DNA from: Sipunculus nudus
Taxonomy: Eukaryota > Annelida > Sipuncula > Golfingiida > Sipunculidae
Direction of reading: 5' to 3'
Length of the DNA stretch: 64,000 bases
Assembly: GCA_026874595.1 (NCBI GenBank)
Contig: CM049317.1
Coordinates: 72,499,618 to 72,563,617 of the forward strand
Part shown: in pieces, positions 1 to 64,000 of the stretch
Position numbering within the stretch: position 1 is the first letter of the stretch
Layout: every line of letters starts with the position of its first letter
Notes under the pieces: model-generated
Told to the model about the DNA's origin: nothing
What the model saw: only the letters and a program-made list of their open reading frames with translations
The model's database searches: none
Made by a program: the position numbers and the translations under genes

Positions 1-137
1 TATCCTAAAAGGAAACTTTTATGTCACAGCTGCCCTGCGAACGGCTAGTGCACGAAAACGACTGAAAATGGTGTCAATACATATGTTATACTAATAGACT
101 GAACTCTAATTTTTATATTTTATATATATATATATAT

Positions 138-195
<58 letters not shown>

Positions 196-304
196 TTCAG
201 CTGGCCCGTTGGTTAGCATATATACGGCTTGCTTGTAACTATTTTCTTTATTGATGAAAAACAAAAGGCTTCCAGGACTGTTGATTGTAGATGAACTGTA
301 CACA
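1..304. repeat. (TA)n microsatellite and flank
   Basis: A TA-dinucleotide tract, with a few interruptions, spans about 117-194. The rest is unannotatable AT-rich sequence. The Tyr-Ile ORF over it is an artefact of the repeat. Confidence 0.85.
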
Positions 305-1613
305 TTTGAAAGCGATCAATGCAAAATTGTGGCCTGTAGAGAGGGAACAGACAGCCACACTAGTAAACAAGAGGTTGAGCGTTTGCCAGAAATGACCTGG
401 AAACAGTCGAATGAATGAGCAATAACAAAGAGAAAGAAATGAGCCATTTTGTTCAAAGATAGGACCAATATTGGCAAAATTATGAAGGAATTAAAAAATT
501 GACATGTTTTGATAACCTTGATCTTGACCTATAAATTAACAAATATACTGCTTCCATAAATCGGTCAGATATACGATATTTTAAGGTGTAAAAAGTTAAT
601 TCTGCTAAATTGTTGCCAGTGGAATTCTATATACCATACACAAGATTCAGCAAAAAAGCAAAATTAAAAATAACTGACAAACAGACAGACATATTGACAA
701 TTTGACACAAGGTTGAGACAAGATGACTTGACCAGGTTATGAAGAACACCAAGAAGAAGGAAATTAGCTACAGTTTATGTATTGAGGGTTTATACTTTTG
801 GAGATATGGCAAAGATTGAGATGTTGTAGTGGTTCGAGTGCAGCGCAAGCAAGTAGCCATATCCCGAAAATTAAAAATCATTTTCGAGATAATCGTGTAA
901 GACATAAGATGTTTCAGTTTGAAAAGGATTCCTGCAAAACTGTGGCCTGTAGACAGGAAATGTAAGATGCCAGAACCAGCAAGCAGGGGACATGGAGGAC
1001 TATTGACAAACAGACAGGCATACTGACAAAGTGACACAAGATTAGTACCAGATGATCTCAACAGGTTATGGAGAAGTCCTAAGAAGAAGAAAATAAGCTA
1101 TAGTTTATGTAATTGAGGTTTACAGTTTTGGAGATATGGCCAAAAAATCCTAGAATCCAACACTCTAAACCTTACCTACATAAACTATAGCTCATTTTGT
1201 TTTTCTGCATCTTCTTAATTAGCTTATCTAGTCGTCTGTTATTTAGATGTATCACATTGTCAGTATGTCTGCCTGTTTGTCATTTGTCCTAAATTTCGCA
1301 TTCTTGCTTGTTCACGTGTCTTATATTTAGCTTTCTGTAGGCCAATGGTTTACAGGAATTACTTTGTAACTTACACATATCGTATATCGGGACCATTTCT
1401 GGAAGCTGTATGTGTAATTTTATAGGTAAATGTTCAAGGTCATGGTTATCAAAACACATCAAAATCTGATTTTCCTCATAACTTATTGAGTCATTATTCA
1501 CAATATTGGTTCTTTCTTCACAATCAATGGCTCATTTCTTCCTCGTATTCATTGCACATTCATTTGACTATTTCTACGTCATGTCCGGCAGGCGCTCAAC
1601 CTCTGGTTGTCTA
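305..1613. repeat. Foldback repeat cluster (two direct copies, one inverted)
   Basis: A unit beginning near 305 and running to about 807 is partly repeated in the same direction at about 895-1141, and again in inverted orientation at about 1180-1613. Matching landmarks include the ggcctgtaga segment, the GACAAACAGACAGGCATACTGACAA segment shortened between copies, gaggttgagcg, and ccaatatt followed by tgttttgataacc. The inverted arms could pair over about 430 bp, as in foldback or composite transposons. The ORFs inside are short and not coding-like. Confidence 0.7.
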
Positions 1614-2165
1614 GCCACGTAACTGTGCGTTACTTTATTCGGCTCTCCATTGCCTTTTTTTTCTGACATATGATTCTCTAATTTAACGGTTATCATTGTT
1701 ACGCATATTTTGGGTAAAATGAATGAAACTCATTAATAATGAGCCGTGGTTTTATAACTTAGTTATCTATATAGTCAAAGAGGTCTCGTTTATTGCATCT
1801 TATCAGAGAGGTCTCGTTTATATATTCATTTTTATTTCAAAGATTTTATATCAGGATGGCCTATTCAGCTTAATATGCTGATTTCAGTAGGGTCCTGGGT
1901 CCAGTGAACATTTCAATTATATACACATAAAAGGCAAATTTTCTACACTCATCCTTTATGGACCCGACTCGACAAACTCGCCATAAGGTAGTGACAACGC
2001 CATGCCCCTCAGCACTGCATAGCAGTCTGCCGAGCGGATCCTAGTTAGGGATAAATGAGTGAATATGAAATGCATATAGAATAAAAAATGTAAAATGCCT
2101 CTTATCAGAGAGGTCTCGTATATTGCATTTTATCAGAAAGGTCTCGTTTATTGCATCTTATATGA
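1614..2165. other. Non-coding stretch with short direct repeats
   Basis: No gene is seen. The phrase agaggtctcgtttat occurs several times between about 1779 and 2150, partly in tandem with tattgcatcttatcag. Confidence 0.5.
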
Positions 2166-2810
2166 GCATAAGGCTGCGTTTCCATAAGAGCGAACGGGAG
2201 GGCAATAAAAATTGCTTCTGTGATATTATCACTAGAGCGTTTCCATATGCACGTCGGCGAGCGCGAGAGGGGACGCAAGGGCGATTTTCTGAATTGCGCC
2301 GTCATTCGCGTAGGAATTCCTAAAAAGTACGTCACGAAGGGAGGTCATCCCTGTGTTTACAGCACTTTCCTAAAGCAAAGGTACCATAGTGAAGACAGAG
2401 ACGATTTTCGATGATGGTGCTGTGGATATAGATTAGTAGAATTCATAAATGAGAGGCACTAAACTGTTTATACGATGCCACGTATCTTTATCACAATGGC
2501 GTTTAAATGGAAAGTAACGTGTGACAATAGAAATGCGGGACGTAGAGAGATAGTAAGTTCAAATACGTAGGCCCTATGTCCTTTTTTTAGATCGATACAG
2601 GTCCGAGCATTTTTTTAATTTCTGAATAATCACTTTGGTAGGTTTTACAAAATTCACCAAATGAAACCTCAATTTCTTTTAAGAACTGTGCTGAAAATAC
2701 TTTAAATCGCGTGCCGCGTCGCGTATATGGAAACACATCACGCGAACGGTTCGCGACCGATACTCGCGTTCGCCTTCGCGTTCGCGCCAATAAAACGTAG
2801 CTAAGCATCT
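2166..2810. mobile_element. CpG-rich DNA-transposon-like segment
   Basis: Two CpG-dense blocks (about 2168-2320 and 2705-2800) face each other. The left block holds gcgtttccata followed by gcgagcgcgag, and the right block has the reverse complement order, with tatatggaaac and cgcgttcgc repeats. The inverted arrangement suggests terminal and subterminal repeats of a non-autonomous DNA transposon. No transposase ORF is present, and the ends are not sharply defined. Confidence 0.4.
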
Positions 2811-3166
2811 CGCAACAATGTTTACATGTTTGGAAGTTAACCACCAGGGGTGCTGCACTTAAAATTATTCAGTAAGATTCTGTGCCATATCTCTAGAATT
2901 ATAAACAATATTACAACTTTTATTACAGCATATGACACTAGGAGTGATGGCTTGTCTATCCGTCGAGCTGTCCTTCTGTTTTATTCCAAATTCCTTAAGC
3001 GCTGGACCTCTGGGTCGTCCAGTTTTTTGTCTGTTGGTTGAGTGCTACACATATGTGTTCTGACCCCATAATGAACACTATGATGACCATGTATAATAAT
3101 AATTATCGAAACCCCATGGTCTCCTCATAAGAGACAGGACAGGGCGAAACACTTGGAGACGTATTC

Positions 3167-3290
3167 ACTAAGGATCGGGCATTTTAAATCAGCCGTTTTG
3201 ACTTGGCCAAAAGGATTTTAAAAGGCCAATCCAAACCTAAGGCTTTTGTTTTGGGTAAGCCGAACTGATTTTAAAAGGCCGATCCTTAGT
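3167..3290. mobile_element. 124-bp MITE
   Basis: Ends are inverted repeats of about 26 bp (3167-3192 and 3265-3290) with only about three mismatches; each begins actaaggatcgg on its own strand. A third, internal version of the ttttaaaaggcc motif is near 3215. Size and structure fit a miniature inverted-repeat element. Confidence 0.7.
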
Positions 3291-6269
3291 TAATGCAGGA
3301 GATATAAATTTTTTTTACGTATATGTGGTCATCATGGGCATTGGTGAAAGCGGGATGGAGGATAAAACCACCAGGATAGTGCTCGGATAGTGTGGAAGGT
3401 GGACATAAATGTAGTGGTTTTCCAGTAAGGCGTGATGAAAGGACGAACACATATACATCCTGAATTATGTCTGAATTATAGAATTTGTATGATTGTAAAC
3501 ACGCAAAAAAAAGTATTAATAGTATTAATTTTAGTTACCCTAACCGTCATGTGAAAAATTGGATCTGACAAAAATAAATATATACATATTAACGCAATTT
3601 TTATTGAAACAGGTATGATACATAGACCAAGGAAATTAAAAGAGAGTAGGTCATGTATAATACATGTTTATTTTAAATTGCGAAACAAATGCCATAGATT
3701 TTCAACAGATAATATACCTGAAGCAATCCAGTTCCAGTAAAGAGCACCAGTAGTACCACCAATCCATGCATCTTCTTGTACAAGGGTTTTCAGAAAACTG
3801 TTTGTCTTCATGTCAAGATCGAAAGCCAGATGGCCTCCAATATCTTTGCACTTCCTCTTTGCTTCACTCCATTTTTTTCTGTCACCATTATAGCAATATT
3901 GCCTCTCTTCGACTGAAACAATGCAAATATTTTTTTGTACATTTCACAAGAGGCCGTAGCATCATGGAGAGTAAGGATGATGTACCCAGGTACATTTATA
4001 AATCATGAAATACCTCCTCTTGAAATACCCCCGTCAACCTATCTCTCTCTCGTTCTCTTGTCTGATATTTACCAAACCAATGACATTCCAGGAAAGAGAA
4101 AACAGACATGACGACACAGCAGCGTCACTTAATGCCTATTAAGTATATTATTTAAAGATATTCAGTGGCGATCTGTCTCAAGAGTATAAAATTGGTGGCA
4201 GAAATTCAGCAGGATAATCTTTTTGCTGAATATGGATTTAATTTTTACGACTGACCGGATTTAAGCAGGTTATCTTTAGAACCTAGAAATAACGCCTTAG
4301 CCTTGTTTGTCTGCATATGGGTTAGCAACGGCACCGAAGGATGTTATGAATATTTGAATGTATTTGAAGACAGGATCCCGCTGCGGGCTGCCGAGCTCAG
4401 AGTTTTCAATACACACTCAATTTGATATAAGATAGGTATTTAAAACAAATGGTAAACCTATACTTGTCATTATATATGGAGGAAAATGTGAACATATGTA
4501 TCAAATTATCGGACATCAGTATCCCAAGAATAACTATATAGCATTTTGTGAATAAAGTATTCCTTTTCCTAGGGAAAAAAATCAGAAAAATCTTGGTTCA
4601 TTTAGTCAGTGGAACACCTATCAACCATAATCAATCCCTTTAACAATTTTTTTTCTTATAAGTGGAAGTTAATTCAATTTAGTATTTATATAAATTTCAA
4701 ATAATTAAATATATGTTATAAAGAGGACGCTTAACCTTTGGGAAATAGGTGCATAAAGACTTATCCAAAGTTTGAGGTATTTCACATTAATGGTATATTT
4801 ATAGAGAACAATGCCCATTGTGGATCATTGTGTACATATGTGTACTTTTTTAAATTTTATCCGACGTAAGAAGTCGGCGCATTCCTTGTTATTATATACG
4901 TCAACAAGGTGCCGAAGGTATTTTTTCCCAGACTGGATGTCTGCTTTGTCTTTAAGCAAATTCGAACAAGCCGTTTTAAACGAATTTTAACAAAAGGAAA
5001 TTGCGGAGGGTTAGGGTAACACCGATGTAACAATCCCTTATTTATATATATATATTTAAAGGAACAATTAAGTAAGGAAAGCCCTGGAATATTAGAGTAT
5101 TTATTCTGAAGTTTAAGTCCAGGTTCAACACAATATGTATATGCAGTGCTTGTGTTTGTCAGGGCAGTATCTCCGAAAACCTCAAGAAAGGCCATGCATG
5201 TACGAATATGAAACTCTAAAGCGTTCTGATGTGGAACTACCAAAGTCGTTCTTATTCTACTGTCCTTTTGGTTTCTCTGTGTCACATCTCCCAGCATGGT
5301 CGAGTCCACACAACGTTTACTCCTTAAGGGGTACCCTTCCACAAAATTTTAATTTATTATAAACTTTACGTCTATGGCGAACCAGTGATGACTGCAAAAT
5401 AATCACAATCGACGGGGTCATAATAACTGGAGTTTTAAAGAAATACGTACGGCGGTTTGGCTTCTTTTTTAGTATAAACGCAACACACCATCTTGCCGCA
5501 ATGAGAAACATCTGAATATACTGTAAAAACAAAAAACAAAAAAAAAAAAAACCAAAAAAAAAAAACAAGCCATCAGAAAAGGGTATAATCGGTCCGCCAT
5601 GCTACTCACTTTGGCTAAAGATTTTTCTTTTGTCGGAAAGTATTCTGTTAATTTTATTGAAATTTTATCGAATGATCTGGATAATGATCATAATAGTCAT
5701 TGGCGAAGGAATTCGATATGTGAGTGTTTCAGTTTCCCTTTTTAACCCTTTGTTTGCTTTTCTTTAAGCGATAATATTAAAAACAACTTATGATTAGACT
5801 TTGATGAAAATTTGTGGATTTGGTTAGGATAACAACGTAAGATTTGAAATTAATTGAGACGAACATATGTTTTTAGGGAATATTTTCTATAGTGAGATTT
5901 CTTTATTCTACCAAGTAGCACAAACAATCACTTATATCTTGAGCGGCCTTTATTCTGGGCCTGACCTGTGATCCAACCTTGGAGCTATTGAACCGTGAAT
6001 CACATTTTCTGTGTAACAGGCAGCAAAGTTTTATCAGGATTAGGGTTATGGCCATGGCCTCGGCTGTGACTATTTTCAGATTATTGCTTTAACAACTAAA
6101 GCTAATTTGACGGCCGATCGCGTTAACGTTTTCATATTGGTGAATGGGCAGTTTAGAAATCAGATGGGCCATATAGGGATTAGACCAGGAATTAGAATGG
6201 GTATTTGGTTAGGTTATGCTGGCTAATTTCCTTATATTTAATAAAAATGTACGATTACAATTTAGGAAA
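3291..6269. other. Intergenic, no supported gene
   Basis: AT-rich sequence. A 161-codon open stretch on the minus strand (4857-5342) has no recognised domain and no ATG start, and overlaps a repeat whose relative lies near 9200-9330 (shared ggagggttag-g-gtaacac phrase). An oligo-A/C-A tract lies at about 5525-5567. Confidence 0.5.
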
Positions 6270-6600
6270 ACACCGTGTTTAGTTTTCTGGGCGTAGAGCA
6301 CATGGAGGTCGCGAGTTTGAATGTCAATTGAGGAGCAGGGAGATTTTTCACGGTCGCCTCCCATACCAGCCCGCATTTCCAGCCCCTCTGCCGTAGTACA
6401 CCCATTAATAAATGTGCTTTAAGGTGTTCATCTGTGGTATAGCCCAGCCTTGGGATGATTACACACTAAGGACCCACCGGTGCGGTAGTCTACGGGCCTG
6501 GTTAACACCAGGATATATAACTGAAGGAAACCTGGGCTACCACCCTGTCAGTTAGTCCTGAATATAAACGAAGTTCTGAAGATGTACATTTACTCAGACA
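6270..6600 (+). mobile_element. SINE-like element (family S1)
   Basis: A tRNA-like head contains ggtcgcgagtttgaat (RNA polymerase III B-box type), followed by a body with agatttttcacggtcg and a 3' part with ccaggatatataactgaa and tcagttagtcctgaat. The same order of blocks appears at 61670-62000, and the head alone at 21190-21300 and 29423-29540. There is no coding capacity. Confidence 0.6.
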
Positions 6601-8049
6601 AGTCATAATTAAAAAAAATGGACGTGGTTACCTCAGCCAGAAAATTATTACAAAAAGGATAAGTAAACGTCGCCCGAGCCTATTAATTATCAAATGTGAG
6701 ATGGGGGGGGGAGGGGGCGGTATATTACCGGTGAAATGTGATCGTTTGTCCAGACTTCGTTCATGCGCAACCTTTAAGAGAAAACCAAGGCCAGGTGTAA
6801 TATATATTCTTTAGACTGAAGTATTCAGTAGAGTTGTTCATTTACTATCCTTTTTCCAATTACCGGTATCTGTTAAATTCCCATACCTCTTGGAATGGAT
6901 GTGTGCAACATTTTCCTGACAGACTATATACGCTACCAGATATAGCCCTAACCATAAGGAGGTTACATTTTCTAACGTACATTGAGTGATTTAACAAATA
7001 GATAAGTGTTGCTTAATAATTGAAAAATGTTCAAACTAAAGTGTATACCTCTTGTGAGGTGGTGACTCACGAATATATGGAAATAGTAGGGACGTTTTTA
7101 GAGAGCTCCACAAGCTCTGAAAGTAATTTTTAAGAGGCTACTAATTCCCTATATTTTAACATTGAGCCTTAACCTCTTATCAAACGATGATATATAACAT
7201 GCATTAAATCCGATCCAGTAACAGTATGGTACCTCAAACTCCCTCCAGGCCGACGTCGTTGTTTTATTACACATCTATAGGGCAATATCAAAACCGCACT
7301 TGTATTCATAACATTCACTTCATGAAGTTCATATTTTATATTTTTATAGTTATGTTTTATCCCAATTGAATATATTGATAATTTTGTTCTATTTTTGTAT
7401 CTGCTGTCACCTGATTAGCAAGCCAACAACAATTCCTGTTTCATCATAAATCAAGGGGAAATTAGAAACTAATTTATGGGGTTCGCTGGTTAGCATGGTA
7501 ATTACCATCCGAAAGTCAACAAATGTAATCCAGTTACCAGTATTTATTTTGCATTGTTATTTTATTAGTGGGTAGGGTATAAGCGTACAAAGGAAAAGGG
7601 TTTTAAGACGAGTGGATGAAAGACATAAAATGAGTTTAAGAGCATTCCGACTTTTATACAGGTTGTACATTTGGTGATAGGGTCCCTGTTAGAAGAAGGT
7701 AATAAAACCAGAGGCCCCATGCATCTTTCTTCGCCCATGCGTCATAATGGGTACGATCCAGGCTTGCTATCTTATTTTGAAAGTTGAATTTAAAATGAGT
7801 TTAGTGTCTACTCAACTCATATTATTTTCGTCAATTTTCGCCCCAGGTGCTTGTGTGTATGTGTGCATCATAAAGGAAATCTCTTGATGTAGAATTAACT
7901 TGAGCCCTCTGTGTGTGTATGAGCAGGACAAGTAAGAATCATGCCTTATCATTAGATTGCACATTGCTGAAATAAAAGGAGCACAGGGTTTTTACCATAA
8001 ATCATCAGCAAAGGTAACAGTTAAAAGATACTTATTGCATACTCACGGT
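6601..8049. other. Intergenic, no supported gene
   Basis: AT-rich sequence with a poly-G tract near 6703-6718. No exon, RNA gene or complete transposon recognised. Confidence 0.5.
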
Positions 8050-8356
8050 TTTCGCAAACCTCTGGTGAGACTGATGAAAATAGAAACTGAAGAAAGACAA
8101 AAGACAGCGAACTACACATGGTCAGACGTGCATTTTCCATGACCCAGCAAACCTATCTGTGCGGACAGTGTTGGGAAAACTAACTGGAAACGAAATGAAA
8201 GTGAACGCCCAGCAGTCTTGGGAGGAGGATAAATCTACCTCGTAACAGTGGCTTTATCGACCTCATAACAGGAGAAAGCTTCCGTATTGAGGAGTAACCT
8301 CATTAAGTTATACTGCCGGCATGCTACGTCATTGAAAGTACGTATTTACACTCTTG

Positions 8357-8357
<1 letters not shown>

Positions 8358-8411
<54 letters not shown>
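8358..8411. repeat. (CT)n microsatellite
   Basis: About 27 CT units without interruption. The related position in A' (17951-17999) is also CT-rich but interrupted. Confidence 0.9.
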
Positions 8412-8415
<4 letters not shown>

Positions 8416-11400
8416 TATTTTGAAAACGTAGCATGTATAAAAAGTGATATGTGTGAATATCGTAAGAAAAGCTGTCTGGCATATTCTTCAAGGCATAATC
8501 CCCCCCCCCCCCCCAAAAAAAAATGATATAACCGGCATGTAACGCTATCACAAAAAAAAAGATGGTATTTGTCCGTAATGTCTTTGATATTATGTCATGT
8601 AACGTCATGAATTAATAACTGTATTCTGATAGTATTTTAAACCTCTTTCGCATTAATGTTAGAATGGAATGTCGTTTGTGATTGAATTCTCTGAAGTGGA
8701 AGGGGGCCGCTATAGTGGCAGTATAATGCATGAAAGTTGATTTTCTGACAAAATATAGTTCTCTTTGTCATTGCTGTATGTCCTTATATCACTGCACAGA
8801 GAAATGTGAAAAGAGAATATGCTTTGTTTACCTGACCCATAATAAAACTATTAAAAATCAGCTGAAAGGAAACGTGACGGGGGTTTTAGGTACAGGTGTA
8901 CTTTGATTTATATATGTCGTCTTTCCCCTGTCACTGGTCGTAAAATAAGATGACCTGATTACACCCACACCGCTGGTGTACGCTGGTACCGATCGTTTTT
9001 GGTCCCGCGGCTGGTCAGGGTAACAGAGCCACAATCAGCAAATATATGAATAATAATTAAACATTATCACTTAATAAAGATTTCAGTAAATATTATTCAA
9101 AATAAAAATTTCTTACAGGGCCCATAAAATACATGTGGATACCTTACAGATTCTATATGCCCTCACATTCTGGGCTGGACTGTTTATGATATAGTCGAAA
9201 TATTTTTTATCGTCCTTCGTTGATTGGTGAATTTGTCTTTGTCAGATTTATTGAAATAGTTAAGAACATATCTTATAGAAATGTGTTGGAGGGTTAGAGT
9301 AACACACAGGAAACAATCCGATAAAATTTTTATGGAATCTGGATCACCATTGTGTGTATTGTAAGGATGCTTCACTATTGTAAGACTGGGCAATTTGTTT
9401 ACAAATTACATGTCACAAATTATATTACTGTTATATTCTTTTTTTTTTATTCACTTTTATTCTTGCGCTGCCTCACCTATGACCTAAACATAAGTTGGTG
9501 AACTATGACACACATTTCTCTGTGAATAAGATACCAATATTTGTTAAGGGTTATGGCGGAGGTATTTATGTGGTCTCCGATTATATATCTTCAGGAATGC
9601 TTGAATAACAACACTTCCGTGTGGTTTCCTCAAGTCGGGATAGATGACCTATATATTCTTAACACTCACGATTCAAAAATACATCACAGATGAGAGGGTG
9701 AATGTGTAAACTGAGCCTTCGTTGAAGCAGGAATTAACTAATCTTTGAGTGGCTGGTAAATAAAGCACAAGGTAAAAATATAGGAGCGCTTACGTTAGCA
9801 AAGGAAACAAATTATCGTGTGTTTCACGTGACAGCGACCGCAAAGTTGACGATCTCTGCAAGGAACGGTGTAGTGATCACACATCTTTATAACCCGTTTA
9901 TATCATTCTGTTTACATTCGATAAGCAGAAGCGTAGAGGGAAATGTTAAGTAACTGACCGATTAGTTTTTTTTTATGAGAGTTGTAATCCTGATCCGGCT
10001 TCTTAAAATATCTTATGCTTGTGGTGTATAACACACCATCTCCCTAAATTCTAATATGGCGTACTGCACAAGAAAAAGAGGTGACCACAATGAATTTTGA
10101 CGCGTTCTATTTCCAAATTAATTAAAAATTTAAATAATGCACATCTCTTACAAATTACACTACAATCGTGTTCATTTGAAAGGTAATGACCTACCAGTTC
10201 TACGAAGATACACAACAGTTGCAATATGTCATTACGTAGAGACCATTCGAAGTAAATTGAATAATAATAAGAAAGATCACATTCTCAAACTCATTCATTC
10301 CTTTATTCAGTTATTCATTCATTCATTCATGTATTCGTTCATCTAATCATTCATTCGGTGCCATCTAAAATTCCTTAATTATTATGCAATTATTTTTGTT
10401 TGTTATTGACACACTCTACAAGTTATGTCACTTATTGTATAAAATATGATTTCAATAAAAATATGATTCAGTTTAAGACAGGAGCCTTATTCAGATAAAT
10501 CCCTTTGAAACCAAAAATAAAACTACATAAGATAAATTTGGGTTTAATATTTTACAAAAAAAAAAGATTTGCTATATATCAAATGATGAAAAATAAAAGA
10601 TTCCTATCTATTCATTCGCGGTGGAGTCCTTCCTTTGTGTGTAACATGTATCTACCTTTATTTTAACGAACAGAGCTGGCTCAGAGGACCCGTACTCGAT
10701 CAGCAGACCACCGTGACGTGCATGTAGTGCGCATGCTCGTGGAGTGGTCTATAACATGTACATTTGGAGTATTTATTCTACATGTGCATACAAAATATAA
10801 GATGTCTCAAGAACTAGGTACGGTATATGAAAAAAACCGGTTAATACCAAACGAATATCGGTTATTTTCGTCTTACAATCAAACGAACATAATTCAACAA
10901 CAGACATAGCTCCTGAAGTCACAAGTTTTGTCTGATTCTAACACAAGCACTAATTTTGGCATCGATTCCGGTTCAAATCAGGTATGTTAAACGGTGTATT
11001 GTTATTTCTTTCCTTTAAGAGAATAAACTACCTCTGTTATAATTTTGTCCCCATTCACCTGTTAAAATATTACAAAAACTGCCAGGTAAAGGAATGGTGT
11101 ACATGCATGTCCAAAAGGAGTTGTATGACGATTTATATATTAAATATATTATATTTAAAAGACATAATAAAACATATATCTACGGAATGATGGCAGTTAT
11201 AATTTCACTATTTAATCTATTTAATACACACAATTGTCATATATGTTATCCTGGAAAATGCACTTTTCTGCACTTAACACTTTGCTGCAATCTGATGTTG
11301 TATGGACCTGGGCTTTCAATTTTCCATGACGGCAGTGCCGTCTGTCCTACAAATGTGAAACTAAACACACCATCGTCCACAAAATTCTTTTTGGTTCACG

Positions 11401-12479
11401 TACATTGGAAAATATTATGTAGATCACGTGTCCGGTATATCACCGACAGAAAGCCCGACGTATGCGTTTCTTTTGAATAATTTTATAACATTAAAAAAAC
11501 TACTGTTTCAAAATTTCCCCCTGAAAGTGTGCGTTTTTTATTTGTACTGGAACAATGCTAGAATATGGGAGAGCATGCACATTTCAAAATACGACATCCG
11601 CTTTCGTTGTCACCCGTTTCCACGCGTTCCTTTATTAATTAACAAACCAATGTAATGTACAATTATTGTTTATATTAATTTCCTTTATATTAAATACAGA
11701 TTAAGGCATTCAATTATGAAAGCACGTAATTTAAGCAAAATTTAAAGGTTGGGGTCGAAATGTTGTGAGGCATGGGAGAGAGGTTCGACACCTTACGAAT
11801 ATGTATTCTTAAAGGGTCGGTTTCTCATATCGAGTCTGTTAAATATGCAATTAGTATAGTAACCTCTCCTTAAAATATTACATCTGCCAAACTTGCGTTC
11901 TAGGACAGTTTGCTTTCCTGTACGCAAATGAAAATTAACTTGCATCGGGCGCGATCGGTTCCAAAAATGAACTAATAGCTTGAGATAATGTATATATTGC
12001 TAACTTTTATACCTCTAACAAATTGAGGGGATCCTTTTTGACAAACAGTGAATAACAGAAAGACCCGGGGTCATAAACAGATCGACGGTAACCTGTTCCA
12101 CATTCTAATCACGACAGAGCCTCCCTATGGAGAATGAGACCATGGCTTTGATTGACTAGACATACCGACATAACGGCATCTGGCGTCTGGTAGAGAGATT
12201 AGATCAATCGCGTACTTTAGTCAATGTAATCCCCGCACAAGGCTCAATCTAGCAATTGTCAGTTAATCGTCTGACAATACCGTGGTTCTTACCGGTATGG
12301 CCACTTGCTACAACACTGTTATTGACCTGCAAACCCTTATTCACGTGGTCAATAATATTCTAAACGTACATAAACATTTGCAATAATATACGTATCATCT
12401 CACGCTATTTATTAATTTAGGGTTACTAGAAAAGATATTTTATATCACTGACTCCCGGCACACCGACTTGCTATCGCAA

Positions 12480-12830
12480 ATTCACATTACATGTTATGTT
12501 CACATACACTGTTTTGGATCTATGTGAGTAAACAGTTCACGTGTATCTATTAACCATAACAAGACAGCGTGACCAGTGATCGAACCTTACGCAGGTGCGT
12601 TAACCCCGAAACAATTTAAAATGAAAGATAAACTACAGAAGAAACGCAAGTTGGATGCTTCATTAATCTTTATTTGTGAAGTCGTGGTGTACGGCTACCA
12701 CGCTGCTTGCGCGCTGTGTTTATGATTTCCGCCATTGAACACGAACGGTGCAAGTTTATTTTCACTCGTACACAACTGTAAGCAAATTATTTTAAATTTA
12801 AATTAATCTGTACATTTGGATAATCACACT
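12480..12830. repeat. Old relative of the TTAA MITE
   Basis: The blocks cagttcacgtgtatctattaaccataac, gcgtgacc and cgctgtgtttatg occur in the same order as in the 465-bp MITE just downstream, but are more diverged. Present also in A' (about 35385-35690), so its insertion predates the A/A' split. Key phrase: cacgtgt-tct-tta-ccataa. Confidence 0.55.
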
Positions 12831-12968
12831 GGTTCAAAGACTGATAGACTCAGCCACGGGCAACAGAATCCTCTATTCCTGGACTTATTGAAATGAATAA
12901 TAAGGAATCTGCCAGCCACATTTTTTTCTTCCAAATTCTCTTGGCCATTTCCGGTCTCTTAAAGTTAA

Positions 12969-13433
12969 AGGGACATAATCAGGATCAATATTATACCTTT
13001 CTTTCACACTATCAGTTCAGTTTTGTTTTATACAAAGGTTTCCAAGCAGAATCATCTCAACACATAGTCTCATTTCCCCGCATACGGCTATTTAACACCT
13101 TGTTATGACTGTGCGTGTTGGTAAACACAGTCCACGTGTTTCTGTTTACCATAAGAAGTCTGCGTGACCGAAAGTCCTATTACGAGGAAAAACGCAGTGT
13201 TTCAGCCAGCAGGACAAGTATTATATATATTTTTTGCCTAGTCAGTCAGGGCATCTACTGATTGACACGTGTCGTGGCTCCACGCTGCACACGGCCCCAC
13301 GCACTGTGTTTATGTTGACACCTACCATCCCGCCCGGTCCACTCTTTTGGATACTCGTTTACATGAGTATTTTAAAGGGAAGAAACTATTTTTCCTGTTA
13401 ACTCAACATGCTTTATAGGTAATTAGGCCCCTT
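12969..13433. mobile_element. 465-bp MITE with TTAA target duplication
   Basis: Bounded by TTAA at 12965-12968 and 13434-13437, with ends AGGGACATAATC and, inverted, AAGGGGCCTAATTACC. The homologous spot in A' (about 36213-36232) has a single TTAA and lacks the insert, a direct occupied/empty site comparison. TTAA duplication is typical of piggyBac-type elements. It has no coding capacity. An identical-length copy is at 22027-22491. Confidence 0.82.
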
Positions 13434-14240
13434 TTAAGGTTTTAGTTTCACTACTGATATGATAGGAAAAATATGATCTTATACCATCAACAAGACCGCT
13501 TCGCAAATATGAAGACTTGATTTAATTCCAAGATTCCATAGGGACAATACATGAGTACATGTCCTGATTTATCAAAAGATTAAACCTAAAATAATTCTGA
13601 TCCAGATAATCTACCCCTTTCGTACTTCCATCACTTTCCGTCTAATTTCAATCCAATTCAATCACATCTATCAAGCTCTCAATTCATTAAAAAAAAAAAC
13701 ATCCTTCTTTATGCCTTCATCAAATTTTCCAAATTTTGGTGACTACGTTAACCTGTACATCATGCAAAGGTGTATATCCTTATGATTGAAAGTCCATCCA
13801 TAATATAATCCTTCCATCAGCCAGCAGCCCTTTCGCTTATACATGTTTTTTTTTAAAGAGGTCTTGAAGCAATAAAATTAGAATATGTATCCGAAAATGA
13901 CGTGAAGCCGGTAATCAAGCAACATTTATTCCTAGTAAAATTATGACTTTCATCAATGTCTGTACAAAGGGAGGATAATAAATCAAATGAAACACCATGC
14001 AGTTTATCTCTGCTGCCTTTGTCTTATGTTCTAGAAATTTATACTGTATTTTTTATAGAGCAGTCCATATTTTAGTCAATGATCACGTACACTCAAAGAG
14101 ACAACAAAATATAAAAATAAACGTTTTGCGTTTATTTTAATAAAAAAGTACAATGGAAAATAAAATTCACATCCTGTGAACGGAAACGAAAAATCATGTG
14201 AACATATATAAGTGTACAATTTTAAATGAAAATGTTCAGA

Positions 14241-15080
14241 TTACACAATGCATTTTTTGGCCATAGATCTAGTTACAGCACATGATGGATACAAACCTGG
14301 AATTTCCTGATTTTCGGGATCAGTGTTCTGATGAAGTGACGGCTTTTTTGTCACTTTTGGTACAGGCTGTACTTTGTCACCTGCAACATCATTGGCTAGT
14401 AGCAACTGGATTCCCTTAAAGGGTAAAGTAATTCTTATACCTACAGTAATATTCCAAGAAATCAGATCTGACTTAAAATTTACATTGAGAAGCGGAACTG
14501 AAGTATGCTTGTCTGAAAACACACATGTGCATGTGCACCAGTAAAAGACCTACTAGAAAATGTCAGTGTATTTGCTAACATGAGAGTTTGGCCTGAATCA
14601 GTGTCCTTCAAAATTCTAATAGGGGTAGAATCTGTAAAATCACTTGAAAGTGATACAAAACCATCATGTATGAATGGCTCAAATAACTCCATTTCAGAGT
14701 CAAAAGAGGAATCTACTACCTGAATTTTATCAAATAAAGAACTCACACTGTCGGTCATCAACTCTTTTTCAGAGTCACAAAAGGAATCTACATCCTTATT
14801 ACAAACAAAACTCCTCGTGGGAGTCAACAGATGAATTTTCCTCAGCAGAAACAAACTTCTGTTTGTTATAAGAGGACCTGGTCTCATTTAAAATACTCTC
14901 GCAAGAGTCATAAAAGGACTTAGACTTATTTAGAGGATAATCCTTACAGGAGTCTTGAAAGGACCTAGCCTTATTAAATTCCTCACAGGAATCAAATGAG
15001 GTTTTTACCCCGCAAGCTACGGATTCTTCTTTGGAGTCAGACGGCACGTTGGCCTCCGTAGAATCAAAATCCTTTTTAGA
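14241..15080 (-). pseudogene. Gypsy linker and protease-like region, copy 1
   Basis: Three overlapping minus-strand frames. The first two carry a degenerate Ser/Asp/Cys/Phe repeat (F-x-D-S-C or similar, about eight times). The later part has the retropepsin-like region, with Asp-Thr-Asp (14597-14605) where Asp-Thr-Gly would be expected, then the L-P-F-K-G-I and C-A-V-T-R-S-M-A-K-K phrases usual at the protease end of this element type. Frameshifts separate the parts, so no functional protease is encoded. Confidence 0.65.
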
Positions 15081-15290
15081 GCCAATAAAGGAGTTGTACC
15101 CCTAATTTACATGAAAAAAGCTTGGCTCTTGTACTATGCTATGTAAAGGTTTTGAAACAAACACGTTTCCAGCAGTCAGATATTAGATTACCTTCCTGTT
15201 TTGGTCTTTGTTGGACGGAGACAGAGTTGACGTGGACTGAGGTGTAGCAATGGACTTTGTTGAACTGTCAGAACTACTATTACTGGGTAA

Positions 15291-16262
15291 CTACCCCTTA
15301 AACTTCTTTTGACCATACTGATTTACATTCTTGTTTGTGAATGACTGGTATGATTTGTTAGTACAGGGCATTTTATGTGTTAATGAATAATCATCAGCCA
15401 ATTGAGTAGCAATGTCAAGTGTTTCAGGAATTTTCTCATCAAGAAAAGTTTTAACATCTGCGTTAATGCAGCGCTTAATTTCTTCAAGCAAAATCGACTG
15501 GCGCAAATTGTCATAATCTTTCATTATATTGTTAGAACTACACCAGCGATCAAACAACTGCTCTTTAGTCCGAGCAAATTCTACATAGGTCTGATCTTTT
15601 CGCTTTTCACAATATCTAAATCTCTGGCGGTAAGCTTCCGGAACTAACTGATAACCTTTTAGGATTAACCGTTTAAACTGGTCATATTCAGCAGCGGCCT
15701 TACAGAAAGCTCTGTATAAATTTCTCTGGCCTTGCCAGTCAATACACTTTGTAATAGCATAGTCCAATTTTCCTTAAACAATTTTAAATTTCAGCTACCT
15801 TCTCAAGGTGTAAGATATATTTATCAACCTCTTTCTTGAAAAGGTGGGACTAGTCTTATATGTTTAGTAACATCAAAACTGTGAGTTGGGGCAGCATGTA
15901 GACTATGTTCTACTTTAAGTCTTTCTAACTCCAGTCGTTTTAACTCAATTTCTTTTTCTTTTTCTAGTCTTTCTATTTCTTTTTCTTTCTCTTTTACTGT
16001 TTGTTCATGTTGCATTTTTGCTTTTTTAATTCTAACTGCATAGCAAAGCTGTCATTTTTTTAATGTTTCTACTTCACTCTCTTCAATTAAACCTTAACTA
16101 ACCAGATCTTGCATGATTTTAGCAATGATATCAGGTTTTCTCAAAGCTTTTTTCACACCTAGCCTAAGTGTTGTCCGAAATGCAACAACCGATCTTTTGT
16201 CAACTGTTCAAGTTGATCGGGTCGGGATCTTCAACAAATGCCTTAGGTTTGAAATGTGCCAT
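15291..16262 (-). pseudogene. Gypsy gag remains, copy 1
   Basis: The ATG at 16262 opens a frame that stops after about 20 codons (TGA at 16202-16200); the reading continues in another frame. A Lys/Glu/Leu-rich coiled-coil segment (15920-16015) precedes the short phrase H-I-R-L-V-P-P-F-Q near 15850, typical of metazoan gypsy Gag. After another break, a 158-codon open part (15767-15291) has the capsid-like region with Y-x-x-V-P-E-A-Y-R-Q and Y-V-E-F-A-R. No CCHC zinc knuckle was seen. Confidence 0.75.
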
Positions 16263-16374
16263 GTTAAGATGTTAAAACAATAACAAAAAACCACTCTGAT
16301 AAATGTTGTAAACAAAATTTTGTAAACAATGTGTCCAGGTCAAGGCCTAATAAATTTTCAAAACTATTAAGCAT

Positions 16375-16391
16375 TGCCAGACTAGCCCCCA
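16375..16391 (-). other. Candidate primer-binding site, copy 1
   Basis: TGGGGGCTAGTCTGGCA on the minus strand resembles the tRNA-Pro complementary site of retroelements at most positions. Its distance from the TGTTAC/GTAACA-defined LTR end is larger than normal, so either the LTR border or this site is misplaced. Confidence 0.4.
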
Positions 16392-16449
16392 ATTTTATAT
16401 TACGGAACTTACTAACAACAGATCACGTAATCGTGACCAGCATAAATTT

Positions 16450-17204
16450 TGTTACGGAGATCAAAAAAATTAGATTCCGCAACACTAGGCAACGTGAAAT
16501 GCATAGGGAATGAATAAAGGAGTCAGTGGTTTTTTGTTAGCAAATAGTTATAATTTATTCTTAAAACAATCCTAACATTACAGTACACTTAATCAATACA
16601 TTTACACAGTGTAACAATAATACTAATGTACAGTACCAGAGTCCGGATCCTAGGCTTTGATCCTGGATACAACCATTGTCACAGCTCAACTAGTCCTTTA
16701 ACACAAATAATCCAGGTGAACAGTTCATGTAAATCTTCTTGGAGAATAGTCCGATTTAATCTTAAAAACAATCTGTTGTAATCCAAAAATGAAGTTCTGG
16801 TAATAATTACAAAAGCAAACTAAAGACAATCCGCATATAAAGTCTGTATAAAATCCGCAGAAAATCTGTTAGTTCTGCAATTATCGGAAAGGTCCCCAAA
16901 ACTGACGAGAGATTCACACTCTTCCGTGCCCGCTGCTATTTTTCTCTCTGCCGACTCTAAACACAGCCCCTATTTATAGCTTTTTCACCCGAAGCCCAGA
17001 AACTTCCATTTTCACGAACATTCCAAACAAAGCAATACAACACGCGCTCAAAGCGCACGAACAGATCCGAAAATTCTAGACTACAACCAGCGCTCTGTCT
17101 CTACACGCCAGGGTTCAACCAATGCGGTTCCAATAGCAACGCCCAGGGCTTGAGCCTAATACGAATCAAAACTCCAGGCTCATAATAAACAGATACATGT
17201 AACA
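16450..17204 (-). repeat. Gypsy 5' LTR, copy 1
   Basis: 755 bp with inverted ends TGTTAC at the start and GTAACA at the finish on the minus strand. It contains a TATAAATA box (16971-16978) about a third of the way in and an AATAAA signal (16554-16559) near the end, in the order expected for U3, R and U5. The 3' border is not certain: a tRNA-Pro-like primer site lies about 58 nt further in. Confidence 0.65.
16971..16978 (-). promoter_or_regulatory. LTR TATA box, copy 1
   Basis: TATAAATA on the minus strand followed by a G-rich stretch, inside the LTR. Fits the U3 promoter of the retrotransposon. Confidence 0.6.
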
Positions 17205-17539
17205 ATGTATATATATATATATATATCTATATATATCTATATATATATATAACAATACATTGATCCATAAGCTATGATCGATTCACTTAATCAATCAAGT
17301 ATTCAGTCGAAATGGGAATGTGAAAATCGATTGATAAATATTTTGTAACCAACCTTTGATGTTAGTGTAGTTTATGTTTGTATGCATGGAAGGATTTAAT
17401 TATGTTAGTGTTGTAATTCATTGGAGGATTTTATTAAAACTTTGTTTAGGAAATAGCAGGAAAAAAACGGCGTTTCTGTAAATAACATTGAAAGAGATTC
17501 ATTATAAAATTACAAACTTGTTCATAGCAATTGGTACAC
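17205..17539. repeat. AT microsatellite and flank, copy 1
   Basis: An imperfect (TA)n tract at about 17208-17251 follows the LTR end immediately. The following 290 bp have no recognised content. Copy 2 has a slightly longer TA tract (about 26265-26312). Confidence 0.7.
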
Positions 17540-17980
17540 TCACAATTAGCGCACTTCTGTGATGAAACTCTCAACAAGAGATTCTGAAGAATCACCATAA
17601 AAAATGGTCCGAACATATTCACACGAATCTTGTCCATGACCCAGCAAACTAATGTATAGACAGTGTACAGTCTTGACTGCATAACCACTCTGTCAAAACA
17701 AAACGAAAGTAAACGCCAAGCATTCTTGCGGCTTCACGTGGTAAATCTGCCCTTGTAAAAGGTGACATTGTCGGTCTCAGAGTAGAAAAAAAGCTTCCGT
17801 TTTGAGGAGGAACGTTATTAAATTATACTGCCGTGACCTCAAATGAGGTACTTAATTTGATAGTAGGTGTTTCCACTCCTGTCTATTAGAATTAGCGAGG
17901 TCTGTGAAACATTATTACTTCACGTGGGTATTTGTGAATGTCTAAATTTGCCTCTCTCTCTGTCTCTCTCTCTCTCTCTG

Positions 17981-18013
<33 letters not shown>

Positions 18014-18610
18014 TGCTAACAAATAGTTCTTCATAGGGAGATACACGTGACTACACATTCTAGGAAAAAGCGTGTGTATAAATTAACATTAAACAGACGT
18101 GATAATCTCATATTTTCCTGATACAATTTCTTTTATTATAAGGAGAATTGTATTCGAATCGGACTTGGACTCGGGTTTCATAGGACTCTGACTCGAACAG
18201 AGTGGAATTGGACTCGTACCTGATGGACTCGGATTTTGACTTAGATTTGAGTGGACTGGACTCGGACTTGCACTCGGTCTCGGATAGTGTGGACTCGAAT
18301 ACATCGCCAATGTGTAGGTGAGTGTGTGTAATATCCTCCAACCATGACGCCGGTTATCTCAAAATGTAGACGGCGCTACAATTATAGTGCGGTAACTAAT
18401 TGATTTGTTTACCAGAAAGTAAATTAAAACCTTACAAGTCAACTGAAAGTGAACTTTGCAGGGGTTTTAGGTTCATGTTTACTTTTACTATTTATCTGTA
18501 TCGTAAATCCCCTGTCACTGACCGTAAACAAGATGACCTGGTTGTACCTACACTTTCGGTGTACGCAGGTGACTGTAACTTTTAGTACCCGCGGCCAGTG
18601 ACTAATTAAC
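17540..18610. repeat. Unit A' part 1 (copy 1)
   Basis: Diverged copy of about 8050-9030. Within it lies a degenerate GGACTCGGACTTG-type hexamer repeat at about 18155-18300, which makes spurious Ser/Glu-rich ORFs, and an interrupted CT tract (17951-17999). A similar GACT/GGACTCG patch is at 55261-55320. Confidence 0.7.
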
Positions 18611-18634
18611 TTACAGTTAGCAAATATCCGGAAA

Positions 18635-19769
18635 ACATTAGTTTTTTACCTGCGCGTGAACATTTATACATAATAATGACGTCAGTTTTATTCAGTGTAG
18701 TGTCTTTGAATGTAATATTTATCAAAACATGGACATGGACTAACTCACTTAGTTAACATTAGTTTTTTACCTGCGCGTGAACATTTATACATAATAATGA
18801 CGTCAGTTTTATTCAGTGTAGTGTCTTTGAATGTAATATTTATCAAAACATGGACATGGACTAACTCACTTAGTTAACAATGTATGGGTCATGACTGTTC
18901 AATTTGTCAGAGCTTTCCTACTTTGTACTTTGTACTTAGTGTCTTTGAATGTAATATTTATCAAAACATGGACATGGACTAACTCACTTAGTTAACATTA
19001 GTTTTTTACCTGCGCGTGAACATTTATACATAATAATGACGTCAGTTTTATTCAGTGTAGTGTCTTTGAATGTAATATTTATCAAAACATGGACATGGAC
19101 TAACTCACTTAGTTAACAATGTATGGGTCATGACTGTTCAATTTGTCAGAGCTTTCCTACTTTGTACTTTGTGCCATTACAACTTTTGAAAGACTAATGT
19201 TGCCTTCACCATAAATAAATGTAGCTAAATCTTCTTAACACGAAAACCTGACTGCTGATGTGACAGTCTATGCCAGCAGACTTCGTCATTTAAAATGAAA
19301 AATGTAATATTTATCAAAACATGGACATGGACTAACTCACTTAGTTAACAATGTATGGGTCATGACTGTTCAATTTGTCAGAGCTTTCCTACTTTGTACT
19401 TTGTACTTAGTGTCTTTGAATGTAATATTTATCAAAACATGGACATGGACTTACTCACTTAGTTAACATTAGTTTTTTACCTGCGCGTGAACATTTATAC
19501 ATAATAATGACGTCAGTTTTATTCAGTGTAGTGTCTTTGAATGTAATATTTATCAAAACATGGACATGGACTAACTCACTTAGTTAACAATGTATGGGTC
19601 ATGACTGTTCAATTTGTCAGAGCTTTCCTACTTTGTACTTTGTGCCATTACAACTTTTGAAAGACTAATGTTGCCTTCACCATAAATAAATGTAGCTAAA
19701 TCTTCTTAACACGAAAACCTGACTGCTGATGTGACAGTCTATGCCAGCAGACTTCGTCATTTAAAATGA
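18635..19769. repeat. Complex minisatellite, expanded (copy 1)
   Basis: Composed of three segments: a (121 bp, starting cattagttttttacc), b (about 56 bp, starting caatgtatgggtc) and c (about 125 bp, starting gccattacaac). Copy 2 has one simple a-b-c. Copy 1 reads a-a-b, partial a, a-b-c, partial a, b, partial a, a-b-c, 1135 bp in all. Joins fall at short shared words such as actttgta and aaaatg, which suggests template switching rather than simple slippage. Confidence 0.85.
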
Positions 19770-20279
19770 CCCTTAGGGCTACGTGTCGATTGTCATAAAC
19801 ATACGAACCTCCAACGTCAAAAAAGTGAGTGACTGTACTTGAAAATTTGGCTATACCATACATTTATGGCTTTTTGCGCCTCCTCTTAAATTTGTATCTG
19901 ATCAGTGCTTTTTTCAGCATGCCGTTGAACGTTATTAGGGGCCATAATTTTACCTACTGCTTATGTTTTTCCTATCAAATCTAAGCCCACACTGGATCAG
20001 GATAAAAGCATCTCAGGTCTCACGAAATATGTACATTTGGGTTGCTTAAATGTTCCTCGTGTCCATTTTTTTCTGAGCCGGACTACTTATTACACCTCCA
20101 CCATGAGGTACTATTGTTTTATCTTCGTTTTTTTTGTCTGGTAGAAACCTAATTTAGAAAGTCATGAATGTGTATTGACATACGTTTTTAGGGTGAGGGA
20201 AACGTCACAAGAATAATTAATTAAATTTAAGCTGTTGCCTTGGTCCCCATAATATCTTTTAATGTATGATATATCACTG
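19770..20279. other. Repeat-unit spacer, no gene (copy 1)
   Basis: About 500 bp of AT-rich sequence with poly-T tracts, identical in copy 2 (28001-28510). No gene or element ends recognised. Confidence 0.5.
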
Positions 20280-20565
20280 TGTGACATCGAAGCCGGTGCC
20301 ATTCATTATTATTAAAAGTCTGTTAGGCTTTTACTCCCGAGCCTTCTAGCTCATTATGCCGGAGCTCATCCCGGTTTCTGTAGCATGAAGCGATGGATGC
20401 TAGTCCATCGCAGGTTACTTTTAGTGGTACCCATTTCTACTGCTGGGTGGACAGAGGCACACTGGAGGCTGAGACTTTGCCTAAGGGCCCTGGCATGGTG
20501 GGGGTCTGACTGGGATTCGAACTCACGACCTCTCGATCATGAGCCCGGCACCTTAATCAAAACAC
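20280..20565 (-). mobile_element. tRNA-derived SINE-like repeat (family S2), copy 1
   Basis: The minus strand contains gagttcgaatccca, a classical RNA polymerase III B box, near 20510-20530, followed by a body including the ccatcgcttcatgc segment. The 63-codon ORF on the plus strand is a by-product. Flanked on the right by the composite DNA transposon. Confidence 0.5.
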
Positions 20566-21753
20566 CAGGGGCGTAGTCAGGATTGAGGGAGGGCAGGGGG
20601 CCATCATCAGTGGCGGATCAAGAAATTCAAAAACCGGGGGGGGGGGGGCGCTAATATGCATGTCTGGGTAATATGAAAACAGTTATATATACAAATATAT
20701 ATATTATTATGATTTTTACTAAACTTTATATATTGAAGTATATGAAAATATATATTTTTTTATTTTCAATTATGAACCATGGTATAATTAAGGCTAGTTA
20801 CGGGTACATGGGGAAGGTATGGGAGGGGGTTTCCCCATCACATATTGGGAAATCTTTTTTATATACAATGTAAAGAGGACATTTTGAAGCAGTTTTCACC
20901 AAAAAATGAGGATTTCCTGTTCCTGAAAAACTGTTTCCTTATGTCTTTGCGTTATGTAATCAAACTTTAGAGAGGTTCAATATTTAAGATTTATATTTCT
21001 TCAACATTAGGAAATAAAATTTCCATCTTTTTCAAACGAGTCAATGGCGCAAAAGCGCAATCACGTTTGTAACCATCAAAATATTATCTTTTAAATGTAA
21101 TGCTCGTGGTGAAATAACTGATAAGCTGAATTATTATGTAAAACTTCGCATTTTACCGGTTTTTGTGGTCTCGACAGCACGCAGGACTCCTAAGAGCTCA
21201 ACACGGATCGCGAGTTTGAGTACCGGTATCACCAGAGGAGCCGTAAGATTGTTCACGGTCGACCCCAACCAGGGCCCGGTGCTCGATCGATCTGCAGTTG
21301 TTCTGCAGCTGTGACCCAAGGGCGGATCCAAGATTTAGGTAAATGGGGGTCCAATCCAGGACTAATGAAAATCCTAAAAAAAGGTCATCACGTCTGGAAA
21401 AGGGGGGGGGGGGGTCCAGGCCTAAAAATAACGTCTAAAACCCCTTAAAAAAGGTTGCTTCGGGTGAAAAGGGGGGGGGGGGGGGGTCCGGACCCCCTGG
21501 ACCCCCCCCCCCGGATCCGCTTCTGCACTGTCCATAAATATCCTTATACTCAACAGATAAAGTGATTGTAACTGCAGTTAACTTAAATAAAGTCTAATTG
21601 CTTATTAATAATAAGGAATATGAAAAACGAAAATTAATCACGAAAATCGGAAATAAGATAAAATTAGAGATTTTGCAGCTCAACGGGGGGCCGCGCGCCG
21701 AAGCCGCCCTCTCTGAATCTGCTACTGGTAGCATATATCCGCCCCTGATTTAA

Positions 21754-21812
<59 letters not shown>

Positions 21813-21887
21813 TAATTAGATTATGTGAAATACCGAAAGGACGGCGAGTACTGGATGCGACCGGGGCGGGGGGGGGGGGCCATGGCC
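20566..21887. mobile_element. Composite DNA transposon, copy 1 (right end missing)
   Basis: Starts CAGGGGCGTAGTCAGG like the copy at 28796, contains nested inverted-repeat elements (see the copy 2 entry), a SINE S1 head (21190-21300) and a (TA)n tract (21755-21811). The right terminal repeat is replaced by the duplication junction after ccatggcc. Confidence 0.7.
21320..21521. mobile_element. Nested 200-bp MITE (copy 1)
   Basis: Ends gggcggatccaaga and, inverted, ggatccgct; the interior alternates poly-G tracts with ctaaaa words. Relatives are at 29553-29750 and, inverted, at about 43129-43329. Confidence 0.6.
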
Positions 21888-22026
21888 TGGTTCAAAGACT
21901 GATAGACTCAGCCACGGGCAACAGAATCCTCTATTCCTGGACTTATTGAAATGAATAATAAGGAATCTGCCAGCCACATTTTTTTCTTCCAAATTCTCTT
22001 GGCCATTTCCGGTCTCTTAAAGTTAA

Positions 22027-22491
22027 AGGGACATAATCAGGATCAATATTATACCTTTCTTTCACACTATCAGTTCAGTTTTGTTTTATACAAAGGTTTC
22101 CAAGCAGAATCATCTCAACACATAGTCTCATTTCCCCGCATACGGCTATTTAACACCTTGTTATGACTGTGCGTGTTGGTAAACACAGTCCACGTGTTTC
22201 TGTTTACCATAAGAAGTCTGCGTGACCGAAAGTCCTATTACGAGGAAAAACGCAGTGTTTCAGCCAGCAGGACAAGTATTATATATATTTTTTGCCTAGT
22301 CAGTCAGGGCATCTACTGATTGACACGTGTCGTGGCTCCACGCTGCACACGGCCCCACGCACTGTGTTTATGTTGACACCTACCATCCCGCCCGGTCCAC
22401 TCTTTTGGATACTCGTTTACATGAGTATTTTAAAGGGAAGAAACTATTTTTCCTGTTAACTCAACATGCTTTATAGGTAATTAGGCCCCTT
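22027..22491. mobile_element. 465-bp TTAA MITE (copy 2)
   Basis: Same length and ends as 12969-13433, with TTAA at 22023-22026 and 22492-22495. Duplicated along with the whole segment, not an independent insertion. Confidence 0.8.
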
Positions 22492-23297
22492 TTAAGGTTT
22501 TAGTTTCACTACTGATATGATAGGAAAAATATGATCTTATACCATCAACAAGACCGCTTCGCAAATATGAAGACTTGATTTAATTCCAAGATTCCATAGG
22601 GACAATACATGAGTACATGTCCTGATTTATCAAAAGATTAAACCTAAAATAATTCTGATCCAGATAATCTACCCCTTTCGTACTTCCATCACTTTCCGTC
22701 TAATTTCAATCCAATTCAATCACATCTATCAAGCTCTCAATTCATTAAAAAAAAAACATCCTTCTTTATGCCTTCATCAAATTTTCCAAATTTTGGTGAC
22801 TACGTTAACCTGTACATCATGCAAAGGTGTATATCCTTATGATTGAAAGTCCATCCATAATATAATCCTTCCATCAGCCAGCAGCCCTTTCGCTTATACA
22901 TGTTTTTTTTTAAAGAGGTCTTGAAGCAATAAAATTAGAATATGTATCCGAAAATGACGTGAAGCCGGTAATCAAGCAACATTTATTCCTAGTAAAATTA
23001 TGACTTTCATCAATGTCTGTACAAAGGGAGGATAATAAATCAAATGAAACACCATGCAGTTTATCTCTGCTGCCTTTGTCTTATGTTCTAGAAATTTATA
23101 CTGTATTTTTTATAGAGCAGTCCATATTTTAGTCAATGATCACGTACACTCAAAGAGACAACAAAATATAAAAATAAACGTTTTGCGTTTATTTTAATAA
23201 AAAAGTACAATGGAAAATAAAATTCACATCCTGTGAACGGAAACGAAAAATCATGTGAACATATATAAGTGTACAATTTTAAATGAAAATGTTCAGA

Positions 23298-24137
23298 TTA
23301 CACAATGCATTTTTTGGCCATAGATCTAGTTACAGCACATGATGGATACAAACCTGGAATTTCCTGATTTTCGGGATCAGTGTTCTGATGAAGTGACGGC
23401 TTTTTTGTCACTTTTGGTACAGGCTGTACTTTGTCACCTGCAACATCATTGGCTAGTAGCAACTGGATTCCCTTAAAGGGTAAAGTAATTCTTATACCTA
23501 CAGTAATATTCCAAGAAATCAGATCTGACTTAAAATTTACATTGAGAAGCGGAACTGAAGTATGCTTGTCTGAAAACACACATGTGCATGTGCACCAGTA
23601 AAAGACCTACTAGAAAATGTCAGTGTATTTGCTAACATGAGAGTTTGGCCTGAATCAGTGTCCTTCAAAATTCTAATAGGGGTAGAATCTGTAAAATCAC
23701 TTGAAAGTGATACAAAACCATCATGTATGAATGGCTCAAATAACTCCATTTCAGAGTCAAGAGAGGAATCTACTACCTGAATTTTATCAAATAAAGAACT
23801 CACACTGTCGGTCATCAACTCTTTTTCAGAGTCACAAAAGGAATCTACATCCTTATTACAAACAAAACTCCTCGTGGGAGTCAACAGATGAATTTTCCTC
23901 AGCAGAAACAAACTTCTGTTTGTTATAAGAGGACCTGGTCTCATTTAAAATACTCTCGCAAGAGTCATAAAAGGACTTAGACTTATTTAGAGGATAATCC
24001 TTACAGGAGTCTTGAAAGGACCTAGCCTTATTAAATTCCTCGCAGGAATCAAATGAGGTTTTTACCCCGCAAGCTACGGATTCTTCTTTGGAGTCAGACG
24101 GCACGTTGGCCTCCGTAGAATCAAAATCCTTTTTAGA
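23298..24137 (-). pseudogene. Gypsy linker and protease-like region, copy 2
   Basis: Equivalent to 14241-15080. One amino-acid difference is seen in the linker (Phe in copy 1, Leu in copy 2, near 23759). Confidence 0.65.
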
Positions 24138-24347
24138 GCCAATAAAGGAGTTGTACCCCTAATTTACATGAAAAAAGCTTGGCTCTTGTACTATGCTATG
24201 TAAAGGTTTTGAAACAAACACGTTTCCAGCAGTCAGATATTAGATTACCTTCCTTTTTTGGTCTTTGTTGGACGGAGACAGAGTTGACGTGGACTGAGGT
24301 GTAGCAATGGACTTTGTTGAACTGTCAGAACTACTATTACTGGGTAA

Positions 24348-25319
24348 CTACCCCTTAAACTTCTTTTGACCATACTGATTTACATTCTTGTTTGTGAATG
24401 ACTGGTATGATTTGTTAGTACAGGGCATTTTATGTGTTAATGAATAATCATCAGCCAATTGAGTAGCAATGTCAAGTGTTTCAGGAATTTTCTCATCAAG
24501 AAAAGTTTTAACATCTGCGTTAATGCAGCGCTTAATTTCTTCAAGCAAAATCGACTGGCGCAAATTGTCATAATCTTTCATTATATTGTTAGAACTACAC
24601 CAGCGATCAAACAACTGCTCTTTAGTCCGAGCAAATTCTACATAGGTCTGATCTTTTCGCTTTTCACAATATCTAAATCTCTGGCGGTAAGCTTCCGGAA
24701 CTAACTGATAACCTTTTAGGATTAACCGTTTAAACTGGTCATATTCAGCAGCGGCCTTACAGAAAGCTCTGTATAAATTTCTCTGGCCTTGCCAGTCAAT
24801 ACACTTTGTAATAGCATAGTCCAATTTTCCTTAAACAATTTTAAATTTCAGCTACCTTCTCAAAGTGTAAGATATATTTATCAACCTCTTTCTTGAAAAG
24901 GTGGGACTAGTCTTATATGTTTAGTAACATCAAAACTGTGAGTTGGGGCAGCATGTAGACTATGTTCTACTTTAAGTCTTTCTAACTCCAGTCGTTTTAA
25001 CTCAATTTCTTTTTCTTTTTCTAGTCTTTCTATTTCTTTTTCTTTCTCTTTTACTGTTTGTTCATGTTGCATTTTTGCTTTTTTAATTCTAACTGCATAG
25101 CAAAGCTGTCATTTTTTTAATGTTTCTACTTCACTCTCTTCAATTAAACCTTAACTAACCAGATCTTGCATGATTTTAGCAATGATATCAGGTTTTCTCA
25201 AAGCTTTTTTCACACCTAGCCTAAGTGTTGTCCGAAATGCAACAACCGATCTTTTGTCAACTGTTCAAGTTGATCGGGTCGGGATCTTCAACAAATGCCT
25301 TAGGTTTGAAATGTGCCAT
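24348..25319 (-). pseudogene. Gypsy gag remains, copy 2
   Basis: Equivalent to 15291-16262 with the same frameshifts; the 158-codon capsid-like block and the coiled-coil block have identical translations in both copies. Confidence 0.75.
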
Positions 25320-26599
25320 GTTAAGATGTTAAAACAATAACAAAAAACCACTCTGATAAATGTTGTAAACAAAATTTTGTAAACAATGTGTCCAGGTCAA
25401 GGCCTAATAAATTTTCAAAACTATTAAGCATTGCCAGACTAGCCCCCAATTTTATATTACGGAACTTACTAACAACAGATCACGTAATCGTGACCAGCAT
25501 AAATTTTGTTACGGAGATCAAAAAAATTAGATTCCGCAACACTAGGCAACGTGAAATGCATAGGGAATGAATAAAGGAGTCAGTGGTTTTTTGTTAGCAA
25601 ATAGTTATAATTTATTCTTAAAACAATCCTAACATTACAGTACACTTAATCAATACATTTACACAGTGTAACAATAATACTAATGTACAGTACCAGAGTC
25701 CGGATCCTAGGCTTTGATCCTGGATACAACCATTGTCACAGCTCAACTAGTCCTTTAACACAAATAATCCAGGTGAACAGTTCATGTAAATCTTCTTGGA
25801 GAATAGTCCGATTTAATCTTAAAAACAATCTGTTGTAATCCAAAAATGAAGTTCTGGTAATAATTACAAAAGCAAACTAAAGACAATCCGCATATAAAGT
25901 CTGTATAAAATCCGTAGAAAATCTGTTAGTTCTGCAATTATCGGAAAGGTCCCCAAAACTGACGAGAGATTCACACTCTTCCGTGCCCGCTGCTATTTTT
26001 CTCTCTGCCGACTCTAAACACAGCCCCTATTTATAGCTTTTTCACCCGAAGCCCAGAAACTTCCATTTTCACGAACATTCCAAACAAAGCAATACAACAC
26101 GCGCTCAAAGCGCACGAACAGATCCGAAAATTCTAGACTACAACCAGCGCTCTGTCTCTACACGCCAGGGTTCAACCAATGCGGTTCCAATAGCAACGCC
26201 CAGGGCTTGAGCCTAATACGAATCAAAACTCCAGGCTCATAATAAACAGATACATGTAACAATGTATATATATATATATATATATATCTATATATATCTA
26301 TATATATATATAACAATACATTGATCCATAAGCTATGATCGATTCACTTAATCAATCAAGTATTCAGTCGAAATGGGAATGTGAAAATCGATTGATAAAT
26401 ATTTTGTAACCAACCTTTGATGTTAGTGTAGTTTATGTTTGTATGCATGGAAGGATTTAATTATGTTAGTGTTGTAATTCATTGGAGGATTTTATTAAAA
26501 CTTTGTTTAGGAAATAGCAGGAAAAAAACGGCGTTTCTGTAAATAACATTGAAAGAGATTCATTATAAAATTACAAACTTGTTCATAGCAATTGGTACA

Positions 26600-27041
26600 C
26601 TCACAATTAGCGCACTTCTGTGATGAAACTCTCAACAAGAGATTCTGAAGAATCACCATAAAAAGTGGTTCGAACATAGTCACACGAATCTTGTCCATGA
26701 CCCAGCAAACTAATGTATAGACAGTGTACAGTCTTGACTGCATAACCACTCTGTCAAAACAAAACGAAAGTAAACGCCAAGCATTCTTGCGGCTTCACGT
26801 GGTAAATCTGCCCTTGTAAAAGGTGACATTGTCGGTCTCAGAGTAGAAAAAAAGCTTCCGTTTTGAGGAGGAACGTTATTAAATTATACTGCCGTGACCT
26901 CAAATGAGGTACTTAATTTGATAGTAGGTGTTTCCACTCCTGTCTATTAGAATTAGCGAGGTCTGTGAAACATTATTACTTCACGTGGGTATTTGTGAAT
27001 GTCTAAATTTGCCTCTCTCTCTGTCTCTCTCTCTCTCTCTG

Positions 27042-27074
<33 letters not shown>

Positions 27075-27671
27075 TGCTAACAAATAGTTCTTCATAGGGA
27101 GATACACGTGACTACACATTCTAGGAAAAAGCGTGTGTATAAATTAACATTAAACAGACGTGATAATCTCATATTTTCCTGATACAATTTCTTTTATTAT
27201 AAGGAGAATTGTATTCGAATCGGACTTGGACTCGGGTTTCATAGGACTCTGACTCGAACAGAGTGGAATTGGACTCGTACCTGATGGACTCGGATTTTGA
27301 CTTAGATTTGAGTGGACTGGACTCGGACTTGCACTCGGTCTCGGATAGTGTGGACTCGAATACATCGCCAATGTGTAGGTGAGTGTGTGTAATATCCTCC
27401 AACCATGACGCCGGTTATCTCAAAATGTAGACGGCGCTACAATTATAGTGCGGTAACTAATTGATTTGTTTACCAGAAAGTAAATTAAAACCTTACAAGT
27501 CAACTGAAAGTGAACTTTGCAGGGGTTTTAGGTTCATGTTTACTTTTACTATTTATCTGTATCGTAAATCCCCTGTCACTGACCGTAAACAAGATGACCT
27601 GGTTGTACCTACACTGTTGGTGTACGCAGGTGACTGTAACTTTTAGTACCCGCGGCCAGTGACTAATTAAC
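26600..27671. repeat. Unit A' part 1 (copy 2)
   Basis: Recent copy of 17540-18610, including the degenerate GGACTCGGACTTG hexamer repeat and the CT tract (about 27012-27058). Confidence 0.75.
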
Positions 27672-27695
27672 TTACAGTTAGCAAATATCCGGAAA

Positions 27696-27999
27696 ACATT
27701 AGTTTTTTACCTGCGCGTGAACATTTATACATAATAATGACGTCAGTTTTATTCAGTGTAGTGTCTTTGAATGTAATATTTATCAAAACATGGACATGGA
27801 CTAACTCACTTAGTTAACAATGTATGGGTCATGACTGTTCAATTTGTCAGAGCTTTCCTACTTTGTACTTTGTGCCATTACAACTTTTGAAAGACTAATG
27901 TTGCCTTCACCATAAATAAATGTAGCTAAATCTTCTTAACACGAAAACCTGACTGCTGATGTGACAGTCTATGCCAGCAGACTTCGTCATTTAAAATGA
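27696..27999. repeat. Minisatellite region, unexpanded (copy 2)
   Basis: A single a-b-c arrangement of 304 bp, which reveals the basic unit of the expanded block at 18635-19769. Confidence 0.85.
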
Positions 28000-28509
28000 C
28001 CCTTAGGGCTACGTGTCGATTGTCATAAACATACGAACCTCCAACGTCAAAAAAGTGAGTGACTGTACTTGAAAATTTGGCTATACCATACATTTATGGC
28101 TTTTTGCGCCTCCTCTTAAATTTGTATCTGATCAGTGCTTTTTTCAGCATGCCGTTGAACGTTATTAGGGGCCATAATTTTACCTACTGCTTATGTTTTT
28201 CCTATCAAATCTAAGCCCACACTGGATCAGGATAAAAGCATCTCAGGTCTCACGAAATATGTACATTTGGGTTGCTTAAATGTTCCTCGTGTCCATTTTT
28301 TTCTGAGCCGGACTACTTATTACACCTCCACCATGAGGTACTATTGTTTTATCTTCGTTTTTTTTGTCTGGTAGAAACCTAATTTAGAAAGTCATGAATG
28401 TGTATTGACATACGTTTTTAGGGTGAGGGAAACGTCACAAGAATAATTAATTAAATTTAAGCTGTTGCCTTGGTCCCCATAATATCTTTTAATGTATGAT
28501 ATATCACTG

Positions 28510-28795
28510 TGTGACATCGAAGCCGGTGCCATTCATTATTATTAAAAGTCTGTTAGGCTTTTACTCCCGAGCCTTCTAGCTCATTATGCCGGAGCTCATC
28601 CCGGTTTCTGTAGCATGAAGCGATGGATGCTAGTCCATCGCAGGTTACTTTTAGTGGTACCCATTTCTACTGCTGGGTGGACAGAGGCACACTGGAGGCT
28701 GAGACTTTGCCTAAGGGCCCTGGCATGGTGGGGGTCTGACTGGGATTCGAACTCACGACCTCTCGATCATGAGCCCGGCACCTTAATCAAAACAC
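28510..28795 (-). mobile_element. tRNA-derived SINE-like repeat (family S2), copy 2
   Basis: Duplicate of 20280-20565 with the same B-box-like gagttcgaatccca on the minus strand. Confidence 0.5.
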
Positions 28796-29982
28796 CAGGG
28801 GCGTAGCCAGGATTGAGGGAGGGCAGGGGGCCATCATCAGTGGCGGATCAAGAAATTCAAAAACGGGGGGGGGGGGGGGGCGCTAATATGCATGTCTGGG
28901 TAATATGAAAACAGTTATATATACAAATATATATATTATTATGATTTTTACTAAACTTTATATATTGAAGTATATGAAAATATATATATTTTTTATTTTC
29001 AATTATGAACCATGGTATAATTAAGGCTAGTTACGGGTACATGGGGAAGGTATGGGAGGGGGTTTCCCCATCACATATTGGGAAATCTTTTTTATATACA
29101 ATGTAAAGAGGACATTTTGAAGCAGTTTTCACCAAAAAATGAGGATTTCCTGTTCCTGAAAAACTGTTTCCTTATGTCTTTGCGTTATGTAATCAAACTT
29201 TAGAGAGGTTCAATATTTAAGATTTATATTTCTTCAACATTAGGAAATAAAATTTCCATCTTTTTCAAACGAGTCAATGGCGCAAAAGCGCAATCACGTT
29301 TGTAACCATCAAAATATTATCTTTTAAATGTAATGCTCGTGGTGAAATAACTGATAAGCTGAATTATTATGTAAAACTTCGCATTTTACCGGTTTTTGTG
29401 GTCTCGACAGCACGCAGGACTCCTAAGAGCTCAACACGGATCGCGAGTTTGAGTACCGGTATCACCAGAGGAGCCGTAAGATTGTTCACGGTCGACCCCA
29501 ACCAGGGCCCGGTGCTCGATCGATCTGCAGTTGTTCTGCAGCTGTGACCCAAGGGCGGATCCAAGATTTAGGTAAATGGGGGTCCAATCCAGGACTAATG
29601 AAAATCCTAAAAAAAAGGTCATCACGTCTGGAAAAGGGGGGGGGTCCAGGCCTAAAAATAACGTCTAAAACCCCTTAAAAAAGGTTGCTTCGGGTGAAAA
29701 GGGGGGGGGGGGGGGTCCGGACCCCCTGGACCCCCCCCCCCGGATCCGCTTCTGCACTGTCCATAAATATCCTTATACTCAACAGATAAAGTGATTGTAA
29801 CTGCAGTTAACTTAAATAAAGTCTAATTGCTTATTAATAATAAGAAATATGAAAAACGAAAATTAATCACGAAAATCGGAAATAAGATAAAATTAGAGAT
29901 TTTGCAGCTCAACGAGGGGCCGCGCGCCGAAGCCGCCCTCTCTGAATCTGCTACTGGTAGCATATATCCGCCCCTGATTTAA

Positions 29983-30045
<63 letters not shown>

Positions 30046-30162
30046 TAATTAGATTATGTGAAATACCGAAAGGACGGCGAGTACTGGATGCGACCGGGGC
30101 GGGGGGGGGGGGGGGGCCATGGCCCCCTGCGCCCCCCCCCCCCCCCCTTGGCTACGCCCCTG
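28796..30162. mobile_element. Composite (nested) DNA transposon, complete copy
   Basis: The left end CAGGGGCGTAGCCAGG and the right end (inverted, 30146-30162) are terminal inverted repeats, flanked by aaacac on both sides (28790-28795 and 30163-30168), a likely 6-bp target duplication. Inside is a second pair of inverted ends (cagtggcggatcaaga near 28838 and its diverged partner near 29935-29955), and inside that the 200-bp MITE (29553-29750). No transposase ORF is present. Superfamily uncertain. Confidence 0.65.
29553..29750. mobile_element. Nested 200-bp MITE (copy 2)
   Basis: Ends gggcggatccaaga and, inverted, cggatccgct. Poly-G/poly-C tracts inside differ in length from copy 1, as expected of unstable homopolymers or sequencing error. 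Confidence 0.6.
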
Positions 30163-31272
30163 AAACACCTCCGCCTCTACCCCTAAATCAGTAATATTAG
30201 TTGCCGCCATTGGTCTGGCGAGCAGAGCTTACCGATAATCAACCATTTGATTATTAAAAAGTAATACAAAGTTGTCTGTGTATCACACACTTAAGTTTGA
30301 TTAAGATCCTAGCGGAAGAATATGTTTAGTCTCTGACTATATGGCGGGTCTTGGGAATGCTTGAATAACAAAACTTCAGTGTGGTGTCCTCACGTCAGGA
30401 GAGGTGACCTATATATTCTAAACACTCACGATTCACACATACATCAGAGCTGAGAGGGTAAATGTGTAAACTGAGCCTCTGTTGAAGCAGGAATTCACTA
30501 ATCATTGAGTGGATGGTAAAAAAAGCACAAGGTAAAAAATACAGGCGCATAAGTTAGGATAGGAAACCAGTTATCATGTGTTTCATGTGACAGCTAGTGA
30601 CCGCCGAGCTGACGATCTCTGCAGGGTACTGTGTAGTGATCAAACAGCTTTATAACCCTTTTATATCATCCTGTTTACAATCTGATAAGCACAAGCCTAG
30701 AGGGAAATGTTAAGCAATTGACCGATTATTTTTTATGTATATGAGAGTTATAAGTCCTGATCCGGCTTCTTAAAATATCTCATGCATTTGGTGTGTAACA
30801 CACATTCTACCTCAATTCTGATATGGCGTCTACACCTGAAAAAGAGGTGGTCACAATGAATCTTCGACGCGTTCTATTTTCAAATTAATTAAAAATTTAA
30901 ATAATGCACATCTCTTACAAATGACACTACCATCATGTCCATTTGGATGGTAATTAATGACCTACCAGTTCTACGGAAATACACAACAGTTGCAATATGT
31001 CATTACATGTAGACCATTTGAGGTCACATTCATTCAAACTCATTCATTCATTCATTCATTCAATTATTTATCCATTCATTCATTCATTCACTCATTTATT
31101 CACTCGGTGCCATCTAAAATTCCTTAATTATTATGCAATTATTTTTGTTTTCTTATTGACACACACCACAAGTCTTATTAATTATTGTATATGATTTCAA
31201 TAAAAATATGATTCAGTTTAAGACAGGAGATATATACCTTTGAAACCAAAAATAAAACTACATAAGATAAGT

Positions 31273-31703
31273 TTGGAATTCCGAAATAAGTGTATGTATC
31301 AATGGTCTTTGAATTGTGAGAGTTTAATTATTTCAGTTAGCTACCCTATGCACAAGACTAGTGGCGACACCATACGGTTTCCATGCACTTTAAACTAATT
31401 TACCTAACTTTTATTGAATTTGTTACGCAGATTTAAAGGGACTTGAAACGGGCAGTTATATTAACCTTTCATTTCAACAGTTAATGTTATTATACTGAAT
31501 GATAAAAACAAAATGATTTTTCATCTTTCCGTTATATATAGGCTTATTCCTGTCTCTCTTTCAACTGTTACAAAAGTTAGTCTATCCGTGCCAGCAGAAG
31601 ATTATAATCAAATGAAAAACATTACAATAGACCTTTTCCACCATACTTACGACATCTGTTGGCAAAAATTAACACGAATAGTTCGGGTCTGATATTTTAC
31701 AAA
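31273..31703. other. 430-bp block present in A' only
   Basis: In A the flanks are joined (aaatttgg to gtttaatattttac). In A' they are separated by this block, and agtttgg/agttcgg occur at its two borders. It contains tttaaagggac, a word also seen at TTAA-MITE ends. It is either an insertion in A' or a deletion in A. Confidence 0.5.
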
Positions 31704-33128
31704 CTAAAAAAAATTTCTTTTATATCAAATGATGAAAAGTAAAAGGTTCCCGTCTAATCATTCGAGGTTGGGTCCATCCTGTTTGTAGCATATAGCTGCC
31801 TTCATTTTAACCCACAGAGCTGGCTTAGAGGACCCGAACCCTGCAGACCACCGTGACGTGCAGTGCGCATGCTCGTGGAGAGGTCTATAACATGTACATT
31901 TAGAGTGTTCACTGTATATGTGCATACAAAATATAAGATGTCTCAAGAACTAGGTCCGGTTCATGAAATAACCGATTAATACAAATCGAATATCGGTTAT
32001 TTTCGTCGAACACAATTCAACAACCGATTCCGACAAACAGACATAGCTCCTGAAGTCACAAGTTTGGTCTCATTCAAACTAGCACTTATTTTGGCGTCGA
32101 TCTGGTTCAAATTAGGTATGTTTGAATGTATATTGTAAATTTTTCCTTTAAGAGAATACACTTCCTCTGTTGTAATTTTGTCCCCATTCACATGTTTAAA
32201 TATTACCAAAACTGCCAGGTAACATGTCCTAAAGCATTTGTATGACGTTTTATATATGGCAATATGACAGTGTTATTTTGCCCACAACACAAAATACATT
32301 ATAAAAGATTAACCAATGAAATTATGGCAGTAATAATTTCAAATTTTCGTTTAATTAATACACACAATAATCATATATGTTTCTGGAAAATGCACACGTA
32401 ACACTTTGCTGCAACCTGATGTTGTATGGAGCTGGGCTTTTAATTCTCCGTGACGGCAGTGCCATCTATCCAACAAATGAAAAACTAATCACACCATCAT
32501 CCACAAAATTCTTTCTGGTACAAATGCAGTGGAAAAGATTATTTAGGTCACGTGTCCGGTATATCATCTACAGGAGGCCTGACGTATCGTTTCTTTTTAA
32601 TAATATTATTAACATTAATTAAAACTACTGAATCACAATTTCCACCTGAAAGTGTGCGTTTTTATAGTTTTTTATTTGCACTGGAACAATGCAAGAATAT
32701 GGGAGAGCATGCCCGTTTCAAATTACGACATCCGCTTTTGTTGTTTCCAGTTTCAACTCGTTCCTATATAAATATTGATAAACCGATGTATTGTATAAGT
32801 ATTGTTTGTATTAAGTTCTTTTATATTAAATAATGATTAATGCATTAAATTACGAAAATCACGTTATTTAAGCAATATTTAAAGGTTGGGGTGGAAATGT
32901 TGCGCGGCTGGGAGTGAGGTTCGACGCCTCACGAATATGTATTCTTAATGGGACTGTTTCTCATATCGGGTCTGTTAAATATGCAATTAGTATAGTGACC
33001 TCTTCTTAAAATATTATATCTGGCAAATCTCCGTTCTAGGATCGCTTGCTTTCCTGTACGCAAATGAAAATAAACTTAAACATAAACATAGTGCACACAC
33101 CACCTGTTTTTTTTTTAAGAAGGAAAAG

Positions 33129-33146
33129 ATGGCGCTCGAGCGCCAT
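33129..33146. other. 18-bp perfect palindrome in LINE 3' region
   Basis: ATGGCGCTCGAGCGCCAT reads the same on both strands. It lies in the 3' untranslated part of the LINE fragment, where RNA hairpins may serve in recognition by reverse transcriptase. Confidence 0.6.
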
Positions 33147-33605
33147 AGTTTAGGAAGTCAGGGGCCCCCGCCCTAGGCGCTCCTTCAGCAACGATAAAGA
33201 TGATACCTAATTAAATGTTTAATTATTATCTAATTACTATTAGGCCCAAAGTTTAGGAGAAAATCAGAGGAGATAGAGATGAAAAACTAAGGTTTTATAA
33301 ATAGCTAAGGTTTATAAATACTAAACTGGGTGCAAGGTAAGATCAAGTTGACTTGAAAAGACTGCTTGCTTAGTGGATGTGATGTTAGCCTCTTTCTACA
33401 TAGGATGTGGTAGGATTATGTCTAGAGGACAAACGAATTTATATTTGGCTATTGTATGCTTGTGGTCATTTGTTAAGATCTGTATTGAGTATATATGTTT
33501 TATCCTGTTGTAAGTATTGACGGGTTGTTCAATCATGTAGTCTTTAACAGTCGGTGTGTTTGTGCGTGCTCTTAGTTCTGGTGTTTTAGTGAACCTACTA
33601 ACTCT

Positions 33606-34859
33606 TTAGGCTGCTCTGAGGGCTTTATTTTGTTGAACTTCTAGTTTATATAAGTGTGTCATAGCTGCACCTAAGAAAGCTATGGATCCGTACATGCCTA
33701 TAGGGCGGATCCATTGTTTATATAGGTGTATAGCTGTCTCCAGTTTAGGTATGTCCTTCTTATAGCACACAGCCTTTAGAGCATGAATCCTACTCAACAT
33801 TCGTCGACTGATATGCTCTATGTGTGGGCGCCAAGTGTTTTTTTTTTGGTCAAAAATTACACCTAAGAACCTGGCAGCGTCCGAATCTTTAAAATTATCA
33901 CCTAACAGTTTTAAGGGTTCCAAATACTTTGGTTTGTACGCTTTACTAAACAAAACCAATTGTGTTTTTGTTGGATTTAGTTTGATTCTCCAAGTGTTGG
34001 ACCAGTTGCTTATGCGGTCAAGCTGGGCTTGGACTGCGTTGCGTGAACAGCAAACGTTGGAACAAATGGCCCAGTTGGCTATGTCGTCAGCGTATGGTGA
34101 AACGCTTACCATTTGTCCCGTCTTCGGAAGGTCGTTAACATACATGATAAAGAGTAAAGGTCTCAGCACTGAGCCCTGGGGAGTCCCAGCTTCAAGAGTA
34201 ATCTCCTCAGATATTTTACCATTATGATAAACCATAAGGGATCTTCCTGTCAGGAATGAGGACATTAATCTCACTAGTATGTGGCAGATGGGATCCCATA
34301 ACTTTAATGCGGACACCGTCAGACCACTCTGCATCAAAGGCCTTTTCTACGTCGAGATGTGGTGTCTTCGTTTCATACCATTCATAATGGCCTTACTGAG
34401 CCGGAATATGTGGTCGTCATCAAAAAATGGGCCACCCAACTCGGCCGTTCTAGTCTCTAAGAACTTAGTAATTCGGTTTTTAAGGTTTTTTTTCAAATAG
34501 CTTGCCCTGGCAGGGTAGCAAGCTGATAGGCCTGAAATTTGTCGGTTTGTCAATTGTCTTGCCAGGTTTTGGGATCATTATTACTAATGCCCTTTTCCAT
34601 TCAATCGGAAAATATCCCCATGAATGCACAGCTTGTAAAGGTTTGCAATTCTCCCTAGACAGGGGTCTGGCATTTTCTTTAGTATTTTGTAAGTGAGTTT
34701 GTCCAGACCAGGGGATGATTTGCCTTTGGATTTGGAAAGAGTCCGTTTAACTTCAAAAACTCCCACTGGTCTTACTGCTGCGTTGTCGCCACCGTCTTCC
34801 GTGGTTGGGTTTTCTAGAACCTGGTAAAATGGGTGAATTGGAGAGAGGATGCCTGGCAA
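33606..34859 (-). pseudogene. Non-LTR reverse transcriptase, frameshifted
   Basis: Three frames follow one another: 34859-34584 (S-P-G-L-D-K-L-T-Y-K-I-L-K, the RT finger motif), 34553-34347 (a palm segment), and 34337-33606 with P-Q-G-S-V-L-x-P-L-L-F and the catalytic Y-A-D-D, then a thumb-like region ending in N-K-A-L-R-A-A and a stop. The catalytic box is intact but the frameshifts make the gene inactive. Confidence 0.85.
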
Positions 34860-35694
34860 CTGTTGTATTCCGCCAAAATGACCTATTAGCTTGAGATAAT
34901 ATATATTGCTAATGTTTATACCTCTAACAAACTGAGGGGATCCTTTTGATAAACAGTAAATACAGAGAATAACCCGGGGTCAAAAACATATCGACGGTAT
35001 CCTGTTCCACATTCTAATCACGACAGAGCCAGTCTATAGAGAATGAGATCATGGCTTTGATTGACTAGACATGCGGACATAACGGATCTGGCGTCTGGTG
35101 GAGAGATTGAGTCAATGTAATCCCCGCACACGGCTCCATCTTGCATTTGCCAGATAATCGTCTGACAATGCCGTGGTACTTGCCGGAATGGCCGCTCTTG
35201 CAACACCACTGTTATTAGGCTGAAAACCCTTATTCACGTGGTCAATAATATTCTCATGGACCTAAACGTACATAAACATTTGCAATAATATGTGTATCAT
35301 CTTACGCTATAAATTCATTTTGGGTTAATAGTAATGTTTTTTCGGCACTGCCTCCCGGCACGATGACTTACTTTTTCAAATTCACATGTTATGTGCACAT
35401 ACACTTTTATGGATCTACGTGAATAAACAAAGTCCACGTGTTTCTATTAATCATAACAAGGTTGCCTGACAAGTAGTCCGATCTTGCGCAGGCGCGATAA
35501 CTCCGAAATAATGAAAGATTAAATACAGAAGAAATGCAAGTTGGAAGCTTGAATAATCTTGATTTGTGAAGTTGTGGTGCACGGCTATGCATGCACGCCG
35601 TGTTTATGTTTTGCATCACTGATCGTGAACGTTGCAAGTTTATTTCCACTTGTAAACAATGATGAGCAAATGATTTTAAAATTAAATACTGGCA

Positions 35695-35931
35695 GTGTCC
35701 TGTGTATTTAACATGAATGGTATGTGCAAAGGTGTCTTTAAGTTTAATTAGTAAAGCACAGATTGTCTGTCCATCAAGGATAACACTGTCACCATCTCTC
35801 ACCAGGAGCCTGTCATTGATTAAACACAGTTGGTGGCTGGTTGTACCCAGTATCTCAGGATAGTCATAGGCGACCCATAGGGCAAACAGCTCAGGAAATC
35901 GACAATAAGAGCAATTAACGAAGCAATGTAC
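35695..35931 (-). pseudogene. Protein-like ORF fragment of unknown origin
   Basis: The minus-strand frame is open from 35931 (after TGA at 35934-35932) through the block that A' has and A lacks. It reads like real protein: N-C-S-Y-C-R-F-P-E-L-F-A-L-W-V near its start, then L-V-R-D-G-D-S-V-I-L-D-G-Q-T-I-C-A-L-L-I and H-T-I-H-V-K-Y. I do not recognise the family. Similar acidic/hydrophobic layouts occur in transposon-derived proteins, so a TE or retrocopied fragment is the simplest guess. It has no start codon and runs into repeat sequence at 35690. Confidence 0.4.
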
Positions 35932-37048
35932 TCACTACGACGCATTGATTTGGAGCCTCATGTGTAGAGTTTAAAGGTCAACATTTCTCTGAAATTACAC
36001 TTACTGTTAGTCTTAACAGTTTATTCAGATCGGCGGCCAAGGCACGTTCATGTTTAATCTTTATATTTGGATAAACGTACTGGTTCAAAGACCGATAGAC
36101 TCATCAACGAGCTACAAATATCTGTATTCCTGGATTTGTAGAGAAGAATAAAAAGGAATCTGCTAGCCGCATTTTTTCTATCAAATTCTCTTTATCATTT
36201 CCGGTCTCTAAAATGTTAATGGGTCAGTTTCACTACATATGTAAGAAGAAAAACATGATTTTATACCGTTTTAACAAGACTGCTTTGCAACAATGAAGAC
36301 TGGACTTAATTCAGAGATTTCACAAGGACAATAAACCATTTCTGTATTCCAGTATTTCAATGAATCCAGGAAAATTATTGGATTAATATTCAAATATCTT
36401 TTACAGTTGAACGTCCTTCTTGTTGTCCATATGATAAAGTCATCAATCCATGTGTACATGTCCTTCTTTTACAAGAGATTTTACCTGAAATAATTCTGTT
36501 CAGAGCATCTACCCCTTTCGTATTTCCATCCCTTTCCGTCAAATTTCAATCCAATTCATTTACATCTATCAAGCTGTCAATTCATTCACAAACTGTCCAT
36601 TTTTCCTTAACGCCTTCATAAAGTTTTTCATATTTTGGGAATTACGTTAACCTATGCATCATGCAATGGTGTATATCCTTATGACTGAAAGTCCATCCGT
36701 AACATAATCATTCCGTCAGCCAGCAGCCCTTTCTCTTAAACATTTGTTTTTTTTTAAAGCAGGTCCTTAAGCAATAAAACTAGCATTTGTATCCAATAAT
36801 GACGTGAGGCCGGTTATCAAGCAACATTGATTCCAAGTAAAATAATGACTATCGTCCGGTTCATCCATGTCTGTATAACAGAAGAATAATAAATCAAAAG
36901 GAAACACCATGCAGTTTATCTCGGCAGCCTTTGTCTTATATTTTAGCATTTATACTGTATTTATATAGTATTAATAGAGCAGTCCATACTTTAGTCAATG
37001 ATCACATACACTTGAGGAGACAACAAAATATAGAAAAAAAGTTCTGCG

Positions 37049-37054
37049 TTTATT
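37049..37054 (-). terminator. Candidate poly(A) signal for mucin-like gene
   Basis: This is the first AATAAA on the minus strand downstream of the stop codon, about 740 nt away, at the edge of repeat unit A'. No closer AATAAA was found. The position is weak evidence without transcript data. Confidence 0.3.
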
Positions 37055-37159
37055 TTAACAAAAAGTACAATGGGAAATAAAATTCACATCCTGTGAACGC
37101 AAACGAATAAACATGTGATTATATAAAAGGGTACAACTTTATATGAAAAAGTTCAGAAC

Positions 37160-37791
37160 ACACAGGTCATTAAATTAAACGAATGATTTCAAATTAAATG
37201 CATGGACATTTATCAAATATATTATGTATAATATACATGTTATAAATGATTCAACAGCTAATTTATAGTTCATAAATGATGTTCACAATGACGAACAATC
37301 CTGTGTTGAGCATGCAAAAAGGATGAAAATCCTGGAGCAAGATGGGCTAGTTTTTTAAATGCCTTGTATATATTGTAGATTTGGTAATTAAACGTGAATA
37401 TATTGCACATATAAATACAGCAACTTCCTACACAAACTCACTATCTATAAGCGTTCTATTTGATGTGCATGAGATTTGTTGACAGTATGTTATTACTTAA
37501 GGACAGCAAGCAAAAATGTTTGCAATGTAATTGAAAAAAAAAAAATTGTCGAAGGCCTGCCCGCAGGCCATAGGAGCAGTTTGAATGTCTACAACTATGA
37601 CAAATGCCATTCAATCCTTATGCGTTAGACATTAGCGATGAAACAATCTTATGTACAGAAACAGTAGATACATCATCCATCATACATTGATTTACAGCGA
37701 TAATTGTTACTTCCTCAATATATCATAAGAAATTAGCTGATTTGTATTTTGTAAAACGTAACATTTAAAAAAGTGTGTCAACGGTCATGAA
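37160..37791. other. 3' flank / probable 3'UTR of mucin-like gene
   Basis: AT-rich sequence between the stop codon and the end of duplicated unit A'. It has no counterpart that I can see in unit A. It is probably 3' untranslated sequence on the minus strand. Confidence 0.4.
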
Positions 37792-40459
37792 TCAAAACTC
37801 GCCATATATATCATTTTCCGTCATGACCACAGAATCCCTTTTTTTATCACTATTTGGTTGAGCTTCTGAATCCCCTTTCCTACGTTGAAAGAAATTGAAC
37901 TTGCCTTTAGGTTTGTCTGCTATCTTTGGTTTCGAAGACACGTTCGGATTCTTCACCTTTACGGGCACAGCGTACTCATATTCCCCATTACCCTTGCTGC
38001 TCTCGGCCGGAGGGTTTGGAATCTTGGGTTTTAGTTTCAGATTTACATCAGGCTTAGCGTAAACTACTTCTTCAGTTTCATTTTCAGTCTCTTTACCTTT
38101 AGTTTTCCCTTTGCCTGTTTTCGCTTTCGATTTTTCCTGCTTCATCTTGGTAGTTTTGTTGTCTTTCTTGGATTTTCCCGACTCCTCTTTGCTGCTTGGT
38201 TTCACAAACACAGTGTCCTCGTAAAATACTTCTTCTACAGCGTTAGAAGATGCACCACTTTGATCCTGTTTCTTTTTGGATTTATCAGGCTGAGCGTAAA
38301 TCGCTTTTTCACTCTCGTTTTCATCTTTTGATTTCTTGGTCTTTTTATCTTTCTTTCTTTCTGGTTTTGGGGGTTTCGTGTTTGCAAACTTCTCGGGTTT
38401 CACTGGCTGCGCATCTTCGTAGATACTGTCCGGTTCCGTAGCTGTTTTATTTACCTGCTCTTTGGGTTTTACAGGTTCGGCGTCTTCATATATGTTCTCT
38501 GCATCTTTAGGCTTCTTGCTCACTGGCTTGATAGGTTTCACAGGCTGGGCTTCTTCGTAAATATCATCTTGGCTTGGCGGTTTTTTGCTCATGGGTTTTT
38601 CGGACTTCATTGGTTGTGATTTCGCGTAGATATTCTTTGGTTTTGGTGATCTGCTGTTCATATGTTTAGTAGGCTTTACTGGTTGTGCTTCTTCATAAAT
38701 ATCTTCATTAGCCATCGAGGGTTTTCCTGCTTTTGAGATGGAGCTTTTCATAGGAAGCTGGAACTCTCCATACACGTCGCCTTCATCCTCTGCGGTTGAA
38801 TCCGCCAAAGACGAAGATGACCCGTGCGTCCTTTTCTTCATCACTGGGTTAGGTTTGGAATGCTTTTCTTTAAGCTCGTTTGAGCTATTCAAAGATTCAT
38901 TACTTCTGTTTATTGCAGTCTTGCTTAATTTTGGCTTCCCTGACATCCCCTCCGGTATACCATCTTTTGCTCTATCTTTCTCAGACTTTAAGTTCTTCTC
39001 GAGGTTTGCTTTGATCTGCTTAAAAAACGCTGCTTCTTCGTAAACATCGTCCTCTGAATATTCATCAACCTTGCCTGTGTTTCCTTTAGCTAAATTTTTT
39101 TCTGGCTTGACAGGCTTTACATTTTCCTTGGGGTTTCCTTTTTCCTTTTTGCCAGTTTTCGGACTGACACATGATTTGATTTGATATTTCTTATTATCTT
39201 CACTGGTTGCTTCTTTTTCTTGCTCCTTTTTTCCAGCTTTCGGACAGGCGCGTGATTTGATTTGATTTTTCTTATTATCTCCACTAGTGGTATTTTTGGC
39301 GTATTCCTTTTTGCCAGCTTTTGGACTTAAGCATGGTTTGATTTTATCATTCTTAGAACTTTCATTGGTGTCTTGTTGGGTATCTGATACTTTAGTTTGT
39401 ACTGTTGATGGACCACCTTTATTTTTCGTTCCACACGATTCCTGTCGTTCAGTCTGTCCTGATTTAGGAAACAATGCCTCACCGTAAATATCATCTTCAC
39501 GTTCATTTTCCCTTGCTTTGGGGTCATCATCTTTCTTCTTTTCAATTGTTCCCGGAGGCGAAACGGCGGATTGCTTACTTACCGTTGCTTTAGCATTTTC
39601 ACCAGATGTATTTTTGTCAGGATTTTGGACAAGAGTAATATTACTCCTTTTACTATTACCTTCACTTTCCGCTGATTCTTCCTTGGTCTTCCCGACAAGT
39701 CGTGTTGCCTTTGCCATCTGTGGTGTTACACCTGCTGCGGCCGAGTTATTTTTCATTATAAATTTCATCTCTGCCAGAAAGGAGTGTGGGGGATTCTGTG
39801 CCTTTGACTGGGTTTCGTCTGTCGTGGAAACGATCTTTTTTGCTGGATTCTCTTCCTCCTTTTGCTGATTTTTTTTGTCAATGGATGGTATTAGTGATAT
39901 CAAACTCCTTGGTTTTCCAATCTTATCTGGAAGTTCAGGTGCCTCTTCGGGTGGCGAAGGGTGTAAAGTGCCTTCTTTCGTCGTGCTTGGAGCTGTCTCC
40001 TTGCTGTCTTCAGTGGCAATGGAATCATCGTTTTTATTCTCGTTTTTTGTGGACACTGTCTTCAGAGTATTAACACTTCCTGTGCCCTCTCCTTTCGGTT
40101 TCTCTTGACTCTCAATCGTTTTGCTTTTGGAGAATTTCTGACCACCAGAAATGCGGAATTCAGAAATGTTGTAGGAATTACGTTTGTTCTTCTTACCACT
40201 ATTTCCATTCTCTTTAGTCTGTTTTTCGATAAATATTGTAGTGACCCTACCATTTGGCAATGAACAACAACGGTCAGGGGCTTTGTCTGCCGCTGCACTC
40301 AGAGGCATTGACGTGGAGTATTTCAGATGTGTCGTACCAGCGTCTGTGCTTCGTCCACTGATCTCATTTACCACAGATAAAGATGCGACTCCGTTTGTTC
40401 CATTATCAACATACAATTTCTCAGCCGACTGCCGTGTCTTCTTTGCGTTTTTCCTCTTC
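37792..40459 (-). CDS. Exon 4 of mucin-like gene: entire cytoplasmic tail
   Basis: A 2668-nt terminal exon, open throughout, encodes residues 366-1254. It is strongly Lys/Glu/Ser/Pro/Asn-rich and looks intrinsically disordered. Two internal repeat systems are visible. One is three 27-residue units built on I-K-x-x-x-x-P-K-x-G-K-K-E (isoleucines at about 739, 766 and 793). The other is five 23-residue units each holding I-Y-[EA]-[EDK]-[AS]-[QE]-P-[VM]-K (tyrosines 954-1046). Further tyrosine sites lie before and after, and the protein ends with D-I-Y-G-E-F and the stop. No kinase, SH2, SH3 or PDZ domain is seen, so it would act as a binding and phosphorylation platform. Coding this whole tail in one exon may reflect growth by repeat expansion. 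Confidence 0.88.
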
Positions 40460-40562
40460 CTGTAACTGAAACGGAAACATATAGGTCTACGTTAAGCGAG
40501 TCTTGCCAAAAATGGCTCGAACACATCATGAAAATTACTTGTGGTAGTATAATACATGTATA

Positions 40563-40609
<47 letters not shown>

Positions 40610-42043
40610 ATATTTATTTACATATGCCTCGTAGCTAAAAGGCAGCAGGTGCACAACAGACCCTCATATATCTGAAAAGTTTGTGTTCCTGAATAAACCC
40701 ATTTTCAACACAAACCTTGAAAAACAAATACCCTGTCTGTTCAACCTCCGCTGAACCACTTACATTAATAGGCACTCCTTCATACCCTAACCTCCATTCA
40801 GTGGTATGATAAATTTTAAGTGTATAAAAAAAGGAGAAACTGTTAAAATTAATAGAGTACATCATTCCTTATCAAATACATCGATTTGTGTGTACTACAA
40901 TACATGTGTATACCACAATTCATACGACTCGGGAACATATATACGATCGAATATCATAGAACCCGTAGATCGAAACAAAATTCTTGTTTCAAGATGCATG
41001 GATGAAAAAATTTCATGTATTTAAAAACTTATTCCCTCATGTCCATACGCATGGAGGGCATCATGTTGGATGCACTGTGCGAGTTCGGTCTAGCATGAAA
41101 ATGGAAAATGTAGCGTCTAACCACTGGTAACCATATTGTACTGCTGAAAAATTTAACTGCAATTCATAAGTGAGGCACAAACTCGAAGAGACGGAGGGTC
41201 CAGTCTAATGAACTCCGTTAATTCATTTAAAAAATGGAAAATAAAAGACGACGGTGTACCAGTACCTATATAAAGAAAGGAAATGACAGCCGTTCCTTAA
41301 TTATCGCTCAGATTTATACATCGTAACAGAAGGAGGGAGCAGGCTGAAAGAACCCAGTGAACGGATAAAAGTGGACGGCACCCAAAGAGTGCATACCTCC
41401 GCCGGCGTACACTTTCTATTCAGTTACTCGCTCATATTTATTCACTTTACCAGCCTATCTTCACAAATTCTCTCAACCAGGTCCCAGTACTTTGGTTCTT
41501 AATTTTTTTCAGAGGTACACAGAGAAAAAACAGTAATTCAGTATCTACATCTATAAGTAAACTAACTGCTATATCGTTCCGATTCAGTGTCCGACATATT
41601 CACAGAATTCTTATTTGAAACAAACGTATTTTAGATATATGGTACATATACAAAAAATGACAGACAGACATAAAGACAGAGAACAGACACGGATACATGG
41701 CGATAACATAACCTCCGGTGTAAAAGACATAACTGCCGTAATCCTGTCCGTTGAGAGAATCATAGAATCAATATTTACTATGTGCAACCATTGGCTTGTG
41801 CTCCCTAAAGGTTCGATACTCTAATGCCAGTGACAGACATAGCCTTACAACCATATAAAAACTTCATGTAAAGTGCAGGGTCATACATCCTGTCATTGAA
41901 TCGGGACTCCAGATAGGATTTGTTTAATTGTGTGTAGAGTATGAGGTCGCGATAAAGGTTAAAGGTCACAGAACTGAGGAAATATTCGCGATAAGGCTTT
42001 AGCTACGGCGATTCAGGCATTTGCTGGATGGTTGCTGGGTAGG

Positions 42044-42106
<63 letters not shown>

Positions 42107-42193
42107 CAAAGACAAACAATATGATGGTTTTATAAATATACCATGGTACACCTAAAGAAAAAATTGATTCAACAAAGACTGTAAATTATACCT

Positions 42194-42282
<89 letters not shown>

Positions 42283-42952
42283 AGTCAAACCCGCTTTTTG
42301 TCATGTCACCGGGACATGGTACAATTATGACAATAACCGGGATGTTGTATTATGCATACTTCAACATCGATATATACATACATATATATATTTATATGTG
42401 TGTGTGTCGCATATGTGTAGATGTACATGTATTATCTCTTGCTGGGATTTCTTTATGCTCAAGGCTCTGTAATACCTGCCTGGTACGTTCAACCCTTCCT
42501 TATACTAGTATATTACAGTATGAGAGCTACTTACCAACAAAGCAGGATCAGTACAATGATGATGACGATAATGAAGGAACACGTTAAACTTGTACCCAGG
42601 ATGAAGAAGAACTCTGACCTAGGAGGTACCGTGGTCCCTGAAATGAGCGGACATGTGAAAAAAAAACACAAGTTCATAAAAACATTGCAACCATAAACAT
42701 CCGCAAATTTAGACTGACAATAATACAAAACTGACATTACATATTTATATTTTAATAAATGTCAGGTCAGTCATAAGATTAAAATTATATTTAGTATATT
42801 ACAGAATTATTAAAACACAGTGATAATACACTTGAATATATCACATATATACATACAAACACATATATGTGTTAATGTATGGGTGGGTGGTGTGGGGTGA
42901 TGAATGTTCTCATCTATTCTTAATTAACATTAACTATCTAACTTTCTACGTC

Positions 42953-43017
<65 letters not shown>

Positions 43018-43589
43018 TATGTTATTTTAACAATTCGAGCTAAAGTGCTCGATATTATTGTACAGCATGTTATGATTTACTTTCATAACGGTCCACATGG
43101 TGTCACACCGTTCGTGGTGGCAATCGTCGGGGGGGGGGGGGGGGCGGGCAAGGGATCTGGACCCCCCCCCCCTTTTTTTCAGCACCTGCAACCTTTTCTT
43201 TAAGTGTTTCAGACCAATTTTTCGGCCTAGACCCCCCCCCCTTTTCTGGATCTGGGAACTTTTTAAGGCTCTGTCATTAGTCCTTTTAGGTTCGACCCCT
43301 CCTTTTCCTAAATCCTTGATCCGCCCCATGGTCCGGTGGTTTAAATGTGGGGGATTTGTGGCGGCATTTCGAGATTAATTCTGTTGAGACAATTGTTCCT
43401 GCTGGTTGTTATAATTAATTTTTTCTTTAAGGCACAGGTTACACAGTCCGCTTTTTCGTTTATGTGTGTTTGATATTTTCGTTACATCCCATCGAATTGT
43501 GTAGTCTTTCTCTTTTTCTTTCAGTTTCCAGATAATTAATTATAGCAACCAACACGAACCTTGAGTAGCGATGAGGACCGTTATGTAAG

Positions 43590-43666
<77 letters not shown>

Positions 43667-46600
43667 AAATGAAGACGAATCAGGTATTTTCAGACATTTT
43701 ACAACTAAGTAGTTTCGTGCAACATGTTGTTACACTCATATCTGGTAAAGCTTTCTGGCTGAAATGGACTAGATCATACCGGTATATGCATGTTACAGAG
43801 ATATGCGACCCTGAATGTATATATGTTACTGGCCTGTTGTGTCACATGTAACCAAGACTGTTAAATGATAATGTGCGCCCTGAGGCAAAGACACAAGCAT
43901 CAAATAGAGTTCGTCGGGATATATATATATTGAAGTGTAGGTAAAGACACAACTTTTAAAGAGTGACACCCCTAATTTAAGTAAACAACTTAGATAATAA
44001 ATCATATTAAAGGCGTCACTCTTCCTCTCTACATGTCGACAAAAGACTAAAGCCCCGTTCCCACTTTCACGAATTTGACGCCTATTCGCCATGATGTTGA
44101 ATTCGTGGCGATTCGTGGCCAATCGGCCTGTCGAGTGATAAAAATTCCATCACGACCACGATATTGTACGAAAGGAGTACGATGCCAGTACGATTGGCTA
44201 CGACAGTGACACGAAGCCAGCACGATATGACAGGACACTTTTAAGAATGTTCACGGCTCCGTGACGACGTCTAAGATACTGGTACGATATTTCCACGATT
44301 GATCCGCGACTTGTGGACGATACTCATACGATCATTCAATTTTGCTACGGATTGTTAGATAGCTATACATGTGATATATAGCTATTGTAATGTCACAAAG
44401 AAGCCGATATTAGTAAAAGGACACCATAACAACACTTCAATCAACTTCTTCAGATATTTTAATTTGACAAAAGTTATCTAGTTTAAAACACTGATAATAT
44501 ATGTCTTATTTGATTTGAGTAATTAGACAATTACGACTTATTTATGTGGTGGCAAATACGACGTTAACTTCTTTAAGTCCAAGTAGACGACCGTCTTAAT
44601 CGGATGTAAAATATCTGTATTCGCAAAATATTGGTTAAAATATCTTATTGATTCAGCTCTCAATGTGATATAAGATTCTGTTAATATCAATTTGTGTTAG
44701 GCTCAGTTTATTCTCCCATAGTAAAATAGGAAATTCATAATTTATTATATTGACCATATGTTTAAGTATGACGAAACTGTATAATATATTCAGCTTCTTA
44801 AAACTGTTTTGGTTCAAATTTATTTTGTCAACCAATATCCACGATAAAAAATTTCTTTAAAACAAATTTACGAAACTACATGTTTTTTTCACTGCAAAAA
44901 CTTCCTTGTTTGTTTACAAGAAGTAACAAATTACAAAGGAAACGTAATTTGATTCAGCTTCTTCAAATTATTTTAGTTCAAATTTAGTTGGAACCAATAA
45001 CCACAATACAAATCTTCTTTAAAGCAAATTTACAAATCTACACAGTGTTCTTACTTCTAAACCTTATTCCTCATTGGTTTGTAAGAAGTTAAAAATCACC
45101 AAGAAAATAAAATTTTCCGTCACATTATGATGTCAGTTCTTGATGATTCGTCACCAAATTCGTGAAAGTAGGAAGGGGCTTTATGAACGTGACTCTCTCT
45201 TGAGAGGTTCTTGTGGTAGTCGTATTGTAGTCGTGTTGAAGTCGTGTCGATGTCATTGTCCTTCGTGAGCATTCGTGACATTGTTTTACATCACGAATTT
45301 ACAAGAATTATGAAGACTCTCATACGACTTACCAAGAAACTGTTACGACTTAGCTACGACTTGTGACGACAAAGCTTAATTTTTGAACATTTCAAAAATA
45401 GCGCCACGAATTCTGAGTGCTCAAGACCTCGCTACGAACATTACCGAATGTTCAAGACATCATCTACGACACTCCCACGACGTCTCTACGAATTTTAATG
45501 ATGTAAGTTCGTGGCGATTCGGCGTCAAATTCGTGAAAGTGGGAACGGGGCTTAACACGGCTAAACCATTGATCATATATATTGAAATATGCATATATAC
45601 TTTTATACTTAATTATACTTACCTCTAGTTACGGCTGTTGTGTTCTCTGAGGTCACGTTTTCTGTAGAACTAGATGAATTCCAGGTTGCCGTGATTTCTT
45701 CAGTAGTCGATCTGGATGTGGAGACGGTCTTTGTTATTGGACTTTTTGTTGAAGGGATTTGTGTGGAGTATGTTGCCGGTACGGTTGTATGAACTGTTGT
45801 TGGTTGAAAAGTTGTTATCACTCTTGCTGTAGTTGTTGGCTGTGTGACAATTTGTGTTGTCACACTTGACGTTGTCTGAACTGTAGTTATAGGCTGTGTT
45901 GTCACACTTGACGTTGTCTGGACTGTAGTCGTAGGTTGTGTTGTCACACTTGACGTTGTCTGGACTGTAGTTGTAGGTTGTGCTGTCACACTTGACGTTG
46001 TCTGGACTGTAGTTGTAGGTTGTGTTGTCACACTTGGCGTTGTCAGGACTGGTGTTTTAGGCTGTGTTGTTACACTTGCAGTTGTGTGGACTGTACTTGT
46101 TGGAGAAACCGATCGTGTTGCCAGGCTTTCTGTTGCTGTAACTGGATTTGTTGAAGTCGCTGGTGGCGTTGTCTCATTTATATCCTCTGTTGTGTCTGAT
46201 GTTGATGTATCTAATGCCGGTGAGTTCGTAACCAAATTTGTTGTTGTTAATATTGCTTGTGTTGTAGTTGTTATTGTTGAGATTTCTGGTGAATTTAAAT
46301 CTTGTGTTTTCTTTGTAATTTCATTTTCTGTTGTATTTCCCGCAGTAGCAGGTACGATGGCTGTATTTTCCTTTGACGCTGTACTTGTTGCGGAGGCTGT
46401 CGTTGCTATGGATACACTTGATGCTGTTAGTGAAGATGTCGTGATATTTCCTGCACGTGTTGAATTTTCGTTTAATGTCGTATTTGACGATGACGCAGTT
46501 GACGCTGCGGTATTGTTTGATGTTGTCCATGGTTCTGTTGAAGAAAAGAGTAAGTAAAAAGTATCAAACTATGCAATAACACTTCAGGCCATACGAAAAA

Positions 46601-47768
46601 AAATATTTGTTCTATTTTTCATGGATAAATTACTGTTTTTAAATGAAGACCAGTTTTGGTGATGTTGCTAATTACTAAAATTTATTGATCAAATACACCA
46701 TTTCAAGAATTGAAGTTTTGAATTTCTTGGTAAGCAGGCAAAATTTGACATATTGTTTCTTGACCGATGGAGAAAAAGAAATAATTCACATGCTTGCAGC
46801 ATATATTGTTCCCGGGTCCGTATAAAACAGTATTCTATTGTGTGTGGCCAGAATTGTTAAACCAATATTTAATTAATTCCGTGTTTAACTGATAAGTTCA
46901 TAAGAGTGTCTATGGAATTTTGGATGAGCAGAAGAATGATAATTAAATCTTCTGGATTTCAGGGTTTCTATGCCGGGGACTAGAAATAATTTCGAAATCA
47001 GAGACTCCAGCTATTACATTATAATAAACTTAATACAAGCAATTTTGATTCATTGTTTTGCTCAGGAAGAAACGGTGATCTCAAGCTTCGGAAGTCAGCG
47101 TCTTAGGATATGATCTACCTTATTCAAATAAGCGACTACTGTTGTACGGCAGTTTTCACATACATAAGCTTATTATTTTACATGTATTGCACATTTAGTT
47201 TAAATGGCTAATGTAAGGCACACGAAACGGCGCGGACGTTGGCTTTCGTTAGCCTATAGGGGTGGAAGAAAATTGAAAACTCGGAAAAAAACCGCCCACC
47301 TCGGTCGGACCACTACAACCCACTCACATACAGGGAATCGAGCACGAGCATTTTACCACTCGACTGTCTGGCACCACAAAGAATGTAAAGTATGATCAAT
47401 GATACATAATAGTATTATATCTTCTGTTCGTAAGGTAAACGATAATTACCATTTTGAAGTTGTTCGATTAAATTTAAATAAAAGTTTCATACTGCAATTA
47501 TTTCTGTTTTTATTTCGACACCTGATAAAAATGTATCATCCTGATGTGGAACAACCGACCCGCCTATGAATGTTGCTTGATATTCCACTTGAATTGATAT
47601 GTTTAAGAAAATTTATTTGTATACTATTGTATATTAGAGATAAATCATTGAGACAGATGGACAGACAGACAAAAAGAAACACTTACTATTTGTTGTCGAG
47701 GACGCCACATGCTTGATCTTAACTGCAAATCCCAAAATAAATATAACAGATGCGGGTAAAAGCCTCAT
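37792..47768 (-). CDS. Mucin-like type I membrane protein with giant tyrosine-motif tail (4 exons, 1254 aa)
   Basis: The coding sequence joins, on the minus strand, 47768-47687, 46534-45623, 42637-42535 and 40459-37792. Every intron has GT at the donor and AG at the acceptor, three donors read GTAAGT, and phases (1, 1, 2) match at each junction, giving 1255 codons with one terminal TGA. Predicted parts: signal peptide 1 to about 22; Thr/Ser/Pro-rich cysteine-free ectodomain to about 340; transmembrane helix 341-365; basic stop-transfer W-K-R-K; disordered Lys/Glu/Pro/Ser-rich tail 367-1254. Tail tyrosines in acidic-[IV]-Y-[EG]-[ED]-[AF] or Y-A-x-P contexts lie near residues 691, 839, 929, 954, 977, 1000, 1023, 1046, 1087, 1112, 1166, 1195 and 1251. 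The context resembles Src-family substrate sites, so a role as a cell-surface phosphotyrosine scaffold is inferred. I do not recognise the family. A secreted or truncated isoform from alternative splicing cannot be excluded. Confidence 0.85.
38459..38803 (-). repeat. 69-bp coding tandem repeat (five 23-residue tyrosine units)
   Basis: Five consecutive units with tyrosine codons exactly 69 bp apart (protein 954, 977, 1000, 1023, 1046). The core I-Y-E-[ED]-A-[QE]-P-V-K-P is shared by four units; the second reads I-Y-A-K-S-Q-P-M-K. The linkers between cores have diverged while length is unchanged. Unit ends are approximate. Confidence 0.8.
40557..40606. repeat. (TA)n microsatellite
   Basis: TA dinucleotide run in intron 3 just upstream of exon 4. 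Confidence 0.9.
42045..42280. repeat. Two (TA)n microsatellites
   Basis: Runs at about 42045-42098 and 42197-42280 separated by 100 bp of unique sequence, in intron 3. Confidence 0.9.
42535..42637 (-). CDS. Exon 3 of mucin-like gene: transmembrane helix
   Basis: 103 nt, entered in phase 1 and left in phase 2. It encodes a short juxtamembrane segment (T-T-V-P-P-R-S-E) and then 25 hydrophobic residues rich in Ile, Val, Leu and Phe (protein 341-365). The Trp codon completed across the junction is followed at once by Lys-Arg-Lys in exon 4, the usual positive-inside stop-transfer signal. The acceptor after CTCATTTCAG and the GTAAGT donor (42534-42529) are consensus. Confidence 0.85.
42956..43013. 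repeat. (TA)n microsatellite
   Basis: Uninterrupted TA run in intron 2. Confidence 0.9.
43129..43329 (-). mobile_element. Inverted relative of the 200-bp MITE
   Basis: The reverse complement follows the order of 29553-29750: ggcggatc-aggattta, gggggtc, ggactaatga, poly-G, gtctaggcc, aaaggttgc, poly-G, gtccagatcc. Confidence 0.55.
43589..43658. repeat. (TA)n microsatellite
   Basis: About 35 uninterrupted TA units in intron 2. Confidence 0.9.
44051..45552. mobile_element. Harbinger-like non-autonomous element (1.5 kb)
   Basis: Perfect 32-bp terminal inverted repeats (44051-44082 and 45521-45552) starting AGCCCCGTTCCCACTTTCAC, flanked by TAA on both sides (44048-44050, 45553-45555). A 3-bp TAA/TTA duplication is typical of PIF/Harbinger elements. 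The subterminal regions are dense in TACGA/CACGA words. A second, diverged right terminus lies inside at about 45146-45180, so it is compound. It has no transposase and lies in intron 2 of the mucin-like gene. Confidence 0.85.
45623..46534 (-). CDS. Exon 2 of mucin-like gene: Thr/Ser-rich ectodomain
   Basis: 912 nt, phase 1 at both ends, so it could be skipped without a frame change. It encodes residues 28-332 as an almost pure Thr/Ser/Ala/Pro/Val sequence without cysteine. Near residues 173-254 (about 45856-46100) is a tandem array of a 42-bp unit encoding about 14 residues of the form S-V-T-T-Q-P-T-T-T-V-Q-T-T-S, around six units. Several N-x-S/T sequons are also present. This composition is the hallmark of a mucin-type O-glycosylated stalk. 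There is no globular domain, so a rod-like extracellular mucin segment is the simplest reading. Confidence 0.85.
45856..46100 (-). repeat. 42-bp coding minisatellite (mucin repeats)
   Basis: About six head-to-tail 42-bp units inside exon 2, each encoding Val-Thr-Thr-Gln-Pro-Thr-Thr-Thr-Val-Gln-Thr-Thr-Ser-Ser with few changes. The central units are nearly identical, which suggests recent homogenisation and likely length polymorphism between alleles. Confidence 0.85.
46535..47686 (-). other. Intron 1 of mucin-like gene
   Basis: 1152 bp, GTAAGT donor and CTTTTCTTCAACAG acceptor on the minus strand. I see no gene or recognisable transposon in it; a 63-codon plus-strand ORF at 47204-47395 has no supporting features. 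Confidence 0.8.
47687..47768 (-). CDS. Exon 1 of mucin-like gene: signal peptide
   Basis: The ATG at 47768-47766 sits in a good context (ACA before, A after) and is the first in-frame ATG after an in-frame TAA near 47912. Two short out-of-frame upstream ORFs begin in the preceding 90 bases. The 27 whole codons start Met-Arg-Leu-Leu-Pro and continue with a hydrophobic stretch (about residues 4-16) typical of a signal peptide. The exon ends in phase 1 at a GTAAGT donor (47686-47681). Confidence 0.82.
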
Positions 47769-50277
47769 TGTGCCGTATACACTCAGAATATTTAGAGGAA
47801 GTTCAGTGAAGTCGCCGGTGAGCGGTTTATATCCACTGTCTAAGCATGATTGCGGCACATGTATGTTGTATGTCTCCTGGATATTGACAGGTTTTGCTAT
47901 GACCGCGGATTAAAGCTTCCTCATTGCCTGCTCGTTACCGGATGACTTTGAACCTCAGGTAAACACCGTCAGACTGTAGCATGTATAAGATGGGGAAAAA
48001 ACATAGATGATGTCCTTGATGTAAAGAAAGTTGTTAAGCTATATTTATCTTCTAAGATGACGCATAGCTCGAGTTATCGTTAGAAATAAACTCTATGTCT
48101 TTCATTCTCTCTCCTCTCGCTCTCTCTTAGACTCAAGTGGGCTCCTCCTATTAGCCCCGTAATACGAAAGATAATAGATCTATAATAGATGGCTACATAA
48201 TAGTTCCAGTCTGTACCAGTCTTGTAGGATTTGTCCTACATGTATTTGCTTTACAGGCAAATATAATAAAGCTTATAGACTGAGACTTGTTTTACTTCAG
48301 AACACAGGTTTTACTTCAGAACACAGGTTTTACGTCAGAACACCTTAAAAAAATCACATTTCCTGGTCGGCACGCTTAGCTCATTACAGCAAACTGTAAA
48401 ACAGTATTCTACCTTAACGTCTTTACTGATCTGCTGACAGTCAAACAGACAACATACAGACAGAGAGATAGAGGGTACCCAGGGGTGAAAATTAAAACAC
48501 TCCGTCTGACTTAGTTTAGACAGGTAACAATGATCATCTGATTTTACGATTTACGTAGGTGTGTCGAATCCGCTTGGTTGCATTACACCTAATGAAGCAA
48601 GAACATCAGAATACCCAATCCTATAAGTGCCCTCAGGGAGGCTGGGCTAGATTTCAGGGTACAGGGGAGACTCGGTCACCGAGGTAAATGTAAAAGTGAA
48701 AGCATGACTTTTTGGAGTTTTTGTGATGGAGTATTTGGTTCTTGTGAGCATACCTATATCGGTTGTGTTAGATCAGGAAAGGTTAGACTCGCATACCGGT
48801 TCGTGACTCATGTGTTTACACAGAGAAGTTAATCTGAGGGCGCATCTCTGTTTTACTATTGTTCTTATTGTATTTCTTACACTTGACCATCTACTGCACG
48901 GTTCCTGGTATTAGCTCACCAGTAAAACCCTCGGTAAGAACACACTTCACCGTGATGTACCGTCATCTTTTCCTGTCTGTTCCGACGTTTGGTTCGTGTC
49001 GTACGCATATCAACAACGTACTTGAGTAAATTATTATCACTAAATTGTTCCTTAACCGTGAAGGATCGAGACGATTTAAATGTTTTACGCTCGTGTGTAT
49101 GTGAATATTTTCGTCTCTATGTATATCAGGCCTACAAGTCTCTGTATCAGCATTCCCCATAGCAAATCGTTATCAGTAATCGATATCATTCATTTTAAAG
49201 CGAAATAATTGAAATCGTAATCGATTACTGTCCTAGTGTAATCGTAACCATGATAATTACATATGATAACATTAATTGCTTTTGTATTTTCAAATTTTAA
49301 ACAGATTTAGCGAATATTTCCTTGAACACATCATATCTTGATGAGACTAATTACTCTTTTAAGTGTTTTGTTCTTTGATACACTAGTGCAATTCTTGTGT
49401 TGCCTATTGACAATATTAAGGTTTGTAATCGCGGATGTTATTATGATTACTTTTTTTTAAGTTATCACAAAGTTATCGTAATCGTAATCGATTATATGCA
49501 CTTATTTTTTATACAAAAATGGTAGTTCTGGAGTTTTCTTTGAATTGTTACTATTTTTTTAATTATCTGACTTGGTCATATGAGTTTATACGTGCTATAT
49601 ATATGTCCACGGTTCGAAAACATAAGATACCGACTGTCCATTTAAATAAAATGAATACATTAAATTTAAGTGAAACAATTATTCAATCAAGGTTTTGCTT
49701 TTTTCGACTTAAAGCAAATAAATAAACAACTAAAATTTTGAGCACCGGAAGTTTAAAAAAAATGCTAGGACGGGAGTCATAAAGTTAAGAATTTAGGTGT
49801 CATAAATTAGATTGCATAAACTGATTAATTACATTTACAATTTACGGGACATTGTTTCACAAAATAATTTTGCTCTCCTTCTGGTAGAAATGCGATTTTG
49901 CTTGCTTTTAAGAGTGCCGACCATCAGTGCTCTATCCAGCGCCCTCTAAAACGCAAATCATTTCTCGCGAACCCCGTGAAATATATATATATATATTACG
50001 AAGCGTGGAGGCGTAATTGTTAATACGTTGTACTTATGACCGCAAGGTTAGGGGTTTGCGTCATGTTCTGACCGTCGTCTACGCAAAGACTCCAAAGTCT
50101 TTACCACAAGGGTGCGCTCTCTCGAAAATGAAGAACGAATAACTTTTTACCGCTTGAAATGGCTGCTTGAAACAGCCACAAGAATGAACAAGCCCGAAAG
50201 ACCAGGAAGGCATAGTGTAAAGTTGGATGAGACTGACATCGTCGGTGGTATCAGACTATAAACCCTTACCTTAACTT

Positions 50278-50279
<2 letters not shown>
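47769..50279. other. Upstream region of mucin-like gene, no other gene
   Basis: The promoter and 5'UTR presumably lie in the first few hundred bases, but no convincing TATA box was seen. A 20-bp unit (tttacttcagaacacaggtt) is repeated about three times at 48289-48342. At 49160-49260 and 49455-49495 GTAATCGATTAC-type words occur in both orientations, possibly ends of a small MITE. Confidence 0.45.

Positions 50280-50322
<43 letters not shown>
50280..50322. repeat. (TA)n microsatellite
   Basis: TA run of about 21 units. Confidence 0.9.
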
Positions 50323-50328
<6 letters not shown>

Positions 50329-50964
50329 GGCTAAATACACCACATTACTTACGCTTTGTACACATGTTGGAGGAACTTTTTATTCACTTGAATCTGTTCT
50401 TTTGAATTCATGTGTGAACTTTGTGATTTTGGAAATATCACCTTTATGCCAATTAATAAATAGAAAAAATGAAAAAAAACCAAAGGAGCCCGAGATGAAT
50501 TCGAAACCTTAGCTTGATGTTTCATTGTTTATATTTTGAGCACTTAGATAAGTCAACTACATATTTGATAATCTTACAAGGAAATCGAAGACAAATAAAT
50601 ATGTAAGGTTATATGCATTTATTATCATTGATAACATCACTATAAGTATGACACATAGCTATTTATCAGCATTTTTTTAAATTGATTGAGGTATATGTGT
50701 TATCATTATGAATGTGCCGTCTTGTGTCACGATACAAGGCACAGTATGACCTTCAGGTCTTAGCGCCATCCATTATCATATACTATAAATAGACGGATGT
50801 CATATCCCATTTATCATTTCCTGTGGGTACGATTATATTACACTTGAAACATTCCTTATAGATACATTCCTCAAAAGCTCAGGGGAGGATAGAGAAATTA
50901 AAAGCGGGGTATTTGGCTCGACTCGCTTGAACAGGTTAACGATTGTACTCGTGTAAAAACTTAA

Positions 50965-51590
50965 GACTGACACCCCCCCCCCCTTTCAGGTTACCCCCCC
51001 CCCCCCGTTATCTGAAATCGAGTTAGATTTCAGGTTACCCCTCTACCCCTCTTCTCCCGTGTACAAACCCAGTATCTGACTTCACGACATCACTAAGCCA
51101 GTCAGGAAGATTGCTGCAGTATGCTTGTCAGTTGCCGTATTTCGTGATCAAAAAAGATAACATTTAAATTATGGATGTCGGTTATTATCATATCAGTTAT
51201 TTTGCAAAACTGCGTGTTTTCTGTATAGTTGGTGTATTTATAATCTAACCGGAGAGAGAATGTTTTTTACCTTTTGTACTGCATGGATAATGACAATTTG
51301 ATAATAATAATCATCATCGTTAATTTTACTATTGTCATTATTATAAATAGAAGTAGTAGCAGCAGTTAATGATGTTTTTGTTTTCTGGCTACGTAAGTTA
51401 ATGTGTTAGGTAAGTATATAAATACTCATTAGTATACATTTCGGGGGGGGGGGGGGGGAAGGGGAGTAATCTGAAATTGGAGAGGGAATTCTGAAACCGA
51501 ATTCAGTTTACCGCCGGTGGTAATCTTAAATCGGTTTCAAGTTACCGGGGGGTAATCTGAAAGATAGGCAATCTGAAATCGCCACACCTG
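50965..51590. repeat. Poly-C/G bounded repeat pair
   Basis: At 50970-51060 the words caggttaccccc and tatctgaaatcg recur next to poly-C tracts. At 51435-51590 the same words recur, inverted in part (ggggtaatctgaaa), next to poly-G. Possibly the two ends of a roughly 620-bp non-autonomous element. Confidence 0.35.
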
Positions 51591-52374
51591 TAGAGTGCAA
51601 GTAGGCTTGTACATTATACCTGCCGAAGTATGAGAGAAAAAGATGCAAAAGGAAGCAGATGTCTGCCCTGCATTTCGCATTAATCGTACCTCATTAAATT
51701 TCCCATACAATTTTTAGGTTGAGAAAGAGGAGCACGCTCCCCCATGGCCCCTCTAATTCCACCCCTGACTTACTAAACAATATGTCTGAATTTACTAAGA
51801 AATATTATATATCTTATTTTGGTTTATAATTAATCTATACTAAAACATTATACCATATTGATTAAATCCTTATACTTAATTGTACTATATTTGAAATGGT
51901 TCACACTCACCATATATTTCATTATATATGTAACTGGAAAAACTGATTCTTCAGTATTCATAGATTTTTATAATAAAAGCTGTCGATACCCCCCCCCCCC
52001 CCCGACAATCTGCATGTCCCCCCCCCCCCACCCGTAATGATAAATCCAGGACAATGCCTCTTATGCCTAAACAAAGGCCCCCCCCCCCCTCTTATCCACT
52101 CAGACTTACTCATGGGTCATGTAACAGCGCCACATGTGATACACAGACCCTTAACCTCTCTGATTATGTTACGGTTACTCATAAAGAACAGGGAAGCATT
52201 ATCAGTGGGAGCAGGTTCATAGGATGCGTGATTTCCGGAGCGACAAAATCCTTTCGATTTCCCCGCCAATACTTAATCGTGTTACTTGCAATATTGCTTG
52301 TGTGAGTAAAATGTGAATTCATAAATAATTCATCAATCGTTTATTAATCTGGTCGGTAATACAGAAGATTAAAT

Positions 52375-52376
<2 letters not shown>
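51591..52376. other. Intergenic with poly-C tracts, no gene
   Basis: AT-rich sequence with poly-C runs near 51990-52003, 52019-52029 and 52079-52089. No exon or element ends recognised. Confidence 0.5.
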
Positions 52377-52430
<54 letters not shown>

Positions 52431-52900
52431 ATAGGAGATTGATAGACTGGTGGATGAAAGGACATTTCAGGAGGACCAACCAAAGGACAAACAGTTCTGC
52501 AGACAGAAGACGTAACGGACTGACAACCATTCAGGGTGTCATTGATAAATATCCATGTAGTAATATACATTAAGATGAACGGATTGGCGGACAGATGGAC
52601 GGACGGACGGACAGGAGGACCTACAGTGTAACGGGTTTACGTGCATACATTATTCAGGATGAAAGAAAAATGGACGGTAAGGTGGAGGACAGACAGACGG
52701 ACCGATAAATTCGAACGTGCAATTAACAGAGCGACGAACTCGCAGTAAATCAAATGATGGAACAGGCGTACCGACAAAAGGAAATGGACGGCCAGAATAG
52801 GAGACAAGGATTCAAACAGAGAGAGAAAAAAACGACGTGAGACGGATGTTTATGGACAGGCGAACGACCGGACGGAGGACAGAGACCGTTAGCCAAGCCA
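52377..52900. repeat. (GA)n microsatellite followed by degenerate GGAC/GACA tract
   Basis: A GA run (52377-52431) is followed by about 450 bp of purine-rich sequence dominated by GGACGGAC and GACAGACGG words, a decayed tetranucleotide tract. Confidence 0.7.
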
Positions 52901-55900
52901 TTTCTTACATTTTATTTTTCAATATAAAGCTCTGCTAAAATATATTATACTTTGTTACACTCCGCCAACAGTGGTACTTGAGGATAATGAAAACAGCTTG
53001 GTCTGTGTTTTGTTTATTTGGTTACCGCTTTGTTTAAACAAAAATCACTGTGTTTCGATCCTGTTTAGTTGGAGTACGAAGTCATTGGTTATTTTGGAAC
53101 GAAACATTAAGATTGAAATGTGAATCTGGATCCAGTTATATTCACACAGTTTTATCTCATACATGTTTATATTTTTGCATAAACAAGTAATCAGTGGCTA
53201 CAATGTGCCGGAATTCGAAATAAATTAGGTTATGTTTGAGTAATTTTTTGGCACGCAGTGCATGATGCGGTGCATCAGGCGCATCACTATGAATCCCCGT
53301 GAGGCTATTCCGGAATAGCCGAGATGTTGTAAATGTCTTAACGAAAGTACACTGAAACAATGGCATCCCGGTATAACATCATATATTATCTGAAATCGGC
53401 AACAGATTTTCTTGAGATTTAACCCCGTCTTCAAATTTTGTTTTGTTTACATTTTGTGTTTGCTGTCAGTGTGGGCATTTTTACATTAAATGTATATGAG
53501 TTTTTGAAAGTAGGGGCCATTAGCGGAGAAAAAATGAATTATATTTAGTGGCTGAAGAGATGGGGCGGTATGGGCTCTCTGAGTGCTTTCTCGTTTGTAA
53601 TATTGCTGTGTATCTGATTACTGACATGATCAAACTCTCATCAGTTAAGATGTGATGATGTATGCAACAGCTCAAAGGTAGTACAAGTTGGCGGCCTGCT
53701 ACTGCCATCTTGCGGCGACAAAGACAAAGAGGAAACTACTTGTTGGTGCTTGTGGCGGTTATGTTGATAAGCGGAGATGTATTGCAATTGGTTAAGGTAG
53801 CAGAACTGGTCAAAATCCTAAAAATTGGAGTTTTTTCAATAAAAGGTATACGTAATATTGAATACTGGGCGGATCTAATGCAGCTGAGCCCATTTTGGGT
53901 CGCCGGTTACATTTTGTGGAAAAGGGTTATTTCTATTCAGTAAACATCAAGATGTGTTGACAGGGTGTTTGTAAACTAACTCCAGCCCTGCCACAGGCCT
54001 GTCAATCACTCTACCCGCAGCCCTCACCTGGGTCATTCAGCCAATCGCGAGGTGCAAGTATTTAAATTAATGCATGGGCCACGTACCTCCGTACACGAGG
54101 TGGCAAGAACTGACGGTCGACGTGTGATAGCCCAATCTAATTAGCTGAGCATACAACTAATTAGTGTGCAAACAAATCCGTCCTTGTGAATGATCTGTTA
54201 GTGTCATTGGCCTTTCTATCTATTTTCGGGTATGTAACGCCGAAACACAAATTTTCACTTGACATCATGTTTGACAGTTCGCCGGTGTGACAGGTCATAC
54301 TTTTATCGTTTTAATACGTTTTTAAAGCAAAATAGTCAATTAATCCATGTTATTATAGCATGGTTTGATAAGAACCACCGTCTTGACCAAATTCATGTGA
54401 CTGTCAACATGTAGTTGTGGTTAGTAACGTGTGTAGGACGAATGATCTCTACGAATATAGTTTTTGGCCATTTTCTCGAAACATCATTTCACCTGAACAG
54501 CTTATCTTTAGAGCGTTATTTCGCAGTAAGTACTTGTCCGAAACATACCATCCTTTATATATGTAATTGTTAATATGTCTTCTAAAAAGCGTATTTTATT
54601 TTACGCCTATACTAAATTTGAAGGATTTTATTAAGGTAAAAGTAAAAAATTAAATGATTTGTGAAGATTTCAAAATTAAATACTCTGTACAATCGTAATT
54701 TTTAAACTTATCTCACTAAACAAAAAAACCCCTGGGGATTATTATCTAAATTCTCGATTTATTTAAGAAGATTTTCTGTATCTGCTTTAGTTGTGCTGGA
54801 ATTAACGTTTTTTTTGTTAAATATTAAAATTAAATTAAAATTCTTACAAATTCAAACCTGTTCCTCAGAAACAAAGTTTATTATCACCAAACTATAGAAA
54901 ATTTTCTTAGCTTTCAGAAAATGTATACTTTAGGGGGTACTAAAGCATTAGATTGTTCAATGCAAAGGAAAAACTGAAACAAAGTCAGGTCAGGTGGGGG
55001 GACCAGTCGTGCCACCTTAAAACTGACCTGTCTAACTCAACCACCTGCGAATTAAGACCACTTTTGGCCAGTTCCATGGGTGGTCTCATTACAAAGATTT
55101 CACCGTATAAGTGAAGGTTAGATGAAACTGAATAAGACCTTACACCCAATTAAAACTATGTCCAAAAGTGCAGTTATGAAAATCTGTTAAATCAAACAAA
55201 TTTCTCAACATATGAGTATATTACTACAATAATCTTGTAAAGTAATTAAGCTTATTGATGTAGGACTCAGACTCTGACTTGGACTCGATGGTTCTGGACT
55301 AGGACTTGTACGCGGATTCGGAAGGAAAAATCAGGAACTGTCCAGGAAAATAAAACTGTAACGTTAAGATCGGAAAACGTCCCACAAAGAAGAAGATGTT
55401 CACAAAGTACTGACAGAATTTTTAAAACACAATCAGATTTGTCTATATTTAAATTCCTCCTGCGTGTCCAAAAAGGACGAGCCTCTTAAATAAATATACT
55501 CAGATAATTTAAAAGTAAAGTGAGAAAACATTAACTAACTTAAAATGCTTAATAAATATTATTTTTATTCGAATCTTTAGTCTTGTTAAAAATACAGGGA
55601 ATCTTAGTTTTCATAAACTTAAAGCGGACTCATATATTACAGTTGTGCGGAGCGCCATCTAACGTGTTGTCTCATAATTATATCAAGCTGTGGGACTCCC
55701 TCATTCTCATGAAAGGGAAAATAAATACAGTTTAATAAGCGTTTGCTTTGAAGCGTTTTATCCTTATTTGATTTTTTTTTACTTTTATTTTTTATCTATA
55801 AACAGGATAGATGTTAACACAGTTTTTACAGGATTTTCACGAATTTGCTTAGTTTAACTGTTTGACTGAATTCTTTGTAAGTTGCCCTGGTAGAGTATGC

Positions 55901-58900
55901 CCACAGTACACTACATGCCCTGTTTGAACTCAAGAACAGGATAACTTGACATTCTACATTACTTATATGTATAGATCTCGATCTTCGTTCTCGGTGACTG
56001 GATACCATAATGTTTAAAAAGGTCATTTTGTATAAATAATATTTACGTTATTAGCACGATCAGTATTGAAAGAGAGCTTAACTCTCAAACAGATATTTGA
56101 ATTGTAAATTCAAAATACATAAAGTGAACCCACTTCCGTCAAGATGACATGTTTTTTTCTGTTTATTTTTCCACGAAAAAGCAGGATATTCGCACATCTT
56201 TTAGCACTTTCTACTCGGCACTTTGCACCAGCCAATTAAATCAGAGCCCAGTCTTTGTTCTGGATGCAATGCCCCGCATCATATAACAACCCCACGTGCT
56301 AATAACTTTACCGAACCATATGGTCAGTTCAAGACTGCAGGTAGTCGTCAGCCTGTTGGTCGGCAGAGGTGCGACAAGCAGAATGTAACCGGATGAAGTT
56401 ACGAGCCTCTGTGGCTAGCAGAGTTAGAATCAATATAAGAAACTATAAATCAAGCCGCATTATCCATTGCATTGAATCATGGCATGTTCCCTTGTTCTTC
56501 AAGGATATTAGCAACGTTCTAGAGAAAAAAAAAAAATCAGCAACAACCTGACCTTGCTATATTACCATTTACGGTGCAGTTGGTGGTTAACGTGTAGTGG
56601 ACAACACAGCCTATCATGCACCAGCTCCCCTTTGATTCTCTTCGAGCCCCAAAGGCAATGTCAATTAAATGATAGGGTTGAAAGCTTGAATTGTGTAAAG
56701 GATCTTATAAACTCGTTTAAACTTCCTGCCCTTTTCTCACTGTTAATAAAAAGGCAAAATATGAGAGAGTGTGACCTGAACATGACAACCCTGTCTGGTG
56801 ATTTATCAATCAACGGGAACTCCCAGACGGCGCGGCGCTCTCGCTGTCGGTTACTTTTAATTTCTGTCAGTAGGGAGCAGAGACTGTCATATTGAGCGTG
56901 TTCATATTGGTTTCCTCAATCAAAGCTAAAAATAGATATTTTTTTTAAAGAACTTATGTTTTTTTTTAGTTTGCAAATAATTTTGTTGGCGCAATATGTA
57001 TTGGCTATATTGTTTGAAAGACGCCTACTATTCAATGTAATCTGAATAGGGCTATTGCAGAATGATAATAACTGGATTTACGACAGCGAATTAATTTCAG
57101 TATGTAGCAGGATTCACAGAAATAAAAAAGAGGGATGAGTCATACCCCAATCGTTTACTAGATCAACTGTTTACAATGCCAAGTTCGGAAAAAAAATAAA
57201 GGTACGCACAAGATATGAATATATATATAGCATGCTAGAAATGTTTCTCCTCGTTTCCGAATTAGTCAGGAAACTCTTCCCCTTCAGTCACGTGACCTAT
57301 GACCTTCACATTGGACCACTGATGGGATCTGGTGGCCCTTAATGTTTCAAGTAACATAGACTAGAATTATTATCTGTGTAAATAACTCTCAGATGGTTGT
57401 TATTGCTCGCCTACAAATAGGAAACACTGACTCGGGGCTGTTTCTACTATAAAGCCTCTCCAACCATAAGAACGCCACAACATTTAAGGGTCTGGTCCTC
57501 ATTCCGGCGCTGAATGAATGGCTGACTTCAGTTGCCATCGTGACGGTTACTGCATGCGGGTTCTTAGTAACATCAGGTCTAGGTTATTAGGGGTACTTGG
57601 TTCTATTTCTAAGCCAGGCATTAACTGACCGTCAGCGGCCAAGGTTTTTGTCTACGTCTACGTTCCCATCTCATGTAAATGATTTCGTTTCAAAGTTTTA
57701 TTACTGCTGTTCACTCTAACATAGAACGGATGGCCGCTGTAATGCCTGAACCATGGCCTGGTCAAAAGGGACCAATACACTTGCCACTTCTCATGAAAGC
57801 TTGACGGATGGCGCCAAAAGTGTAAGCTACATACTAGTATATAACCAATTTTGGGGGGCAATATCCCATTTCTGGTATACGGGCGGTCAGCGGGAATGCG
57901 AATACCACGCTCAACCACTGATATTTTGGCAACCTGCCAAAAATAACACTTCAGGCTCCTAAACCAGACCTACCTACCAGGTATATGGTCAAACTTCATA
58001 TCTAGACGGAAATGGAAGCATATCAACTAGGGTATGGATTACCTAGTATTTTTTTTTATATTTTCAGGACTTAACTGTATTTCTGAACCTTGAGAAAACA
58101 TTTTTTTTCATGGCAGCGATAATGGTATCTTATATTTCTAATATATGATATATATGTTGCGTAGTGAAAGTTAAGGTATGACTCTGAGACCCCGCAGATT
58201 TGGATGTGTTTTGTAAAACCTCCGTCGAAGAGGCCAGCAGAAGTGGCTAATATATCGATGATTAAGAAACTCCAAGTGAAGACGAGGCAATCTAAAATAT
58301 ATTGTCAAGAAAATAACAAGTTTGATATAACTGCAGGAAAAAATTATTTTTATACAAGGTTATAAATATCAGAGGATTTTAAAAGTAAATCTAAGCATAC
58401 ATGTGAAAAATGTCGTTGGCAGATTTTACCCACTACGCCATCTTTTTGCTACCCTTATATAATTTTGGGTTTTGGGCGTGGTCCAAATAAAGCGTTATTC
58501 AACTCTTATTTTGCCGATATATGTCCCCTTAGGATCATCTCTCTCCGGAGATAGATTCTCAAATGGACGCTGTCCATAGTGCACTTTCGTGTCACATCCA
58601 CGCGGTCTCATGGAACCTTGGCAGGTTTATTTCTCCCAGAGCCTCGAAACCCGCTCATGGGGCTACTATTTTTCGTGCACACTAAAACACGGATGTCACA
58701 TGTCGCATGTCGATATTAATGCAATACCTCTAGTACCGATGAAACTCAAATCACCCTGAACGTATACGGCTGTACGCCTGACAAAAAGCAGGGGACAGGA
58801 AAGACGTTTAATTATTTAACAGTAACATAATCAATAACAAAGATTACAGAAATAGAAACTGCTGTTCCATGCTTTTTTCGTTCAATCATGTTCTTTTCAG

Positions 58901-59243
58901 TGCTATTTAATAAAATAGGACACAATAAAATTCGGAGGGTCTTCAGTTCTGTCCTAGACATTTTTGCTCATAGGAAACAGCAAAAAGTAGAACATGCAGT
59001 CCTCTTTTCTTTTTAAATTTTTAACGATTTAAGACACTTACGGGTATACCTTACATAATGCCAGGGCATCGCATGAATATCCCAGGCAATAATATATCAC
59101 CGTGAGAATCGATGTGACGTCAGGTTTATAGTAGCAGGTGACGGCTCCTCCTGGCTGGCGTTTTACATTTATCTTAGAAAATGTTAGAAAACACAACCTT
59201 GATCAGAATGTGCAATGAGAACTGAAGCTGGAAAGTCAAGATA

Positions 59244-59246
<3 letters not shown>
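52901..59246. other. Intergenic, no supported gene
   Basis: About 6.3 kb without recognised domains or convincing exons. ORFs of 93 codons (53662-53943, plus) and 113 codons (56554-56895, plus) have no family features. A GACTCG-rich patch related to 18155-18300 lies at 55261-55320. Confidence 0.45.

Positions 59247-59315
<69 letters not shown>
59247..59315. repeat. (TA)n microsatellite
   Basis: TA run of about 34 units. Confidence 0.9.
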
Positions 59316-59321
<6 letters not shown>

Positions 59322-59664
59322 TTTTGCGTCTAGCTCCGTTTTCTTCCATACACTTCTGCATGCTAAAGTTATATATGCATTAAGCGTACTAGCAATCAAG
59401 CATACCTGTTCCCCTGGGCCATGAAGTTTAGCCACCCCACCCTCCTCTCCCCCTTTCCCCTCCATCCTGTGTGTTAACCATAGTCCACAAATATATATTA
59501 AGCTGTAAAATCCGAGTGTCAGTTTCAAAAAGTTATGAGAGCAGTAGACTTTTTCTCTGATACTGCCTATGGAAGTGTACTTGTCGATGCGAGTGGTTAA
59601 GTTTAGATTAGTAACATTTTATATACAATAAATTCAGCCCCAGACCTACAGAGGGCATGAGTAA

Positions 59665-60665
59665 TATAATAGCAACATTACGCCTATTATTTCATAATAT
59701 TGGCTCACTTTTGCTTTATACAAAGTTTCCCAGCACACAGACTCAGTAGCTCGTATACGGCTGTTTAACAGCTTGTTATTGTTTAGCCCTGCCAGGGCTT
59801 TAGTATTTGCGTTTACTAATAAAATGCTTACAATAAAACGTGATTCCATTTACCGATAGACTTAACTCAGTGCCAGCTCTTATCACTAAAGCCCTGTAAA
59901 GTCCGTAGGGTGAATCGCTGATATTTGCATATCAAGGCGTCACAAGGCTCTTTGAGGACCTGACAATTCCCGCGTATTTGCATATCAGGTCGTCCCGCCT
60001 CATGTGAGTGGCATCGTTGCTATAAGAACGCCAACAGCGGTCGTACAGCTCGACCCGTTTGGTAACATTCGCACTGAAATCATGTGTTCAGGTAGTTCAC
60101 ACATGAATCTTCGTGTTCTATGATATATCTCTGCTGAACGAATATTACGGACCATGGGCCAAATGTAAGTGCATATTGTAGACACTATCGCAACAATTTT
60201 GTACCGACAGATCCAGTAAAATTCCTTCTGCCGAGATGACAAGAGCAGCTGGCAGCATTCGTCTGAACCAGTGTATTAGCTGTCAAATTGCGAATCGTGA
60301 TCGTTTCAGTCAGCCGGTACATTTTGACTGGATATTGTTCTGCATGTTGGTTCACGTGTGTCTGTTTACAAAACAATTAAGGCCCCATGTCCGGGGTCAG
60401 AACGTGACCAGCAACAAGAGATTTTTCAGCCAGCGGGAACATGTATTACATTTTTGGGCCAAGTCAGTCAGGGAATCTCTTGATTCACTTACTGTGTTTA
60501 TGTTGACATGTGATCGCGCCCGGTCCGCTGTTTTTAACACTCGTTTACAGGATTAAGCAAACGGTTTCAGGGTAATATTTTGGTAGTTACAAATTAAATC
60601 CTAAGGGAAGAAGTTATTTTTTTGTGTCAAATTAACATGCTTGACAGGTGAAACGGCCCCTTTAA
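59665..60665. mobile_element. Long diverged relative of the TTAA MITE
   Basis: Shares with 12969-13433, in the same order, the tttatacaaagtttcc, tacggctgtttaac, ttcacgtgtgtctgtttac, ttcagccagc, gtcagtcaggg, gtgtttatgttgaca, gcccggtcc and ggccccttt blocks, but is about twice as long. The right end shows cccctttaaag, compatible with a TTAA border. It may be a fuller version of the element. The 106-codon ORF in it is probably not coding. Confidence 0.6.
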
Positions 60666-61263
60666 AGAGAACCGACTTAACAGCGCACCTGTCGTGACGC
60701 ACTTTTTCTCCCTTATACGTTAAAAGGTGCACCTTTGCGTGTGATGGCAAGTGAATTAGAGGGGAAGTTCACATGAGTGTCATCAAGGAGATAAGGAGGT
60801 GGATTGGGAAGCCAGCTAACGGGTATGTGATGCTGTCATGCATCCATTATCGCCTACAAGATGATGCCTTTGTCTTTCGTCAGCCATCCTTTCACTGTAT
60901 GTCCTCACATTTGCCAGTGAATCTCTTTTGGTCTGAACTCTCCCTCCTCACCACAGACTGACAGATTTTCAAAATAAATTAGCCATACTAATCTACACCA
61001 CTAATCTACACCACTCCAACCTGAGGGAAAGGGTGATTGGCTGTTTAGGTTGCGCGTAATTCTGGCAACCATGGTCACCGGATACAGCATTTGAATTAAC
61101 CGGCAGCCGCGTTATTTGTTGTTTAGTCTTGACAGTAATCCTGGCATTGCATGCACGATATGCTAGGGTTGTGCCCAATTTTATGCAAGCAGGCATCAAC
61201 TCAACATTTCCTGCTACAAAACTAGTTTAAACTTTAAAACCAAACATGCATTTGTGAGATTAT
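60666..61263. other. Intergenic, no supported gene
   Basis: About 600 bp with a direct repeat of ctaatctacaccac at 60987-61017 and nothing else recognised. Confidence 0.45.
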
Positions 61264-61587
61264 TTATTTTGTCAAGTTAGACCTAGTTTGCAAGTTATTA
61301 AGGGCATTGTGAAAAAGGTCGTTGTCTTGAATTTTGTCTAGACTGGTAGTCTCGGCCGTCCCACAACCCATAAGGGGAAGAGGTTTTTTTAATATAAACG
61401 TCCTATGGTAGGAAGGCGTGACAAAAATATTTCGATAAACTTGTTCTATGCTCCATTCCTTTCTAACTGCAAGACTTAAGATATCGTAACCTTCTTTCAT
61501 GTAATCATCTTTTTTACAGTGATAAAACAAGTGGACACTTTTAAAACTAGACGTTCGTCTGAAGATTAACTTTCTTAAGGTCAACAA
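61264..61587 (-). CDS. Possible terminal exon of an unknown gene
   Basis: A 107-codon open stretch with even, protein-like composition, ending in TAA with AATAAA overlapping the stop. A plausible acceptor (GTTAATCTTCAG) lies within its first 40 bases, at about 61556. The sequence Y-D-I-L-S-L-A-V-R-K-E-W-S-I-E-Q-V-Y reads like a helical domain, but I recognise no family and see no upstream exon. Could equally be chance. Confidence 0.2.
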   Translation of the reverse strand: MLTLRKLIFRRTSSFKSVHLFYHCKKDDYMKEGYDILSLAVRKEWSIEQVYRNIFVTPSYHRTFILKKPLPLMGCGTAETTSLDKIQDNDLFHNALNNLQTRSNLTK

Positions 61588-61669
61588 AGAGGATAAATTA
61601 TTAGCAACTATGTTTCTGCAGAATGTGTATCAGATTATCATTTTACCCCGACTTCTGTTGTCGAGGGAT

Positions 61670-62000
61670 AGAACAGATGATACAGAGCCGGGAGACCGTG
61701 ATTCCGAATCTCACCCGAGACGGTGAGATTTTTCACGGTCGGCCCCCACCTAGGGTGAGTGTTGTGCAGGCTTAATGGGATGGCCATGCCCAAGGCCGTG
61801 TTTACCACACAGAGGAGTGCGCCTTTCGGGGATCCTCGTTGGTATGGCCTAGCAATGGGGATTATAAGGCTCCCGAACCCCACAGGGGCAGATAAACCCA
61901 GGATATATAAATTGAGAGGAAGCGTTTTGCTGCCGTGTCATATAGTCCGAAATCGGAATAAAATTCTGCAAATATACATTAAAAGATGGAGGCGGTTAAC
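61670..62000 (+). mobile_element. SINE-like element (family S1)
   Basis: Head with gaccgtgattccgaatc, then gagatttttcacggtcgg, and a 3' part with cccaggatatataaattga and tcatatagtccgaaat. Same block order as 6270-6600. Confidence 0.6.
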
Positions 62001-64000
62001 GATAAACAAAAATAATTGTAAATAAATACTGTCATTTTACATACACCTCATATTATTTTCGCGGAATGAAAAAAAAAAAATAGATGGATCGCTGGAATAA
62101 TTAACTATGAGCGAGTCGTACGCCCTCTTGTGAAATGCACTTTGTAGTGGTTTCAGATTATGCTAAAATATATTTGGGTCAGGTAGACATGTTATATGCG
62201 ATATACGTGAAGAGAGAGCGAGAGCGACGGAGACATGGGCAGAGGCGCCGTCCCCTTACTGCTTATTCATTTTTCTACATAACACGGCCGCTGCATTTGT
62301 CCGACGTAAATTCAAATATACGTTGGGCTTGGTTATTGACCGAAATTATATTTTGATAGTTTAATCAAACAACTGATTTACGTTTTACTGCGAACTGAAA
62401 ACTGCAGACAGCGCCCACATTTTATTTTACTTAAATGATTAAAGGTCATTCGGGATCTGTTTGGTTCTCACAGATCCCAAGAAATAATTAAGGCATCTAA
62501 TGGTCGATCATAAAGTAACCCATTAACCTAGTCGTTGCAAACTGTAAAAAATGAACATTCACTTATGTAATAGGCTTTTTTTGACATGCTACATGTGCAT
62601 GGTGACTTCATTTTGTTTGACATCGGGATATATTTACGTGTCCGTTACCAAAGAAATGTTACAAGACCTATTGGAGTTCCGTGTGATTTCCTTTTCCGCT
62701 GTTTTGAACGACTAACGTTTTAATACGTATAGCAGCACGTTTAAGTTATATGTCCTCCAATAACTGGAAAACGACACTTGTAGGACCAGAAATGACATAA
62801 AATATAGGAGTATTTTATATTAGATTTCCTATAAGTTATATTTTATTGTTCAAACTTTGTACATAATTCGGAGTTGAAGATAAAACAACGACATAGAAGT
62901 TCTCCACAGTGCCTTGACAAAAAGTAAAGAGATCTTGATTTGTCCTTGCTCGTGCAATAAAACCCGCCAAATCCAGAAGGCTCATTAATAGAATAGCATT
63001 CTTATCACAAGGAAACTTTATTCTAGGGTTCATTTGGCGTGCACAGACCATAAACTTACCACTAAAAAGAGTTCTAAGATGATTATGTGACGACCACGAG
63101 ATATGGCATCATAGATTTAGGCCTATGACGCCATTTCTTTGCAAGCTTCACTCTAGCCAATTGCCCGGCTTTTTTAATTGACCTGTTCAGATACCAGGTA
63201 TGTCAAATATACATGAAATAGTGTTTCTTTCTCAAAATAGTATGGTATCCACCAATATATCATTGTACACCAATTTCCTTACTATTGTACAAAAGTGGAA
63301 AGCAGCCTGCAACGGACGCGATCAGTGGCACAAAACACCAGTCCTGGTGACTGCATCGCGCAACTTCGCAAAGAAGGTGTTCAACCTTCTAACCAGTGAT
63401 TCTTCTGTGTTTCTTCTTTCAGGCCTCTTCTCTTATAAAACAGGTGGAAACGAGATTGTTAGCCCATGTGGTGGGATCGTGTTGCAGGGACACACTTGAA
63501 TTCAGTCAAAATTACCTAAAAGTGACCTAATAATAACGTAAAATCATTTACACAAATTTTCGCAAATGTTTATATACATTTAAGGCTAACGACAGAAAGG
63601 TTATTGTTTTCTTACTCATTCTTGGAATCGACTAATCGAATCACAAGGAAATCTGGCTCTACTGTTTAGGGACATTGGGTCTGTAGTAAACGCCAAACTA
63701 TTTTATACCGCGGAGCAACACCTCTGTGTCACTTACATATCTCGCAGTAATCGGAAGTAGGACCTTGTCGGGGAGCTAACATGACAGCTGTTTGTACGTG
63801 ACTGCCTGCAGTTTGACCTTTATAAACTCATATAAAACCTCCTCAGTCTTACTTCAGGGTATAGAAATAGTTTACCCACAAAGCACTGGGGTTTCTAAAT
63901 GCATTATTGACATATATAAGCAAATTAAATTCACATTATTTTTTTATGTGATAAGGACTTCATGAAATAACTAACTTTGGTAAGCATATGTATGAGCAAT
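62001..64000. other. Intergenic, no supported gene
   Basis: AT-rich sequence to the end of the window. Open stretches at 62836-63051 (minus, 71 codons, ending near AATAAA) and 63200-63499 (plus, 99 codons) lack recognisable domains or splice support. Confidence 0.45.

Follow-up and report, generated by a model that had tools for sequence, protein, structure and literature searches.

The window, by which we mean the whole 64-kb stretch of DNA that was analysed (C12:72499618-72563617), carries on its minus strand a predicted gene whose four exons, rebuilt from sequence between positions 47768 and 37792, join into a single open frame of 1256 aa. The exons are 82, 912, 103 and 2674 nt long (stop codon included in the last), and all three introns (1.2, 3.0 and 2.1 kb, in phases 1, 1 and 2) have GT-AG boundaries, with GTAAGT at the start and CAG at the end; GTAAGT occurs 22 times on the minus strand across the whole 64 kb. 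The predicted protein consists of a signal-peptide-like start, a Thr/Ser-rich stalk, one transmembrane helix and a tail of 890 aa. The four-exon phased model put forward in the initial annotation is borne out by the open frame, the GT-AG introns and the consistent phases; the architecture it described stands as well, but the lengths it gave, 1254 aa for the protein and 888 residues for the tail, are replaced by the recomputed 1256 and 890.

Exon 1 (47687..47768, minus strand, like all features of this gene) has its ATG in the context GCACAATGA, encodes the segment MRLLPASVIFILGFAVKIKHVASSTTN, a putative signal peptide called by reading the sequence, and ends in phase 1 at GTAAGT. Exon 2 (45623..46534; phase 1-1) encodes the mucin-like stalk, in which 148 of 306 residues are Ser or Thr, a modest 20 of 306 are Pro and none is Cys; it holds nine non-overlapping N-glycosylation sequons and a 42-bp (14-aa) tandem repeat found by TRF in 5.9 copies (45852..46100), and its sequence suggests that the stalk is glycosylated. 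Exon 3 (42535..42637), entered in phase 1 and left in phase 2, encodes the single transmembrane helix ...FFFILGTSLTCSFIIVIIIVLILLC, with a 19-residue hydropathy maximum of 3.08 at residue 348. Exon 4 (37792..40465, stop included) encodes the juxtamembrane CCYRKRK and the 890-aa tail, and an AATAAA polyadenylation signal (37049..37054) lies 737 nt past the stop. The tail is 17% Lys and counts as disordered by the charge-hydropathy criterion, whereas the stalk does not; within the tail, an 81-bp repeat of 2.6 copies (39142..39355) specifies 27-aa Lys-rich units with the core [SC]PK[AT]GKKE, as read from the translation. The whole 1256-aa model gave no Pfam family at cut-off and five weak matches below it (E 0.055-0.29), and exon 4 likewise has no Pfam domain above cut-off, in agreement with the claim that the tail contains no catalytic domain, as far as Pfam recognises one.

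The protein has 22 tyrosines, 21 of which lie in the tail, and 12 of these 21 are preceded by I, V or F. The 13 tail sites that we listed fall into several classes: six are YE[ED][AT], three YGE[FA], three YAxP and one YAKS. About 13 tyrosines in near-identical acidic contexts had been proposed; the number holds, but the description had lumped these classes together. In 20,000 composition shuffles of the tail, none reached the observed numbers of [IVF]Y (12 versus a shuffle mean of 2.1), YE[ED][AT] (6 versus 0.04) or YGE[FA] (3 versus 0.01), and the three YAxP sites also exceeded expectation (mean 0.10, P = 3e-4). Plain YxxP showed no enrichment in the tail in the same number of shuffles (3 versus a mean of 1.58, P = 0.20). 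One pattern used to count array motifs may score a single tyrosine twice, and the totals of 17 in the tail scan and of 18 and 15 in the two-gene scan are to be read with this in mind. A scan of the tail for the ITAM and ITIM consensus patterns and for YxN, YxxM, NPxY and YEEI-like Src-SH2 patterns gave no match.

The most regular part of the array consists of five 23-aa units (38389..38733, minus strand) with the consensus core IYEEAQPVKP, whose tyrosines, Tyr956, 979, 1002, 1025 and 1048, are spaced by exactly 23 residues each. All five units retain I at -1, the tyrosine, P at +5 and K at +7 despite differing codons, and the tyrosine codons themselves are a mixture of TAT and TAC. PVKP occupies positions +5 to +8 after four array tyrosines (956, 1002, 1025 and 1048), while Tyr979 has PMKS instead and Tyr841 has neither. 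The class II SH3 pattern is PxxPx[KR], and it is matched by three copies of PVKPxK beside array tyrosines, although the PVKPKE at Tyr1025 does not fit; the tail has six matches to this pattern overall, three of them outside array sites.

The cores of the five units differ substantially from the linkers in the kind of change that they have accepted. The core (-3 to +8) has a pS of 0.91 and a pN of 0.18, a pN/pS of 0.19 (0.11 omitting unit 979), while the pN/pS of the linker (-12 to -4) is 0.67 (0.58 omitting unit 979). Column resampling with 5000 draws separates core from linker with P = 6e-4 for all units and P = 2e-4 omitting unit 979, and the lowest pN/pS obtained in 2000 sets of codons drawn randomly from the tail was 0.62. 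Because the core is so much lower than the linker and its silent sites are close to saturation, we conclude that the motif core is shaped by purifying selection. This contrast, for which other species are not required, speaks in our reading more strongly than any other result for a real protein and a meaningful motif. Across all 13 listed sites, which were selected for their tyrosine, the pN/pS of residues -3 to +3 is 0.41.

The array also resembles known kinase substrates. The 1995 SrcTide is GAEEEIYGEFEAKKKG (PMC10065799), and EIYGEF peptides are Src substrates in work on holozoan Src kinases. According to PMC10065799, c-Src and c-Abl both favour bulky aliphatic residues at -1; at +1 and +3, c-Abl favours Ala and Pro, respectively, and c-Src disfavours Lys at all positions. 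By comparison of sequence, DVYGEF and the C-terminal DIYGEF (37795..37812, minus strand; DIYGDM at the end of the tandem neighbour described below) lie near the classical SrcTide core (EIYGEF), and the YAQP, YAKP and YAVP sites (KAIYAQP, EVVYAKP and YAVP) lie near the c-Abl pattern; tail sites bearing Lys are a poorer fit to the c-Src preference. At the level of sequence, the enriched motifs, the SrcTide and Abl likeness and the selection on the core support the earlier reading of the array as a kinase substrate.

Reading 100 kb on each side of the window (264 kb in total), we found a second tyrosine-array tail on the same strand, a 660-aa open frame at C12:72486310-72488289, which lies beyond the left edge of the window at a distance of 11.3 to 13.3 kb. 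Apart from these two tails, no frame of 60 aa or more in these 264 kb has more than two array motifs, and the next best has two. Upstream exons of the neighbour, found through splice signals and phase, give a stop-free join of 756 aa that represents the 3' half of the gene: a stem of two Ser/Thr-rich exons (41 of 98 residues), a transmembrane exon that is entered in phase 1 and left in phase 2, as in the first gene, and a tail of 627 aa that is in phase 2 in both genes. The neighbour's donors (GTGAAT, GTCAGT and GTAAAT) are weaker than those of the first gene. The neighbour's tail starts CKERKHAKPCHQS and ends DNDIYGDM, compared to YRKRKNAKKTRQS and ENDIYGEF in the first gene, and the paired juxtamembrane Cys are CxC in the neighbour and CC in the first gene. 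Direct BLASTP comparison of the tails gave 24% over 285 aa (E 3e-4), and a second block, next to the membrane, matched at E 0.023; a local tblastn with SEG did not detect the neighbour. None of 500 residue shuffles matched the tail-to-tail Smith-Waterman score, but 5 of 500 did when blocks of 12 residues were shuffled intact, and because block shuffles attain it, motif content in common could account for part of the similarity. The exon phases and collinear ends suggest that the two tails are homologous, and we read the two genes as an old tandem duplication. A single gene using both tails alternatively was rejected, because the split codon TG of exon 3 joined to the A of the neighbour's tail makes a TGA stop.

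The neighbour's array has its own register. Four of its tyrosines lie at intervals of 36, 36 and 36 residues, and six sites that carry Phe at +5 conform to Y[DE]x[AT]xF[MVA][RK]P, the sixth deviating at +6 to +8. The pN/pS of the neighbour's core (-1 to +8) is 0.38, compared to 0.90 and 0.93 for the linkers, with a bias toward the core that comes from choosing sites by F+5 from 13 tyrosines. The commonest units of both genes have in common the tyrosine, an acidic residue at +1, Ala or Thr at +3, Val or Met at +6, Lys or Arg at +7 and Pro at +8, and Tyr1114 of the first gene (YEDTVFVKP) is intermediate between the two unit types. A neighbour of like design supports the model of the first gene, and the two sequences together suggest a small receptor family for the relay of surface signals.

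The two genes appear to differ in what lies outside the membrane. An open frame at 3671..3943 of the window (minus strand), upstream of the neighbour's stem, transmembrane and tail exons and possibly part of the same gene, contains a C-type lectin exon (Lectin_C, E 5.8e-6, 27.4 bits, cut-off 22.6). A further pair of lectin exons lies at about -8.1 to -9.1 kb in window coordinates; the first exon alone gives no match, the second gives 21.9 bits and the two joined give 24.0, against the same cut-off of 22.6. The second exon of the pair has the phase-1 end that the stem requires and an internal change of reading frame, and this second lectin domain of the neighbour may be broken or misassembled. 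From their order, strand and phase, the lectin exons possibly belong to the neighbour's transcript. A WSC domain considered in a neighbour exon (window -1303..-1118) was dropped, as it had no Pfam match. For the first gene, no family exceeded the Pfam cut-off in 10 of 40 ORFs from the introns and start region (DUF4074, E 0.063, is below it) or in 12 of 58 window ORFs that lie further upstream, and no lectin exon was found in either set; when the lectin, stem-side and transmembrane pieces of the neighbour served as tblastn queries, nothing upstream of the first gene scored below E 0.3. Phase 1-1 ectodomain exons, which can be gained or lost without a change of frame, would explain a mucin-only member beside a lectin member. 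A lectin fragment is also present on the opposite strand (L010:2798-2968; 18.9 bits, below cut-off), and two further frames there gave no match.

Searches for relatives found few leads. With the tail (8000 candidates richest in common words scored) and with the transmembrane-juxtamembrane region (3419 candidates), no protein in the database matched at E ≤ 10, and a PDB sequence search with the tail gave none. The same database yielded 204 matches to a reverse-transcriptase ORF of the window and therefore holds relatives of ORFs from this genome; the missing relatives of the receptor are weak evidence, as low-complexity words limit the search. Within the organism's own genome (1.43 Gb, 153 contigs), the first tail found itself and four weak places among 44 candidates, and the neighbour's tail found only itself among 17; in these whole-genome searches the two tails failed to detect each other and no certain relative appeared elsewhere. 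A match on C3 (E 0.0017) was on reading a tandem-repeat coincidence, and one on C1 (E 5.8) was due to repeats. The remaining two places, both on contig 7 (E 0.94 and 1.49, not significant and treated as leads), have a short Lys-rich YAQP tail; an alignment of three sequences that included one contig 7 tail was set aside, since that tail is no established relative. Upstream of the tail, the first of them has a Ser/Thr stem and a transmembrane exon; an Ig-like domain considered in this gene had no Pfam support. Among the matches listed from titles and abstract openings of open-licence literature, the architecture is undescribed.

These genes raise the tentative idea of an undescribed invertebrate receptor family that keeps a transmembrane exon (phase 1-2) and a single-exon tail for Src/Abl relay, and exchanges ectodomains via symmetrical phase 1-1 exons: a mucin stalk in the first gene, a C-type lectin with a Ser/Thr stem in the neighbour and, for the two contig 7 genes, perhaps a third type. 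Such a family would wire lectin or mucin recognition to a tyrosine-substrate array by a route other than ITAMs.

For the first gene itself, the reading that we favour, and consider probable, is a single-pass surface scaffold receptor with a mucin-type stalk outside and a disordered tail that would offer Src- and Abl-class kinases an array of many substrate and docking sites. This reading starts from what is observed, namely the gene structure, an array beyond chance, purifying selection on its core and a tandem neighbour of like design; from these sequences we infer phosphorylation, the identity of the kinases, SH3 and SH2 binding, the ligand and the cell type. Ligand binding or crowding on the glycosylated stalk would cluster the receptor, and a membrane Src-family kinase would then phosphorylate the IYE[ED]A and [IV]YGEF sites. 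The PVKP that follows Tyr956, 1002, 1025 and 1048 at +5 to +8 could hold the SH3 domain of the kinase and thereby aid phosphorylation, and the phosphorylated sites might hold SH2 proteins and hand the kinase on to the following site, 23 residues further along. The YAxP sites, nearer the C-terminus, would be suited to Abl, and once phosphorylated they could bind Crk-type SH2 domains and drive Rac and actin, as in adhesion or engulfment.

The tail might instead be mainly a charged, disordered spacer, or an endocytic or cytoskeletal anchor, in which the tyrosines form no signalling array. Its Lys content and charge-hydropathy disorder would suit such a role, as would the two tail tyrosines that match the endocytic YxxPhi motif (YGEF), but in both genes constraint is far stronger on the tyrosine and its core than on the spacers, and a spacer or anchor would not hold I-Y-(E/D)-x-A...K/R-P in register; we consider this explanation unlikely. 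A chimeric model, in which the mucin exon would come from a different protein, secreted or membrane-bound, and the transmembrane and/or tail exons from another transcript, is more improbable still. The gene model was built from genomic sequence, across introns of 1.2 to 3.0 kb, the second of which holds an inserted element with terminal inverted repeats. However, the uniform GTAAGT donors and CAG acceptors and the consistent phases speak against a chimera, as do the absence of any Pfam family above cut-off in the 10 of 40 and 12 of 58 ORFs noted above, the TGA created when exon 3 is joined to the neighbour's tail, and the neighbour itself, which independently shows a Ser/Thr stem, a transmembrane exon (phase 1 in, 2 out) and a tyrosine tail (phase 2) in one open frame. 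Least probable is a transmembrane version of p130Cas acting mainly via pYxxP-Crk, since, for all the YAQP, YAKP and YAVP sites and the published binding of Crk-type SH2 to phosphopeptides from a transmembrane YxxP protein of a choanoflagellate (PMC5043372), YxxP accounts for 3 of the 21 tail tyrosines, not above chance, SH3 and FAT domains were not found and the selected core is Y[ED]xA rather than YxxP.

If the scaffold receptor is made as predicted, one polypeptide, lacking both an ITAM and a kinase domain, would combine extracellular mucin recognition (in the neighbour perhaps lectin recognition) with a tandem Src/Abl-type substrate array. The repeated units, in which silent sites are near saturation and the motif is kept, amount to a natural experiment on the requirements of a Src-type kinase and of its SH3 and SH2 partners, and they highlight the tyrosine context, the proline motif at +5 to +8 and the fixed spacing (23 residues in the first gene, 36 in the neighbour). 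Processive multi-site phosphorylation on a membrane scaffold would become directly testable with these units, and the neighbour offers a view on how invertebrate surface receptors might swap ectodomains over one signalling tail.

Membrane mucins combine tandem repeats rich in Ser/Thr(/Pro) with a single transmembrane helix and a short tail, and those of the MUC1 type have a SEA domain. The first gene's product resembles MUC1-type mucins in its Ser/Thr-rich ectodomain, tandem repeats and one transmembrane helix, but no SEA domain was found by Pfam in the whole model or in the 10 of 40 ORFs from the introns and start region. The substrate domain of p130Cas, in which Src-family kinases phosphorylate up to 15 repeated tyrosine motifs (PMC10435235), is similarly a tyrosine array in an unstructured region. 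However, p130Cas/BCAR1 is an adaptor of the cytoplasm and has many YxxP motifs besides its SH3 and FAT domains, whereas the present protein is transmembrane, has mainly Y[ED]xA sites, and in the whole model showed neither the N-terminal SH3 nor the C-terminal FAT-like domain by Pfam (CAS features as given in PMC5043372). The p130Cas-type likeness drawn in the initial annotation is thus inexact, with three YxxP motifs, not above chance, and no SH3 or FAT domain found. Its premise that multi-tyrosine scaffolds are normally cytosolic finds no support, given DCBLD1/2 (PMC6029619), the transmembrane adaptors known as TRAPs (PMC2803307) and a choanoflagellate protein (PMC5043372).

DCBLD1 and DCBLD2, described as transmembrane scaffolding receptors, carry 8 and 7 YxxP motifs inside the cell; these are targets of Fyn and Abl, and the two kinases drive the binding of CRKL to DCBLD1/2 (PMC6029619). 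Both receptors share with the present protein a non-catalytic tail with multiple tyrosine motifs, phosphorylated in their case by Src-family kinases and Abl (PMC6029619), and differ in their YxxP motifs and in their CUB, LCCL and FV-FVIII (discoidin) ectodomain; the present protein has a mucin stalk, mainly YE[ED]A and YGEF sites and three YxxP motifs, and Pfam found no CUB, LCCL or discoidin domain in the whole model. TRAPs (LAT, PAG/Cbp, LIME, NTAL, LAX, SIT and TRIM) have up to 10 tyrosine motifs, are substrates of Src- and Syk-family kinases and in several cases carry a palmitoylated CxxC (PMC2803307). The present protein, judged from its sequence, has the single transmembrane helix and long multi-tyrosine cytoplasmic region of this group, but TRAPs have a short extracellular part, in contrast to a mucin-like stalk of about 310 aa and a tail of 890 aa. 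The juxtamembrane cysteines found in several TRAPs (PMC2803307) have a possible counterpart: in place of the CxxC of LAT, LIME, NTAL and PAG, the first gene has CC and the neighbour CxC, at a similar position with other spacing, and these paired Cys recall the palmitoylated motif. The YxxP-repeat proteins of Salpingoeca rosetta (e.g. PTSG_05573), set beside the present protein by description, are predicted transmembrane proteins with a cytosolic repeated tyrosine array, in which the motif includes YDVP; a choanoflagellate transmembrane protein with 10 YxxP motifs is also reported (PMC5043372). ITAM/ITIM immunoreceptors differ by the motifs for which the class is named, neither of which matched in the tail. 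By these defining features, the protein falls outside the CAS, TRAP, DCBLD and MUC1-type mucin classes, and is predicted to work like a transmembrane scaffold receptor. The idea has precedents in DCBLD1/2, the LAT-type adaptors and the choanoflagellate YxxP proteins, and the receptor described here is a variant on this known theme.

Intron 2 of the mucin-like gene carries an element at 44050-45553 with terminal inverted repeats that are 45 nt long and 93% complementary; this element looks like a non-autonomous DNA transposon. On the minus strand, at 33612-34346, there is a reverse-transcriptase ORF (RVT_1, E = 1.1e-13), for which a protein database search returned 204 relatives. Additional long open frames are found in the right flank and in the left flank, at window positions -7008 to -5948 (stretch L011, negative values lying left of the window edge), and some of these flank frames look transposon-derived, as judged by eye.

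The window also holds a tandem duplication of ∼8-9 kb, with copies at 12829-21879 and 21887-30112 that align in blocks of 5934 bp at 99.7% identity and 2423 bp at 99.3%. The first copy has a SCAN-domain (gag-like) ORF at 15294-15773, and the same ORF is readable in the second at 24351-24830. The tandem repeat at 18634-19769 is nested, showing three periods (121, 239 and 471 bp); likeness among its 471-bp copies is 99%.

On contig 7 (C7) of the same genome, Lys-rich tails with the tyrosine motif YAQP occur at two places close together, C7:19282188 and C7:19331845 (L026, L027, L029), the first with a Ser/Thr stem and TM exon immediately upstream of the tail. These places are possible distant relatives, at a score that is not significant.

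Beside the neighbouring tandem gene, pieces resembling C-type-lectin exons, as judged by eye, are found on the plus strand at L010:361-2971 (C12 ∼72479978-72482588), opposite in strand to the neighbour and converging on its tail. Compared with Lectin_C, one of three frames tested reaches 18.9 bits, below the cut-off of 22.6; from this frame and the exon-like pieces, the region around the neighbour may contain several lectin-like genes.
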